Source: Lampris incognitus
Lineage: Eukaryota; Chordata; Actinopteri; Lampriformes; Lampridae
Assembly (NCBI RefSeq): GCF_029633865.1
Contig: NC_079215.1
Coordinates: 53,715,698 to 53,779,697, forward strand
Length of the DNA stretch: 64,000 nucleotides
Direction: 5' to 3'
Under the pieces are notes generated by a model. It had not been told where the DNA came from and searched no databases. It was given only the letters and a program-made list of their open reading frames with translations. The translations under genes and the position numbers were made by a program. Numbering within the stretch: position 1 is the first letter of the stretch; each line of letters begins with the position of its first letter. Shown here piece after piece: positions 1 to 64,000 of the stretch.

Positions 1-1585
1 AATGCATACGCAGTTTTTTTTTTTAAGTGCATGGACTAAAAAGAGGCTGACTACCCTGTGCAGAGGTGGGGTATCTACACAGCCTCACGTCACTCTCTTC
101 CGATACATTCATCCCCAGGCTTGCCCCACCCCGGCAGATCGCTACGAGGAGTTGCGGTGCGGAGGCTGCGAGCTTGCTGTCTCCCTCTTTCCCCGATGAG
201 TCTACCGCTTCAGACCAGAGCCAAATCGAGTTTTTCTGTGGTCAGGGGTGGTCTACACATGCTATTGCCTGCACCTGTATATAGCCAGGTTCTTGAGGAA
301 GAGCAGCCTTATCACTAGAGTGCACCACTGATGGCTGGATCTGTATTTTTTAAGAAAACAAAAACAAAAACAAGGTGCTCTGCTGGTCTTCCACACCATG
401 TACAAAATTGCATGATGAAAAGGCATAAAAAAAAGGGGTTTGTTGCATCTCTTTAAGTTTCTTCTCTTGGATCAGGACCGGTTTTCTCTTGTTTCTTCTC
501 TGGAGGCAAGCATCAGCAGTTCAAAGCATGGTTATTTATTGTGACAGTGTCAGTATTTCTTTGAATAATAAAAAAAAAAAGGAGAAAAATATAAAATCAC
601 GAGTTTTGCTTTTGTCGTGTGTCCTTTAGTTGCGACGACTCCCCTGGTGCACTGTTCAGCATCCAAAAATATGTGTTTTCTGCAGTAAGAAAATGTTCAC
701 GTCAACGATACGATGGCAACAAAATGACCAAGAAAAAAAGAAAGAAAGTATATTAGTCAAAAGCTTGGGTGCATACCGGTACAGCCATTTCAGATCAGAT
801 ATTTATGAATAGTTTCAGATATCAGATACGTAGTAGCAGCCACGAAGAAGGCAACAAACACATCAAGAGAAGTTTCCATCGAGATTCAGCCGCCCGTATC
901 ACAAAGTATCACCATCTTAAAGCTCGACTGTTAGAAACGGTAACATTTCAAAGTTTCAATCCAAAGCAAATTTTTTTAACTCAACTTTAAAGTACCGAAA
1001 GAAAGGGATGATGCATTGCAGTTTCTTTGCCTTCTTTCTATTTTCTTTTTACATGAACACTTGCATTACTTGCATTGCATCATTTTCTCAACTTTTCAAC
1101 CGTCAAAAGATAGTTAAAAAAAAAAACCAAGAAGGCACATTAACAAGACATAACATAAACAGCTGACGTGATTTTGGTAAAGGAGGAAGAGGTCAGGAGA
1201 CATAAATTAAGATTTTCCCAGGGAATTTAATAAGCAACAATCATTTACCAGATTAAAACGCTTGTAAAATGTCCATCTTTTTTTTTCTTTTTTTTCTTAA
1301 AAATGGCTCCACAAAAGAAGCAAAGAGCAACAAACACAAAGGGGAAAAAAATAACATGTTTTGAGAGTAAGATCTACATACAATGAGATTCAATTTATGA
1401 CTACAAGGTGTTTAAAACCCTCTAGAATATCAGTGGTGTGTGTTTATTTAAATGCGTTTAAGAAAGGTCCATTGTGTGTCCAGAAGAGCTTTTTAATCAG
1501 AGGAGCGTATGCACAGGGTTTGGGACAGGAGGAGGAGAAGTCTGGTACGTTCTCGACAGATTTCTTCTGGCCTTCAGCGATCTCT
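1..1585 (-). other. pds5a 3' UTR and downstream sequence
   Basis: AT-rich sequence after the pds5a stop codon with no credible ORF. Minus-strand AATAAA motifs occur at 1443-1448 and 535-540, and the latter would give a 3' UTR of about 1.05 kb. The true poly(A) site cannot be fixed from sequence alone. Nothing recognisable was seen in bases 1-500. Confidence 0.5.
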
Positions 1586-1589
1586 TTAC
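1586..1589 (-). CDS. pds5a: pds5a exon w31, coding end (last base of Arg, then TAA)
   Basis: After the acceptor tttcag the sequence reads G TAA. This completes the terminal Arg and stops, giving the expected ...DLQR end. The rest of this exon is 3' UTR. Confidence 0.88.
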
Positions 1590-4500
1590 CTGAAAGAGGA
1601 AAAAAAAAAGAAAAAAGAGAGGCTTCAAACAAATTATCGAGCATTATCTAAGTATAGATTTGCATACGCTTGTATGGCTCCCTTACATAAGGATTTGAAT
1701 GACGATCCTGTCGCATAGTGACGAGGGTTTGAATCTCAATACAAATCCAACCTTGTCCTGAGAGACCACAGGCAGACGTGGCCATGTTTTATCAAAGGTT
1801 CGGAAATTTTGCATCGAAAATGACCCGACACCTGCAAAATGATGTCTTTAAACCCAGTGTCGCACAACGTTAGTCACATTTCAACATTTATTTTGGGGAT
1901 TTTTTCCCCCTCCCTTTTCCCCCCTCAATTGTACCCGCCCAATGACCCCACTCTTCCGAGCCGTCCCGGTCGCTGTTACACCCCCTCTGCTGATCCGGGG
2001 AGGGCTGCAGACTACCACATGCCTCCTCTGATACACGTGGAGTCACCAGCCGCTTCTCTTCACCTGACAGGGAGGAGTTTCGTCAGGGGGGACGTAGTGT
2101 GTGGGAGGATCACGCTATTCCCCCCCGTTCCCCCTCCCACCCGAACAGGCTCCCTGACCGACCAGGACACATACCCACATCCGGCTTCCCACCCGCAGAC
2201 ACGGCCAATTGTTTCTGTAGGGACGCCCGAGCAAGCCGGAAGTAACACGGGGATTCGAACCGGCGATCCCCGAGTTGGTAGGCAACGGAATAGACTGCTA
2301 TGCTACCCAGACTCCCTACCCAGGACCTTCCTGCTGTGAGGTGACAGCACTAACCACGGGGCCACCCTGATGGCCTCTTCTAGCCTGCCAGAGGGTGCTC
2401 CCCTCACGACAGACTGAGTCTCTCCCTCGCTGTACATGGCAGGCCAGGTGGAGAAGCCTCTCTGTCCTGTCTGCCAAAGATGACAACCTCTGGACTGGAT
2501 TCCAGCTCTCGCTCAGTGTCTCCCTCACTGCCCAGGAGGAGAGGGGCTCTCTCTAAAACCTCTCTTTGCCTTTCCACCACGCTCCCCTTCTCTCACCATC
2601 TCATTTCCTCTGCTCCTGCGTGACCACCTACTGAGAAAGTACAGCTGGCTGGTTAAAAAGGATGACTTTTCCTTGCAAATTCCGTTTATCAGTCGGTATG
2701 GGACGGACGGACAGAGAAGCCTGCAATTCCGCTTTTTCTCTGCAACAAATGGACGGTTTACCCGAGCTATATATAGCTATATTCAAAAAGGTGAGAGATC
2801 TGCCTGGGGTTGACTTTACATCACCCTGCTACTCTGAACTCGCTCTCCTCTTCCTCTTATTGATTCCAGACAACAGTGACTCACCAAACCGTTGCTTCCT
2901 CTCGCCACGGTTCATTCTCCACGCTCACCTCTGCAAGTCGATCTGTCTCTTGGTCCCTTCGTCCTTCTGCTGCTGCTGTTTCGACATCTTGATGTTGATG
3001 GATTCTGCCGAGGGGTCAGAGACGGGATCTGCCACCCTCTTCCTGCCTCTGCCGGCTCCGCCGCCTGCTGCTGCCCCACCCTCCTTCTCGGCCGCTGCGG
3101 CGGGGGTGGCGAGTGCCGACTTGGGTGGACGGCCGCGTCGTTTGACGGGAGACGCCTCCGTTGTGACGATAGGGGTCGCATTCTGACCCGCCTCCTCCTG
3201 AGAGAGAAGGGGGGGGGAGTTTTAGAGATACCTTATTTCCACATACAATAAACAACCAAGCTATAGGAACTAAAATAGAAGAATGAAGAAAGAGCTTAGG
3301 TCAACCACTGATCCAGACTGAAATATATATGTAAACTTAGCACAAAAAGTAAGGAAATTTGTGTTTGGTAGATTATTTCTTTGTTGTAACAATGCTTCTT
3401 GGCAATAAATCTTATACCAGGCACCTGATTGTCAGCACCTGGGGTACCAGAAGCTCAAAGCAAGAGTCAATAGCAACAGCGAAATAAGCTGTTTGGCATT
3501 GGCAGAGAAGATTTGGCAAATTTCTCATGGGCGCAACCCACATACTCAGCTCCGCTGCTCATCCCACAAATGCATGTTCCTTACAAATGTGGCACCATTT
3601 AAAAGGGAAATAAACAGGCTTTCCAACGGTATAAGATTTATTGCCAAGAAGCATTGTTACAACAAATAAATAATCTACCAAACACACATTTCCTTACTTT
3701 TTGTGTTAAGTATATATAAAAATACTTTAACACATCAGCAAACACCAGTTTATCATTCACCCATAATCTTCTGAAAGTTTCAGTGTCCTTCATTCATACA
3801 TAATGTGATTCTTATCCTCACTAGATCCTCATACACAAAAGCCCCTCTGGTCAACGGTGTTTCGTATAGGGGAGAGAATGAGGCGGAGAACGAGAAAGAC
3901 TCAACGAGGGCAAGTACATATTAACTGAAGTGGCATCTCCATCATCACAGTCTTGCATGCTGAACTCTGGTGTAAACTCTAACTCAGGCACTGGCGTAAC
4001 ATATTTATTATGGGCCCTGGTGCAAGCAACCATCGTAGACCCCCCCCCCCCACTCGCTCACACACACCACCACCATAGGTGGGTTTAGTAAGTAATTTTA
4101 GTAATTTATTTGTATAGCACCTTTCACAGATATATAATCACAAAGTGCTTCACGGCATAAAATATAACAAATAAAATAGAAATATATAAGTAACAGACAC
4201 AGTTTACACAGATTAGTTATTGTAAAGGTCAGTACATCAAAGGTTGGCTACACTTCAGAACCACGGAGAGCGGACGCACCACGGACAGAGTTCGGAAACC
4301 TAAACAGGCGGTCCTCTAAATCAAATCAGTCAACATTGGACTAGGACAATGCATGCAGAAATATTGATGGGCCCCCCCTAGCGACGGGCCCTGGTACCAC
4401 TGCACAGGTACTGTAGATGTCTGGGGGTCTATTCTGAGCTCACCTTCTTCCCACCCTCATTTTTGATGACAGGGTTCTCGTTGTTTTCCCGGGCCCCGCT

Positions 4501-7500
4501 TTCTGGCAGCTCTGTGGCAGCATTACTGTTACTATGTGAAAAAGTATAAAAGAGGAGACATCAGACAATGCAAGAGAGACACTTAGATGGGGTGTAATTG
4601 TGTGAGTTTAAATAGTTGCTAGTGTGTGTGTGTGTGTTGGGTCTACCTGTTCTTGTTGAGAGCCGAGGAACTCAATTGGGAGTTGGCGCTGGCGTTGCTG
4701 GCAGTGTCCGAGCCTGTCGTGGTCTTTGTGAAGATCCTCCTGCCCGGTACAGTCAGAGGCTTGTTCACCGCTCCCAGAACCGGAGTAGTCTTGGGCTGCA
4801 GGGAAACAGTGGGGGAGGATGTGAAACGGTTTCTTTTACTTTTTTTCCAAAGTTGTTTTGTGTTAGAAGAGATGAAGCAGTAATGGCTTTATTAACATTT
4901 TTAGGTCTATCCCCCTTCAAGCATTCATACTTGTACAGGAGGGTCAATTAAACCCCCACAAGATGTCTTAGGGCTACAACAAGTGTACAAATTAAAGTGA
5001 CAATTTAAACAATACCAAGGTATATAACGCTTATATAACGCTTTCCTTTCCAAAACCATTTCTGTTACAACACGATGTTCACCATGGCCAAAATGTTCTG
5101 ATTGTTATCTGGCAAGGAAACAGTGAGTGATACGAAGAGTAGGGACGGGTACTGAAACCCGGTATTAAACGGGCACCGGCTAAATTATTACAGACCGTAG
5201 TTCTGATGGGCTCCGAAATTAATGGTTCTGCTATCGGTATTGGAGAAATTAAGAAAATTAATTTCATATTTATTTAGGGCACATGAATGTTATCTTTTTT
5301 TTGGGGGGGGGGGTTTCCCCCCTTTTTCTCCCCAATTGTACCCAGCCAATTACCCCACTCTTCTGAGCCGTCCTGGTCGCTGCTCACCCCCTCTGCCGAT
5401 CTGGGGAGGGCTGCAGACTACCACATGCGTCCTCCGATACATGTGGAGTCGCCAGCCGCCTCTTTTCACCTGACAGCGAGGAGTTTCGCCAGGGGGACGT
5501 AGTGCGTGGGAGGATGACACTACCCCCCCCCCCCCAACAGGCGCCCTGACCAACCAGAGGAGGTGCGAGTGCAGCGACCCTGACACATACCCACATCCGG
5601 CTTCCCACCCGCAGACACGGCCAGTTGTGTCTGTAGGGATGCTCGACAAAGCCGGAGGTAACACGAGGATTCGAACCGGCGATCCCCATATTGGTAGGCA
5701 ACGGAATAGACTGCCACACTACCTGGATGCCCCACATGAATGTTATTTTGCACCTTTTATCTCATCAACTCATTTTCTAATTTGCAAGAAGATTAATACA
5801 TTCGTCTATGGTGCATTTTCGCTATTCCCGAGAGATCTCTCTCTCTCTTGGAGCCTGTCGTAGGTGCGAGCCGAGGGGCGGGGCCAGCTCTCTCCCTCTC
5901 TCTTTCTCACACACACAGAGAACTAAGCGGTCAGAAGTCTGGTTATACGTCACTAGAGTCGATGCTGACGATGCTCATTGCCACAAGTTCAACAAGTCTT
6001 TCGCATGTAAGGGCAGAAACACGAGCAATATTTCAACTTACTCGCCAACGTGCATCACATACAGGTGGAGAAATGCAGTTTTCCACTGCCTAGCTCATAG
6101 TTCACCTCCCCTTACCCCATCCACCTCAGGTATGTTATGTACACTAGCAGCCTCGAGCCCACACGGAGTTAACCGAATTATACAAACAGGTTGATGATTA
6201 AAAGAAACGCTCTGTCCAGACATGAGAAAATAATGTTAATTCTGTTCTTATTCTTGTACCACATCAATTAGCAGTATCAGTAAAAGTAGTAGTACCACTA
6301 AAATCTTCATGATACCCATCCCTAACAAAGAGTGTGATGCACACAATCATTTTAACTGACAAATACTAACAACAGCACTGACATTACAGCTGACAGATTA
6401 AACAGCCAGTGTCCTCAGGAGATAATAGTCCTCTTAAAAGAGGCGGTGATGAAAACAAATGAGCAAGAGGAAGTGACTCATGATGACTTAAGTGGGTTGT
6501 GCTTACCTTGCCAGTGAGCAGCATTTGTCTCGTCTCAGCAGTGAGATAGTCTTTGTCATTTTTGAAGTCCTGTTGAGCAGAAGCATGAAGAACGCTTGAT
6601 TACTAAGACTGCCAAGGCTGATAAAAGTAATACAACGTTAAGGTATTTCGGTTCACCCCAGGCTTGTTCATTCTTAGATTTGTAGTGAAATCCTGGATTA
6701 CGGTGAGATTTACAAGTACACATTTGGCCCCTTTACTCATTCTTTTGAGGACATAAATTGTTCTTAGGAACACGAGAAGCTGAAATGGTCTTTTCTCCAT
6801 CAGTAAATGTGTTTTTTGGGGGGGATTTTCCCCTCTTTTCCTCCCCAATTGCACTTGGCCTCACTAGATCCTCGGTAGAGTTGATTGACCCCATTCTTCC
6901 GAGCAGTCCCAGTCGCTGCTCCACCCCCTTTGCCGAGCTGCGGAGGGCTGCAGACTACCACATGCATCCTTCGATATATGTGGAGTCCCCAGCTGCTTCT
7001 TTTCACCTGACAGTGAGGAGTTTTGCCAGGGGGACGTAGTGCGTGGGAGGATCATGCTATTTCCCCCAGTCCCCCCCCCCCCGAACAGGTGCCCCGACCG
7101 ACCAGAGGAGGCGCTAGTGCAGTGACCAGGACACATACCCACATCCGGCTTCCCACACCCAGACACGGCCAATTGTGTCTGTGGGGACTCCCAACCAAGC
7201 CGGGGGTAACATGGGGATTCGAACCGGCGATCCCCATGTTTGTGGGAAACTGAATAGACCGCCACGCTCTCCGGATGCCCAGTAAATGTGTTTTTTAATG
7301 GTCAGGATTGGCATTGCCAGGCGGTGCGTTTCTAAAAATTTACCCCCCCAATCCTCAACTGGATGCAGCAATATGACTGCATGTGTGTTTTGTGTCCATT
7401 ACCTTGTCCTGCACGAGGAAGAACTTAGTAGGGAGGACGGGGTCTTTGGGAGAGTCCAGGTGGCACGCAGTGCTCTTGTTGGCGATGACAAAGAGAGCCA

Positions 7501-8206
7501 CGTCACATACAATGTACAATTTCTGCAACAGAAAGACGGGGAAATTAATTTCAATAGGAAACCCAACCTCTTCCTGTCAGACCCACGCAGGTTAACAATT
7601 GACTGGTCCTTTTTTACCAGAAGCTCAGCAACTTTGTCCTCAAAAATACCTGAAACCTGCTAATGATGTCTTCAGACACAGTGCTGGAAAACATTCAAGT
7701 CACATTTAAAATTCACACATTTTAAATAATTCTGTCACTTACTTTACTGGCAAAGTACAGTATGTACTCATGTTTGTAATGTGTCAGTAAGAAATATAAT
7801 TGACCTTTAACTACAGCAACGCCATACAAGACAAGACACAAAACTGTGATGATGAGCCATTTTATTTTTCTCATGGCAACTTCCTTGGGCTTCAGGTTAT
7901 GACTGTGTGAGCTTGTCTTTGTTAATGTCGTGGTTAGGTGTTTCATGAGCTCCCTTTTATGTTCCTGGGATAACCAGATGCTTAGATTGGTCCTTTTTCT
8001 CCTAAGTGTGTGTGTGTGTGTGTGTGTGTGTACCTCGTTGGCCTTGGCGTCATCAGGACACTGGGCGTCCTTTGTCTGTTTGATATTCTCCACCATCTTC
8101 CTCAGGAAGGCGTGGCTGTTGTTCTCATTCTTGGTCATGAGCACTTCCAGCATAAACCACAAGCACCTGCTCGCATGTGTGTATACACACACACACACAC
8201 ACACAT

Positions 8207-8250
<44 letters not shown>

Positions 8251-11200
8251 TATGATGCAACTTCCATCAGGGGATGCACATGTTCTTGTAGAGCTTGAAC
8301 AAGGCTCAGCGTTTTCAGTTTTTACCGATTTTCACCGAAAAATACCCAGATTTTTAAACGGATTTTCACCCGGATTTTACGGATCCAAAAGTTGTTCCTG
8401 TTTGTGTGAGGTTATGTAACAGTGTCCTCTTGTGGTGAAATTCGGCATGCTGGATGGCTTTGAAAAATAAAAACCGAAAACGCTGAGCCTTGAGCTTAAA
8501 GCGCGAGTGTTATCACAAGAGTATTAAGACAAAAAAGGTCCCTCTAAAGTCAGGAACATTCTGTCATACCCCCCCTTTCCCCCCCCCCAATTGTACCCAT
8601 CCCAATTACCCCAGTCTTCCAAGCCATCCCAGTCGTTGCTCCACCCCCTCTGCCAATCCAGGGAGGGCTGCAGACTACCACATGCCTCCTCAGATAGGTT
8701 GCCAGCTGCTTCTTTTCACCTGACAGTGAGGAGTTTCGCCAGGGGGACGTAGCACGTGGGCGGATCACGCTACCCCCCCCAGTTCTCCCTTCCCCCTGAA
8801 CAGGCGCCACGACCGACCAGAGGAGGCGCTAGTGGAGCGACCAGGACCCACATCCGGCTTTCCCACCCGCAGACACAGCCAATTGTGTCCATAGGGACGC
8901 CCGACCAAGCCGGAGGTAACGCGGGGATTCGAACCATCGATCCCCGTGTCGGTAGGCAACGGAATAGACCGCCACGCTACCCGGACATTCTGTTATTCTT
9001 AACTATGACAACCGGCCATTTCAGGGTTATGGTAGAGGCCAGAAAACTAATGAAAGTGAATGCAAGCTCCCTCGAGTTTAGTCAGACGAACAGGTCCCCA
9101 CTCACTCTTTGATGTCTTTAAGCTGTTCGTATTCCTGTGGCTTCGTGAAATCTGGGTCGTGGGCTAGCAGATGGATCATGTACGGGACCACATACTCGGG
9201 AAGGAGGGATACTAGCTTTTCTGGATGAAAGAAAGACAGAAAACAGTAATACCATGTAGTTACCCTCTCCTGTTACCCAGTTCTGTATTGATATGACCTT
9301 TGTTATGTTTCCCTCTCATGTCCATTGCTCAACACATTAACAAGATTCAAGTCCCATAATGGTAGCTGTACAACGCTGTGTCTTGGTTGACGGATGAATT
9401 TTTTTTTTTGGATTCCTCCCCCCCCTTTTTCTCCCAATTGTATTTGGCCAATTACCCCACCCTTCCGAGCCACCCCGGTCGCTGCTCCACCCGCTCTGCC
9501 GATCCGGGGAGGGCTGCAGACTACCACATGCCTCCTCCCATACATGTGGAGTCACCAGCCCCTTCTTCTCACCTGACAGTGAGGAGTTTCACCGGGGGGA
9601 CGTAGCGCGTGGGAGGATCACGCTATTCCCCCCAGTTCCCCCTCCCCCCTGAACGAGCGCCCCGACCGATCAGAGGAGGCGCTAGTGCAGCGACCAGGAC
9701 ACATACCTACATCCGGCTTCCGACCTGTAGACACGGTTAATTCTGTCTGTAGGGATGCCTGACCAAGCCGGAGGTGACATGGGGATTCGAACCGGCGATC
9801 CACGTGTTGGCAGGCAACGGAATAGACCGCTATGCTACCCGGACACCTTTCTGGGTGAATGTTTTTAAGTGACTGTGAAGTGTGGCCAGGTCACAGGGAA
9901 CCCCCACAGCAAGTATGTAAACATGCATGTTTCCATAAACAGAAATGTTTATCACATGGCGGTGACCAACCTTGAGCTAGCGGGTTTTGTTTGATGTACT
10001 CTCTGCGAACAGTGATGTTTTTAAGGAGGCACTGCCGGGCGTGAGCGCGACGCTCCTTGACAGGATCCTTTGCACACAGGGCAAAAACTGCCAAGTACTC
10101 CAGGGGCAGCAGCACCTTGACTAGCGCCATGTACAACTTCTGGGCAAAGATCTGCCGCACCTGATAGCACTCATCCTGCAGGAGGGGGAAAACGGATTGC
10201 AAGGATTTGAGGTATTTTCATATTGTACCGCCATTTTCTTTATATAAAAGCTCAAAGTTTACCACATTTTGAATTAATAACCAAACCAGGTCATGCAATT
10301 TAGTGTTGCTCTTATCATTGTTCAATTGCGTTGGCACAAAACTGCTATATGTGGACATCTTAACCCAGGGGTGGGCAATCTTATGCAGAAAGGGCCGGTG
10401 TGGGTGCAGGTACACGCGTATCTCCTAATCAAGTTCCTCAGCAAAGACTCTACTGGTTGATTAGTGGCATCAGGTGTGTAACTGCTCGGTTGGACAAGAC
10501 TGCCCACCCCTGTACCCCTGTGTTGTCCACACATTTTGTATACTGCCCTTGTCTTAAGGGTCCTTTATGACCCGCCTTCATTAAAACTCTAAATCAGCGG
10601 TGGCTAACCATGTGCCATGGAGAGCCATGTTACATGGTTAGCCACCGCTGGTTTTCATTCCAGCCCGACTCCACACCAGGTGATTTCACTGATACATTCT
10701 TCCTCTTTGGTTGAAGGGTTGCTCATCAGTGAAATCACCCAGTGTGGAGTCCAGCTGGAACGAAAACCCGCACACACATGGCTCTCCATGGCACATGGTT
10801 AGCCACCCCTGCTCTAAATTAAAGCAACTTCATTTAATTTTAAACCCCAAATCTATTTTGCACGAAGAAACAACCTGTCATTCCTCACAAACATTGTGAC
10901 TATTTGGGTTTTCCCTCTTCACGGTGCAAAAATACTGCATGTAATCAGTGGACACCACTCGGTTTTATTACAACACACCTGTCATACTTGTTTTCTTTAC
11001 TATAGGTTTATTATTATTATTATTTTTGATTAAGGTACTGCATAGGTGTAAAAATTAACTTTTTAGCAAGAGACAGCACTTGTATAGCCTAAGAAAGTAG
11101 CAGAAAAGTGCAGGAAGTGGTTTTTGTCTTAGGGTCAAACATGACCCTAAGACAATCTTAGTACCCTAGTGGTGTAATATGAACAAAAACAATATTTCAT

Positions 11201-11875
11201 TTTTTCCAAATGTTGGGGTCACTCTAGGGAAAGTCATCAAATTTCAGTTTGAAAAACGATCATTTAGAGTCCTTCCTCTATTGTTAAAAACTGTTATGGG
11301 TCATTTTTTGACCCCGTAGACAACAGCAGGGTTCAATTGTATGTAACATACCCAAACAACAGATACACAACAGCTCAACGGGACACTCATTTCATTCATC
11401 TGCTAATTAAGACTAACTTATCTTTAATAGAGGCAGAGGAACCAGGCCGAGGGGGCAGAAGTTCAACAGGCAGGTGCCAATGTGGCACGAAATTTCTCCT
11501 TTTCACTGTTATTTGTTGGTTCCCCAATAATGTGGTCAGTGAAAATGTTTGTACTCCACGGAAGTTTAACTTCTCTTCACTTTAAAAAGCACACATTGCC
11601 TACAGAGAGACAAGGCTTTCCAAGTGTCTACTTTCCATGTGCTTTGTGGTTGCACCCCAAAAAAGGGTCAAACAGGCACCGGCAGCTTGCAATAAGCAGA
11701 ACAGTGTGAGCCCATCCTTCTTCAGAACTTAAGAAAATGGTTTCCTGGATTTCTATTTGGAGGTTATGGAGTTTTATGTGCAGAAGCATACACAGCTAAA
11801 TATAGACACAAATACTGAAAACAACTACACAATCAAATAAGCAGCGCAAAGAAATAAGTGTCCCTATGTGCACGT

Positions 11876-11918
<43 letters not shown>

Positions 11919-14900
11919 CACACAAACTGACATTGATGACAAGTCCACAGAGCTGGAACTGTTCAGGAGTGATGATGTCATGGTAACAGGGCTCCTGGGC
12001 CAACTTCATGATGGCTCCACCGGCAGCTAGCCTTAGACGAGACATGTCTGACTTACTGTGGACAGGAATAAGGGAAAAGAAGAAGAAGAACAAAAAGTTC
12101 ACATATATGACCGCCATACTTTTTCTAAAGTGTCTACTTATACTCAGTCATTGACCTCAACTTGAGCCTTATCTCACAATGTTCCTTGTGGCTCATCTCT
12201 GACTCCAGCACAAAATGTTCTTATGTGTTTCCACCCTACACCTTGAAGGTACCTGATCTTCTTCTGCTCTGTAAGGTCTCCCTCGCTAACCAGCATGGCC
12301 GATAGCAAGCGCAGGGTGGAGTTTGCAGACTTGGACTGGTTGTTCTTCATTCCCAGTAACCAACGCACAAGCAGCTTGATGGCCTGTACCTGGAGAGAAA
12401 AGAGGGAGGAAAAATCCCTTAAGAAAAACAATGCCATCTCAACATATTTAGGGAAACAGTTTCTGTTTACACATTTAAGATGCAAACTGTGACAGTATCT
12501 TTGGAGTCCATACATTTGTACTAAATTCATCACTGGTTGTCAAATTGTTGAGTCAAGATAAAGTAGAAATCCATGTGTTTTAACTCTGCAGAGTGGACTG
12601 GACCTTATATATACCTTGGCTAGAACCTCAGGTGAGACTTCCTCATCAGCAGTCCACAGCTTCCCGTTCTTGTTCCCTGTTGACTACAAACACAAAGAGA
12701 TATGACATAATCACATCAGTACTTTTTGCCAGACCACTCCTAGCGGTGCGGCTGAGGACCCAAATGCAGACAGCAGAGACGCTGACAACCATGACACTCT
12801 GGACTGTCTCTGAACCTGAACGTGCCGGTATGACAGGGGTGGGACGGGTCACAAATCTCACGGTTCGAGATGTCTCACGATACAGGGCTCACGATTTCGA
12901 TTCAACACAACACAGCGGATGGCTTTGTAAGCAAGAGACAACACACCACTGCGGTTCTCTATTTTTCATTTATTTTAAGAATTAGGGCCAACTTTTTGGC
13001 GTTATCAAGGCACATATTCAAATGTAATGCAAGTGCAAAAGTTCTAACAACATCTTTTCTTGATGCGTAACACAATTGCTTTACTTTAAAACTTTAAAAA
13101 CTACAAGAATGACCAAGACGGTCATTATGATCATTTTGGATTTTCAAAGTTTAATAACTTTGTGGAAAAAAAAAGAGAGAAAAAGATACAGACCCACCGC
13201 TCCTAAAATTGCATATATATTTGCATTAAAATGAGTTTTAGATCAATCACACAAAAAAAAGTTATGATAAGCTCTACCTAAAATGACCATGAGCGGTCAA
13301 AATGACCGTGTGTAATTTGCACGTCATCGTGTGCACCATGTCACTATTTATGACGTGTGTTGTTCGCGTCATTTCCTTCGCAACGTCCAGTTCTTTTTTT
13401 ACGTTTCACACTTTATAGGCCTGGTTACGTTTGTCAGATAAGCAATATGTGTTTTCCGTTTTGTTTTCCAGGTGTTATTTCCAACATGTCGTTTCAGACG
13501 CACCATGACTACCACCGAGGCGTTGCAGCATTTACAGGCGTCGGACAGCAGCCATTTTAAATTGTTTGAAAAACAGTATTGTAACGATCACGGATGTGTA
13601 GACTCGCTAGCCCTTTGGCTAATGGGTCGGACCCTTTAGCTGGCTGGTTAACGTAGTCGCCTGTGGTGCGGGAGACCCGGGTTGGCGTCCTGGCTGCAGC
13701 GAAATCCTGGCTGCCCCCTAAATTCACTACAGTTTTGAAGTTGTTAAAATGTTAATTTTGATGTCAGTCATTTCCTAACAGACATACTAACATATGCAAC
13801 GCATTAATATCTCCACCGGGGATTTGTCTTGACAGACTATAGAGTTTAAAAACCGGCGGTCGTTTTGACGGCCCATGGTCGTTTTAGGTAGGAGTGAAAT
13901 ACCAGTTGTTCTAGTGTTAATAACACATGAGCTCGCAAAATGGGGAGCATCTCGAACCGTGAAGACCGCATCGGACCATTCGGGATTTGATCCAGTATCG
14001 TCCCACCCCTACTGCGTGAGGTTTTTTTTAAAAGCAAAGCAGGAAGGGAGGATTTGCAGCAAATAACGGTTAAAATGTTAATCTTTTCCACTCACAGATC
14101 TATCATACAGCTTCAGAAGACTTGCACTGTGCTACACAAGCCATTTGGAGTACTTTCACCGTCATTTTTTTGGCACTGTAATGAACTGGCCACAATCCAA
14201 TGCAATTGTTTAGAAGAATGCTGCTCTGGCATTTTGTTAGATAACTACTTCACTGTTTTATGGATGCTGAACACTAATCTGGGTTTCTACTTGGCATGAG
14301 GGTGAGTCAGTAATGACAGAAATTTCACTGTGAGAATGAACCATCCCTTTAAGAGGAGTCTGTTATCAACATTTTTCTTGTTCATGCATGAGGATGTCCA
14401 CATTATGAATAGACAAATGTGACCTTGCTTTAACCAGCGGCGTCAGTTCTAGTGCATGCATTAATAAAAGTCAAGCTGCCTGTTCGTGTGTTTCTCTCGT
14501 CTCAGCTCACCCTGTCGTTCATGAGCAAGTCCTTAACGATGAAGTTGGCTACAATGGACTTCATCGGCGAGGCAAACTGATCCGGGGCCAGCATGGAGAT
14601 GTGGCCCAGGGACACCAAAGGAGTGATGAGCTGCTCCGGGACATCTGCGTTTAGACTACGAGACAGGGGCTAGGGGTAGGAGGTGATGGAGAGAGATTTC
14701 AAGAGAGAATAGCCGTTTTAAGAAGCGATTAGATACAGGAAGAAAGAAGAAGAAGTAAAAAAACGAAGAAACATTTAGCAGAGTCATGCGAGAACAAAGT
14801 CATACAAAAACGTTCATTTGTGGAACAAAGTGCAGCTCCACAAAATCTAAGCAAACAAGGAAGAGAACAAACAATTCCCCACCTCAAAAATTTGTGCCAG

Positions 14901-17900
14901 TTGCACTTCCTTGTTGTTGAAGATGGCATGGATGCAGTGGACGGCTTGCTTGGCCTGATGGGGCGTACCCCGCTTGGCTTTCTGATGCAGGATGGGAATC
15001 AGAGTCCTATTGAAAAGAGAGAAAAACTCAAGATCCATGTTGCACAGCTGCCCTGAAGCAGTACACAGTACCGTTCATATTTAGGAAAAGTTATTACTGG
15101 TCCACTTCATCATTTGTTCGAATTAATCCGAAAACGTCTACAATCAAGTCACTCTGTGGGTTAGTCACTTACGATCTTATCTGCTGCAGCTCCGTTTCGA
15201 TCTTCTGGCCTGTGTTCCTGAAAATCTGAATTGCTGCCTCCGCCACTTTGTCATCCTCCATCTTTAAACATTGGAGCAGGGACTCGTAGGTCTCCGCCGA
15301 ATGGAACGCCGTGGGATGGGTGAACGACAGAACCTGCGATGGAGAGAAGAGGAGATTTGACACACATGTATTTTTCTAACAGAAATTCACCCAGAAATCA
15401 TAACATCCTCCACGGTCTTAGTGGTTTGCCGTACCATACCTCTTGCTAGTTTATGTACCATCCTGAAGATTTACATACATACAAATTTCCATTTTGATCA
15501 TTTCCATTGCTGTCATTTCAACAGTAGCTAAACCATGAACGTTCAACTCATGAATATTTCTGTAGTTGTTCATTTTAATGGTTACTGTCTAGTAGGATTC
15601 GCCGAAGAAAACTGATCAGGTGCTTAGTGTTTTACGTCACCATAGAAGGCAAATGTTGAAGAGCAAGGCAGGTAGTGGCAGGTTTGAAGAAGCAAATTCC
15701 TTGTGGCCAACAGGCAGATATGGTAGACCAACCTTGCAGAAGACCTTAATCAATAGACTACAACTACTACAAAATCTAAAGCTAAAACTATTTTGTGTTT
15801 TTTGTTGTTGGTTGATTTGGTTTTATCTAAAGGAATAGCTGTTTCTGATCTGAATGTCTTACCAACCACATCTGCTGTGTCTGATCATTTTCTCATCAAA
15901 TTTGAAGCATTATTGGCCTGTCCGGTTAATGTCAGCACATATGTAATTGCCACTTGCCATATCGGTCCCTCCACTGTAGCTGCATTTGACTCTGTTGAAA
16001 ATTTCACTAGTGACTTAAATGTGGCCCTCTCTAGTCTCCTCGATTCAGTTGCACCTCTCACTACCAGAGCTAGGCGACTACAGAGGCCTACACCCTGGTT
16101 TAATGATGAGACACGTGCTCTTAGGCGGACCTGCAGGAGACTGGAACGTAAATGGCGAAAATCAAAATTGGAAGCTTTTTACCTATCGCGGCGCGAGTGT
16201 TTATTGAAATACAAGCTTGCTTTATCTACTGCAAAAACATCGTATCTCTCTCACTTAATAAATATTAATAAACATAACCCCAGATGTCTCTTTGACACTG
16301 TATCTAAACTTATTAAAAAGCAGTCGTCTATTAGCTGCTCACCATTCACAGCCCATGAATTTCTAGATTTTTTCTGCAATAAGGTTGATGAGATCTTAAA
16401 CAAAATTAGTTCGTCAACTCCCTCTACTCCTGCAGATCCTGTCATACTAAATTCATATCCATCAAGGTCCATCCTGTTCTTTATAAATTTTATGTCCATT
16501 ATAATTCTGTTATCCACTTTCAATGTTGTATTATGTAAATTGCGTGAACACAACATCCATTGCACGCTGTCCGTCTTGGGAGAGAGATCCCTCCTCTGTT
16601 GCTCTCCCTGAAGTTTCTTCCTATTTTTTCTCCCTGTTAAAGGGGTTTTGTAGGGAGTTGTTCCTTATCCGATGAGAGGGTCTAAGGACAGGATGTTGTG
16701 TTGCTGTTAAGCCCACTGAGGCAAATTTGTAATTTGTGATATTGGGCTATACAATTAAAATTGATTTGATTTGATTTGATTTGGTTGTAGTTGTTTTTCA
16801 GGGGTTTTGACATGAACACTGACAACTGTTTCATTTTGAATGGATCTCCGGGATTTAGGCTGGGAAACCACCATTGCAATTGCTAGCATCACCATAGATG
16901 TTAGTAGGTTAAACAAAAAAGACAACCTCCAGGACTGTAGCTTAAACTCTTTCCCAGCTCTAAAGAAAAAACATCATCCATGAGCCACGGTAGACGCCAG
17001 ACACAGTAACGCCAACCTCGGTTATCGATTCCATCTCTAAGCCTTTTCATTATTCCTCAACTCCCTCCCTTCTCATTAAACCTTCCTGGCTTTCCTTTTC
17101 TTGTCACCTTAAGTAGCTCCAGTCCAGACCGGATGGCTGTATCTGGGGTGACTCCCTCCTCATCATCATCTGCTGTGCCCTCAATGGACTTGTTTAGCAG
17201 CTTCACCAGTGCACTGGAAGACATGTATAAACTCACATGCATCACTACATAAAAAACAATGTCATCCTTCCAGTAATAAACAATGTGTTGAATTTCTTAA
17301 ACAATATTAAGACATTATTAGCTCTGCACCAGTATTGATTGCACCTTACTTTTATTTTATCTTCTGTGAATTTGTGTATATATATAAAATGTATTATTCT
17401 TTTTAACTTTTTACTATTTACTGTTAATTTTTCCCTCTTGCACCAACATACCTAGACAAATTTCTTGTACATTCTTGTACTTGGCAATGAATATGATTCT
17501 GACAAAACGTGAATTTTACTGTTTAACCTCAATTACACCGGACTGGACATCTCCCCTCTTAAATGGAGTTTTTCCATAGGGCAGAAAGAGTTAGACGTCA
17601 ATTGATTCTCAGACCTTCAGTTACATAATATCACCAGTAGGTGTCTCACTGAATGAGAAGAGCCTGTTATTGATAAAAAGTGCATTACACAATCACACTG
17701 GTGTATAAACATCTTTTCATAACCAAGATATTGTAGAAATGCGTTAACTGTGGGTGTGTAATTCTGTCAGTACCCCAGTTATGGTGCACTGTGGACAGAC
17801 AAATCTGATCTTGTCTGTTCCAATATGAATCGGCATTAACACGTTACTCCTTCACTATATTTAGTAAGCAGTAAAAATTTGATTTATTGCAAAGTGGAGT

Positions 17901-20900
17901 AAAGGAACAAAGTGGCACTACACAGTGTTGCTGATACACCTGGCACCTGACTAACCTGATAGCCTCGGAGTCGATGTGGACGGGGGCGATTCGCTCCAAC
18001 AGAAACTTAACCATCTCCAGGAAGGGGTTTGTTGGCTGTTTGGGGAATGTCAGCTTCCGAGTGATCTCTCTCTGCAAGCCGACAGCAGCACATCAACCCA
18101 GAATTTCAATCGATAATATTTAAGTATACGTACTCGTGTTTTTATTACTACACGTCAGGGCATTATCTTTCCATGACCGATTCCCTAACCCTTACCCCAA
18201 ACTGAAAACGAGGAGCAGCCAAACCAAGTCCAAAACTCACATCAAGTCTCTCAGGGTCTAGGATCCCTTCTGGTCCTCACAAAGCTGGGTATTTAAAACT
18301 CCACGTGTGTGATGTTTGTACACACTCACCACACAGATCTCGGCCTGCTTGCAGGAACATGTTGGACTGATGAGGGTCTCCAGCTGGATCCTGAGCTTCT
18401 CGTCTTCCCCGAGGACTTGATTGAACTTCTTCATGAAGTCCTGTGCCTTACCCGCGTCTGGCAAGTTCTCTGTAAACACAGATTTTAGCAGATTTGTGTA
18501 TACCCATACTTTGAGTGAGAAAAGTATTTCATGGAAAAGGCAACCATGCCTATATGAAATAGAGAACAAATGAAGAACAAAATATTTGTTAAGGCTACAT
18601 CTTTCTTTTTTCTTAAGCGGTTTGGATAATGGATGGATGGATGGATTTTTCCCCCTTTTCTCCCCAATTGTACTTGGCCAATTACCCCACTCTTCCAAGC
18701 CGTCCTGGTTGCTGCTCCACCCCCCTCTGCCGAACTGGGAGGGCTGCAGACTACCACATGCCTCCTCCGATACATGTGGAGTCGCCAGCCGCTTCTCTTC
18801 ACTTGACAGTGAGGAGTTTCGCCAGGGGAACGTAGCGCATGGAAGGCTCACACTATTCCCCCAGTTCCCTCTCCCTCCTGAACAGGCGCCCCGACTGACC
18901 AGAGGAGGTGCTAGTGCAGCGACCAGGATACATCTGGCTTCCCACCCGCAGACACGGCTAATTGTGTCTGTAGGGATACCCGACCCAGCTGGAGGTAACA
19001 CGGGGATTCGAACCGGCAATCCCCATATAGGTAGACAATGGAATAGACTGCCACACCACCTGGACGCCCATTAAGGTTACGTGTGTGTGTGTGTGTGTGT
19101 CCAACTTACTGGCAATTGTCATCAGCTTTCCAAACATGGCTGTACTGTTGGCCTCAGACTGCCGGGGGTAAGAGAGATTGTTATGCAAAATACATGTGGA
19201 CACAGATGCTTCACCTGTGTGTTTGGGTGTGTGTTGAAACTCACCACTGGCAGCTTGTGAAGGTCCAGCAGCTCTCTGACAAGGCCTCTGAGCATGTTCT
19301 GACACTTCCACATTTCGTTCAGAGCCCTTAGGAGAAGGGGGGGGGGGGACAGAGAGCGCGAGAGAAGAAAGATGGAGAAATAAAGACAAAAAGAAAGAAA
19401 GAACGAGAGATGGTAAAAACCAGGTTATTATAGTTTTATATTTTTCATTAGTTTTTATTTTTATTTCATTTTTAATTTTTGTTTTCAATTCAGTTTAGTT
19501 TCCAAAGTGGATTTACTCGTTTCATTTTAGTTTTTATTGTTTAAAAATGTTTAGTTTATTTTTATTAGTTTCCGTATTAGTTTTAGTTTTTTTCATTATA
19601 ATATGGGGGGGGTATTTGTCAGGGGCAAGAACTAAAACTAAAGACATTTTCTGTATTTTTAAAATTTCAATTTAGTTTAATTTTGTAAGTACACAATATC
19701 ATTTCAGTTAGTTTTCATTTTTTTTCTAAAGTCTCGTTTTTATTTTTATTTCAGTTAACTAAAATGGTTTCTACACCTAGCTTTAGTTAACTATAACAAC
19801 CTTGGTACAAACAGTGAAAAGTAAATTTCCTTTGTGCGTTGAGTTGGAACAATGAAAACGATGGGCTTAGCTGTGTCTTTTTTTTTTGGCACAAAACTGC
19901 ACATTGCAGTCGGGCAATAAGTGGTTTTGTGTTTTGTATGGCAGTTTGCAGTTACGTTGTTAAACGGTGTTTCTAGCGTATAATGGATGGTGTGGCAGTG
20001 TGGTGAGCCATTCCCAACACAACTATGAGATACTTTATTGATCCCTGTGGGGAAATTACGCTCTGCAGTTAACCCATCCTAGCTGTGCAGTTAGGAGCAG
20101 TGGGCAGCCGCCGTGCAGCACCCAGGGACCAAATCCAGCTCGTCTTGCCATGCCTCGGTCAGGGGCACAGACAGGAGTATTAACCCTAACATGCATGTCT
20201 TTTAGATGGTGGGGGGAAACCCCAGCACCCGGAGAAAACCCCCTGCAGACACGGGGAGAACATGCAAACTCCACACAGGGGATGACCTAGGATGACCCCC
20301 CCAAGGTTGGACAACTTCAAACCCAGGATGTTCTCGCTGTGAGGTAACGGCGCTAACCACCGTGCCGCCGGGTACAAGTGAGCTATTCAAGTGTTTAGGT
20401 GCACGACCTATGAAGTATGTATGTGTATTGTATGTAGTGACTTTGTGTTATGTGCTTATGTACAAGTGCACAGTTGTACTAACTTGACAGCGTTTGTATC
20501 GAGGCAGGCATAGAGGTAATAGAGACACTTCATTTTCTCCTCTGTGTCGAGACTGTGAGGGACCATGTACTGGGCAAAGATCTTCTCCACTAATAACCTG
20601 TGGAAGGGGGAGAAGAGCGGATAAAGAATATAATATACAATAGAGGGAGAGGAAAAGGAGAGAGACTGTGATCCCTAAACGTTCTGCAACAGTAATAAGA
20701 CTGAAATGTATTGGTGGTTAAACATAGCCGATCCCTTCATCACTACAGCTTGTCAGTTCTGTCACTCTCCCGTCCATTTATATCATTCATTCCCCTCTGT
20801 CCTGCAGTCTCATTTTGTAAGACATCATTAATTTCATGGATTCAAGTGACAAAAAGGACGTGCGTGACACGATACCGATCTGTATGTGTGTGTCTCACTT

Positions 20901-23900
20901 GTCATCAATGCTGTTCTGGTAATAGATGTGCAGCAGCTTGTCTTTGATCCAGCTGATCTTCAGGGCAGACTCCTTCCCTGCCTCGTGGTGCAGACAGTAC
21001 TTCTTGTAAAGCTGGGCCAGGCCCATCATGGCCTCCTTACGTACACGCCACTATGGAGTGTAGGGAAAGGAAAGGGTAGAGGACGGCGGTGCAGAAGACG
21101 GTAAGGATACTATGTCGAGTTTGTTGTGCATTAAGTTATACGGATATACATCTCTATTCCACATATGTGATATCAGATATCGTGCTTCATGTAAAATGCA
21201 TCTAACGAATGGGGTGAAACTATAGAAAAATGCAAATTAAGGATTCAGAAATAGGGCTGCAACTGCCTCTAAAATAATTCAATCATTAATAGTTTGCCCT
21301 GAACACCTAAAAGGTTATTAACATATATATTTTCTTATGGTATATGGTCACTTAAATCACATGTACATATACTGCATTAAGATACTGCATTACGGCTATT
21401 ACTTGTAAAAATATACAACCGTAGCACCATTGTAGAGATCAATTTCCACACCGCAGGGGAAAGTACAAGGCAGTTTGCCAAGAATGTATATTTCTCGAAA
21501 ATGTCCATTGTTGGCAAATACAACTTTTTCAATGATGTGTACTCTGCACAAACTCATATATGCTCAAACGGTACAGTTGAGTGTTTTACAATGAAAGATA
21601 CAAATGCATACACTGTATCACTTTCCTCTTTAGGATCTCCCCCCCCTTTTTCTCCCCAATTATATCCAGCCAATTACCCCACTCTTCCGAGCCATCCCGG
21701 TCATTGCTCCACCCCCTCTGCTGAGCCGGGGAGGGCTGCAGACTACCACATGCCTCCTCCCGACACATGTGGAGTCGCCAGCCGCTTCTTTTCACCTGAC
21801 AGTGAGGAGTTTCACCAGGAGGACGTACTGCATGGGAGGATCACACTATCCCCCCCTCCCCCCAAGTTCCCCCTCCCCCCTGAACAGGCACCCCGACTGA
21901 CCAGAGGAGGCGCTAGCGCAGCGACCAGGGCACATACCCACATCCGGCTTCCCACCTGCAGACACGGCCAATTGTATCTGTAGGGACGCCCGACCAAGCT
22001 GGAGGTAACACAGGGATTCGAACTGGTGATCCCTGTGTTGGTAAGCAATGGAACAGACCGCTATGCTACCCAGATAAACTCACTTTTGTGGCAGGTTGAC
22101 ACCTAGGTATCTCACAACAGCAGGCATACCGTATTTCCCAGACTATAAGTTGCAATCAGCAAAAAATGCATTGTTCCGATCCGCGGTGGTGTAACGGTCT
22201 AAGCATCGGCTTTGTGTCGATGCAGTTGCCCACTGGGGACAGGGGTTCGAGTCCCGGTCTCGTCAGATCCGACTATGGCCGGACTCGATGAAGCAGCAAT
22301 AATTGGCAACGCTGTCTTCGGGAGGGGGCAGAGTCGGCTTGTGTTCATCACATGAATGCATCTCTGTGTGTCGGAAAAAGCAGTGGTTCGGCCTGGAGTC
22401 GCCTTGTCACGAAAGTGGGGAGGCATCTCCTTCAAGATTGCCGGCCGGAGAGATGCAGTTGGCGAACGCATGTAGTACGAGGGTGGGTGTTTGTACTAAA
22501 ATAGGGATTGATTGGCCACTAAATTGGGAGAAAAAGGGAAAAATCAGAAATAAATTTATAAAAAACAAAAACACATTGTTGCGAGGGAAAAAACCTGCAT
22601 TTATATGGTGGTACAGTATTTTCAACTGAGTCACAAGATTAAACAGTGCCAGATAGCAGCCTTAGCTGAAATGCAGTGTATTCGCCCTACAAAATGACAT
22701 TATATAAGCCACTTTGAAATATAAATCACAGGATGGGCCAAACCAGTAAAAATAACAGCGACTTATAGTCCAGGAAATACGGTAAGCCATTTCTGAGACA
22801 ACTGTCCTTTTTACACAGCCTTTTCAGGGCGGGAACGTTGTGCCATTAAGCCACTTCACTGTTCTGTGTAAAAGGTACGAAGATGGAATGGGGGGGGGGG
22901 GTCACTGTTTTCCGGCATTAAGCCGGCAGCAGAGGCAGCCACAAAGCTGAATCGACATCTGTGTAAAAAGGACAGCTGGCAAGACTGGACAGCCAATGCT
23001 GTTGTGTTACATGTCATGACACCTCTGCTTGCAGAATGCCAACATGCTATGTAAAATCACACACTGGGGCCTGATTATGCCGCCTTTGTGTGGTTCAGTG
23101 TGAAAAAACAAAGCCGGCGCAAAGACGAGTCTTCATTATGGCGTTATTGCGGGATCTCTGTAAAAAGGCCTGATGGCACTTTTAACAAACTAGCTAGTGT
23201 TGGCATGTTGTAAACAACTAGCTACGAGCAAACCAGCCACATGCAAACGGTGGTGTGGAAAAGTTGAGCGGCGGAAAAGTTGATGGGTTCCAGGGAAATC
23301 TGTACCAGCATACATTTTTTCTACCTCTTCTACTGTTGTGGCACCTACCGTGACACTGACTATGAAGATGCAAAACTGACTAATTCACATAGTCAACATA
23401 CTGGAAAAAAGTAGCACTATTTAGGGATGAACCTTCCTCATGTCCCTCGGCCCACAGGGAAGGGCTTACAGCAGCTATATGAGAAAACTGGTAAATGCCC
23501 CAAATGCTTCAAATACATTCAGTGCTTTGTAATAACACATTTATGGATTTAAACTTTATGTGGCAAGAGATATGGATGGATTCAAGACTCAAGGTGTCTG
23601 TCTCACCCTCTTGTCCAAAGTCCTCTCTCGTACAAAGCCCAACAGCTGGTCGTTGACCAAATTGAGATCTTTTTTCCCAGCATTGATGATGGTGACGATG
23701 ACATCATGACGGATGGCCTCCTCTGGGTCATGTGACCGCACCTTCAAGTACTCTGAATAGACAAGGTAGAGCGAGTGTGATGTAGGATTGGATTTTCATT
23801 ATGTTTGTGAGGATTGGAAGGGAGAGGTCAGATGGAGGGATGTAATAAGATCAGAGAATTATATGAAGGCACACACAAACCTACACCCACCCACATACAC

Positions 23901-25152
23901 CCAAAACTCCCACCTGTAAGATCTTTGGCCAGGTCTGGGTGGTTCATAAGGCAGTGGCTAGCAAACTTGACACACTCCAGCCTCACTGGAACATGGATGT
24001 CATTGAACCTAGAGAAGAAGGAGACAAACATTAATTTATCAATATGATACAGTAAGATTATGATTAAAAAGAGGACGAGGGAGTAAACACAACTGGGCAA
24101 ATACTGGTGATGCTTCAAGCCACTTTGTTAGCATGAAGCATCACTCTGTTGAGAAGCATGTGTTTGTAAATGCATGAGAGAGCGTGTGTGTCTGACCCAC
24201 CGTCCTAAGAAGCACTGCCACAAGGGTCTGTTCTGTGTTGCCAGCTCAGAGTCTTTGGCCCCAAACAATTTGGCTAGCAGCCGTACAACAGCTAAGCGCT
24301 CCTCGCCATCATTACTCTGCAAACATAAAGCAAAGAATTATTAGCATATATAAATATAAATTTGACCTTTCATGGCAACTCAAATCTCAAGTCATGGAGC
24401 CTAATGAAAGCTCATTCAAAACCTCCTATATGTCAATGAAAGTCGCCATTAAGTGACTATCTGCAGGCATTATTGGGTTCTATTACAATATTTATAATTT
24501 TGACTGATAACCTTGGGCCTCCAAACTTCATTCCCAACTGATTTTCAAAATGCCTTTACAGTAGTAATGGATAGAAACATATCTTAGAATCAGAAATATG
24601 AACATTTTGGCCCTAGTTCGAGGTCAATAGGATAATTTTCTGACCAAGTAGGACTCTCAGGACCTAAGGTGGGCATCCAACATAAATACGATCATCAAAA
24701 ACGCCTAGCAGAGGATGTACTTTCTCCGCCAGCTCATGAAGTTCAAGCTGCCTCAGGAACTGTTAATTCAGTTCTACAGTGCAATAATCCAGTCTGTCCT
24801 CTGCACATCCATCATTGTCTGGTTTGGTTCGGCCACCAAACAGGACAGGGACAGGCTACAATGAACAGTTAGGTCTGCAGAGAAAATCACTGGTGCCAAC
24901 CTGCCCTCCATTCAGGACTTATACACCTCCAGACTCGGGCAGGCAACATCACTGCAGACCCATCACACCCTGGTCACAACCTGCTCCAACTCCTCCCTTC
25001 TGGTAGGCGCTACAGAGAACTGTACCCCAAAACATCCACTATCCAAACCACTTATCCTGCTCTCAGGGTTGTGGGGATGCTGGAGCCTATCGCAGCAGTC
25101 ATTGGGTGGCAGGTGGGGAGACACCCTGGACAGGCCGCCAGGCCATCACACA

Positions 25153-25225
<73 letters not shown>

Positions 25226-26731
25226 CTAGGGACAATTTAGTATGGCCGATTCACCTGACCTACATGTCTTTGGACTGTTGGAGGAAACCGGAACACCTGG
25301 AGGAAACCCACACAGACACAGTGAGAACATGCAAACTCCACACAGAGGATGACCCGGGATGACCCCTGAGGTTGGACTACCCCGGGGCTCGAACCCAAGA
25401 CCTTCTTGCTGTGAGGCGACCGCACTAACCACTGCGCCACCAGGCCTACCCCAGAACAACCAGATATAAAAACAGTTTCTTTCCGTGGGCTGTCATTCAA
25501 ATGAACACTTAACAATGTCAAATAAATCCAGCCATTTTGTATATACTGTACTGTACACTTTGCGTATACTGGTGCGCTCTGTCATGTCCATCTAGCTCAG
25601 GCATGTATATGTAAGTAACCTGCTAACATCTATTTCAGCATCTCTGATATATTCTCTGCACTATTGCACCATATCACCTCTTATTTCTCCTGTACAAGTC
25701 AATCCTTGTCTATATATCGAATATTGTTGTGTTGTAGTGTTGTTATTCTATGTTAAGTACACTGGGAGAGCGATGAAACTGGAGATAAATTCCATATATG
25801 TGCAACACTACATGGCCAATAAACATGATTCTGATTCTGGAGTATTAACAGCAAACAAAACCACTTGTTTGGTGCGTGTGCCCATGACCTTGACCTAATT
25901 TTATCCAAAAATGTAAAAGAACATAATTGATTTTAAAGCTGAAATCTGTGATTTTTTTTCCATCGCCAAGTGGTTATTTGGACCATGGAGTCAGCTAACA
26001 TCATGCTAACATCATGCTAACTGGCATCTTTACCATGGTTGAGGACACACTTCATATACTGCTGTTGTAAAAAAAAATTTTTTTGGCCCCCCCCCCCCCC
26101 CCCTCCTTTTCTCACCAATTGTACCCGTCCAATTACCCCATTCTTCCGAGCTGTCCTGGTCACTGCTCCACCCCCTCTGCCGAGCCGGGGAGGGCTGCAG
26201 ACTACCACATGCCTCCTCCGAGACATGTGGAGCTGCCAGCCGCTTCTTTTCACCTGACAGTGAGGAGTTTTGCCAGGGGGACGTAGCGCATGGGAGGATC
26301 ACGCCATTCCCCCCCCACCCCCCCGAACAGGTACCCCAACTGACCAGAGGAGGCGCTAGTGCAGCGACCAGGACACATACCCACACCCAGCTTCCCACCC
26401 CGCAGACACGGCCAATTGTGTCTGTAGGGACGTGTGACCAAGCCGGAGATAACACAGGGATTCGAACCAGCAATCCCCATGTTGATAGGCAACAGATTAG
26501 ACCGCTACACTACGCAGATGCCCCTGAAGATGACATTTTTACAAGGATGGGAATTGTTTACTGCTGCGCTGACAGCACACAAGCAACAGTGGCTGCTACA
26601 CCTTGTCGCTGCTGGGGGGGGGGGGGCAGATTGAGGAAATCATGGATTTCAGCTTTATGATTAAGACTGAGTTTTTAACTAGGTTTCAATATGGAGCTGT
26701 TTGATTAAACAAGAATGGAGTAATTTTATGA

Positions 26732-26813
<82 letters not shown>

Positions 26814-27538
26814 CACCTTCAGTTTGAACTCCAGCTGAGGCATAACTGAGGTTAGCAGAAGAGGGTCAATGGCAAACAGCTCCTGGATCAGGTCAAAGAC
26901 GTGCTCCGATAGGTCGCTGACTGACGACTTGCCCATTACCAGCACTTGGTTGAAGAACTGAGGTTTGGAAAACAGTGAAACATGACAGAGAGAAAGTGTT
27001 AGGTGAGCAAGTTAAAGAGAGAACTTCAGAAAGAAGGTTCAGAAGGTTAAAGGTTGAGTCAAAGATGCTGAGGGCAAGAGCAAGAGAGAGAAAAACATAG
27101 GAGAGAGAGAGTTAAAGGGTTGTATGTTGGCTGGCACTTACATTAGCAATGCATGTCTCAATGGTTTGAACTGTCCTCTTCAACAGGGTCTTGGCTAAGT
27201 CGTACGCCTGCTTGTTGAGATTCTGACCAAGAGACAGTCGTTAAAATTCACAACTATTACTGGCTTTGTGTGTAAAATGAGAGGGTAATGATCATTTGTC
27301 ATATGGCACAAGTTGGATGATGGGGGTAGACGTGTGTAGGCTCACCTTGTGTGCAGGTATGAGGTTGATGAGGATGGTATCCAGCAGCTCCTGTGTGACT
27401 CCATCTCCCTCCATGATGATAGAACTCATCAGGTCCATCATGTGCATCTGTACCTTCTGGTTATGGCTATTACTATGGAGGGAGGAAAAAATGGCTTTTA
27501 AACAATGAGTCTTAAGAGGGGGGAGGGAGGGGAGACAG

Positions 27539-27569
<31 letters not shown>

Positions 27570-30500
27570 GAGAGAGACAGAGACACTGAACATCAAATTT
27601 ATCTCATAAATCATGACAGAAATACTGTCACCAAATATGACTGAATATACATTTGGATTGTTTATACAAGGGTTAAAAAAACCCCAAAGAGCCGATATAA
27701 ATGAAAGAAGGGAATAATTTGTTGGCGTTAAGAGGAGATGAGGTTGAGAAGATGAGAAAATATATAATCAACAGGATAAAATAATAGATGTTGAGGGCCT
27801 TACTTGATGACAGAAAAGAGAGTCTTGAATAGCTGAATAAAGATCTCATTACAGTCCTCAAGCTCGAAGCAGATGTTGTAGGATTTGACCCAAGCCAAGT
27901 TCTGCAGCGACACAGGTTAAATCAACCATCATTATAACACCCCGCTCTGCCACAATTCATCTCAAATACACTCCCTTTCCTGCACAATTTACACACACAA
28001 TATGGTAAAAGTAGAAGGGACGTGTCCCCTGACCCCTCCTCCAGGTCCATTAATGGTTCCCAAGGACAAACACACTAATACTTTCCCCAATTTTCCTCTC
28101 CCGTTTTTTTCAACCACCACCTCAACAACTTAAATTTTCCTCTACGCCTTGTCACACCTTAAGAGGGAAGGTTTATCAGTTCAACAGTGGGCTCCTGGTG
28201 TCCTCAATTCCCTTTAGCTGCCATACTACCACTACCACCACTATTTTTTTTTTTTTACTCCTAGAAAATTTCTATTAGTGGGCGGGGGTGGTGAGGTGTC
28301 GGTATGTTGTCCCCAGGGCAACAGTGTGGGGGTAGCACTGGGTGAGTGGCCGACATTTTTGCATGGTTCACTTCCTTGCTCCGTTTTGTCATCATTCCTA
28401 GGCTACCAACTATCCACAGCCTTCAGTTACACCACACTTGCAATTAGTCTGAGTCAGTTTTACTGTGGCAATTATGGTCGCTGGAGAAAACCACTTGTCT
28501 GCAAAAGACCTAACTTTACAGGAAGTTTAAAAAAAATCATTCTATTTCATAACCACACATTACATTTTCACAGGCCTTGTAAAATACTTTTCAACACCGA
28601 GGTGTTCACAAGCCTTAAAAGGGTACATAAACATTTTGCAGATACGTGGTTTTAGCCCGACAGTGACTCTGCATCACGTATAAAAGCATGCGGCATGAAA
28701 ATACGAGTGTACTAGAATCATGATGAAGCACATTTCAACTTATTTGAACTTTTTTTTTTAAAGGATTACTTTTTTGGCATTTTCTGCCTTTATTTAACAG
28801 CGACAGTAGAGAGAGAGGGGGATGACATGCAGCAAAGGGCCTGGGCCGGATTCGAACCCCGGCCGCTGCAGTAAGGACTCAGCCTTATGTGGTACGCGCT
28901 CTACCAGGTGAGCCATCAGGGCACCCCCAACTTGTTTGAAATTTTTTTTGACCCCCCCCCCCTTTTCTTCCAAATTGTACTTGGCCAATTACCCCACTCT
29001 TCCAAGCCGTCCTTGTAACTGCTCCACCCCCTCTGCTGAGCTGGGAGGGCTACCACATGCCTCCTCCGATACATGTGGAGTCGCCAGCCGCTTCTTTTCA
29101 CCTGACAGTGAGGAGTTTCACCAAGGGAACGTAGCGCGTGGGAGGATCACGCTATTCCCCCTCCCCCCCGAATAGGTGCCTCAATCGACAGGAGGAGGTG
29201 CTAGTGCAGCGACCAGGACACATACCCAGATCCAGCTTCCCACCTGCAGACACGGCCAAGCTGGAGGTAATGCGGGATTTGAACCGGCGATCCCCATGTT
29301 GGACGGCAATGGAATAGACCGCTACGCTACCCAGACACCCTAAAGAATCTTTTCAAGTCCCCCCAATTATATGGTACAGTAAAATGAACTTTTGTTGTTG
29401 AGAGTAGTGTGTGGCCCATCCACTAGTGGCTACGGAAGGGGAAATAAACTGGACTGCAGTTACTTCACTTACACCTCCTGTATATTGATGCAGTCCTGGT
29501 ATACACCATACTACACAAACCACCTCACATAATCTGGCCCCTACACCCTTCTCCCAAACAAGTACCTCCAGCAGGTAAAAGTATCTGTTGAACTGAGGGC
29601 TTTTGGTGTCTTCCAGTCCCTTCAGCTGTCTGGTGATGAACAGAAAGATGTCCTGTAGGCAAAGAAACAGGAAAAGACAAAATGGATTCTTTAAGAATGC
29701 AATATAAAAACTGCTCGGTTGTTGTTTTGTTACGCATCACAAGCATAACTGCTGATAAATGAATGAGCATGCTTCACACTGATAGCCAGATTACCTGTTT
29801 TTTTTTGACCCAGGTAGACTTTTAATCGGGGTTCAAACTGGATATGCACAGCGCGAGTTATTTAGTTTTGCCATTACAGTTTTGGCGATATTGTCAAGAC
29901 ATTCTTATTTTGTCACAACTTCAGCAGTCTGACTACTGGGTGATGAAAAAAGGATTGCGAGTATGATTGACGTAACCCCAAATTTGCAGGACTCAAGCAG
30001 TGAAATCAGCGAACGCCATCAAACTAGAACAACTAAAACGTTTGTTTTAAAGGATAAATTCTGTTTTTAACAACCTGGGTCGTATTTTCATAGTTTGGCC
30101 ATCGTGTATGATGCTTATGATATCAGTTTTACTCATCGGCTTCATTTTGAAGATTTTTGATGCAGGAGCACCGCTGGACACAGCTTTACAATAACTTCTT
30201 ATCATCCGACTGACCACGAGTGTCACACGTTTCAATTAGGGCTGTCACGATCATTTTAGCTGACGATTAATTGTCATACAAATCATTGCAATTAATGATT
30301 TGTCTTTTTCTGATCATTTTATGCCACTATTATAGTATAAGCCTAATTAATCATAGTTTAATAATACACATATACCGTATGAAGAAGAGCCATTTATTGG
30401 CACTGAACATTGGAACATAAATACAATTTTATTTCTGTTTGTCTTTTAGACTTTGTAAATAAAAATTGCACAGGGCAGATATGACATAAATAACAACTTA

Positions 30501-32955
30501 AATATACAAAGCCTATTACTGAAATATACAAATAAATTACTGAAAACGGAAGGTGCCAATAATCAAAATAAATAAATAATGTACTATGGCCAGAACAGGC
30601 CATATCTTTGTCAACCACAACCACAGCCAGTCATGTGCCTCACTGGTTAGGTAGATTCCAGACAAAGGAGCGCAAACATGTTGCCCTTATATGGCTTAAG
30701 ACAACATCTCACTGGGGTCACAATGTTGCCAGCTGTACTGAACGTTCTCTCAGAGGCAGTACTTGTTGCACAAATGTACACCTACTCTCTTGCTAACTTG
30801 GCAATCAAGCTCATGTATGGGGTCATATTTGAGCTTGACCACATGTGTGTAGTGGTTGAGTAAAAGTCAAGTTTCTTTTAAATCCTTGTGAATGTCATCC
30901 TGAGATGGCTTGGAAATGTGTGGAGGAGAGATGCTGGGTATGTTGGGAGGAGGATGCTGAATATGGAGCTGCCAGGGAAGAGGAAAAGAGGAAACCCAAA
31001 GAGGAGGTTTATGGATGTGGTGAGGGAGGACATGCAAGTGGCTGGTGTGACAGAGGAAGATGCAGAGGAAGGGAAGAGATGGAAACGGATGATCCGCTGT
31101 GGCGACCCCTAATGGGAGCAGCCGAAAGTAGTAGTAGTGGCAGTAGAATGTCATCCTTCACTTGGTTGAATAAATTGGGGATTGCAGTTTTGGAGATGTA
31201 TATTTTTCCTGGTAATTTGTACTGCTTGTCAAACTTTTGCAGCATTTCTTTAAATGCTGGTTTTTCAACCGTATTGATTGGCTGAATTTCTTTGGCTATA
31301 TACCGCATTACACTGTCTGTTAACATGTGCCATCTGGTATTGTCATGTTTGTATTTAGACACTCATCCGAAAGCTTCAGGAACAGCCAATTACTGGGATG
31401 GAAATGCAGCGGTGGCTGTCTTTCCAAGTTCGGCGAATTGGGCGGGGTGGTGGATCCGTAGATAGTTTTTTTTTTTTTTATTTGTGGTATTAGTGCTTTT
31501 GACCGCCACCTTTTTGCTGCAAATCTGACAAATCGCCTCCTCCAAGTTATTGGGCTCTCCTTTTTCATTTGGCTTAAAACCAAAATGTGCCCACAGTGGT
31601 GCTGTGGTGTTTGGCTTTGCAACTACGTCCGTGATGTTAATGTCAACAGATGCTCATGGAAATTCAGTCGTCAAATATTAAAGAATAAGCGTCTCAAGAT
31701 AAACAGTTTGTTGGTTCTAATTCACCACTCATGTGCCATTAAATCATCACAGAAGGGGCAAAACAAGATGACGTCATTAAAAGAGCGCCAGTCAAACAAC
31801 ACGGTGGAAAACGACATGGAAGTAGTGATGGAAATATGACATTTCTGTTAGTTTCATCCAGCTGTTTTTATACAAATGAACAGAAACGAGTCTAATGATT
31901 ATGCAAAATGATCGCGGTCAGGTCAAATAATTGCGATCAGGTGACTATGTAATAACTGTGACAGCCCTAGTTTCAACAAGTCCGATTTAACCTAATTATC
32001 TAAATCCTATATTCGGAAGTGAAAATTAAAGTACAAGTTAAAGGTTATTACCCAAAATGTCCAACATTATCAATGGTTGATCAAATTGCAAAGCGTCACC
32101 CTGATTCAACTTATAGACGTGAGCGGCCTAGTCTTAAACCAGGTAGTAGTAGTACTCATTACCTAATTACCTTGCCAGGGCAATTGAAAAGTCGACAGTA
32201 GTAGATAATGGGAAAGCATGTACACAAATGAAGCCACTACTGTTGTAATTTTTGAAAAGACAGATTTAAAACTCGTTTTCACCTGCCCATTAAGACGTTA
32301 TAATAAAGTTGGTACCGTGTCTTAAATCTCCAAAACAGTCGGTGAGTAAAATAATATCATGATAACCAATAGTCACAATGGCAAAACCTATGAAAATGAG
32401 ACTCAGGTTGTTTAGGATAATAAAATAATTATTCTTCAAGAATATTTGTGATGGGGGTAGGGAGCAAAAGTAAAACTAACTACCTTCTTATACTAGCATA
32501 AAAAAAATATCAAGTCATGGTTAGACACTAGAAGTTCACAGTTGTTATTTCTAGACTGTGAGCTTCACATAAGCCCCATTTTGCCACAACGACAGCCCGA
32601 AAATCTCTCTTAAAACTTCTTGGCTTGCCAATGAATGATGAATGTTGAATTTGAGCTTTTGAATATTTGACCCTAGTAGTTAAGAATAGTTTTTTTTGTC
32701 AGGTGGAGGATTTCCCACAGTCCCTTGAGAAGGCGCTTCAACTTTTCTAACCTTGAGTTTATCATGGGAGGTATAAGGGGCCTCTGGGGCATAGATCCTG
32801 AAGATGTCAGCCAGACAGCAGGCCACCAGCAGGCGCACATCCTTATTGGGGTTCCTGAGGAAGAACTCTGAGGCCAGGTGTAGCGCCAGGCCAAGATACT
32901 GCTGTTTCTCCTCCTCAGAGTCCTGGTCCATATCCATATAGGTCTTTACCACCAT
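1586..32955 (-). CDS. pds5a: pds5a, sister chromatid cohesion protein PDS5 homolog A (31 exons, N-terminus outside window)
   Basis: PDS5A is a HEAT-repeat protein that binds the cohesin ring in the nucleus together with WAPL, sororin and acetyltransferases, and controls cohesin release and maintenance. Thirty-one exons were placed by translating the minus strand and matching the known PDS5 protein. All have GT-AG borders and compatible phases, and together they encode 1257 residues plus stop. Segments such as [40 protein letters not shown] and [20 protein letters not shown], and the C-terminal KRQIDLQR, fit PDS5A better than PDS5B. An AT-hook-like KRRGRPPK lies in the second-last exon, followed by an Ala/Gly-rich low-complexity stretch. 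Human PDS5A has about 1337 residues, so only the first coding exon (about 45 residues) and 5' UTR are missing and must lie beyond base 64000. No frameshift or stop was seen in any exon, so the gene looks functional. Confidence 0.97.
1897..2316 (-). mobile_element. SINE family A, copy 1
   Basis: tRNA-derived SINE in sense with pds5a. Its head (right end here) carries an RNA polymerase III A-box-like segment and the B box ggttcgaatcc. Its tail ends ..aattg..gggg with A-rich runs. A short fragment of SINE family C (tRNA head, gctaaccac..) abuts it at 2320-2370. Confidence 0.88.
2929..3197 (-). CDS. pds5a: pds5a exon w30 (AT-hook and C-terminus)
   Basis: 269 nt encoding [16 protein letters not shown], the AT-hook-like KRRGRPPK, an Ala/Gly-rich run, and the C-terminal KRQIDLQ plus two bases of Arg. 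Donor gtgagc. The ending is the PDS5A signature C-terminus. Confidence 0.94.
3340..3706. mobile_element. Tc1/mariner-type MITE with about 78-bp inverted repeats
   Basis: The left arm (about 3341-3418) and right arm (about 3628-3705) are near-perfect inverted copies starting CACAAAAAGTAAGGAAAT and ending at ..ATAAATCTTATACC. Flanked by TA (3338-3339 and 3707-3708). No transposase. Confidence 0.85.
4090..4240. repeat. Dispersed fish repeat fragment
   Basis: Contains aatttatttgtatagcacct and cacaaagtgcttcacgg, a sequence common in fish LINE/SINE 3' regions. A 'gggccctggtgca' motif occurs in inverted form at 4013-4026 and 4385-4396 around it, suggesting a decayed DNA element. The class is not certain. 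Confidence 0.45.
4444..4531 (-). CDS. pds5a: pds5a exon w29
   Basis: 88 nt encoding [16 protein letters not shown] to NEGGKK, part of the fast-evolving tail of PDS5A. Donor gtgag. Confidence 0.85.
4647..4795 (-). CDS. pds5a: pds5a exon w28
   Basis: 149 nt encoding [16 protein letters not shown] to SSALNKN plus two bases. The donor gtagaccc is followed by a CA repeat on the sense strand. Confidence 0.93.
5294..5732 (-). mobile_element. SINE family A, copy 2
   Basis: Full-length copy flanked by a perfect 14-bp target duplication, CACATGAATGTTAT (5280-5293 and 5733-5746). That length is typical of LINE-driven insertion. Confidence 0.92.
6507..6569 (-). CDS. pds5a: pds5a exon w27
   Basis: 63 nt encoding [16 protein letters not shown] to LLTGK. 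Donor gtaag. Confidence 0.93.
6818..7280 (-). mobile_element. SINE family A, copy 3
   Basis: Flanked by a perfect 16-bp duplication, AGTAAATGTGTTTTTT (6802-6817 and 7281-7296), so both element ends are exact. The B box and A box are readable on the minus strand. Confidence 0.92.
7403..7522 (-). CDS. pds5a: pds5a exon w26
   Basis: 120 nt encoding [16 protein letters not shown] to KFFLVQDK. Donor gtaatg. Confidence 0.95.
8006..8031. repeat. (GT)n microsatellite at pds5a exon w25 donor
   Basis: Thirteen GT units on the plus strand, read as AC in pds5a pre-mRNA. The first AC of the repeat follows the donor GT of exon w25. Confidence 0.95.
8034..8166 (-). CDS. pds5a: pds5a exon w25
   Basis: 133 nt. 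It completes Glu, then [16 protein letters not shown] to DDAKANE. The donor gtacacac is itself part of a CA repeat, and a TG repeat ends 17 nt upstream of the acceptor (sense strand). Confidence 0.96.
8184..8249. repeat. (CA)n microsatellite upstream of pds5a exon w25
   Basis: About 66 bp of AC/CA on the plus strand with two interruptions, read as UG in the pds5a pre-mRNA. It ends 17 nt before the acceptor boundary of exon w25. Confidence 0.95.
8301..8491. mobile_element. MITE with AAGGCTCAGCGTTTTC inverted ends
   Basis: The 191-bp element begins aaggctcagcgttttcagtt and ends with its inverted copy. The interior is AT-rich without an ORF. The duplication is unclear (possibly GAGCTT), so the superfamily is unassigned. 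Confidence 0.7.
8565..8984 (-). mobile_element. SINE family A, copy 4
   Basis: Copy with duplication ACATTCTGT (8556-8564 and 8985-8993). It carries a small internal deletion next to the 'cctcctcagata' segment. Confidence 0.88.
9106..9220 (-). CDS. pds5a: pds5a exon w24
   Basis: 115 nt encoding [16 protein letters not shown] to LKDIK plus two bases of Glu. Donor gtgag. Confidence 0.95.
9397..9846 (-). mobile_element. SINE family A, copy 5
   Basis: Same family and orientation as the other intronic copies. No clean target duplication was seen, so the ends are approximate. Confidence 0.85.
9971..10175 (-). CDS. pds5a: pds5a exon w23
   Basis: 205 nt encoding [16 protein letters not shown] to YIKQNPLAQ plus one base. 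Donor gttggt. Confidence 0.96.
10366..10512. mobile_element. Short hAT-type MITE
   Basis: 147 bp with ends CAGGGGTGGGCA...TGCCCACCCCTG, a classic hAT terminus. No clear 8-bp duplication was found, so the hAT call rests on the ends alone. Confidence 0.65.
10513..11335. mobile_element. Possible DNA element with GTTGTC...GACAAC ends
   Basis: Left end cccctgtgttgtccac..ggtcctttatgaccc and right end gggtcattttttgaccccgt..gacaacagcaggg form imperfect inverted repeats. The hAT MITE at 10595-10811 lies inside. The class is uncertain. Confidence 0.4.
10595..10811. mobile_element. hAT-type MITE with CTCTAAAT duplication
   Basis: 217 bp, terminal repeats CAGCGGTGGCTAACCATG / CAGGGGTGGCTAACCATG extending about 90 bp inward as one long hairpin. 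The perfect 8-bp duplication CTCTAAAT (10587-10594 and 10812-10819) confirms the hAT mechanism. Confidence 0.9.
11876..11915. repeat. (CA)n microsatellite beside pds5a exon w22
   Basis: About 40 bp, read as TG on the gene strand, within about 20 nt of the exon w22 donor. Confidence 0.95.
11932..12055 (-). CDS. pds5a: pds5a exon w22
   Basis: 124 nt. It completes Ser, then [16 protein letters not shown] to LCGLVIN. The donor gtcagt is followed within about 15 nt by a TG repeat on the sense strand. Confidence 0.94.
12253..12389 (-). CDS. pds5a: pds5a exon w21
   Basis: 137 nt encoding [16 protein letters not shown] to LTEQKKI plus two bases of Ser. Donor gtacc. Confidence 0.95.
12615..12683 (-). 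CDS. pds5a: pds5a exon w20
   Basis: 69 nt encoding [16 protein letters not shown] to EVLAK. Donor gtatat. Confidence 0.94.
12834..14013. mobile_element. hAT-type element enclosing a piggyBac-like insertion
   Basis: Left end caggggtgggacgggtcac..cacggttcgagatg and right end catctcgaaccgtg..gtcccacccctac are inverted copies, and both carry the subterminal acggttcgagat motif. No ORF remains. The flanking duplication is unclear. Confidence 0.65.
13094..13920. mobile_element. piggyBac-like non-autonomous element
   Basis: Ends with TTCTAGTGTTAA (13909-13920) and begins near TTAA at 13094 with a degenerate counterpart. The subterminal 'cctaaa(a/c)gaccat(g)..cggtcaaaa(t/c)gacc' blocks occur in inverted orientation near 13276 and 13860, as in fish piggyBac-N families. 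It contains a tRNA-headed SINE fragment at about 13615-13730. Confidence 0.6.
14511..14669 (-). CDS. pds5a: pds5a exon w19
   Basis: 159 nt encoding [16 protein letters not shown] to VKDLLMNDR. Donor gtgag. Confidence 0.96.
14883..15006 (-). CDS. pds5a: pds5a exon w18
   Basis: 124 nt. It completes Ser, then [16 protein letters not shown] to VQLAQIFE. Donor gtggg. Confidence 0.95.
15173..15333 (-). CDS. pds5a: pds5a exon w17
   Basis: 161 nt encoding [16 protein letters not shown] to ELQQIR plus two bases of Ser. Donor gtaagt. Confidence 0.95.
15810..16787 (+). mobile_element. L2-like LINE, 5'-truncated with RT deletion
   Basis: The frame 15813-16470 encodes [20 protein letters not shown] to [20 protein letters not shown], the end of the endonuclease and the linker before the reverse transcriptase in fish L2/Rex-type LINEs. 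It then jumps directly to the 3' UTR, so the whole RT domain is missing. The 3' end reads ..gggctatacaattaaaattg followed by four to five ATTTG repeats, a typical L2 tail. Confidence 0.82.
17108..17213 (-). CDS. pds5a: pds5a exon w16
   Basis: 106 nt. It completes Ser, then [16 protein letters not shown] to RSGLELLK. Donor gtgac. Confidence 0.95.
17956..18071 (-). CDS. pds5a: pds5a exon w15
   Basis: 116 nt encoding [16 protein letters not shown] to PVHIDSEAI plus two bases of Ser. Donor gttagt. Confidence 0.95.
18330..18469 (-). CDS. pds5a: pds5a exon w14
   Basis: 140 nt. It completes Lys, then [16 protein letters not shown] to [10 protein letters not shown]. Donor gtgagtgt. Confidence 0.95.
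18599..19070 (-). mobile_element. SINE family A, copy 6, with ccatccat-type tail
   Basis: Flanked by TTAAGGCTAC/TTAAGGTTAC (18589-18598 and 19071-19080). The duplication also encloses an extra 'aagcggtttggataatggatgg' segment at the tail side. That segment is otherwise the 3' end of SINE family C, so this copy looks chimeric. Confidence 0.85.
19110..19158 (-). CDS. pds5a: pds5a exon w13
   Basis: 49 nt encoding [16 protein letters not shown] plus one base. The donor gtaagttgg is followed by a CA repeat on the sense strand. Confidence 0.93.
19245..19326 (-). CDS. pds5a: pds5a exon w12
   Basis: 82 nt encoding [16 protein letters not shown] to LDLHKLPV. Donor gtgag. Confidence 0.94.
19420..19790. 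repeat. AT-rich degenerate TTTTAGTTTTTATT repeat
   Basis: Low-complexity stretch built from loose repeats of ttttagttttta/tttatttt. No coding signal. Confidence 0.7.
20027..20372 (-). mobile_element. SINE family C with RTE-type tail
   Basis: The minus-strand tRNA-like head ggcggcacggtggttagcgc is followed by the fish-typical 'gtggagtttgcatgttctcc' body. It ends in cagggatcaataaagtat, a tail common to RTE-mobilised fish SINEs. Confidence 0.75.
20484..20597 (-). CDS. pds5a: pds5a exon w11
   Basis: 114 nt starting [16 protein letters not shown] and ending NAV plus two bases of Lys. Acceptor ccacag, donor gttagt. Confidence 0.94.
20899..21050 (-). CDS. pds5a: pds5a exon w10
   Basis: 152 nt encoding [16 protein letters not shown] to IYYQNSIDD plus two bases of Lys. 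Donor gtgagacacacac. Confidence 0.95.
21636..22074 (-). mobile_element. SINE family A, copy 7
   Basis: Intronic copy in sense with pds5a, with the B box partly decayed (attcgaactgg). Ends are approximate. Confidence 0.85.
22129..22782. mobile_element. Tc1/mariner-type MITE interrupted by SINE B
   Basis: Inverted ends CCGTATTTCC(c/t)GGACTATAAG..., flanked by TA (22127-22128 and 22783-22784). Without the SINE it would be about 250 bp. No coding capacity. Confidence 0.8.
22176..22573 (+). mobile_element. SINE family B, tRNA-derived
   Basis: The head carries A-box-like tggtgtaacgg and B box ggttcgagtcc. The body is unlike family A, but the 3' end (ttggccactaaattggga..) resembles the family A tail. 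Flanked by CATTGTT (22169-22175 and 22574-22580). Inserted inside the mariner-type MITE at 22129-22782. Confidence 0.85.
23607..23752 (-). CDS. pds5a: pds5a exon w9
   Basis: 146 nt. It completes Glu, then [16 protein letters not shown] to [10 protein letters not shown]. Donor gtgag. Confidence 0.95.
23914..24008 (-). CDS. pds5a: pds5a exon w8
   Basis: 95 nt. It completes Arg, then [16 protein letters not shown] to DLAKDLT plus one base of Glu. Donor gtggga. Confidence 0.95.
24201..24316 (-). CDS. pds5a: pds5a exon w7
   Basis: 116 nt encoding [16 protein letters not shown] to LWQCFLG, ending in a split Arg codon. Donor gtgggt. Confidence 0.95.
24640..25842 (+). mobile_element. CR1/Rex1-like LINE, 3' end of ORF2 plus 3' UTR
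   Basis: A 5'-truncated LINE. The plus-strand frame reads [20 protein letters not shown], then [20 protein letters not shown] and [12 protein letters not shown], the conserved C-terminal part of fish CR1-clade ORF2, with stops and frameshifts. The 3' UTR ends in aataaacatgattctgattctg, a short tandem repeat typical of this clade. It is interrupted by SINE C at 25034-25446. Confidence 0.8.
25034..25446 (-). mobile_element. SINE family C nested in a LINE tail
   Basis: tRNA-like head (right side), 'catgttctc' body, an internal CA repeat at 25159-25224, and the tail ..aagtggtttgga. The duplication TACCCCAAAAC/TACCCCAGAAC (25023-25033 and 25447-25457) gives exact ends. Confidence 0.88.
26069..26523 (-). 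mobile_element. SINE family A, copy 8
   Basis: Intronic copy in sense with pds5a, with long C runs in the tail region (plus-strand view). Ends are approximate. Confidence 0.85.
26733..26811. repeat. (TG)n microsatellite beside pds5a exon w6
   Basis: About 79 bp, read as CA on the gene strand, starting about 6 nt after the exon w6 donor. The longest simple repeat in the window. Confidence 0.95.
26817..26957 (-). CDS. pds5a: pds5a exon w6
   Basis: 141 nt encoding [16 protein letters not shown] to MPQLEFKLK. The donor gtgaaa runs directly into a CA repeat of about 79 nt on the sense strand. Confidence 0.96.
27142..27222 (-). CDS. pds5a: pds5a exon w5
   Basis: 81 nt encoding [16 protein letters not shown] to IETCIAN. 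Donor gtaagtg. Confidence 0.95.
27346..27472 (-). CDS. pds5a: pds5a exon w4
   Basis: 127 nt. It completes the split Asn and continues [17 protein letters not shown] to LINLIPAHK. Donor gtgag. Confidence 0.95.
27537..27586. repeat. GA-rich simple repeat
   Basis: Purine stretch of agagag/agacag units in the intron between exons w3 and w4. Confidence 0.8.
27804..27901 (-). CDS. pds5a: pds5a exon w3
   Basis: 98 nt encoding [16 protein letters not shown] to TLFSVI, ending with two bases of a split Asn codon. Donor gtaag. Confidence 0.95.
28749..28927 (-). mobile_element. SINE family D, tRNA-derived
   Basis: The minus-strand head ggtgccctgatggctcacct has an A box, B box gggttcgaatcc follows, and the tail ends in A-rich sequence. 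Flanked by CAACTTATTTGAA/CAACTTGTTTGAA (28736-28748 and 28928-28940). Confidence 0.85.
28943..29338 (-). mobile_element. SINE family A, copy 9 (internally deleted)
   Basis: Intronic copy in sense with pds5a, lacking short stretches in the body and head. It sits directly next to SINE family D. Confidence 0.83.
29566..29652 (-). CDS. pds5a: pds5a exon w2
   Basis: 87 nt encoding [12 protein letters not shown] to RYFYLLE. Acceptor tacag, donor gtact. Confidence 0.96.
30237..31969 (-). mobile_element. hAT transposon remnant with BED-finger transposase (ZBED-like)
   Basis: The inverted ends TAGGGCTGTCAC...GTGACAGCCCTA are flanked by the 8-bp duplication GTTTCAAT/GTTTCAAC (30229-30236 and 31970-31977), diagnostic of hAT. 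Minus-strand fragments encode a BED zinc finger region (around 31500-31620, frameshifted) and [20 protein letters not shown] (around 31210-31290), as in ZBED/hAT transposases. It is broken by many stops and by a LINE tail at 30902-31145. Confidence 0.85.
30902..31145 (+). mobile_element. RTE-like LINE 3' end nested in the hAT element
   Basis: Encodes [20 protein letters not shown] to [15 protein letters not shown], the conserved C-terminus of fish RTE ORF2, then a short 3' UTR with (AGT) repeats. Flanked by the perfect 12-bp duplication GAATGTCATCCT (30890-30901 and 31146-31157), so both ends are exact and the copy is only 244 bp. Confidence 0.88.
32752..32955 (-). CDS. pds5a: pds5a exon w1 (first visible)
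   Basis: 204 nt, phase 0 at both ends. It runs from [16 protein letters not shown] to [13 protein letters not shown]. Acceptor ctcccag, donor gttag. Confidence 0.96.
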
Positions 32956-33756
32956 CTGGGAGAGGAAGTAAGAGAGAGAGAGGGGTGATGAGCTAAACCA
33001 ATAGGTGAGTGTAGTTTCTGTGAGTGATTAGTGAGTGATAGTAGTAAGTGAGAGTAGTACATAATAGTCCTCCCATTATTACTTGACAAGGCCTGATGAA
33101 AATTCAATGAAATTTCTTTTATAGACAGTTGAGAAGGCAGGTAGCTCACAGACATTGTGTTTGTTAGCTGCTGTATCAAAGAAGCAGAGCTATCTGGTAT
33201 TCATTACACGTTCTGTACAATGTTACCTTTCCTGTCTTGTTTCTAAGCCATAGATGGGAGACACCGGGGAGCTTTTGTTTATAGGCTCCTGGGATGAAGT
33301 AGCTAACAGGTAAATACAGCCTAACCTTGGGGAAATACCCAACTTATTACTTTGGATTGTCTCTGCAGCCTGCGTGCAAATCACAGCCTTTACCTCTTGA
33401 GAGACTGTTGCATTCACCACAAAGAAAAATTAAAACCGGCTCTCATATCTTTGTCCAACCACTTCTATTCAAAATTTAAGAAGAAAAAAAGACACACTTC
33501 GGCTGCCAACAACAACAAATATCGCTGCCCAAATAACTCATCATGGTTGTATCAATTAGAGGATATAAAAAAGACACCCCTGTTAAAATGGCAGGTTTCT
33601 GTATTGTAAAAAATGAAACCAAGATAAATCGCATCTGAAAAAATTTCCACCTTTAACGTGAACTTGCAACATATAAAAATAAAGTGAAAAAAGCAAAAAA
33701 CAAAACATACAATAAACTGGTTGCACAAATGTGCACACCCTTTCATAATTGGGGAT
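32956..33756. other. Unassigned intronic sequence left of the copia nest
   Basis: No exon of pds5a, no ORF with known similarity, and no clear repeat boundaries were seen. A search for the motif encoding YPPGV, expected in the missing first coding exon, found nothing here. Confidence 0.5.
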
Positions 33757-33761
33757 GTGGC

Positions 33762-34079
33762 TGTTGTCAGAGTTGAATTGTTCAGCGATTCTGGCATGTA
33801 TACCCAGTGCTAGACTGAAATAAATGTTAACTTTACGGAGGAATAAATACATAGTGGGGCGTCAGCTCTTCTCTTAGCAGGATCAAACGTAGAAAGACAC
33901 TTTATTGACAGATGCACTGTTATATACGCACAACCACATGTCAATCTCAGCACATTTAATTGGCTGTTGTCATTGTCCGTCACACAGTACCCCTATGTAC
34001 TCATGAAGTTTGCCTATGTTAATACAAAATTAAAGATTTACTTGAACAATTGAGAGCACACATTTCATACATGTCAACA
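33762..34079 (-). repeat. 3' LTR of copia copy 1
   Basis: 318 bp. On the minus strand it is preceded by the polypurine tract aagtggggg (34080-34088), which identifies it as the 3' LTR. Confidence 0.88.
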
Positions 34080-34113
34080 CCCCCACTTGTTCTAATATTG
34101 TTCATCTTAACTC

Positions 34114-34641
34114 GTCTGTGAATGTTCTCATTCATCCAAGTCATGGTTATCCAAAGGAGTTGAATCAAGTGCAACTGGACTTGGTATATATCCGTGAAGA
34201 CGTTTCGCCTCTCATCCAAGAGGCTTCCTCAGTTCGTGCCTTTCTGACTAGACGAAGCTAGTCTGACTGGCTGGTGATGAGACTCAGAATTTATCCTCTT
34301 GGAGTCGTTGTCAGAGCTATAGATGTCCATGGCTCTTTGCGTCCCGATGTTTACCAATGCCCGTCGCTAACAGAGCCAACGACGGGTGCAGCCAAACATC
34401 GGTACACAAAAGAGCCACTCATATCTTTGGCTCTGTTAGCAACAGGCGTTGGTAAACATCGGGACACAAAGAGCCATGGACAACTATAGCTCTGACAACG
34501 ACTCCAAGAGGATAAATTCTGAGTCTCATCACCAGCCAGTCAGACTAGCTTCGTCTAGTCAGAAAGGCACGAACTGAGGAAGCCTCTTGGGTGAGAGGCG
34601 AAACGTCTTCACGGATATATACCAAGTCCAGTTGCATTTGA
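34114..34641. mobile_element. Foldback element, Penelope-like, copy 1
   Basis: 528 bp made of two long inverted arms (about 34150-34385 and 34395-34635) around a short centre, inserted in the copia 3' region. Flanked by the perfect 13-bp duplication TTCATCTTAACTC (34101-34113 and 34642-34654). Each arm contains CTGAGGA, a GCCTC/GAGGC hairpin, then GAAAC, a hammerhead-ribozyme-like core. Long variable duplications, inverted LTR-like arms and ribozyme motifs are known for Penelope-like elements. No reverse transcriptase is present, so the assignment is inferred. Confidence 0.6.
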
Positions 34642-34880
34642 TTCATCTTAACTCAAAACATCATAAGGTTTTCTACCTTGCATCATGTAACCTTTCACTT
34701 ACATGGTTACTCGCCAAACATAAACTTTGCAAACTTAATCAATTTTGTTACGGCTTTCGTCATCACATCTGCTACCTACGATCTCTTCGTATTTTCTGGC
34801 ATCACTCAACATTTCTGCATCATTAGTGTAGTTCCAATTTTTGTTCACAGGGTGTTGCTCTAGGTTTACAATCTTGCATG

Positions 34881-37097
34881 TCAAACCTTTCTAGCATTTT
34901 TTTCCACATACCTCTTCTGTGACATTTTCACACATTTATCACACTGGTCAAAATCGATACCAAGAAAATGTTTCAATTTACCCAAGTCTTTCATCTTGAA
35001 TTTTGCTGTGAGCATCTCCTTTACAATCTTCAGTGCGTTTTCATCACTGGCAGCAATAATCAAGTTATCAACCCATATTATAATTATCACTTTCTCATTT
35101 TCTGTTTCCCTTGTGTAAATACAATGATCAGCTGGATTTTGCAAAAACTCATTTTCGTTCAGACGCTCATGCAACATTTTGTTCCAGTTCCTGCCTGACT
35201 GTTTTAACCTATATAATGACTTTTCTAGATTATACACCAACTTTTCATTTGTACTAGATTTCACCTCGTAACCCTCTGGTTGTTCCATGAAAATCTCGCA
35301 ATCTATTGGTGCATGTAGGTATGCAGTTTTGACATCCATCTGATGTAAAATCAGGTTTTCCTGCACTGCTTTTTCCTTCAACACTCTGATACTGGTCAAG
35401 TTAGCAGTAGGAGAAAACGTCTCTTCATAGTAGTCTACACCCATCTTTTGACTGTATCCCTTAGCTACATACTGTGCCTTGTATTTGTCAGATTCATCAA
35501 CATCATTCTTAATTGCATATACCCATCTACCCCCCCCTGCATTCTTACCCTCAGGTAAGTTGGTCAGGGTAAATGTGTCATTTTCTCTGAGCGATTGCAT
35601 TTCGTAATCCATTGCATTAATCTATTCCTTTGAGTTAGTTGAGGTTACCGCTTCCCTGAATGTTAGGGGCACATTACACATCAGCCTGTAACAGTAATCT
35701 ATGTTCGTCAGTACCTGATCATCACTCTCCTCATCAGATACATATTCATTTAAATAACATGGTTTCTTCTTCACTCTAGAAGGGTATCGTGTGGGCTCAT
35801 GGCTGGGCTCGCCCGTCTGTGTTTGGCTGTTCACCTCAGGCCTAGCTACTGGGACCTGGCTCTGAGTACATCCTGGACTCACATCAGTATTTTGCCTGGT
35901 CTCGCTAGCCCTATTCTGCACCTAAAAGTCATCGTCATCAGGCATCATGTCAGTCTGTGTCTGCTGCTCTGCAATCGTTTTTGTCACAAACTTAACCAGT
36001 CTGTGCTTCTGCACTTTCCCATTGTCAGGATAATAGACCATGTAGGCTGGGCTATTCTTGTCGTACCCGACAAAGATTCCTTTCTCACACCTTGAGTCTA
36101 GTTTTCTCTTGTCATGCTTATAGGCATAACACGCTGACCAAACTTTTGCATCTTAGAAATGTTAGGCCGTTTTCCTGTCAACATTAAGTAAGGCGTCTGT
36201 TTTGTGCGATTGCAAAAGCATCTGTTCCTCACTACAGCTGCTGTCTGCACTGCATAGGCCCATAACACTTTTGGCAACTCGCTCTCTATTAGCATACACC
36301 TCGCCATGTCAAACAGGGTTCGCCAGTTTCGCTCAGCTGTACCATTCTGGTGTGGTGAGTATGGTGCTGAGGTCTCATGCCTAATTACATTTCTGCTGAG
36401 TAGTGCCTGGTAATTCTTTCCCATGAACTCTGTACCATTGTCAGATCTGGTACATTTAATTTTCCCATATGGGGCTGTGTCAGCAAGAAACTTCTCTGTT
36501 GTTTGCACTGTGTCACTCTTATTTTTTTAGGACGTACACGAACACTGCACTGGAATAATCATCAGTGAATGATAACGCAAACCTATACCTGCCTCTGGAC
36601 TCTGGGTCTATCGGTCCCGCTAGATCTGTGTGTACCAACTCTAGAGCTGCTTTGGCTCTCACACCAGGCTCCCTATTCCTAGTTTGGATACATTTTCCCT
36701 GAGTGCACACTTCGCAATGTAGGGTAGGTTTGTCTACTTTGCCCTTGACTGTCATACCATCAACAACATTTTGTAATTTCTGAATATCATCGTAATTACA
36801 GTGCCCTAGAATCTCATGCCATGTGTGTGTATATCAAAACACGCTTTACATTGGTCATCACATTCATCATTTACTGTGTGCAAGTAGTATAGTTTGTTAT
36901 GCTCATGAATGTGGAATTGTGCACCGTCTGTGTCTCGTAGAACGTCCTTTCCTTTCTTGAAGATTACGGTCGCTCCGCTGGCAATAGTCGCTTTCCCAGA
37001 AAAGATGTCCTGCGGGTATGAGGGGCTGTACAACGCCCGTCTCAGCGTCGTGTTGTGGCGTCACCCTCTGCTGTCGATCAAGCACACCTCCGCGTCC
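34881..37097 (-). pseudogene. copia copy 1 pol: protease end, integrase, reverse transcriptase (broken)
   Basis: Minus-strand fragments in copia order. The gag-pre-integrase region (36806-37033) contains ALYSPSYPQDIFSGKA. The integrase (36098-36755) contains HCEVCTQGKC, HTDLAGPIDP, SDNGTEF and SPHQNGTAERNWRTL. A linker follows at 35622-35921, then the reverse transcriptase (34881-35612) with GGRWVYAIKND, YSQKMGVDYYEETFSPTA, HQMDVKTAYLHAPIDCEIFM and LYRLKQSGRNWNKML. The catalytic YVDD is altered to WVDN. Frameshifts occur near 35615, 36095 and 36515. RNase H is missing, and the order stops where the foldback element and 3' LTR follow. Confidence 0.88.
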
Positions 37098-37098
37098 A

Positions 37099-40000
37099 GG
37101 TCAAAGTAAAGTTTTTGCGGGTTTTACATATTTTATATCGGAGCTTTTCTAAAGGTAGAAAGGACAGCACCTCCCTCAACCACTGCAAAAATGATGGCGC
37201 TTTATTCGACCTCCAGTTAAATAGGATAAGTCTGTGTGCTAGTAATGAGGCAAATGCTAGAGCATTTGCCTGCAAAGTTGTGACCTTACAGTTAGGGGGT
37301 GGTATGCCAAAGATGGCTGTGTGAAAATCAGGGTTTATGGTCTGTTTACAGATATGTGAGAATACATTAAATATCTGTCCCCAATAACTGTTGAGGGAGG
37401 GGCATGCCCAGAACATGTGTCCCACCGAGGCTGGACTATGGCTGCACCTCGGACAGCCAGGGTCTGTGGTGGGAAAGATTCTGGCAAGCTTGTCCCCCGA
37501 GTAGTGAAGACGGTGAAGCACCTTGAACTGAATTAACCCATGTCGTATACACAATGAGGACGTATGTATACGAGTGAAGCTGTCCCACCATGCCTCTTCA
37601 GAAAGCTCTACACCCAAATCTCTCTCCCATGCAGTTTTTGTTTTGTCCCAGGATATCTGTTTCAATCCCTGTATCAGTGTGTAAATTATAGAGACCCGTT
37701 TTTTCCCAAAGGGACCCATCTCTAGAATAACATCTAATTGGCTCCTGGGTGGCAGATACGGAAATGAGGGAAACACTTTCTTGGCAAAACTACGGATTTG
37801 AAGGTATCTAAAAAAATGGGATCTGGGTATGTTATGGTATTTGGTAAGTGTTTCAAATGAGGTGAATGTTCCATCTTTAAATAGATCACAAAAAAACACC
37901 AGTCCATTTCTATGCCAATGTTGAAATGCGTTATCTAACACAGACGACGAGACGAATTGATTATTTGCTACTGGAAAAAGACCGCTAGCATGCTTTAACC
38001 CTAAATGCCTCCTAAACTGGAGCCATATCCTAAGTGAAGCTTTAACCACCGGGTTTGTTATTTGTATGTTACGATTATGTGGTAGTGGAGAGGTGAATAT
38101 CGGTAAAGGATTGGATAAGAGTTCCATGTGAACCCAATCTGTACCCTGTTGATTCTTATATGTAAATGCCCAATGTAAAAGTTTTACAATGTTCGCAGCC
38201 CATTAGTAACAAATAAAGTTAGGCAAGCCTAACCCCCCTGTCTCCTTAGGGACCTCAAAGTATATTTTCTTCATCGTGGGGTTTGAATTGTTCCAGATGA
38301 ATGATGAAATTAATCTATCTAATTGTTGAAAAGTTGTCTTGGGTATGCATATGGGAATCATTTGAAAAAGATAGAGAAAAATCTGGGTAAGACTGTCATT
38401 TTAACTATATTAATGCGGCCCACTAATGAAATTGGTAGCGTTGACCACTTTTTAAAATCTTGTTTTGTTCGTTCTATTAGTGTTTTAAAGTTATGGTTAT
38501 ATAACCTCCCCATTGTATGGGTGACTCTGATTCCTAAATATGTAAATACATTATGTTCAAGTTTAAATGGAAAGCTAGAGTAGTCTCTATCAGTGTGGTT
38601 AATCGGAAAAAGCAAGCTCTTTGAATAGTTTATCTTATAACTTGACAGGCGACCAAAGTTATCCAGGGTAAGTAATAGTCTTGGTATAGATTCTATTAAG
38701 TTGGATATATATAACAACAGGTCATCTGCATAAAGTGATACCTTATGCAATTTACCACCTCGTGAGATACCTTTAATGCCATCCTCTGCCCTAAGAGCTA
38801 TAGCGAGTGGCTCAATTGCCAAATTGAAGAGGTAAGGAGAGAGGCTGCAGCTCCGTCTGCAGCCCCTATGGAGTGAAAAATAATCAGAAATAATTTTATT
38901 CGTCCGCACTGCGGCTGTCGGTGAGCAATACAATATTTTAACCCATGCTAGGAATGAGGAACCAAAGGCAAACCTTTCTAGAACGGCAAATAGATATTGC
39001 CATTCGATGCGGTCAAATGCCTTCTCAATAGCTAAAGAAATCACTACTTCTGTCTGTTCTACGGAATGTGGTGTGTACAGTACATTAAATAGGTGGCGCA
39101 CGTTATGGAATGACTGCCTGCCTGGTATAAAACCAGTTTGATCAGGGTTAACAACCGTTGGGACTACAGTTTCAATACGGGTGGCCAAGATTTTTGTAAG
39201 GATTTTGTAGTTGCAATTCAACAAGCTTACAGGGCGGTAGGAGCCACACAGTAGGGGATCTTTGTCTTTTTTAAGTAACACTGATATGATTGCCTGCATC
39301 ATAGTTTGGGGGTAATTTCTGTTGGTTAAACATTTCCTGATACAACAGGTTAGTATTGGTGCCAGCTTGGTAGCAAATTCCTTATACATTTCAATTGTGA
39401 AACCACCCAGACCCAGTGCTTTGTTGCTCTGCATGGATTTAATTGCTTGTATCACTTCCTCTGTTGATATCTCTCTGTCTATCTGTGCTCTGTCTTCAAG
39501 GGCAATTTTTGGTATGGTCAGACCGTCTAAAAAAGTGAAAATATGCGACAAGTCGCTGGGCGGTTTTGAACTATAAAGGGTAATATAAAATTGTTTAAAC
39601 TGGTTATTGATGGTGTCAGAGTTGGTAGTCTTTACCCCAGCTGCTGTACAAATTTCAGAAACAGTGTTAGCGGCTGTGGACTGTCTAACCTGATGGGCTA
39701 ATAGTTTTCCAGCTTTCTCTTCATGCTCATAAAATGTCTGTTTTGATTTAAAGAATAATTGTTCTGTTTGTTTAACGAGAGATTGTCGAATTCTGTTTTT
39801 AATAATAATTTTTTCTTATACAGTTCAGGTGTTGGGGAATCAGCATATGAATGGTCCACTTCCGCTATACTATGGGACAGTTCTGTTAGACGTTGTTTAT
39901 GTTTCTTTCTCTCATGTGCTGTGTATGAGATTATTTGGCCTCTAAGGTAGGCTTTGAGAGCCTCCCAAACAATAGTTAGTGGCATATCCGCAGTATGGTT

Positions 40001-40838
40001 GAATTCCATAAAGATATCTATCTGCTGGGAGAGAAAATTTTTAAAGGAGTCCCTGGACAGTAATAGAGGATCAAATCGCCAGGTGTGTTGGGGTTTAGGG
40101 CAGTCTATGAAGCCTATATCTAGATGTACAGGACTATGATCCGAAATAACAATACTATTATATTGACTCCCCTAACCATAGGAAGGATCCTACTATACAG
40201 GAGAAAAAAAAATCAATCCTTGAGTAAGAATGGTGCACTGGGGGAAAAAAAGCAGTATTGTTTAGTAGTAGGGTTGTTTCTTCTCCAGGGATCAAAAAGA
40301 GAGTAGGATTCCATATATGAATGGATAACAGCACCTGCCTTCGAAATTTTACTATTAGGTCTTGGGTTTGATCTGTCCAAATATGGATGTAATACACAAT
40401 TAAAATCTCCCCCCAAATAGGTAATTATTTAAGTCTGGGAGGGCTGCTATGAAACTAGAGAAAAAAAGTGGGTCATCCCAGTTTGGTCCATATACATTTG
40501 CTAGTGCCACACGTGTACCATACAGGTTACCTGTCACTATCACATACCTTCCCTGGGGTCAGAAATAGTCAGCAGTGGAATGAATGGGATACCCTTCCTG
40601 ATCAAGATGGCCGTGCCCCGCGTTCTATTCTCATTCCTGGAACAGAAAATTTGTCCTATCCAAGCTTTCTTGAGTTTTGTGTGTTCACTTGACCGAAGAT
40701 GAGTTCCTGTAAGAACATGACATCAGCGCTCAAAGATTTTAAATGTACAAAAACCCTACTAAGCTTTACTGGATTGTGAATTCCCTTTATATTCCAGCTC
40801 AAAAAACGAAGATAACCTGTATTTTGAGCATCAGACAT
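37099..40838 (-). pseudogene. L1-like LINE ORF2 (endonuclease and reverse transcriptase), broken
   Basis: The ORF2 start reads MSDAQNTGYLRFLSWNIKGI (ATG at 40836-40838), an APE-type endonuclease N-terminus, followed by a frameshifted endonuclease with GGDFNCVLHPYLDRS (40380-40416). The reverse transcriptase (38358-39551) has RPVSLLNCNYKILTKILATR, QTGFIPGRQS, AEDGIKG and YADDLLLYIS. Motif A reads SLAIEKAFDRIEW, where L1 elements have D at the third position, so one catalytic Asp is lost. The C-terminal part (37078-38127) contains CPRCSHSPASVGHMFWACP, the Cys-His motif typical of L1 ORF2. The L1 3' UTR and poly(A) are absent; the frame runs straight into copia sequence at about 37098. Confidence 0.9.
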
Positions 40839-41611
40839 TTTTTCTAAAAATGAAAAGAGAGAAGAAAAAAAAAGTCCCTGCCTACTAACTACAAAACAAA
40901 AACAGAGCCTTGAGAACCCAGGGTGATCTACTAATTCCCTAGACATCGCATCCCCCATTTCTAGTATAACATGGCAAATAACCATATAAAAACCCTCTAA
41001 CAAGCCCTAACCAGGGCGAACAGTGGTCTTGTTAAGATTATATTAAATCAAAAAGTATTTATATACTTAAGAACTATATATCAACACCCATATTAAAATA
41101 AAAAAAGGAAGGAAAAGAGTATATCAACACCCATATATCAGCAGTTATAATACAGTTCCTTTGTAGGTAAGTGACACTGACCTGGGTGTCGCCCTAGCAG
41201 TCTCTGGCAAGTCACCAAAGCACTGTTACGGGTCTCATAATAATTAGCATCCGTACACACATATACATGCACACACACGATAATAATAAAACAGAAAGAT
41301 ATCTTTTAAAATGGGCAGCAGGTATGAAACATTCGTATTACATGAAAAAGGCAACATTATCTGTGAGTCTCAAATTACAAAAGTTAAAGTAATTAGATAA
41401 AGTTAAACTGTAACGTTACCCTGTCGTCTTGGTGTCTTAGCTAGTTACTTCCGCTAGTTGTTGGTACTTAGCAGCTAATAACGATTAGCCGCCAATACCA
41501 GTTAGCCACAAATATATTGGAGTTTATCAACATCTTACTGTACATTGTCCGGAGGCTTTAGATTCTCCCTGATATAACCCATCGCCTTAGATGGGTCGTC
41601 GAACCGCTTTT

Positions 41612-41925
41612 TAGTCTAGTCAGTTAAGGCAAAATGGCTGCAAAAAGTCATTCACATTTGAGCCTATGTTTTTCTGTTAATTTAGAGTCCAATAAAGAAA
41701 AAAATGCAAGGAGCCCAAAATTTTAGGTGGGGGAAGTCTCTGAAATGGCCACGCCCACTTTTTAGGCCTGGAAATCAGTATCTCGGCTCCTGAATGTCGC
41801 AGAGAGCTGATCATGGGCTCAAAAGAAGCAGAAGCACCACATTTATATAAGCATTATGAACAAACATATACCCCAAAACCTTTACTTTTTCAGATATTTT
41901 AAGAAAACTAATTTTTACTGGTCAC
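41612..41925. repeat. Left inverted repeat of the 4.26-kb transposon
   Basis: It matches the right repeat from TAGTCT to the inner end ctggtcac. The main differences are within the first 45 bp. Confidence 0.9.
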
Positions 41926-41970
41926 GTTTCACGTATCAGCTCCTGAAGGTTGTAAAAAGGTATATTTGAC

Positions 41971-44900
41971 ATGAAGGAAGGCCTCTCAAGGGAGAGAAGA
42001 TTTTCCAGGGACATTAACCCTAACACACCGGGCTTGGAAACAGTGTTGGAGGAATATCTGAGCGTAATGGAGCAGAAGGTCTTTAAGGAGTCTCGTCGCC
42101 CTCTACAGACCATCAATGTTGAAGAAGTTGACGCAGAGCTAAAAGTCGTGTTTCAGAAAAGCATGGAAGAAGAAGAAGAGTTTTTGATGGTGGCTATGAA
42201 GAACATTGGATCTGATGCATTACAGCCTGTTACTTGGACCTGTCACCATGCTTCAAAGGAACGTGACCAGACAGATGTTCCCAAAACAATCAACTGCATC
42301 CTGCCAGTGATTGACCATGCTAGCAACACTGAACACCTTCAGCTCCATGTCATGAGAATAGCAGTATCATACACAAGATATCTTAACCCAGGCCAGGTTG
42401 CAGTGGGTGGATCCGATCAGCCCCTTTATGCCATCAAGAAGATGATACAGTGGGCCATGGGGGAAGAGTTTTCTCATTCATACTTCGCGTTCATGGGTGG
42501 GCTGCACCTTGAGAAGGTTTCTCTTGTCTGTGTTGGGCAGTTGATAAAAGGAACTGGCCTTGATACCATCTTAACCTCAGCTAATCTGAATATCACAGGT
42601 CTGACAACTGCTGTCTGCGATGTGAATTCCATAAAGAAGGCTAGATACTGTATTCAACTCCTGGCTGTGGTGCTGGCCAAGAAGAGAGATGAAGCATTTC
42701 AGGCAAAACGTCTAGAGGACAACAGTTTGACTTGGAGTAACTGGGTGGCCAATGAAAACAGCCCCATGTTTCACTACTGGAACAATGTTGTTGACACAAT
42801 CAAGAAGGTCCTTATCTTCATAAGATCCTTTCGAGAGGCAAACTTCATCATGATGATCAGTGCACTTGAGCAGCTCATTCCTCTTTTCTTTGCACTTGAT
42901 CATACACACTATGCCAGATGGGCATCAGTGTTTCTTCAGGATCTCAAAGAGCTCAAATGGAGACACCCATACTTGTTCAAGGAATTTCTTTCAGGCTCTT
43001 TCACAGTAAACACCAGAGACAACCCATTCTCAAAGATTGCATGTGATCAAAAGCAGGAACATAACATAAAGGTCATCAAGTCTGACACTGGATATGTCGA
43101 TATCATCAATCGGGAAGATCAAGAGTTCTTCAGGAAACTCGAACTTGCGCTACCCGAAATCCAGCGCTACCTAGATGAGGTCGAAGGTCAAGATCCATCA
43201 CACGGGCACAAAGAAATGCTGGATTCCTTCAAGGAAACATTTTCAAGCCACACACTCAAGGTGTACCAGGGTATCCTTACCAACCCGTTCGATGAAGCTC
43301 AGTTCATGAGGTTGAACTCATCCATTCCCTTCCCAGATGTCATAAGTAAAGACTCCAGTTTTGTCTTTACAGTCGGCAAAACTCAGCATGACCAGTTTGT
43401 GCAGGAGCGAATTGTATTAAGTAAGAAGGATGTCAATGCAACCATCTCACGAAATGCCCTGAAACTCCCAAGTTCATGTGCAAAAGTCCAACTCGCTAGC
43501 CCTGCAATCAAGCCACCCAAAGGAACCTTTGCAAAGCTGAAGGAGGCCTGCAGATCAAGAGAAGAAGAGACAAGGAAGTTATTTGGTGGTGAATTCACAG
43601 GTGAAACTAATTGATATAAAGTCAGTTATTCAAATATTTTAGATGTTACTTAAGTCTTACCAGATTTTTAATACAGTGATATTCATTGATTCAATTTCAC
43701 ATTCAAGTTAATTGATTTGACAGTAAGCCCAAGAGTTACACTTAGCTTAACTATTCATTTCAATTTCAGGTTTACCCGACGCCTTGTCAACAAAGGATGG
43801 AGATATTTATCATAGCCAAAAGTCTCAAATTCTTAAGGACATCGGTGTACAAGTTCAATCTACATCCTCAGAAGGACTTGTGATAGATTTGTCTGTGCAA
43901 GTACGAATCATGGCAAAGTCTCTCACCAAAGGCATGACATTCCAAGACTTTGTAATCAAAGTGTTGAACAGCATTGCCAGGATCGGTCATGAGAAGAAAG
44001 CCAATCATATTGACATTGTGGCTGACCTCTACCAGAATATGAGCATCAAGACTGCGACTAGGAAGAACCGGGGATCAGCAGGTAGTTCACAGATGGCTTT
44101 CAGTGAGAATGACACCATGCCAGAATCTAAGCAATTCTTTGAAGCTTTTCTGTCTAATGTAGACAACAAAGTAGCCCTGGATCTAATGTTCGCCAGGATT
44201 GCTAAGGCACAAGCGTGGAACTGGGACAAGGAGTTCAGCATCACCTACGGCAGAAAGGTGCTTGCAAACTTCGGCGAAAGCTTCGAGATCCAGCTTTATG
44301 ACAGCATAGATATGCTTGAGGAGGCTGACAACCGCATCGTTTGCCATGTGATGCACATGCTAAACAAGGGGATCAAGTCAGTTACAGTTAGAACAGTCGA
44401 CTCCGATGTGGTAGTCATCCTACTAGGGTTCACTACACAGTTCCTATCAGTATGTAATGACTTGCAACTTATAGTTGACTTTGCAGTTCCTGGCAAACGC
44501 CAATTCTACTCAATCACAGAAGCACACAAGAAGCTTGGTGGAGATGTGGCCGATGCCATGCCTGTGTTCCATTCTTTTAGTGGCTGTGATTCTGTGAGCG
44601 CCTTCTTTGGCCACTCAAAGACTGCTCAATACAAAGCCTGGATAAACCACAGTAAGTCCACAGAACTCACTGCTGCTTTGAGAGGACTAAGTTGCTGCCC
44701 TGGTATCGAGACAGTTAAGGAAAGCATGGAAGTTATTGAGCCCTGGGTAATGAGCTGGTACAACAAGACTGGACTGTACAACTGTGTCAGTATAGATGAG
44801 CTCAGATTCCAGCTGTTCAAGCACTCAGTTAATGATGAGCTGAGAGACCTACCCCCAAGTCAGGATGCGCTTCTACAGCATCTGTTGAGAGCTACATTCC

Positions 44901-45151
44901 AGGCAGGATGGCTGTGGGGAAACAGCCTGCTACAACTCCCTTGTCCCCCTGTCATTGAATGGGGTTGGACTACCGAAGGAGAGGAACTCTTCGTCAAGTG
45001 GAGCACAGTTTCCACAAGAGATACATTGTCTCAAGTAACAGGGGTGTGTAGTTGCAGATCTAATAAGTGTACCTCATGTTCTTGTGCTGGCAGAGGGATG
45101 AAATGTCTCATTTATTGCAAGTGCCTCAGCAAGTGTTTGAATCCAGTCTGA
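41971..45151 (+). CDS. Putative transposase, two exons, 1003 codons joined
   Basis: Exon 1 is 41971-43600, the intron is 43601-43769 (gtgaaa...tttcag, 169 nt), and exon 2 is 43770-45151 ending TGA. The join is in frame, reading EFTG then LPDALSTKDG. The first 540 residues are an unrecognised domain (TWTCHH, DQPLYAIKKMIQWAMG, FFALDHTHYARWASVF). Exon 2 shows HIDIVADLYQNMSIK, EEADNRIVCH, VRTVDSDVVVILLG and HSFSGCDSVSAFFG, spaced like the acidic motifs of XPG/FEN1-type PIN nucleases, then a Cys-rich tail (CSCRSNKCTSCSCAGRGMKC). No stop interrupts either exon. The start ATG lies 46 nt inside the inverted repeat, and an upstream exon or N-terminal deletion cannot be excluded. The function is inferred from motifs and context only. 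Confidence 0.72.
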
Positions 45152-45369
45152 TGGGATGTGTGAGGTTAAAATAAAGATTTTTTTGGACCTCACATGGTTT
45201 GCTTTGTTTCTTTGGTGGTTACTGGGTTCCTCCTCTTATAACAAAGAGTCAACTTGAATACTAGCACTCCATGAGTAGATGTAACACTTTTACTCAAACA
45301 AACTGTATAGCCTTCTTGCACAGATTTGGCTAAAGTTGATTGCATGCTGCTGATCAATTCAATGGAAAA

Positions 45370-45550
45370 AAGAACATGTTCATGAATAGCTCAAAACGTG
45401 AAGATTTTAGGGCATACAGTATATTTGTTCAGAGCACTAATATAAATAGTTATTTCCACATCTTTTGAGCCCAATATCAACTCGGGGCAACCTCCGAGAG
45501 CTGAGCCTGAGATATAGTCCCAGGGCTAAAAAGTGGGCGTGGCCATGTAT
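45370..45550. repeat. Diverged direct duplication of the right subterminal region
   Basis: The segment around 45390-45550 (..cttttgagcccaatatcaac.., aaaaagtgggcgtggccatg) repeats 45585-45735 (..cttttgagcccatgatcagc.., aaaaagtgggcgtggccatt) in direct orientation at about 190-bp spacing, with clear divergence. Confidence 0.75.
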
Positions 45551-45874
45551 GTGACCAGTGAAAATTAGTTTTTTGTAAATACCTGAAAAAGTAAAGGTTT
45601 TGGGGTATATGTTTGTTCATAATGCTTATATAAATGTGGTGCTTCTGCTTCTTTTGAGCCCATGATCAGCTCTCTGCGACATTCAGGAGCCGAGATACTG
45701 ATTTCCAGGCCTAAAAAGTGGGCGTGGCCATTTCAGAGACTTCCCCCACCTAAAATTTTGGGCTCCTTGCATTTTTTTCTTTATTGGACCCTAAATTAAC
45801 AGAAAAACATTGGCTCAAATGTGAATGACTTTTTGCAGCCTTGACCCCATATTTGCCCTTAACTGACCAGACTA
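45551..45874. repeat. Right inverted repeat of the 4.26-kb transposon
   Basis: Inverted copy of 41612-41925. It is slightly longer owing to an extra 'ggggtcaa' segment near the outer end. Confidence 0.9.
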
Positions 45875-46591
45875 TTTCTTGGCCGGATGATTAAGTGATA
45901 CGAAGCACCGCTGGGAACTGGATCCCGAACTTGATGCCCTGGCAGCTCCGGAGGAGCCGTTTAGCTTCGGAGAAGCCCGCTCTCTTTTTCGCCACCGCCG
46001 CGGTGTAATCCGGGAAGATGCTCACTCTTGCCGTGCAGGCTCAACGGAGCTGAACGGGCAGCTTTGCGGAAAAACCTCCTCTCTCTCTGAGAAATAGTGA
46101 AACTTCACCACGATGATCCTGGGGGGGGGGGGGGTTCTCCTTCGTTGGTGGAGTGCCGCAGGCTGTGGTGAGCCCGGTCTAGGGTCGGGGTGAAGCTGAG
46201 GCCTAGTAACTCCTGCAGTAGTTTAGTGATGGTAATAGCAGGCTGCTGGCCTCCGCTGGTCTCGAATCCCTCTTTTATCCCGACAATGCGTGCATTACAC
46301 CGGCACTGTCGTCCCTCCAGATCATCTACCTTCTGGCGTAGCATAGAGACTTCAGATTTTAGCTGGCCGATGTCCTCCTCCATTTTCGTCGTCTTGTCTG
46401 AGTATGTGTTCAGGCCGTCCTCCACATCTTTCAGACAGGTCTCTTGTTTCGCCGTGCCGTCCTTTATAGAGTCTATTTTTGCATTCTGATCCTCTGTCAG
46501 GGTATCTGCAGGTTTCATTAAGTTAAATTTAAGACCTTTTTAATGCCACTTGGAATGGAATTTAAGACCAAAATCTACAACAAAATATATA

Positions 46592-47849
<1,258 letters not shown>

Positions 47850-48127
47850 TAAGTAACCGCATTTTAGCCGATTGGAAAGAGGTCTTGACGTTCAGACCGA
47901 ATATTTAAACATTTGATTTGCGGAATTTCGCGCGATTGCATCAGATAAGCTTGAAGTCCTCCTCCATGTTGAAAAAGCTGCCAGAAACTATACGCTGCTG
48001 TGATTGGTTGATTCGCTGTGACATCGATGACAAAACAACGAATCACCGCAGAGCGCGCAGCGGCGGTCCCTCCCCCCTCCCGATCCACTCTCGCGTCAAC
48101 CTTTCTTCTTCTCTCGGCAGCCATTTT

Positions 48128-48299
48128 TGTTGTAGGGTAATGTTATGCAGCCAACAGCTCCCCCTGGGGGCACTGATTGATGTATACTTGCCTTGTGTAA
48201 CATGCCTCAGCTCTGTTATGGGCACAGCCGGTGAATACATGTTACTAAGCGACACAGCCCGACTCTGTCTGTTATTCGTATGCACCTACACTTGCAACA
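48128..48299 (+). repeat. 5' LTR of gypsy element
   Basis: 172 bp, begins TGTTG and ends CAACA. Differs from the 3' LTR mostly by transitions. Confidence 0.93.
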
Positions 48300-48436
48300 T
48301 GGTGTCAGAAGCTGTATTGGAACCCAACGTGAGTCTTACGTTGCCTGTTGCTTGAACAGCGAGCGCTTATTTTTTTACTAAGCGTAGCTAGAAGTTAGCA
48401 CAGTTAGCCTGCTAGCATTAGCATCGAGCCAAGACG

Positions 48437-51400
48437 ATGGCTTCCAATATTCCGCCGCCGGAGCCCATGAAGATGACTGGGGATCTTCACAGCAACTGGG
48501 CTAGCTTTCGATCAGAGTTTGAGGATTATGTGCTTGCGACCGGGATCGACAAGGCAGAGAAGCCGGTGCAGGCAGCGACGCTCCGGAGGCTAATGGGGAA
48601 GGAATGCCTCCATGTTTACGTGCACAACCTGGGACTCACAGCGGAAGAGCAGAAAGACGCCGGAGCGATACTCCACAAACTGGGGGAATACTTCACACCT
48701 ACCAAAAACGTCATCTTTGAGAGGTATGTTTTTGGCAACCTCAAACAAGAGGAAGGAGAACCTGTGGATGCTTTTGTCACGAGACTGAGAGAAAAGGCTG
48801 CCACATGTGAATATGGAGCTATAAGAGACGAGCTTATAAGGGACAGGCTTGTTCTTGGAACAACTGATGAGGGCGCCAGACGACGCATGCTGAGAGAAAA
48901 GGAGCTTAAGTTGGAGGGAGCTATTGACATTTGCCGTGCAGCGGAGGTGTTGGACAATAAGTTAAAATCCATGTCACTTAGCAGCTCTGTGACTGCGGAG
49001 AGCATCAATGTAGCACATGGACAGCGACCAGGACGGAGACCTACCAGCAGGCCATCCGAGCCCACCAACACATCTGTACAGCCACAGAGAGGCACAGGTG
49101 AATGCAAGTACTGTGGCACACCGCACAGACGGGGGCGAGACCTGTGCCCCGCATTTGGAAAGTCATGTCGCTTGTGTGGCACTGCTAATCACTTTGCCAA
49201 AGTATGCATGAAAAGAGGCCAGCAAGCACGTCAGTTGAACGCTGTGGATGACCCGCCGCTAGGGGACCCGGAGGACAGCGACCGCGATGAGAGGGATGTG
49301 TACACGGCTGAGAGCGTGGGGGCTGTGAACACTCAAAGGAAAAAGTGGTTTGTAAACCTGCCACTGCACAGAGGGGTCCAGAGGTGCCAGCTTGACTCTG
49401 GAGCCACCTGCAACGTGATGAGCTTGAAAGACAAGATGAGACTGGCGCCTAGAGTGCCTCTTCAGAAAAGTCTCACCAGGCTGAGACTCTACAACAGTGA
49501 GTGGATGAGCTCAATGGGCGTGTACAGCACACAGTGTGTCATCAGGGGCAAGACGCACAGACTGGACTTTGAGGTCGTGCGCACCAGCCAGAAGCCCTTG
49601 CTTTCAGGGGAGACATGCGAGAGACTTGGCTTGATACGCTTCACCATTCCCGAAGAGCTGAATAAAGTGGAGCACTGCAAGACAGGTGAGCTAACCAAAG
49701 GCTGTCTCATTAACACTTACAATGACGTGTTCACCAGCCCAGGCGAGTCACTGCCGGGTGATGTTCACTTCGAGTTGGATAGCACTGTGGCCCCTGTCCA
49801 GTGCGCACCAAGAAATGTCCCGGTGGCCCTCAAGGCAGCTGTTAAGGCGCAGCTGGACCAATATGAAAAGGATGGACACTTAACCACAGTCACTCAGCCC
49901 ACAGACTGGATTAGCAATCTGGTCATAGTGAAGAAGCCGGACAAATTGAGGCTTTGCATCGACCCCAAGCCACTTAACCGAGCCCTGAAAAGGTCCCATT
50001 ACCTCATGCCCACTTTAGATGACGTGCTGTACAAGCTGCCTAAGGCACGTATCTTCACCCTGGTGGATGCGCGCGACGCATTCTTGCAGTGTCGCCTGGA
50101 TGAGGAGAGCAGCCTGATGACAACGTTCTGGACGCCGTGGGGTAGAAAGCGATGGCTGAAGCTCCCTTTTGGCGTGTCAGTCGCACCAGAGCTGTACCAG
50201 AGGAAACAACATGAGCTGCTGGCCGGTTTGAAAGGAGTTGAGCCCATAGCCGATGACATCCTCATAGTCGGCTGTGGGGACATGGAGGAGGAGGCCGTTT
50301 GCAACCACGACGCAAACCTCATTGCTCTGATGGACAGATGCAGGGAAGTGAAGCTGAGGCTGAGCATAAAAAAGCTACAGTTTCGTGTGAGGGAGGTCCG
50401 CTTCCACGGCCACATACTGTCGGCGGAGGGCCTCAAAGCTGATCCCGAGAAGGTCAGGGCAGTCCTGGACATGCCAAACCCCACGGATGCAAAAGGCGTT
50501 CAGCGGTGTGTCGGCTTCGTTAACTATTTATCGAGGTTCATGCCCCGCTTGTCAGAGGTGTGTGAACCGCTGAGAAGGTTGCTGGACAAAGGTGTGCTGT
50601 GGCACTGGTTGCCCAAACATGATGCTGCTATGAAAGAAATCAAGACGCTGGTCACGGCGGTGCCAGTACTACGTTACTATGATGTCAGCAAGCCAGTCAC
50701 CATACAGAGCGACTCCAGTCAGACCGGTTTGGGCTGCTGCCTGCTTCAGGGGGGACAGCCGGTCGCGTTCGCCTCCCGCGCGCTGAACCAGACGGAGCAA
50801 AACTACGCACAGATTGAGAAGGAGTGCCTGAGCATCGTATTCGCTTGTCAACGCTTCCACTACTACCTATGTGGGAGGGGTGATGTGACTGCAGAGACCG
50901 ACCCCCGCCCGCTGGTGTCAATCTTCACTAAGCCCCTTCTCAGTGCACCAAAGCGCCTTCAAAGCATGCTCCTCACACTTCAGAACTACTGCCTCTCGGT
51001 GATGTACAAGCCAGGCCCTGAAATGTACATCAGTGACACGCTCAGCAGAGCCACCACCCCGCCACAGAGAACGGACACTCAGTACAGACGTGAAATGGTC
51101 TGCAGCATGCAGCAGGTGCAGTACGACACGGCAGCCATTCAGCAGGCAGACTATCTAAACGTCACCAGCCAACGCCTCGCACAGATTCGAAAACACACAT
51201 AGGAGGATGTGTGTCTTCAAACACTCAAGTCGGTCGTGCTGGAGGGATGGCCAGAACACAAAGAGGAGAGCCCCATAGCCGTCAGAGAATACTGGGCCGT
51301 CAGAGATGAAATAAGCGCACAGGACGGTGTGCTTTTTAGGAGCCAGCGTGTCATCATTCCGAAAGCTATGCGTCCTGAGATGCTGAAACGGATCCACTAC

Positions 51401-52552
51401 AACCACGTGGGGGGTGAGGCTTGTTATAGACAGGCCCGGGATACTCTCTACTGGCCAAATATGCAGGGGGAAATCAAAGACTATGTGCAGCAGTGCTCAG
51501 TGTGTAACGAGTATGCACACGAGCAACAAAAAGAGACTATGATGTCACACCCGCTCCCCACACGTCCCTGGCAGCTGGTGAGCATGGACTTGTTCAGCTA
51601 CGCAAGGCAGGACTTCCTGCTCATGGTGGATCACTATTCAGACTTCTGGGAGATTGATCTACTCCCAGACCTGTCGGCAGAAACGACCATCCGAAGGTGC
51701 AAGGCGCAGTTTGCACGGTACGGTATCCCTGACCGGGTCATTTCCGACTGCGGAGGTCAGTTTGATTGTGGAGAGTTTCGGGCGTTTGCGAGGGAGTGGG
51801 GCTTCGAACATGTCATGTCCTCCTCGAGACACCCAAAAGCTAACGGCAAAGCAGAATCTGCAGTGAAGATTGTGAAAGGCCTATGCAGAAAAGCAGACCG
51901 GGCCGACGAGGACCCCTGGAAGGCTTTTCTACACTGGAGAAACACGCCCACTGAGGACATGCGCGGCAGCCCAGCACAACGGCTGATGTCACGGAGGCTG
52001 AGAACTCTTCTCCCTGTGGCCGACCAGCTGCTAGCACCTCAGATCATCACTGGGGTCACAGACAAGCTGAGGATGAAGCATCAGGCAGCGAAGTTGACAT
52101 ATGACAGAACTGCGAGGGATCTGCCAGAGCTAAACGTCGGCCAGCCTGTCAGGATGAAACCAATCCCGGGTGACAGGACAGGCCGATGGAGGAGAGGAGT
52201 ATGTCTGCAGCAGGTGGGACCGCGGTCCTATCTCGTCAACGTGGAGGGAACCACGTACCGTCGCAACAGGGTTGATCTCCGACCAGCGGAGGTTGCCCCT
52301 CCACAGCCGTCAGCCCACACAGAACGGCCACCGGAGCAGCCTGTGGGCGTGTGTGCAGCTGAAGGGGGCCATGTGGGCGGGGGCAGCATGGAGGAAGTCG
52401 TCAGCAGCCCTGTAATGTCTCCAAGGTCGTCAGCCCCGAGGTCGCCGCCATCTCCCCCACAGGCTGTGACCACACCATGCCGTGAGTTACAGGGCCGGGC
52501 CTTCTCCCGGAGCGGGAGGCAGATTAAGCCTCCAGAAAGACTTGACCTCTAG
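48437..52552 (+). pseudogene. gypsy gag-pol polyprotein with one in-frame TAG
   Basis: Gag begins MASNIPPPEPMKMTGDLHSN. The zinc knuckle CRLCGTANHFAKVC is at about residues 243-256, the protease motif LDSGAT at about 318, and the reverse transcriptase reads LRLCIDPKPLNRAL, TLVDARDAF, LPFGVSVAPE and ADDILIVG (about 510-610). RNase H follows (SDSSQTGLGCCLLQGGQPVA, about 755), then a TAG at 51200-51202. In the same frame the integrase continues: HHCC finger around YNHVGG..CSVC, core SMDLFS, SDCGGQF and HPKANGKAES. Total 1371 codons, the usual size of a gypsy gag-pol. The stop lies between RNase H and integrase, where gypsy elements do not normally recode, so a nonsense mutation is the simplest reading. 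Confidence 0.9.
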
Positions 52553-52585
52553 GTCATACACTGTACTGAGATTGACACACACACG

Positions 52586-52591
52586 CTCACA

Positions 52592-52623
<32 letters not shown>
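52586..52623. repeat. (CA)n microsatellite in gypsy 3' region
   Basis: About 38 bp of CA between the gag-pol stop and the polypurine tract. Confidence 0.9.
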
Positions 52624-52626
<3 letters not shown>

Positions 52627-52893
52627 GACTGTGGACATAAAAAAAAAAAAAACGAAAAAAAAACTGTGATGTTCACTTCTAATGTTCTTATTCAGTGGTC
52701 TTGTGGATGTTCTGATGCTACCATTTTGTCGTTATTGTTCTGCAGAGGTTTTGGTTGATATTGACTTGCTGTTCCTTCTTGATGGACTATTTCCAATGCA
52801 CTACTTTAATATTGGGATATGAGCACTAATGTTCTAATGGCTAATACTATCCATTATATTACTTAGTATTGTATTCTATGAAAGGAAGGGAGA

Positions 52894-53065
52894 TGTTGTA
52901 GGGTAATGTTATGCAGCCAACAGCTCCCCCTGGGGGCACTGATGGATGTATACTTGCCCTGTGTAACATGCCTCAGTTCTGTTATGGGCACGGCCGGTGA
53001 ATACATGTTACTAAGCGACACAGCCCGACTCTGTCTGTTATTCATATGCACCTACACTTGCAACA
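52894..53065 (+). repeat. 3' LTR of gypsy element
   Basis: 172 bp, preceded by the purine tract at 52879-52893. Confidence 0.93.
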
Positions 53066-54019
53066 AGGTGCGCCTGATACGAACCTGGAATTCACGAAAA
53101 TAGCACGTGGTGGAATGAATATGTACCGTATAAGTGTCAAACATTATCTTATGTCAGTTTAGGGGGTTCAATAGATGTTTCGTTCGTTTTAAAAGGCGTT
53201 GTTTTATTATCTTTGCGGAGCTGCCGGAACGTGATTTACCACTGCTCAGAATTTTCATCTCTGCTGTGGATTTCCGGTTTCCAGAGGCTTCTATAAGCGA
53301 TTCTATCTGACCAATAGACGTCGCTGGCTGAACACATCTATGCATTTCACCATAGAACGGTCTATTTACAACCCCACATTAGCTGCAGCGGAAAAAGCAG
53401 CCAACTCTGGTCACGACTGCTAGTAGTTACCAGAATGATTCGGGCTCTGCACGCAACCCAAGCTACATTAGTCTTTGCACAACACAAACGAAGAAGAAGA
53501 AATAGTCCTCTCCCGGCCAGTTATTTTTTAAGACCTTCGAGTAATGAATTTAATACCATTTCCCGACATTTTTAATGAATTTAAGACATTTTAAGGCTTT
53601 TAATTTAGATACATGAATTTAAGACTTGTTAAGGATCCGCGGACACCCTGCTCTGTGAATGAATCTATCCGTGCCAAGATCTTGCTCCCACTGCTCGCTC
53701 TGGCAGCCATCACCCCGGATAGCTCTGTAGACTCCTCGTCCGGGGGCTTTCACAGAGCCCGAGGCTTTATTTAGCGGCCTGGTCACTGCTTGATTTGTTT
53801 TTGCCCATCGCGTCTTCTAGATGATCGATATGCAAGTACAGCGTTGTGTGCTAGCGGTTAAGTATCGTGTGTGTTAAACCTAGTGTATCTGTGTTTGATC
53901 TGAAAAGTTAAAATATTAATGAAAAGTTCGCCCTGATCAGGGGCTCAATCTAAAGACGTCCTCACGCTACTGCTGTAAACTAATAACAAGACACGTTAGT
54001 CCCAATCTAACGGGGCCGA

Positions 54020-54095
54020 CCTTTTAGCCGAGCGGTTAGTGATGTCGCCTTGTGGTGCGGTACACGCCGTATCGAATCCCACACCCGGCAAGAAA
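54020..54095 (+). mobile_element. tRNA-like SINE head fragment
   Basis: gaccttttagccgagcggtt carries an A-box-like motif. The B-box region is decayed (tatcgaatccc). It lies in the L1 5' region. Confidence 0.55.
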
Positions 54096-54127
54096 ATAAC
54101 CGGTTACACTGCTCACCAGCGACCCCC

Positions 54128-54500
54128 TCACTGCTCGACTTTTGAAGGGAAATCGGTTCTGTATACAGGATAATCATACCTGCATAATAGTCTCAGAATT
54201 TTCAGCGCTTTCCGCACATCGTCCGCTGCTTCCCGCATTACCAGCGACAAACTTTTATCATCCAGAAACTTGATTAGCTCTGCATATACCTCGGCATTTT
54301 TCGCTCCATCTACTGCCCGTCCATCATCGTCGGTAGGCTCATTTAAAATAGTGTCCTTTAGCCCTGGTAACCCAAGATGGCCCAAAAATGTCGTCTCCCC
54401 CAGTTCATAGTTATTTTCATCTCCGGCAAAAACTAGGCGAGATCAACGGCTACTCGATCTTTCCATCCTGGGTCTTTCGCCCCTGCTATTTTGACTCGGC
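54128..54500 (-). pseudogene. copia copy 1 gag fragment
   Basis: The minus-strand frame gives ENNYELGETTFLGHLGLPGL then AEVYAELIKFLDDKSLSLVM and KALKILR. These match the gag of copia copy 2 (KYELWETRFLGCLHTL, CYAELIRLIDDKSLSLIRHE) with a frameshift near 54385. Similarity ends abruptly at about 54180, where non-copia sequence begins. Roughly 0.8 kb of gag/protease present in copy 2 is missing here. Confidence 0.8.
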
Positions 54501-54554
54501 GACCCTTCTACTTGTAACGTGCATGGATAAGAAGACACGCTGGCCGCTGGCTCG

Positions 54555-54640
54555 CGGGTCTGACCTTTTAGTCGAGCGGTTAGCGATGTCTCCTGCGGTG
54601 CGGGCGATACGGGTTCGCTTCCCGGCCGCGGCAGTTCCTG
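54555..54640 (+). mobile_element. tRNA-like SINE head in copia leader
   Basis: gaccttttagtcgagcggtt (A box) and acgggttcgcttcccggc (B box) match the head at 54020-54095. No obvious duplication. Confidence 0.55.
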
Positions 54641-54760
54641 TGGTTGCGTTGTCCCCCGAATCCGCTACATACTCATGGTGCTAGCATGCTAACCGACACA
54701 CGCGGTACGTTGCGATATTTCTCTCGGTGACAAATCGCTCGATAACTATCTCTGGGTAAC

Positions 54761-54775
54761 TCTGGGCCCATAACC
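54761..54775 (-). promoter_or_regulatory. copia copy 1 primer-binding site
   Basis: On the minus strand the 5' LTR ends ..TGACAACA and is followed by ggttatgggcccagag. This is the site known from Drosophila copia, which primes with an internal half of initiator-Met tRNA. Confidence 0.85.
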
Positions 54776-55595
54776 TGTTGTCAGAGTTGAATTGTTCAGC
54801 AATTCTGGCGTGTACACCCAGTGCTAGACCGAAATAAACGTTAACTTTACGGAGGAATAAATACACAGTGGGGCGTCAGCTCTTCCCTTACCGGGATAAA
54901 ACGCGCAAAGAAAGACTTTATTGACAGATGCACACTGTTATATACGCACAGACCGGTGTGCAGACAAATACTCACAAGACAAATGGTCACAAGACAAATG
55001 CTCACAATACTAATAGAAAAAGAGACAAATGCTCACAAATTGTTTTACAATCTTTATTTTTCAAAAAGTCAACTGAACATTCTGTTGCATGTCACATAAG
55101 ACATATCACATAGGCCTAAGCATGTGAGAGGGATCCATCTCCCTGACAAATGAAATGGTGATCTTAAAGATAATCATGATAATGAGACTATCAATTACTG
55201 TTTGGTAATACATAATCTTAATTAACCTTTATTCATGGAAACACATTTTACTAGTGCATTGGGTTTTGAAAGTATTTGTACATATTTTCATAATTAAATC
55301 GATATGTAAACATTTCATATTGGTATATCTGTATACTATCATGTTTCGCTGTAAATATAGATTATAAAACAATTTGTGAAAATTTGTCTCTTTTTCTTTT
55401 AGTGTTGTGAGCATTTGTCTTGTGAGCATTTGTCATGGAACCGCACAGACCACATGTCAATCTCAGCGTATTTTATTGGCTGTTTTCATTGGTAATCACA
55501 CAGTACCCCTATGTACTCATGAAGTTTGCCATTGTTAATACAAAATTAAAGATTTACTTCAACAATTGAGAGCACACCTTTCATATATGTCAACA
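54776..55595 (-). repeat. 5' LTR of copia copy 1, interrupted by a MITE
   Basis: Homologous to 33762-34079. Without the 488-bp insertion and its duplication it is about 323 bp. Confidence 0.88.
54955..55442. mobile_element. MITE with 9-bp duplication inside the copia LTR
   Basis: 488 bp with inverted ends ggt....gacaaatgctcacaag. The subterminal unit gacaaatgctcacaa is repeated in tandem at each end. Flanked by GCACAGACC (54946-54954 and 55443-55451). A 9-bp duplication fits a Mutator-like mechanism, but no transposase is present. Confidence 0.8.
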
Positions 55596-55794
55596 GCGGC
55601 TGTGTTCAGAATTAACCGATCACAATGAAACTCACGCTAAATAGTACTTAGTATATACCTGCCACCAGTTAAAGTGACTGATTTTAACCCCAAATAAAGT
55701 TCAGCTGTTCTTGTGGGATGTCTGTGAATGTTCTCATTCATCCAGGTCATGGTTATCCAAAGGAATTGAATCAAGTGCAACTGGACTTGGTATA

Positions 55795-57435
55795 CAGTGC
55801 ATCCGGAAAGTATTCACACCCCTTCACTTTCCCCACATTTTGTTATGTTACAGCCTTATTCCAAAATGGATTAAATTCTTTTTTATCTCTTTCTTCAATC
55901 TACGCACAATACCCCATAATGACAAAATGAAAAAGCTTTTCTAGAAATTTTTGCAAATGTATTAAAGATAAAAAACTGAAATATTGCATGTACATAAGTA
56001 TTCACACCCTTTGCTATGACACTCAAAATTGAGCTCAGGTTCATCCTGTTTTCACTGATCATCCTTGAGATGTTTCTATATCTTGATTGGAGACCACCCG
56101 TAGTAAATTCAATTGATGGACATGATTTGGAAAGGCACACACCTGTCTATATAAGGTCCCACTGTTGACAGTGCATGTCAGAGCAGAAACCAAGCCATGA
56201 AGTCAAAAGAATTGCCTGTGGACCTCCGAGACAGGATTGTATCGAGGCACAGATCTGGGGAAGGGTACAAAAAAAACTTCTACAGCTTTGAAGGTCCCGA
56301 AGACCACAGTGGTCTCCATCATTCATAAATGGAAGAAGTTTGGATCCACCAAGGACTCTTCCTAGAGCTGGCCACCCAGCCAAACTGAGCAATCGGGGGA
56401 GAAGGGCCTTGGTCAGGGAGGTGACCAAGAACCCGATGGTCACTCTGACAGAGCTCCAGCGTTCCTCTGTGGAGATGGGAGAACCTTCCAGAAGGACAAC
56501 CATCTCTGCAGCACTCCACCAATCAGGCCTTTATGGTAGAGTGGCCAGACGGAAGCCTCTGCTCAGTAAAAGGCACATGACAGCCCGCTTGGAGTTAACC
56601 AGAAAGCACCTAAAGGACTCTCAGACCATGAGAAACAAGATTCTCTGGTCTGATGAAACCAAGATTGAACTCTTTGGCCTGAATGCCAAACGTCACGTCT
56701 GGAGGAAACCAGGCACCTCTCATCACCTTGCTAATACCATCCCTACAGTGAAGCCTGGTGGTGGCATCATGCTGTGGGGATGTTTTTCAGCGGCAGGAAC
56801 TGGGAGACTAGTCAGGATCGAGGGAAAGATGAATGGAGCAAAGTACAGAGAGATCCTTGATGAAAACCTGCTCCAGAGTGCTCAGGACCTCAGACTGGGG
56901 CGAAGGTTTACCTTTCAACACGACAACGACCCTAAGCACACAGCCGAGACAATGAAGGAGTGGCTTCGAGAAAAGTCTGTGAATGTCCTTGAGTGGCCCA
57001 GCCAGAGCCCAGACTTGAACCCCATTGAACATCTCTGGAAAGACCTGAAAATAGCTGTGCAGCGACGCTCCCCATCTAACCTTACAGACCTCGAGAGGAT
57101 CTGCTGAGAAGAATGGGAGAAATACCCCAAATATAGGTGTGCCAAGCTTGTAGCTTCATACCCAAGAAGACTTGAGGCTGTAATCGTTGCCAAGGGTGCC
57201 TCAACCAAGTACTGAGTAAAAGATGTGAATACTTATGTACATATGATATTTCAGTTTTTTATTTTTAATAAATTTGCAAAAATTTCTACAAAACCTTTTT
57301 TGCTTTGTCATTATGGGGTATTGTATGTAGATTGATGAGGGGGGAAAAAAGGAATTTAATCCATTTTGGAATAAGGCTGTAACATAACAAAATGTGGGGA
57401 AAGTGAAGGGGTGTGAATACTTTCCGGATGCACTG
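55795..57435 (+). mobile_element. Tc1 transposon copy 2, complete with about 210-bp inverted repeats
   Basis: 1641 bp, ends CAGTGCATCCGGAAAGTATT on both sides in inverted orientation, flanked by TA (55793-55794 and 57436-57437). The inverted repeats extend about 210 bp. This family is widespread in teleosts and has been reported in lampreys as well. Confidence 0.95.
56196..57223 (+). pseudogene. Tc1 copy 2 transposase (frameshifts and nonsense)
   Basis: Starts MKSKELPVDLRDRIVSRHRS. A frameshift occurs in an A run near 56270 and a second near 56345. The readable frame 56340-57107 carries [20 protein letters not shown], then the DD34E catalytic segments [22 protein letters not shown] and [15 protein letters not shown] at 57105-57107 lies where an Arg codon is expected, and the frame continues EEWEKYPKYRCAKL afterwards. 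All three catalytic acidic residues remain, but the protein cannot be made whole. Confidence 0.92.
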
Positions 57436-57848
57436 TATATCCGTGAAGACGTCTCGCCTCTCATCCAAGAGGCTTCATCAGTTCGTGCCTTTCTGACTAG
57501 ACCAAGCTAGTCTGACTGGCTGGTGATGAAACTCAGATATTTATCCTCTTTGGAGTCGTTATCAGAGCTATTGGAACATCGGAACACAAAAGAGCCACGC
57601 ATATCAATACCTCTGGTAACGACGGGCGTTGCTAAAAATCGGAACACAAAGAGCTATGGACATCAATAGCTCTGATAACGACTCCAAAGAGGATAAATAT
57701 CTGAGTTTCATCACCAGCCAGTCAAACTAGCTTGGCCTAGTCAGAAAGGCACGAACTAATGAAGCCTCTTGGATGAGAGGCGAAACGTCTTCACGGATAT
57801 ATACCAAGTCCAGTTGCACTTGATTCAATTCCTTTGGTCTTGTGGGAT

Positions 57849-58310
57849 CTTTCTGACATCTTCCTGGCTGCAACCAACTGCAAAAGCCGTGATCCACAAA
57901 GAGCTTAAAAAGCACGACAGGCTCTCATTGTTGAAAGGTATTGATCAGGAGGAGGGGTACGAAAGAATTTCCAAGACATTAGCTATACGATGGATCACAG
58001 AGAAGACCTGGCTCCAGATGGCGAATGAAACGGTCACCATTTTATCTTATTTTTCGGTACATTAAGGTTCCTTAAATGAATAATGGTAAACATATGCTCG
58101 TGTTATGTTTATTCACTCATTACTTTCCAATTTCCGAACCTTTGTCTCCACTATAAAACATAAGGCGGTGTCTAGTCCTGCTGTGGCCATCCATGCATGG
58201 CAGTGCACTCAAAATAAATAAATAAGTAAAAGTTCACGTCACCATTTTAATGTCTTCTCTTCAGCTGGGAAGCTAACAAGTTAGCTAATACGCTATGTGG
58301 ATGGTAAATA
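57849..58310. other. Unassigned sequence between elements
   Basis: No recognised gene or repeat. A 98-codon plus-strand frame overlapping 57770-58065 starts inside the foldback element and is probably chance. Confidence 0.5.
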
Positions 58311-58584
58311 TGTGAAGTGCTGTTATTTGATGGCGCCCTTACTCCATGTATTACGGTACCAGCCGTATTATTGTTCCATTTAAGGTTTTACGGTACGTTC
58401 GGATGTGACGTCGCCACGTTCTAAGTGTGCGACAGTGTGCGTTGTAAGAGTCGGTAGTAGAGAGCTAAGGCCTGCTGTATTTGCCTAAATAAATATGCCT
58501 AACGTTAAAGGCTAAAGAGAAAACCGAGTCAAGCTTTGCTTATTCCCCATACGCTTGAGGAAGATTGCGCACCCCAGGTCAACA
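58311..58584 (+). repeat. 5' LTR of copia copy 2
   Basis: 274 bp, ends ..caggtcaaca directly before the primer site. Confidence 0.92.
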
Positions 58585-58599
58585 GGTAATGGGCCCAGG
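58585..58599 (+). promoter_or_regulatory. copia copy 2 primer-binding site
   Basis: ggtaatgggcccagg follows the LTR. It differs at one base from the copia-type initiator-Met half-tRNA site. Confidence 0.85.
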
Positions 58600-58851
58600 C
58601 AGAGCTGGACACAAGCTAGCATTCCGGAAGACGTTTAACGCGAAGTATTACACGGAACTTCTACAGGCTATGTGGACCAGCTTGGAGATAAGTGAGCATT
58701 TATATCACAGAGTTTCATAATCTGTGTTTATATTCTCGGAAGAAGTTTTACGCTACGTATTATGCGTTGGCCAATGACGCTAACAAGCTAGCTTAGCAAA
58801 GAAAAAGTATAGCAAGCTAGTAGGCCACGGTAAAATTAGCACGTTAGCAAA

Positions 58852-61800
58852 ATGGCGAGCGGAGCAACAGGAGTCTTGGCACTGCAACTTTGGTTCGACG
58901 AATCCGGAGATAAGTATGAACTTTGGGAAACAAGATTTCTAGGCTGCTTACATACTCTGAAGGTAAAAGAGACTATTTTACGTGAGCTCACCGGCGCTAG
59001 CGAAGAATAGTTAGCTGACGATAGGAGGAAGAATGCTGATTGCTATGCTGAGCTAATAAGACTGATAGATGATAAAAGCCTATCGCTGATAAGACATGAA
59101 GCCACTGATGATGGCAGGAAGGCTCTGAGAATACTGAAAGAACATTATTCCGGAAAAAGCAAGCCGCGGATAATAAATGTATACACGTCATTGACCAAGC
59201 TACGCATGGCGGACAACGACAGTGTTACCGACTACATAATAAGGGCGGAGAACCTCATTACGGCTCTGAGAGATGCAGGTGAGACCATGAGTGACGGACT
59301 GATCGTAGCCATGATACTAGGCGGGATACCAGACTCTTCTAAGCCGCTAGCCGTCCACATAACACAAAACGAAGATAGCGTTACGTAGGCAGACTTTAAA
59401 AGAAGACTACAGGTCTATGAAGAGGCGGAGAAAATGAACACGGCAAGATCTACGGATAATGTGATGAAGACATGTGCAAGGCAAGGCCGAGGCCCCACCA
59501 AGACGCACGCTAACAACAGAAAAGACGAAGGTGCCAACGTGACCTGTTACAAGTGTGGAATAAAAGGGCACAAGGCAAGAAAATGTTTCCGAAAAGTGTG
59601 GCGCAGTTACTGCAAAAATAATACACACCAAGAATCCCTGTGCAAGAAAAAGGGGGAACAAGATGGTGTCAGAAAAGTCGCAGAGGAACAAAATAGCGAC
59701 CACGACCATCTCTTCAAGGCCAAGCACACAAAGAACGAGAGACCACCAGACAACGTGATGATGAAAGGCATCATGGTGGATGCAGGAGCAACATCCCACA
59801 TCGTGAACGACATTGGAAAGTTTAAAAGTTTCGACAACTCATTCCAGCCTGACACCCATTCAGTGGAGTTAGCCGATGGGACCAAGTGCAGTCGAATAGC
59901 GCAACGAAGAGGAATGGTGATGAGATGTCTACTAGACAGCGTCGGACGACAGCACAGAGCACAGCTACAGGATACACTGTACATGCCTTCATACTCACAT
60001 GACATCTTTTCGGGGACAAGATTAGCAAATGGAGGGGCGACAATCACTTTCAAGAAAGGGGACAGTCGCATGGTTACCAAGGACAGTAGCAGGTTTGACA
60101 TCCATGTGAGTGGAAATTTGTATTACTTGCCAACTGTTGAGGAGAGTGTTGACCAATGTAAAGGGTGTCACGACATGCAAACTTGGCATGAAATTTTGGG
60201 TCATTGTAACTATGAAGATGTACAAAAGTTACAAGGTGTAGTGAAAGGCATGGAGATATAAGGAAGTGCAGTCACACCAGCTCAGTTATGTGAAGTGTGT
60301 ACACAGTGCAAATTCACTCAGACGAGAAATAGGGAGCCAGACAGAAAGGCTAAGAAACCCTTAGAATTAGTCCAACCATGACTTAGCCGGTCCCACACCA
60401 ACACCGAGCATAGAAGGGTACAGATATGCACAGTCTTTTACACACGACTACTCAGGTACCGTGTTGGTGTATTTTCTAAGGTCCAAGAGTGATACAGTGC
60501 AAGCCACAGAAAGGTTCTTATCAGACAAAGCATCTTACGGAGAAGTCAAGTGTATCCGTTCAGATAACGGCACTGAGTTTACAAGCCGAGACTTCCAGGC
60601 ACTGTTAACCAAGAATAGGATTAGACATGAGATGTCTGCACCCTATTCACCCCACCAAAATGGCACAGCAGAGAGAGGTTGGCGAACTCTATGATATGAA
60701 TAGATGCTTACTGATAAAAAGCAAGTTACCAGATAAGCTATGGAACTACACTATGCAGACAGCAGCTTATGTGAGGAACAGGTGCTACAGCAGGCGCACA
60801 AAGAAAATGCCATACGAGCTGTTCACAGGCAAGAAACCAAACATATCCAAACTGCAGAAATTTGGATCAATGTGTTTTGCTTACAAGCAAGAGAAGGGGA
60901 AGCTAGCCTCTAGGTGTGAGCGAGGTGTTTTCATTAGCTACAATAAAAACAGCCCAGCTTATCTAGTGTACTATCCAGACACAGAAAGGGTTCAAAAGCA
61001 CAGGTTGGTGAAGTTCACAACCAAGACAGCCAAAGAAAAGGAAACACAAACACCTGAGTCATACATAGAATATGGTGATAGGAACGTACATCCCAGGGTC
61101 AATGACAGTGAAGAAAATGTTGTTGATGAAAATGTGGAAAATGTACCAGGTCAGGGTGTTCAGAGTGGAGTTCCTGGGACTTTACCTGAAAAGACTGAAC
61201 GCACACAGCCAGGCAAAGTCACAGAGACTGTAATCAGAAGGAACCCACCGCGAACCAAGAGGAGACCAGCTTACCTACAGGAATTCAACACTGAGGATAC
61301 AGAGGACAAACTGCAAACATGCGTGGACTCTTGCTATAGAGCAGTATGCGACATTCCTCAAACCTACCAGAATGCCATAGCGTCAACCACATCAAGGCAG
61401 TGGAAAAATGCCATGAATGAGGAGATGCGATCACTGGAGGAGAACGAGACCTTCAGCCTCACCCAGCTGCCATCAGGTAAACAGGCAGTGGGGGGTAGAT
61501 GGGTCTACACACTCAAGCGTGACATTGATGGATCTGGTAAGTACAAGGCGAGATTCATAGCAAAAGGCTACAGTCAGAAACCAGGAACTGACTATGAGGA
61601 GACATTCTCACCCACAGCCGATATGACAAGTGTAAGAGTGGTCATGCAGAAGGCAGCGCAGGAGAACCTAGCCTTACACCAGATGGACATTAAGACAGCC
61701 TATTTGCATGCACCAATTGACTGTGAAATCTATATAGAGCAACCAGAAGGTTATGAGAAAAAGTCAGAAACGTGTGAAAAGCTAGTATGCAAGTTGCATA

Positions 61801-62039
61801 AGTCTCTCTATGGTCTAAAGCAGTCAGGCAGAAACTGGAATGCTATGTTACATACATGTTTGAGTGAAAATGGTTTTGTACAGAATCCCGCTAATCACTG
61901 TGTATATACAAGAGAAAAACATAATGGAAAGGTAATCTTGGAATACTGTCCTACTGAGCAAATGATCGCTGATGTAATGACAAAGGCAGCCACCAAGCTA
62001 AAGCTAAAGAGGTTTGCTCAAGACATGTTTGGCACTTAG
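58852..62039 (+). pseudogene. copia copy 2 gag-pol (broken)
   Basis: Gag starts MASGATGVLALQLWFDESGD. In-frame TAG codons occur at 59008 and 59386. The zinc knuckle is CYKCGIKGHKARKC and the protease is VDAGATSHIV (about 59776). A TAA at 60259 and frameshifts near 60380, 60455 and 60690 break the integrase (CEVCTQCKF, SDNGTEFTS, SPHQNGTAERGW). The reverse transcriptase keeps GGRWVYTLKRD, GYSQKPGTDYEETFSPTADM and LHQMDIKTAYLHAPIDCEIY but jumps from YTREKHNGKVI to ILEYCPTEQMIADVMTKA. That deletes the YVDD catalytic motif and most of RNase H. Confidence 0.9.
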
Positions 62040-62139
62040 AAGTGCAAAGAGTGTGTTCTCATTGTCAAGGAAAAGAAGAAGCCTTATTTTTTGTTGTTTT
62101 GTTTTTCAGGTAACCCAGTGAGCTAAGAGCGAGTGGGGG

Positions 62140-62413
62140 TGTTAAGTGTTGTTATTTGATGGTGCCCTTACTCCTTGTATTATGGTACCAGCCGTATTAT
62201 TGTTCTATCTAAGGCTTTACGGTACATTCAGATGTGATGTCGCCACATTCTAAGTGTGCGACAGTGTGTGTTGTAAGAGTCGGTAATAGAGAGCTAAGAC
62301 CTGTTGTATTTGCCTAAATACATATGCCTAACGTTAAAGGCTAAAGAGAAAACCAAGTCATGCTTTGCTTATTCCCCATACGCTTGAAGAAGATTGCGCA
62401 CCCCAGCTCAACA
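62140..62413 (+). repeat. 3' LTR of copia copy 2
   Basis: 274 bp, starts after the polypurine tract and ends ..cagctcaaca. Confidence 0.92.
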
Positions 62414-63764
62414 AAATCATTATTAGTGATTTTGTTCGGTATTTTTGAACGATTTATGGATGAGTAGTCAGTAGGGGTGGGACTCTCTAGGCAACTCACG
62501 ATTCGATTCCAATTCAGAGGACTACGATGCGATTACAAAACGATTATTGATGCATGTTCTGACCCCAGCTAGGTGTTACATTACTGTACTGAATACATGA
62601 TGTTTTATTATATTAACTAGATTCTCTTCCAGGTGAGAGATGCACACAAAAAACGCAACTTAGAACAAGATTCCTTCCTGCTCTCTATAACTGCATGAGA
62701 ACTGAAGACGACCGAACTGCCCATGCTTTGTTATGACGTTAGGTGTTACAGTGCGGCCCTCTATTGGTTGTTTTAGATACTGTTAGTTTCACCAGCTGAG
62801 AGTCCATTTTGTTTATCTTCCATTTGGCTCGTTGTGAAGCAGCAAGCAGTGTGTGTGAAATGCAGTCTCTTTTTTTTTTAACCTTGGAGTAGATATGTCT
62901 GTAAGTATTGGCACTTACATGTTAGATCCGAAACGTAATTTTGTAAGTTAAGTTGCATATTACTAGAAGACGTTTCTTGTTGTCTTGATGTTGCTAGCTA
63001 ACCTATTTTAGCTAACTCAGAAGCTCATTCAAGCTGACAGCTCCCTCGCTAGCATCTGACTAATTAACATACATTCTCATGTTTGCTAAGTTCTTATGCT
63101 AGTTTATTTTTTTGGCTGTCTATATCTGGATAACTCTAAAGAAATTAAAGTTATTGTTAATTGTGACATGTTATATTTCATGCTGAAAAGCAATTTCATG
63201 TAAGGTGTATGTGTTTAGTAATCTGTACTCCTTTGTTTGTATTTTCAGTTTTACAATGTTGAAACCAGTAAAGCCACACTCTGTTGAAGCCGGGTTTATT
63301 GAGGATTCTTTTTGTTAGCTACCTGTCTAGCCTTGCTCGGACGCAATTGCGAGGACAAAATGCATCTTGATGCATCGACACTTTTGATTTCTATACATGA
63401 TTTATTTTTTCTCACTGTGTGACTACTTGCTACTTTTAAAACACAGCATATTTGTAATGATCCATAATTAAAATAAACAGGTGAATTTACTTCCATTATC
63501 TTTTATTTATACAGTAACAAATAGAATAGATGCGTCAACTGAAAGGTCACGTTTCCCAGCATTGCAAAGAACCAACAAGAAAAGAAACAAAAGTGTGCCT
63601 GTAGCAGCATCCTTGTTGTAAATTAACACAGGCTTCAGCAAGACTTCAGCAATCACTTGATAACATAAAAAGCAGCCCTCATTCACAAATAAATAAAGAC
63701 TTCAACCAAAACCCTCCTGTTATGGGCAATGAGCACAGAACCCCTCAGACAAAAAAAAAAACAA
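62414..63764. other. AT-rich sequence with a probable hAT-type end
   Basis: From about 62474, 'taggggtgggactctctagg' and acgattcgattccaattc look like a hAT end, and 63358-63380 (aatgcatcttgatgcatcga) resembles the opposite subterminal region. Boundaries and duplications are not resolved. No ORF. Confidence 0.4.
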
Positions 63765-64000
63765 GGGCATCCGGGTAGCGTAGCGGTCTATTCCGTTGCC
63801 TACCAATACGGGGATCGCCAGCTCGAATCCCAATGTTACTTCCAGCTTGATCGGGCGTCCCTACAGACAGGCCGTGTCTGCGGGTAGGAAGCCGGATGTG
63901 GGTGTATGTGTTCTGGTCGCTGCACTAGCGCCTCCTCTGGTCAGTCGGGGCGCCTGTTCAGGGGGGAATAACGTGATCCTCCAACGCGCTACGTCCCCCT
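63765..64000 (+). mobile_element. SINE family A, copy 10 (cut by window edge)
   Basis: Plus-strand copy starting gggcatccgggtagcgtagc with an altered B box (cagctcgaatcc). It is the only copy in this orientation and the only one in the right half. It continues past base 64000. Confidence 0.88.

Follow-up and report, generated by a model that had tools for sequence, protein, structure and literature searches.

The window (the whole stretch of 64,000 nucleotides of Lampris incognitus DNA that was analysed) contains a DNA element of 4,263 bp at positions 41612-45874, the features of which are collected in Table 1. Its ends are formed by long, nearly identical inverted repeats, as had been read from the letters alone: the pair consists of a 290-nt core at 98 % and 24-nt outer ends, and the similarity of the left and right arms is far beyond chance (blastn, E 3.6e-142). 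The difference in the length of the arms is confined to the outermost ~35 nt, where there are 10 bp of gaps. The inner part of the right arm has a diverged tandem duplicate, of which the left end shows at most a short trace. Scans of the window for tRNA and Rfam families gave no matches. A 19-nt pattern from the inner repeat had no exact match in viral contigs, and none of the 9 stretches matched there by peptide patterns encodes a relative.

Table 1. Features of the element and its target-site duplication (TSD), in positions of the window
Feature	Position	Strand	Remarks
Left TSD copy (TTT)	41609..41611	.	present once in paralogous empty sites
Left terminal inverted repeat	41612..41925	+	314 nt; begins TAGTCTAGTCAG
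Exon 1 of joined frame	41971..43600	+	5 nt (ATGAA) of non-coding left DNA, then the remainder of family exon 3
Internal deletion junction	41975..41976	.	2,570 bp of the full-length element gone
Candidate second catalytic Asp	42415..42417	+	SDQPLYA; P0001 D149 = P0037 D466; D in 27/27 rows with a residue there
Candidate catalytic Glu	43057..43059	+	DQKQEHN; P0001 E363 = P0037 E701; E in 24/24 rows with a residue there
GT-AG intron	43601..43769	+	169 nt; predicted
Final exon with stop	43770..45151	+	XPG-like nuclease and Cys-rich tail
EXO1/FEN1/XPG-fold nuclease region	43817..44968	+	P0002 residues 16-399; fold comparison
Cys-rich C-terminal tail	45047..45142	+	perhaps distantly TCR/CXC-like
AATAAA, possible polyadenylation signal	45170..45175	+	shortly 3' of the stop
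Diverged tandem duplicate of the right inverted repeat (inner part)	45367..45546	-	ends approximate
Right terminal inverted repeat	45551..45874	-	324 nt
Right TSD copy (TTT)	45875..45877	.	

The surrounding DNA (37078-46518, minus strand) is an L1-like element. It comprises a reverse transcriptase frame (38358-39551; Pfam RVT_1, E 1.6e-31), endonuclease-like text at 40656-41003, judged by eye, and a coiled-coil-like frame at 46105-46518 with sub-threshold Pfam matches only. The sequence-only reading had named the host L1 ORF1. The L1-like character was upheld by the RVT_1 frame; the two pieces of the interrupted host frame that were scanned gave no Pfam match to an L1 ORF1 domain, and 'ORF1' is used here as a name from position and look.

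The same reading had derived the TTT duplication from the host frame. Removal of the element with one TTT does rebuild GQEKRFDD in this frame, but a TAA is already present just upstream and the frame is also kept when no TTT is removed, so frame restoration alone is no proof of 3 bp. Chance agreement of two 3-mers was estimated at 0.017 per pair, which makes the duplication in the window weak evidence by itself. Both flanks were joined with a single TTT and the resulting query was searched against the genome. All 40 relatives scored, out of 121 first-look candidates, spanned the junction at 94-97 % over 196-199 bp, giving at least 40 host-site relatives that cover the insertion point, and the 12 relatives read at the junction all carried an unduplicated, single-copy site. 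These paralogous empty sites with a single TTT set the duplication at exactly 3 bp and prove the insertion of the element into the L1-like host.

Other repeats lie elsewhere in the window. LTR-type retroelement frames are found at 48437-52552 (+), one of 921 aa with RVT_1 and RNase H and one of 447 aa with integrase, and copia-type fragments at 34881-35612 (-; RVT_2, E 9.5e-67) and 60627-62039 (+; RVT_2, E 1e-50). A Tc1/mariner-type transposase with HTH_Tnp_Tc3_2 and DDE_3 occupies 56340-57107 (+), and a shorter frame at 47451-47852 (+) resembles this type by eye. Similar translations, also noticed by eye, recur in both orientations within 1839-26473 (1839-2339, 18586-19074, 21501-21983 and 26030-26473), which suggests an interspersed repeat.

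The proposed structure of the gene was reproduced: two open exons are joined in frame by a predicted GT-AG intron (donor 43601, acceptor 43769) into 1003 codons. Four relatives (P0037, P0038, P0042 and P0058) stop or diverge at this boundary, many others read straight through it, and the intron of the window copy is presumably spliced out. The motifs VDSDVVV, EEADNR and GCDSVSAFFG pointed out earlier are all present in the protein, as is the Cys-rich tail. Pfam TCR matched 4 of the 28 aligned sequences weakly (best E 0.0048), P0002 itself not being among them. The nuclease-like nature of the protein was recovered as an XPG-type domain by fold comparison only; sequence searches of Pfam, PHROGs and PDB returned nothing usable for this link, and up to an E of 1 Pfam XPG matched neither P0002 nor any of the 28 aligned sequences. 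The candidate acidic residues of the nuclease are present in the window copy.

A partial DDE transposase core beside the nuclease in the same protein had been missed. Exon 1 encodes this predicted core, whose RNase H fold is devoid of strands 1-2, together with a helical insertion and the third candidate catalytic residue. Pfam DUF6589 (PF20231), a family with no assigned function for which no paper was found in the open-access literature, matches P0001 residues 283-403 below the Pfam cut-off (E 1.2e-05; 24.6 bits against 27) and is matched by 3 of the 28 sequences of alignment A1. Both the DDE core and the XPG-like nuclease are predicted folds.

Among the genomic stretches examined are eleven full-length copies of the element, ten of 6,832-6,833 bp and one of 6,768 bp; L037, of the same type but with no exact left end, was left out of this number. 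The window copy corresponds to bases 1-364 and 2935-6833 of the full-length copy L029, at 99.7 %. In the gene model of L029 four exons (1152-1190, 1335-1885, 1987-4559 and 4729-6110) form a single 1514-codon frame, which is unbroken in 5 of the 11 full-length copies, and the six GT/AG dinucleotides are kept in all 11. Among the relatives, P0059 (E 7.9e-13) and P0065 (E 1.7e-05) back exon 2, and many back exons 3 and 4; exon 1, of 13 codons, is backed by none. The predicted 1514-codon protein would begin with an N-terminus that looks Cys-rich by eye, followed by a likely winged-helix domain, the DDE core with its helical insertion, the nuclease and the Cys-rich tail. The 1003 codons of the window thus represent only about the last two-thirds of the predicted gene. 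The upstream part is present in five of the nine relatives searched against the window (P0036, P0037, P0039, P0048 and P0052), and that of these five was found nowhere in the 64 kb.

The window copy had been taken for an autonomous transposon. It could be one if the 1003-residue protein initiated at the ATG at 41971 were a complete transposase in which the XPG-like domain does all the cutting, and the open joined frame, the acidic residues of the nuclease and the multi-copy state of this deletion form (below) would agree with this. The deletion, however, took away the N-terminus, the first candidate catalytic Asp and DDE strands 1-2. A DDD/E transposase core is found at the level of the family, and a complete triad is lacking in the window copy. 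At the N-terminus the full-length sisters are longer by about 510 residues, and a block with the DN motif occurs in all 19 relatives that reach at least 46 residues upstream, five others stopping before it. In the full-length gene model the stretch containing the ATG at 41971 is non-coding; only the fusion of this left DNA to exon 3 made a start codon of the ATG, an accidental by-product of the deletion. Since the coding changes among the full-length copies look neutral (16/40/4, see below), open frames speak for youth only. Autonomy of the window copy was rejected on the strength of these losses, and we regard it as very improbable. The locus is a warning: judged by its intact ends and the open frame of 1003 codons between them, the copy seemed autonomous, yet it is the product of a deletion with an accidental start.

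Copies of the inverted repeat with 3-bp duplications were counted in the genome, as the sequence-only reading had proposed, and the window copy proved not to be single. At least 40 copies of the left repeat show 100 % identity over 314 bp, among 310 first-look candidates, which may include right arms. Sorted by their coordinates, the 40 places scored divide into 8 of a 3,980-bp type, 7 of a '124-aa' type, 4 in which the N-terminal block is complete, 2 that carry the deletion junction of the window copy, 1 of the L043 type and 18 unclassified. Both ends were present in 18 of the 20 family stretches examined, with a duplication of 3 bp in 18/18 (TAA, CTG, TTG, ATC and others); L037, for the reason given above, and L047, whose range was too short, were not counted. 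Ten further sites were probed at the predicted ends. Six had both ends: the duplication is 3 bp in five, and in one it falls in a GA repeat, which leaves its length ambiguous and compatible with 3. In the other four the right end was missing from the predicted place. Including the window, 24 of 25 copies have duplications of exactly 3 bp and one is ambiguous.

The deletion junction of the window recurs at seven places, the window included. Three of the other six (C1, C25 and C66) carry the whole 4,263-bp form, each in a different site, so that with the window copy this form accounts for at least four insertions; the remaining three had no right end at the expected position. Other derivatives comprise six complete copies of the 3,980-bp type, one copy of 4,250 bp and places with frames of 328 aa and about 124 aa. 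That forms without a complete transposase have multiplied is best accounted for by movement in trans. The earlier suggestion that the element is possibly still mobile would thus hold for movement in trans, given the recurrent junction, and fails for movement by its own protein.

Two observations were made beyond this set. A 2,654-aa frame at C3:2968222, considered as a host gene, was dismissed: it is an artefact caused by a string of N next to a deletion derivative. Of the 89 matches to an N-terminal query, dozens are partial and of other identities, several with long open frames, and so older Academ-like families may coexist in the genome.

The family is very young, in agreement with the first description of the element. 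The 11 full-length copies differ by 0.03-0.22 % from the majority of 19 aligned copies, and the window copy by 0.19 %. With a rate of 1e-8 per site per year, assumed and uncalibrated, the age of the burst would be on the order of 100,000 years. The 60 coding changes among the full-length copies (counted with the last exon taken 9 nt short, which does not affect the conclusion) were 16 synonymous, 40 nonsynonymous and 4 stop, and the fractions expected without selection are 0.26, 0.70 and 0.038, respectively. No sign of selection after insertion was seen in these changes. As they are what is expected without selection, the open frames mean youth, not constraint.

KP derivatives of the P element are repressors of transposition, and the truncated copies described here might likewise be kept because their protein regulates transposition. 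Both derivative types are multi-copy, and each has a fused frame: the window type one of 547 aa with an in-frame ATG from the left part, the 3,980-bp type one of 443 aa in L042 and L044, with Met at the second codon. In L042 and L044, at about element position 392, an in-frame ATG from the left part precedes the remaining exon-3 frame, as in the window type. By simple reasoning, however, a fused frame would arise by chance in about one case in three, and that of L043 is only 191 aa long. Six copies with the 328-aa frame, in which the last exon is retained only from window base 44873 on, have multiplied or survived without most of the nuclease. The part predicted to bind DNA is missing from the truncated protein, and the full-length copies bear no mark of selection after insertion. 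Retention for a regulatory role is accordingly considered very improbable.

With high confidence, the window copy is an internally deleted, non-autonomous member of a very young Academ-type (AcademX-like) cut-and-paste family and was most likely moved by the protein of a full-length sister. In such a family the N-terminal part of the protein would bind the element ends, and the DDE core would probably cut the inverted-repeat ends and join them to the target with a 3-nt stagger, which would give rise to the 3-bp duplications. The fused FEN1/EXO1-like nuclease would probably cut or trim the strand left at the ends, or flaps. Having kept both ends and lost the N-terminus and the first candidate Asp, the window copy was most likely inserted by the protein of a full-length sister.

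In bacterial Tn7 the DDE enzyme TnsB handles the 3' ends and TnsA, a different nuclease, cuts the 5' ends. By analogy, the single protein of this family could combine two nucleases for cut-and-paste movement, as a eukaryotic equivalent of the Tn7 pair: the DDE core would act on the 3' ends, and cutting of the other strand would fall to the fused FEN1/EXO1-fold domain. We offer this tentatively, as rather unlikely; if it were true, loss of the nuclease activity would switch cut-and-paste to copy-type movement. A narrow look at the open-access literature found no paper on the role of the XPG-like nuclease in Academ transposons, and none in the open-access literature that ties an XPG nuclease to a transposase. 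In this genome a young family combines open full-length copies with derivatives that lost defined domains, clean 3-bp duplications and many paralogous empty sites, material with which the question of which strands each active site cuts is directly testable.

The structural neighbours of the DDE core are the P element, RAG1 and Hermes, and in principle the family could come from another DDE superfamily, one close to P or hAT, with an XPG-like gene captured independently. Insertions of P and hAT elements leave 8-bp duplications, against 3 bp in 24 of 25 copies here (one ambiguous), and to our knowledge the P element transposase has no XPG-like domain. Six long relatives (P0060, P0061, P0062, P0064, P0065 and P0066) moreover have the DDE core and the nuclease joined in this same order, and an independent capture is held to be very improbable. 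Compared with human EXO1, FEN1 and XPG, the nuclease here differs in being fused to a transposase.

The nuclease of AcademX elements is of the XPG type. No Academ-named Pfam match was obtained in the scans of the window proteins, the 28 aligned sequences and the N-terminal 511 residues, and the assignment was made against published descriptions. In PMC10045372, TSDs of 3 or 4 bp in AcademX and of 9 or 10 bp in AcademH are linked to an encoded nuclease and helicase, respectively, and PMC9587614 places Academ among the DDD/E superfamilies. AcademH shares with the present family the name of the superfamily only, as the duplications here are of 3 bp, a nuclease is encoded, and Pfam gave no helicase match in P0001, P0002 or the N-terminal 511 residues. 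The 3-bp duplication, the nuclease, the terminal inverted repeats and the DDD/E core of the family all fit the AcademX lineage as described in these two papers, and the Academ-type assignment of the sequence-only reading agrees with them; the window copy differs from AcademX in being internally deleted. Academ elements are already known from fish (Xiphophorus; PMC4705583), and the family is a further member of the AcademX-like elements, a kind already known but little studied.
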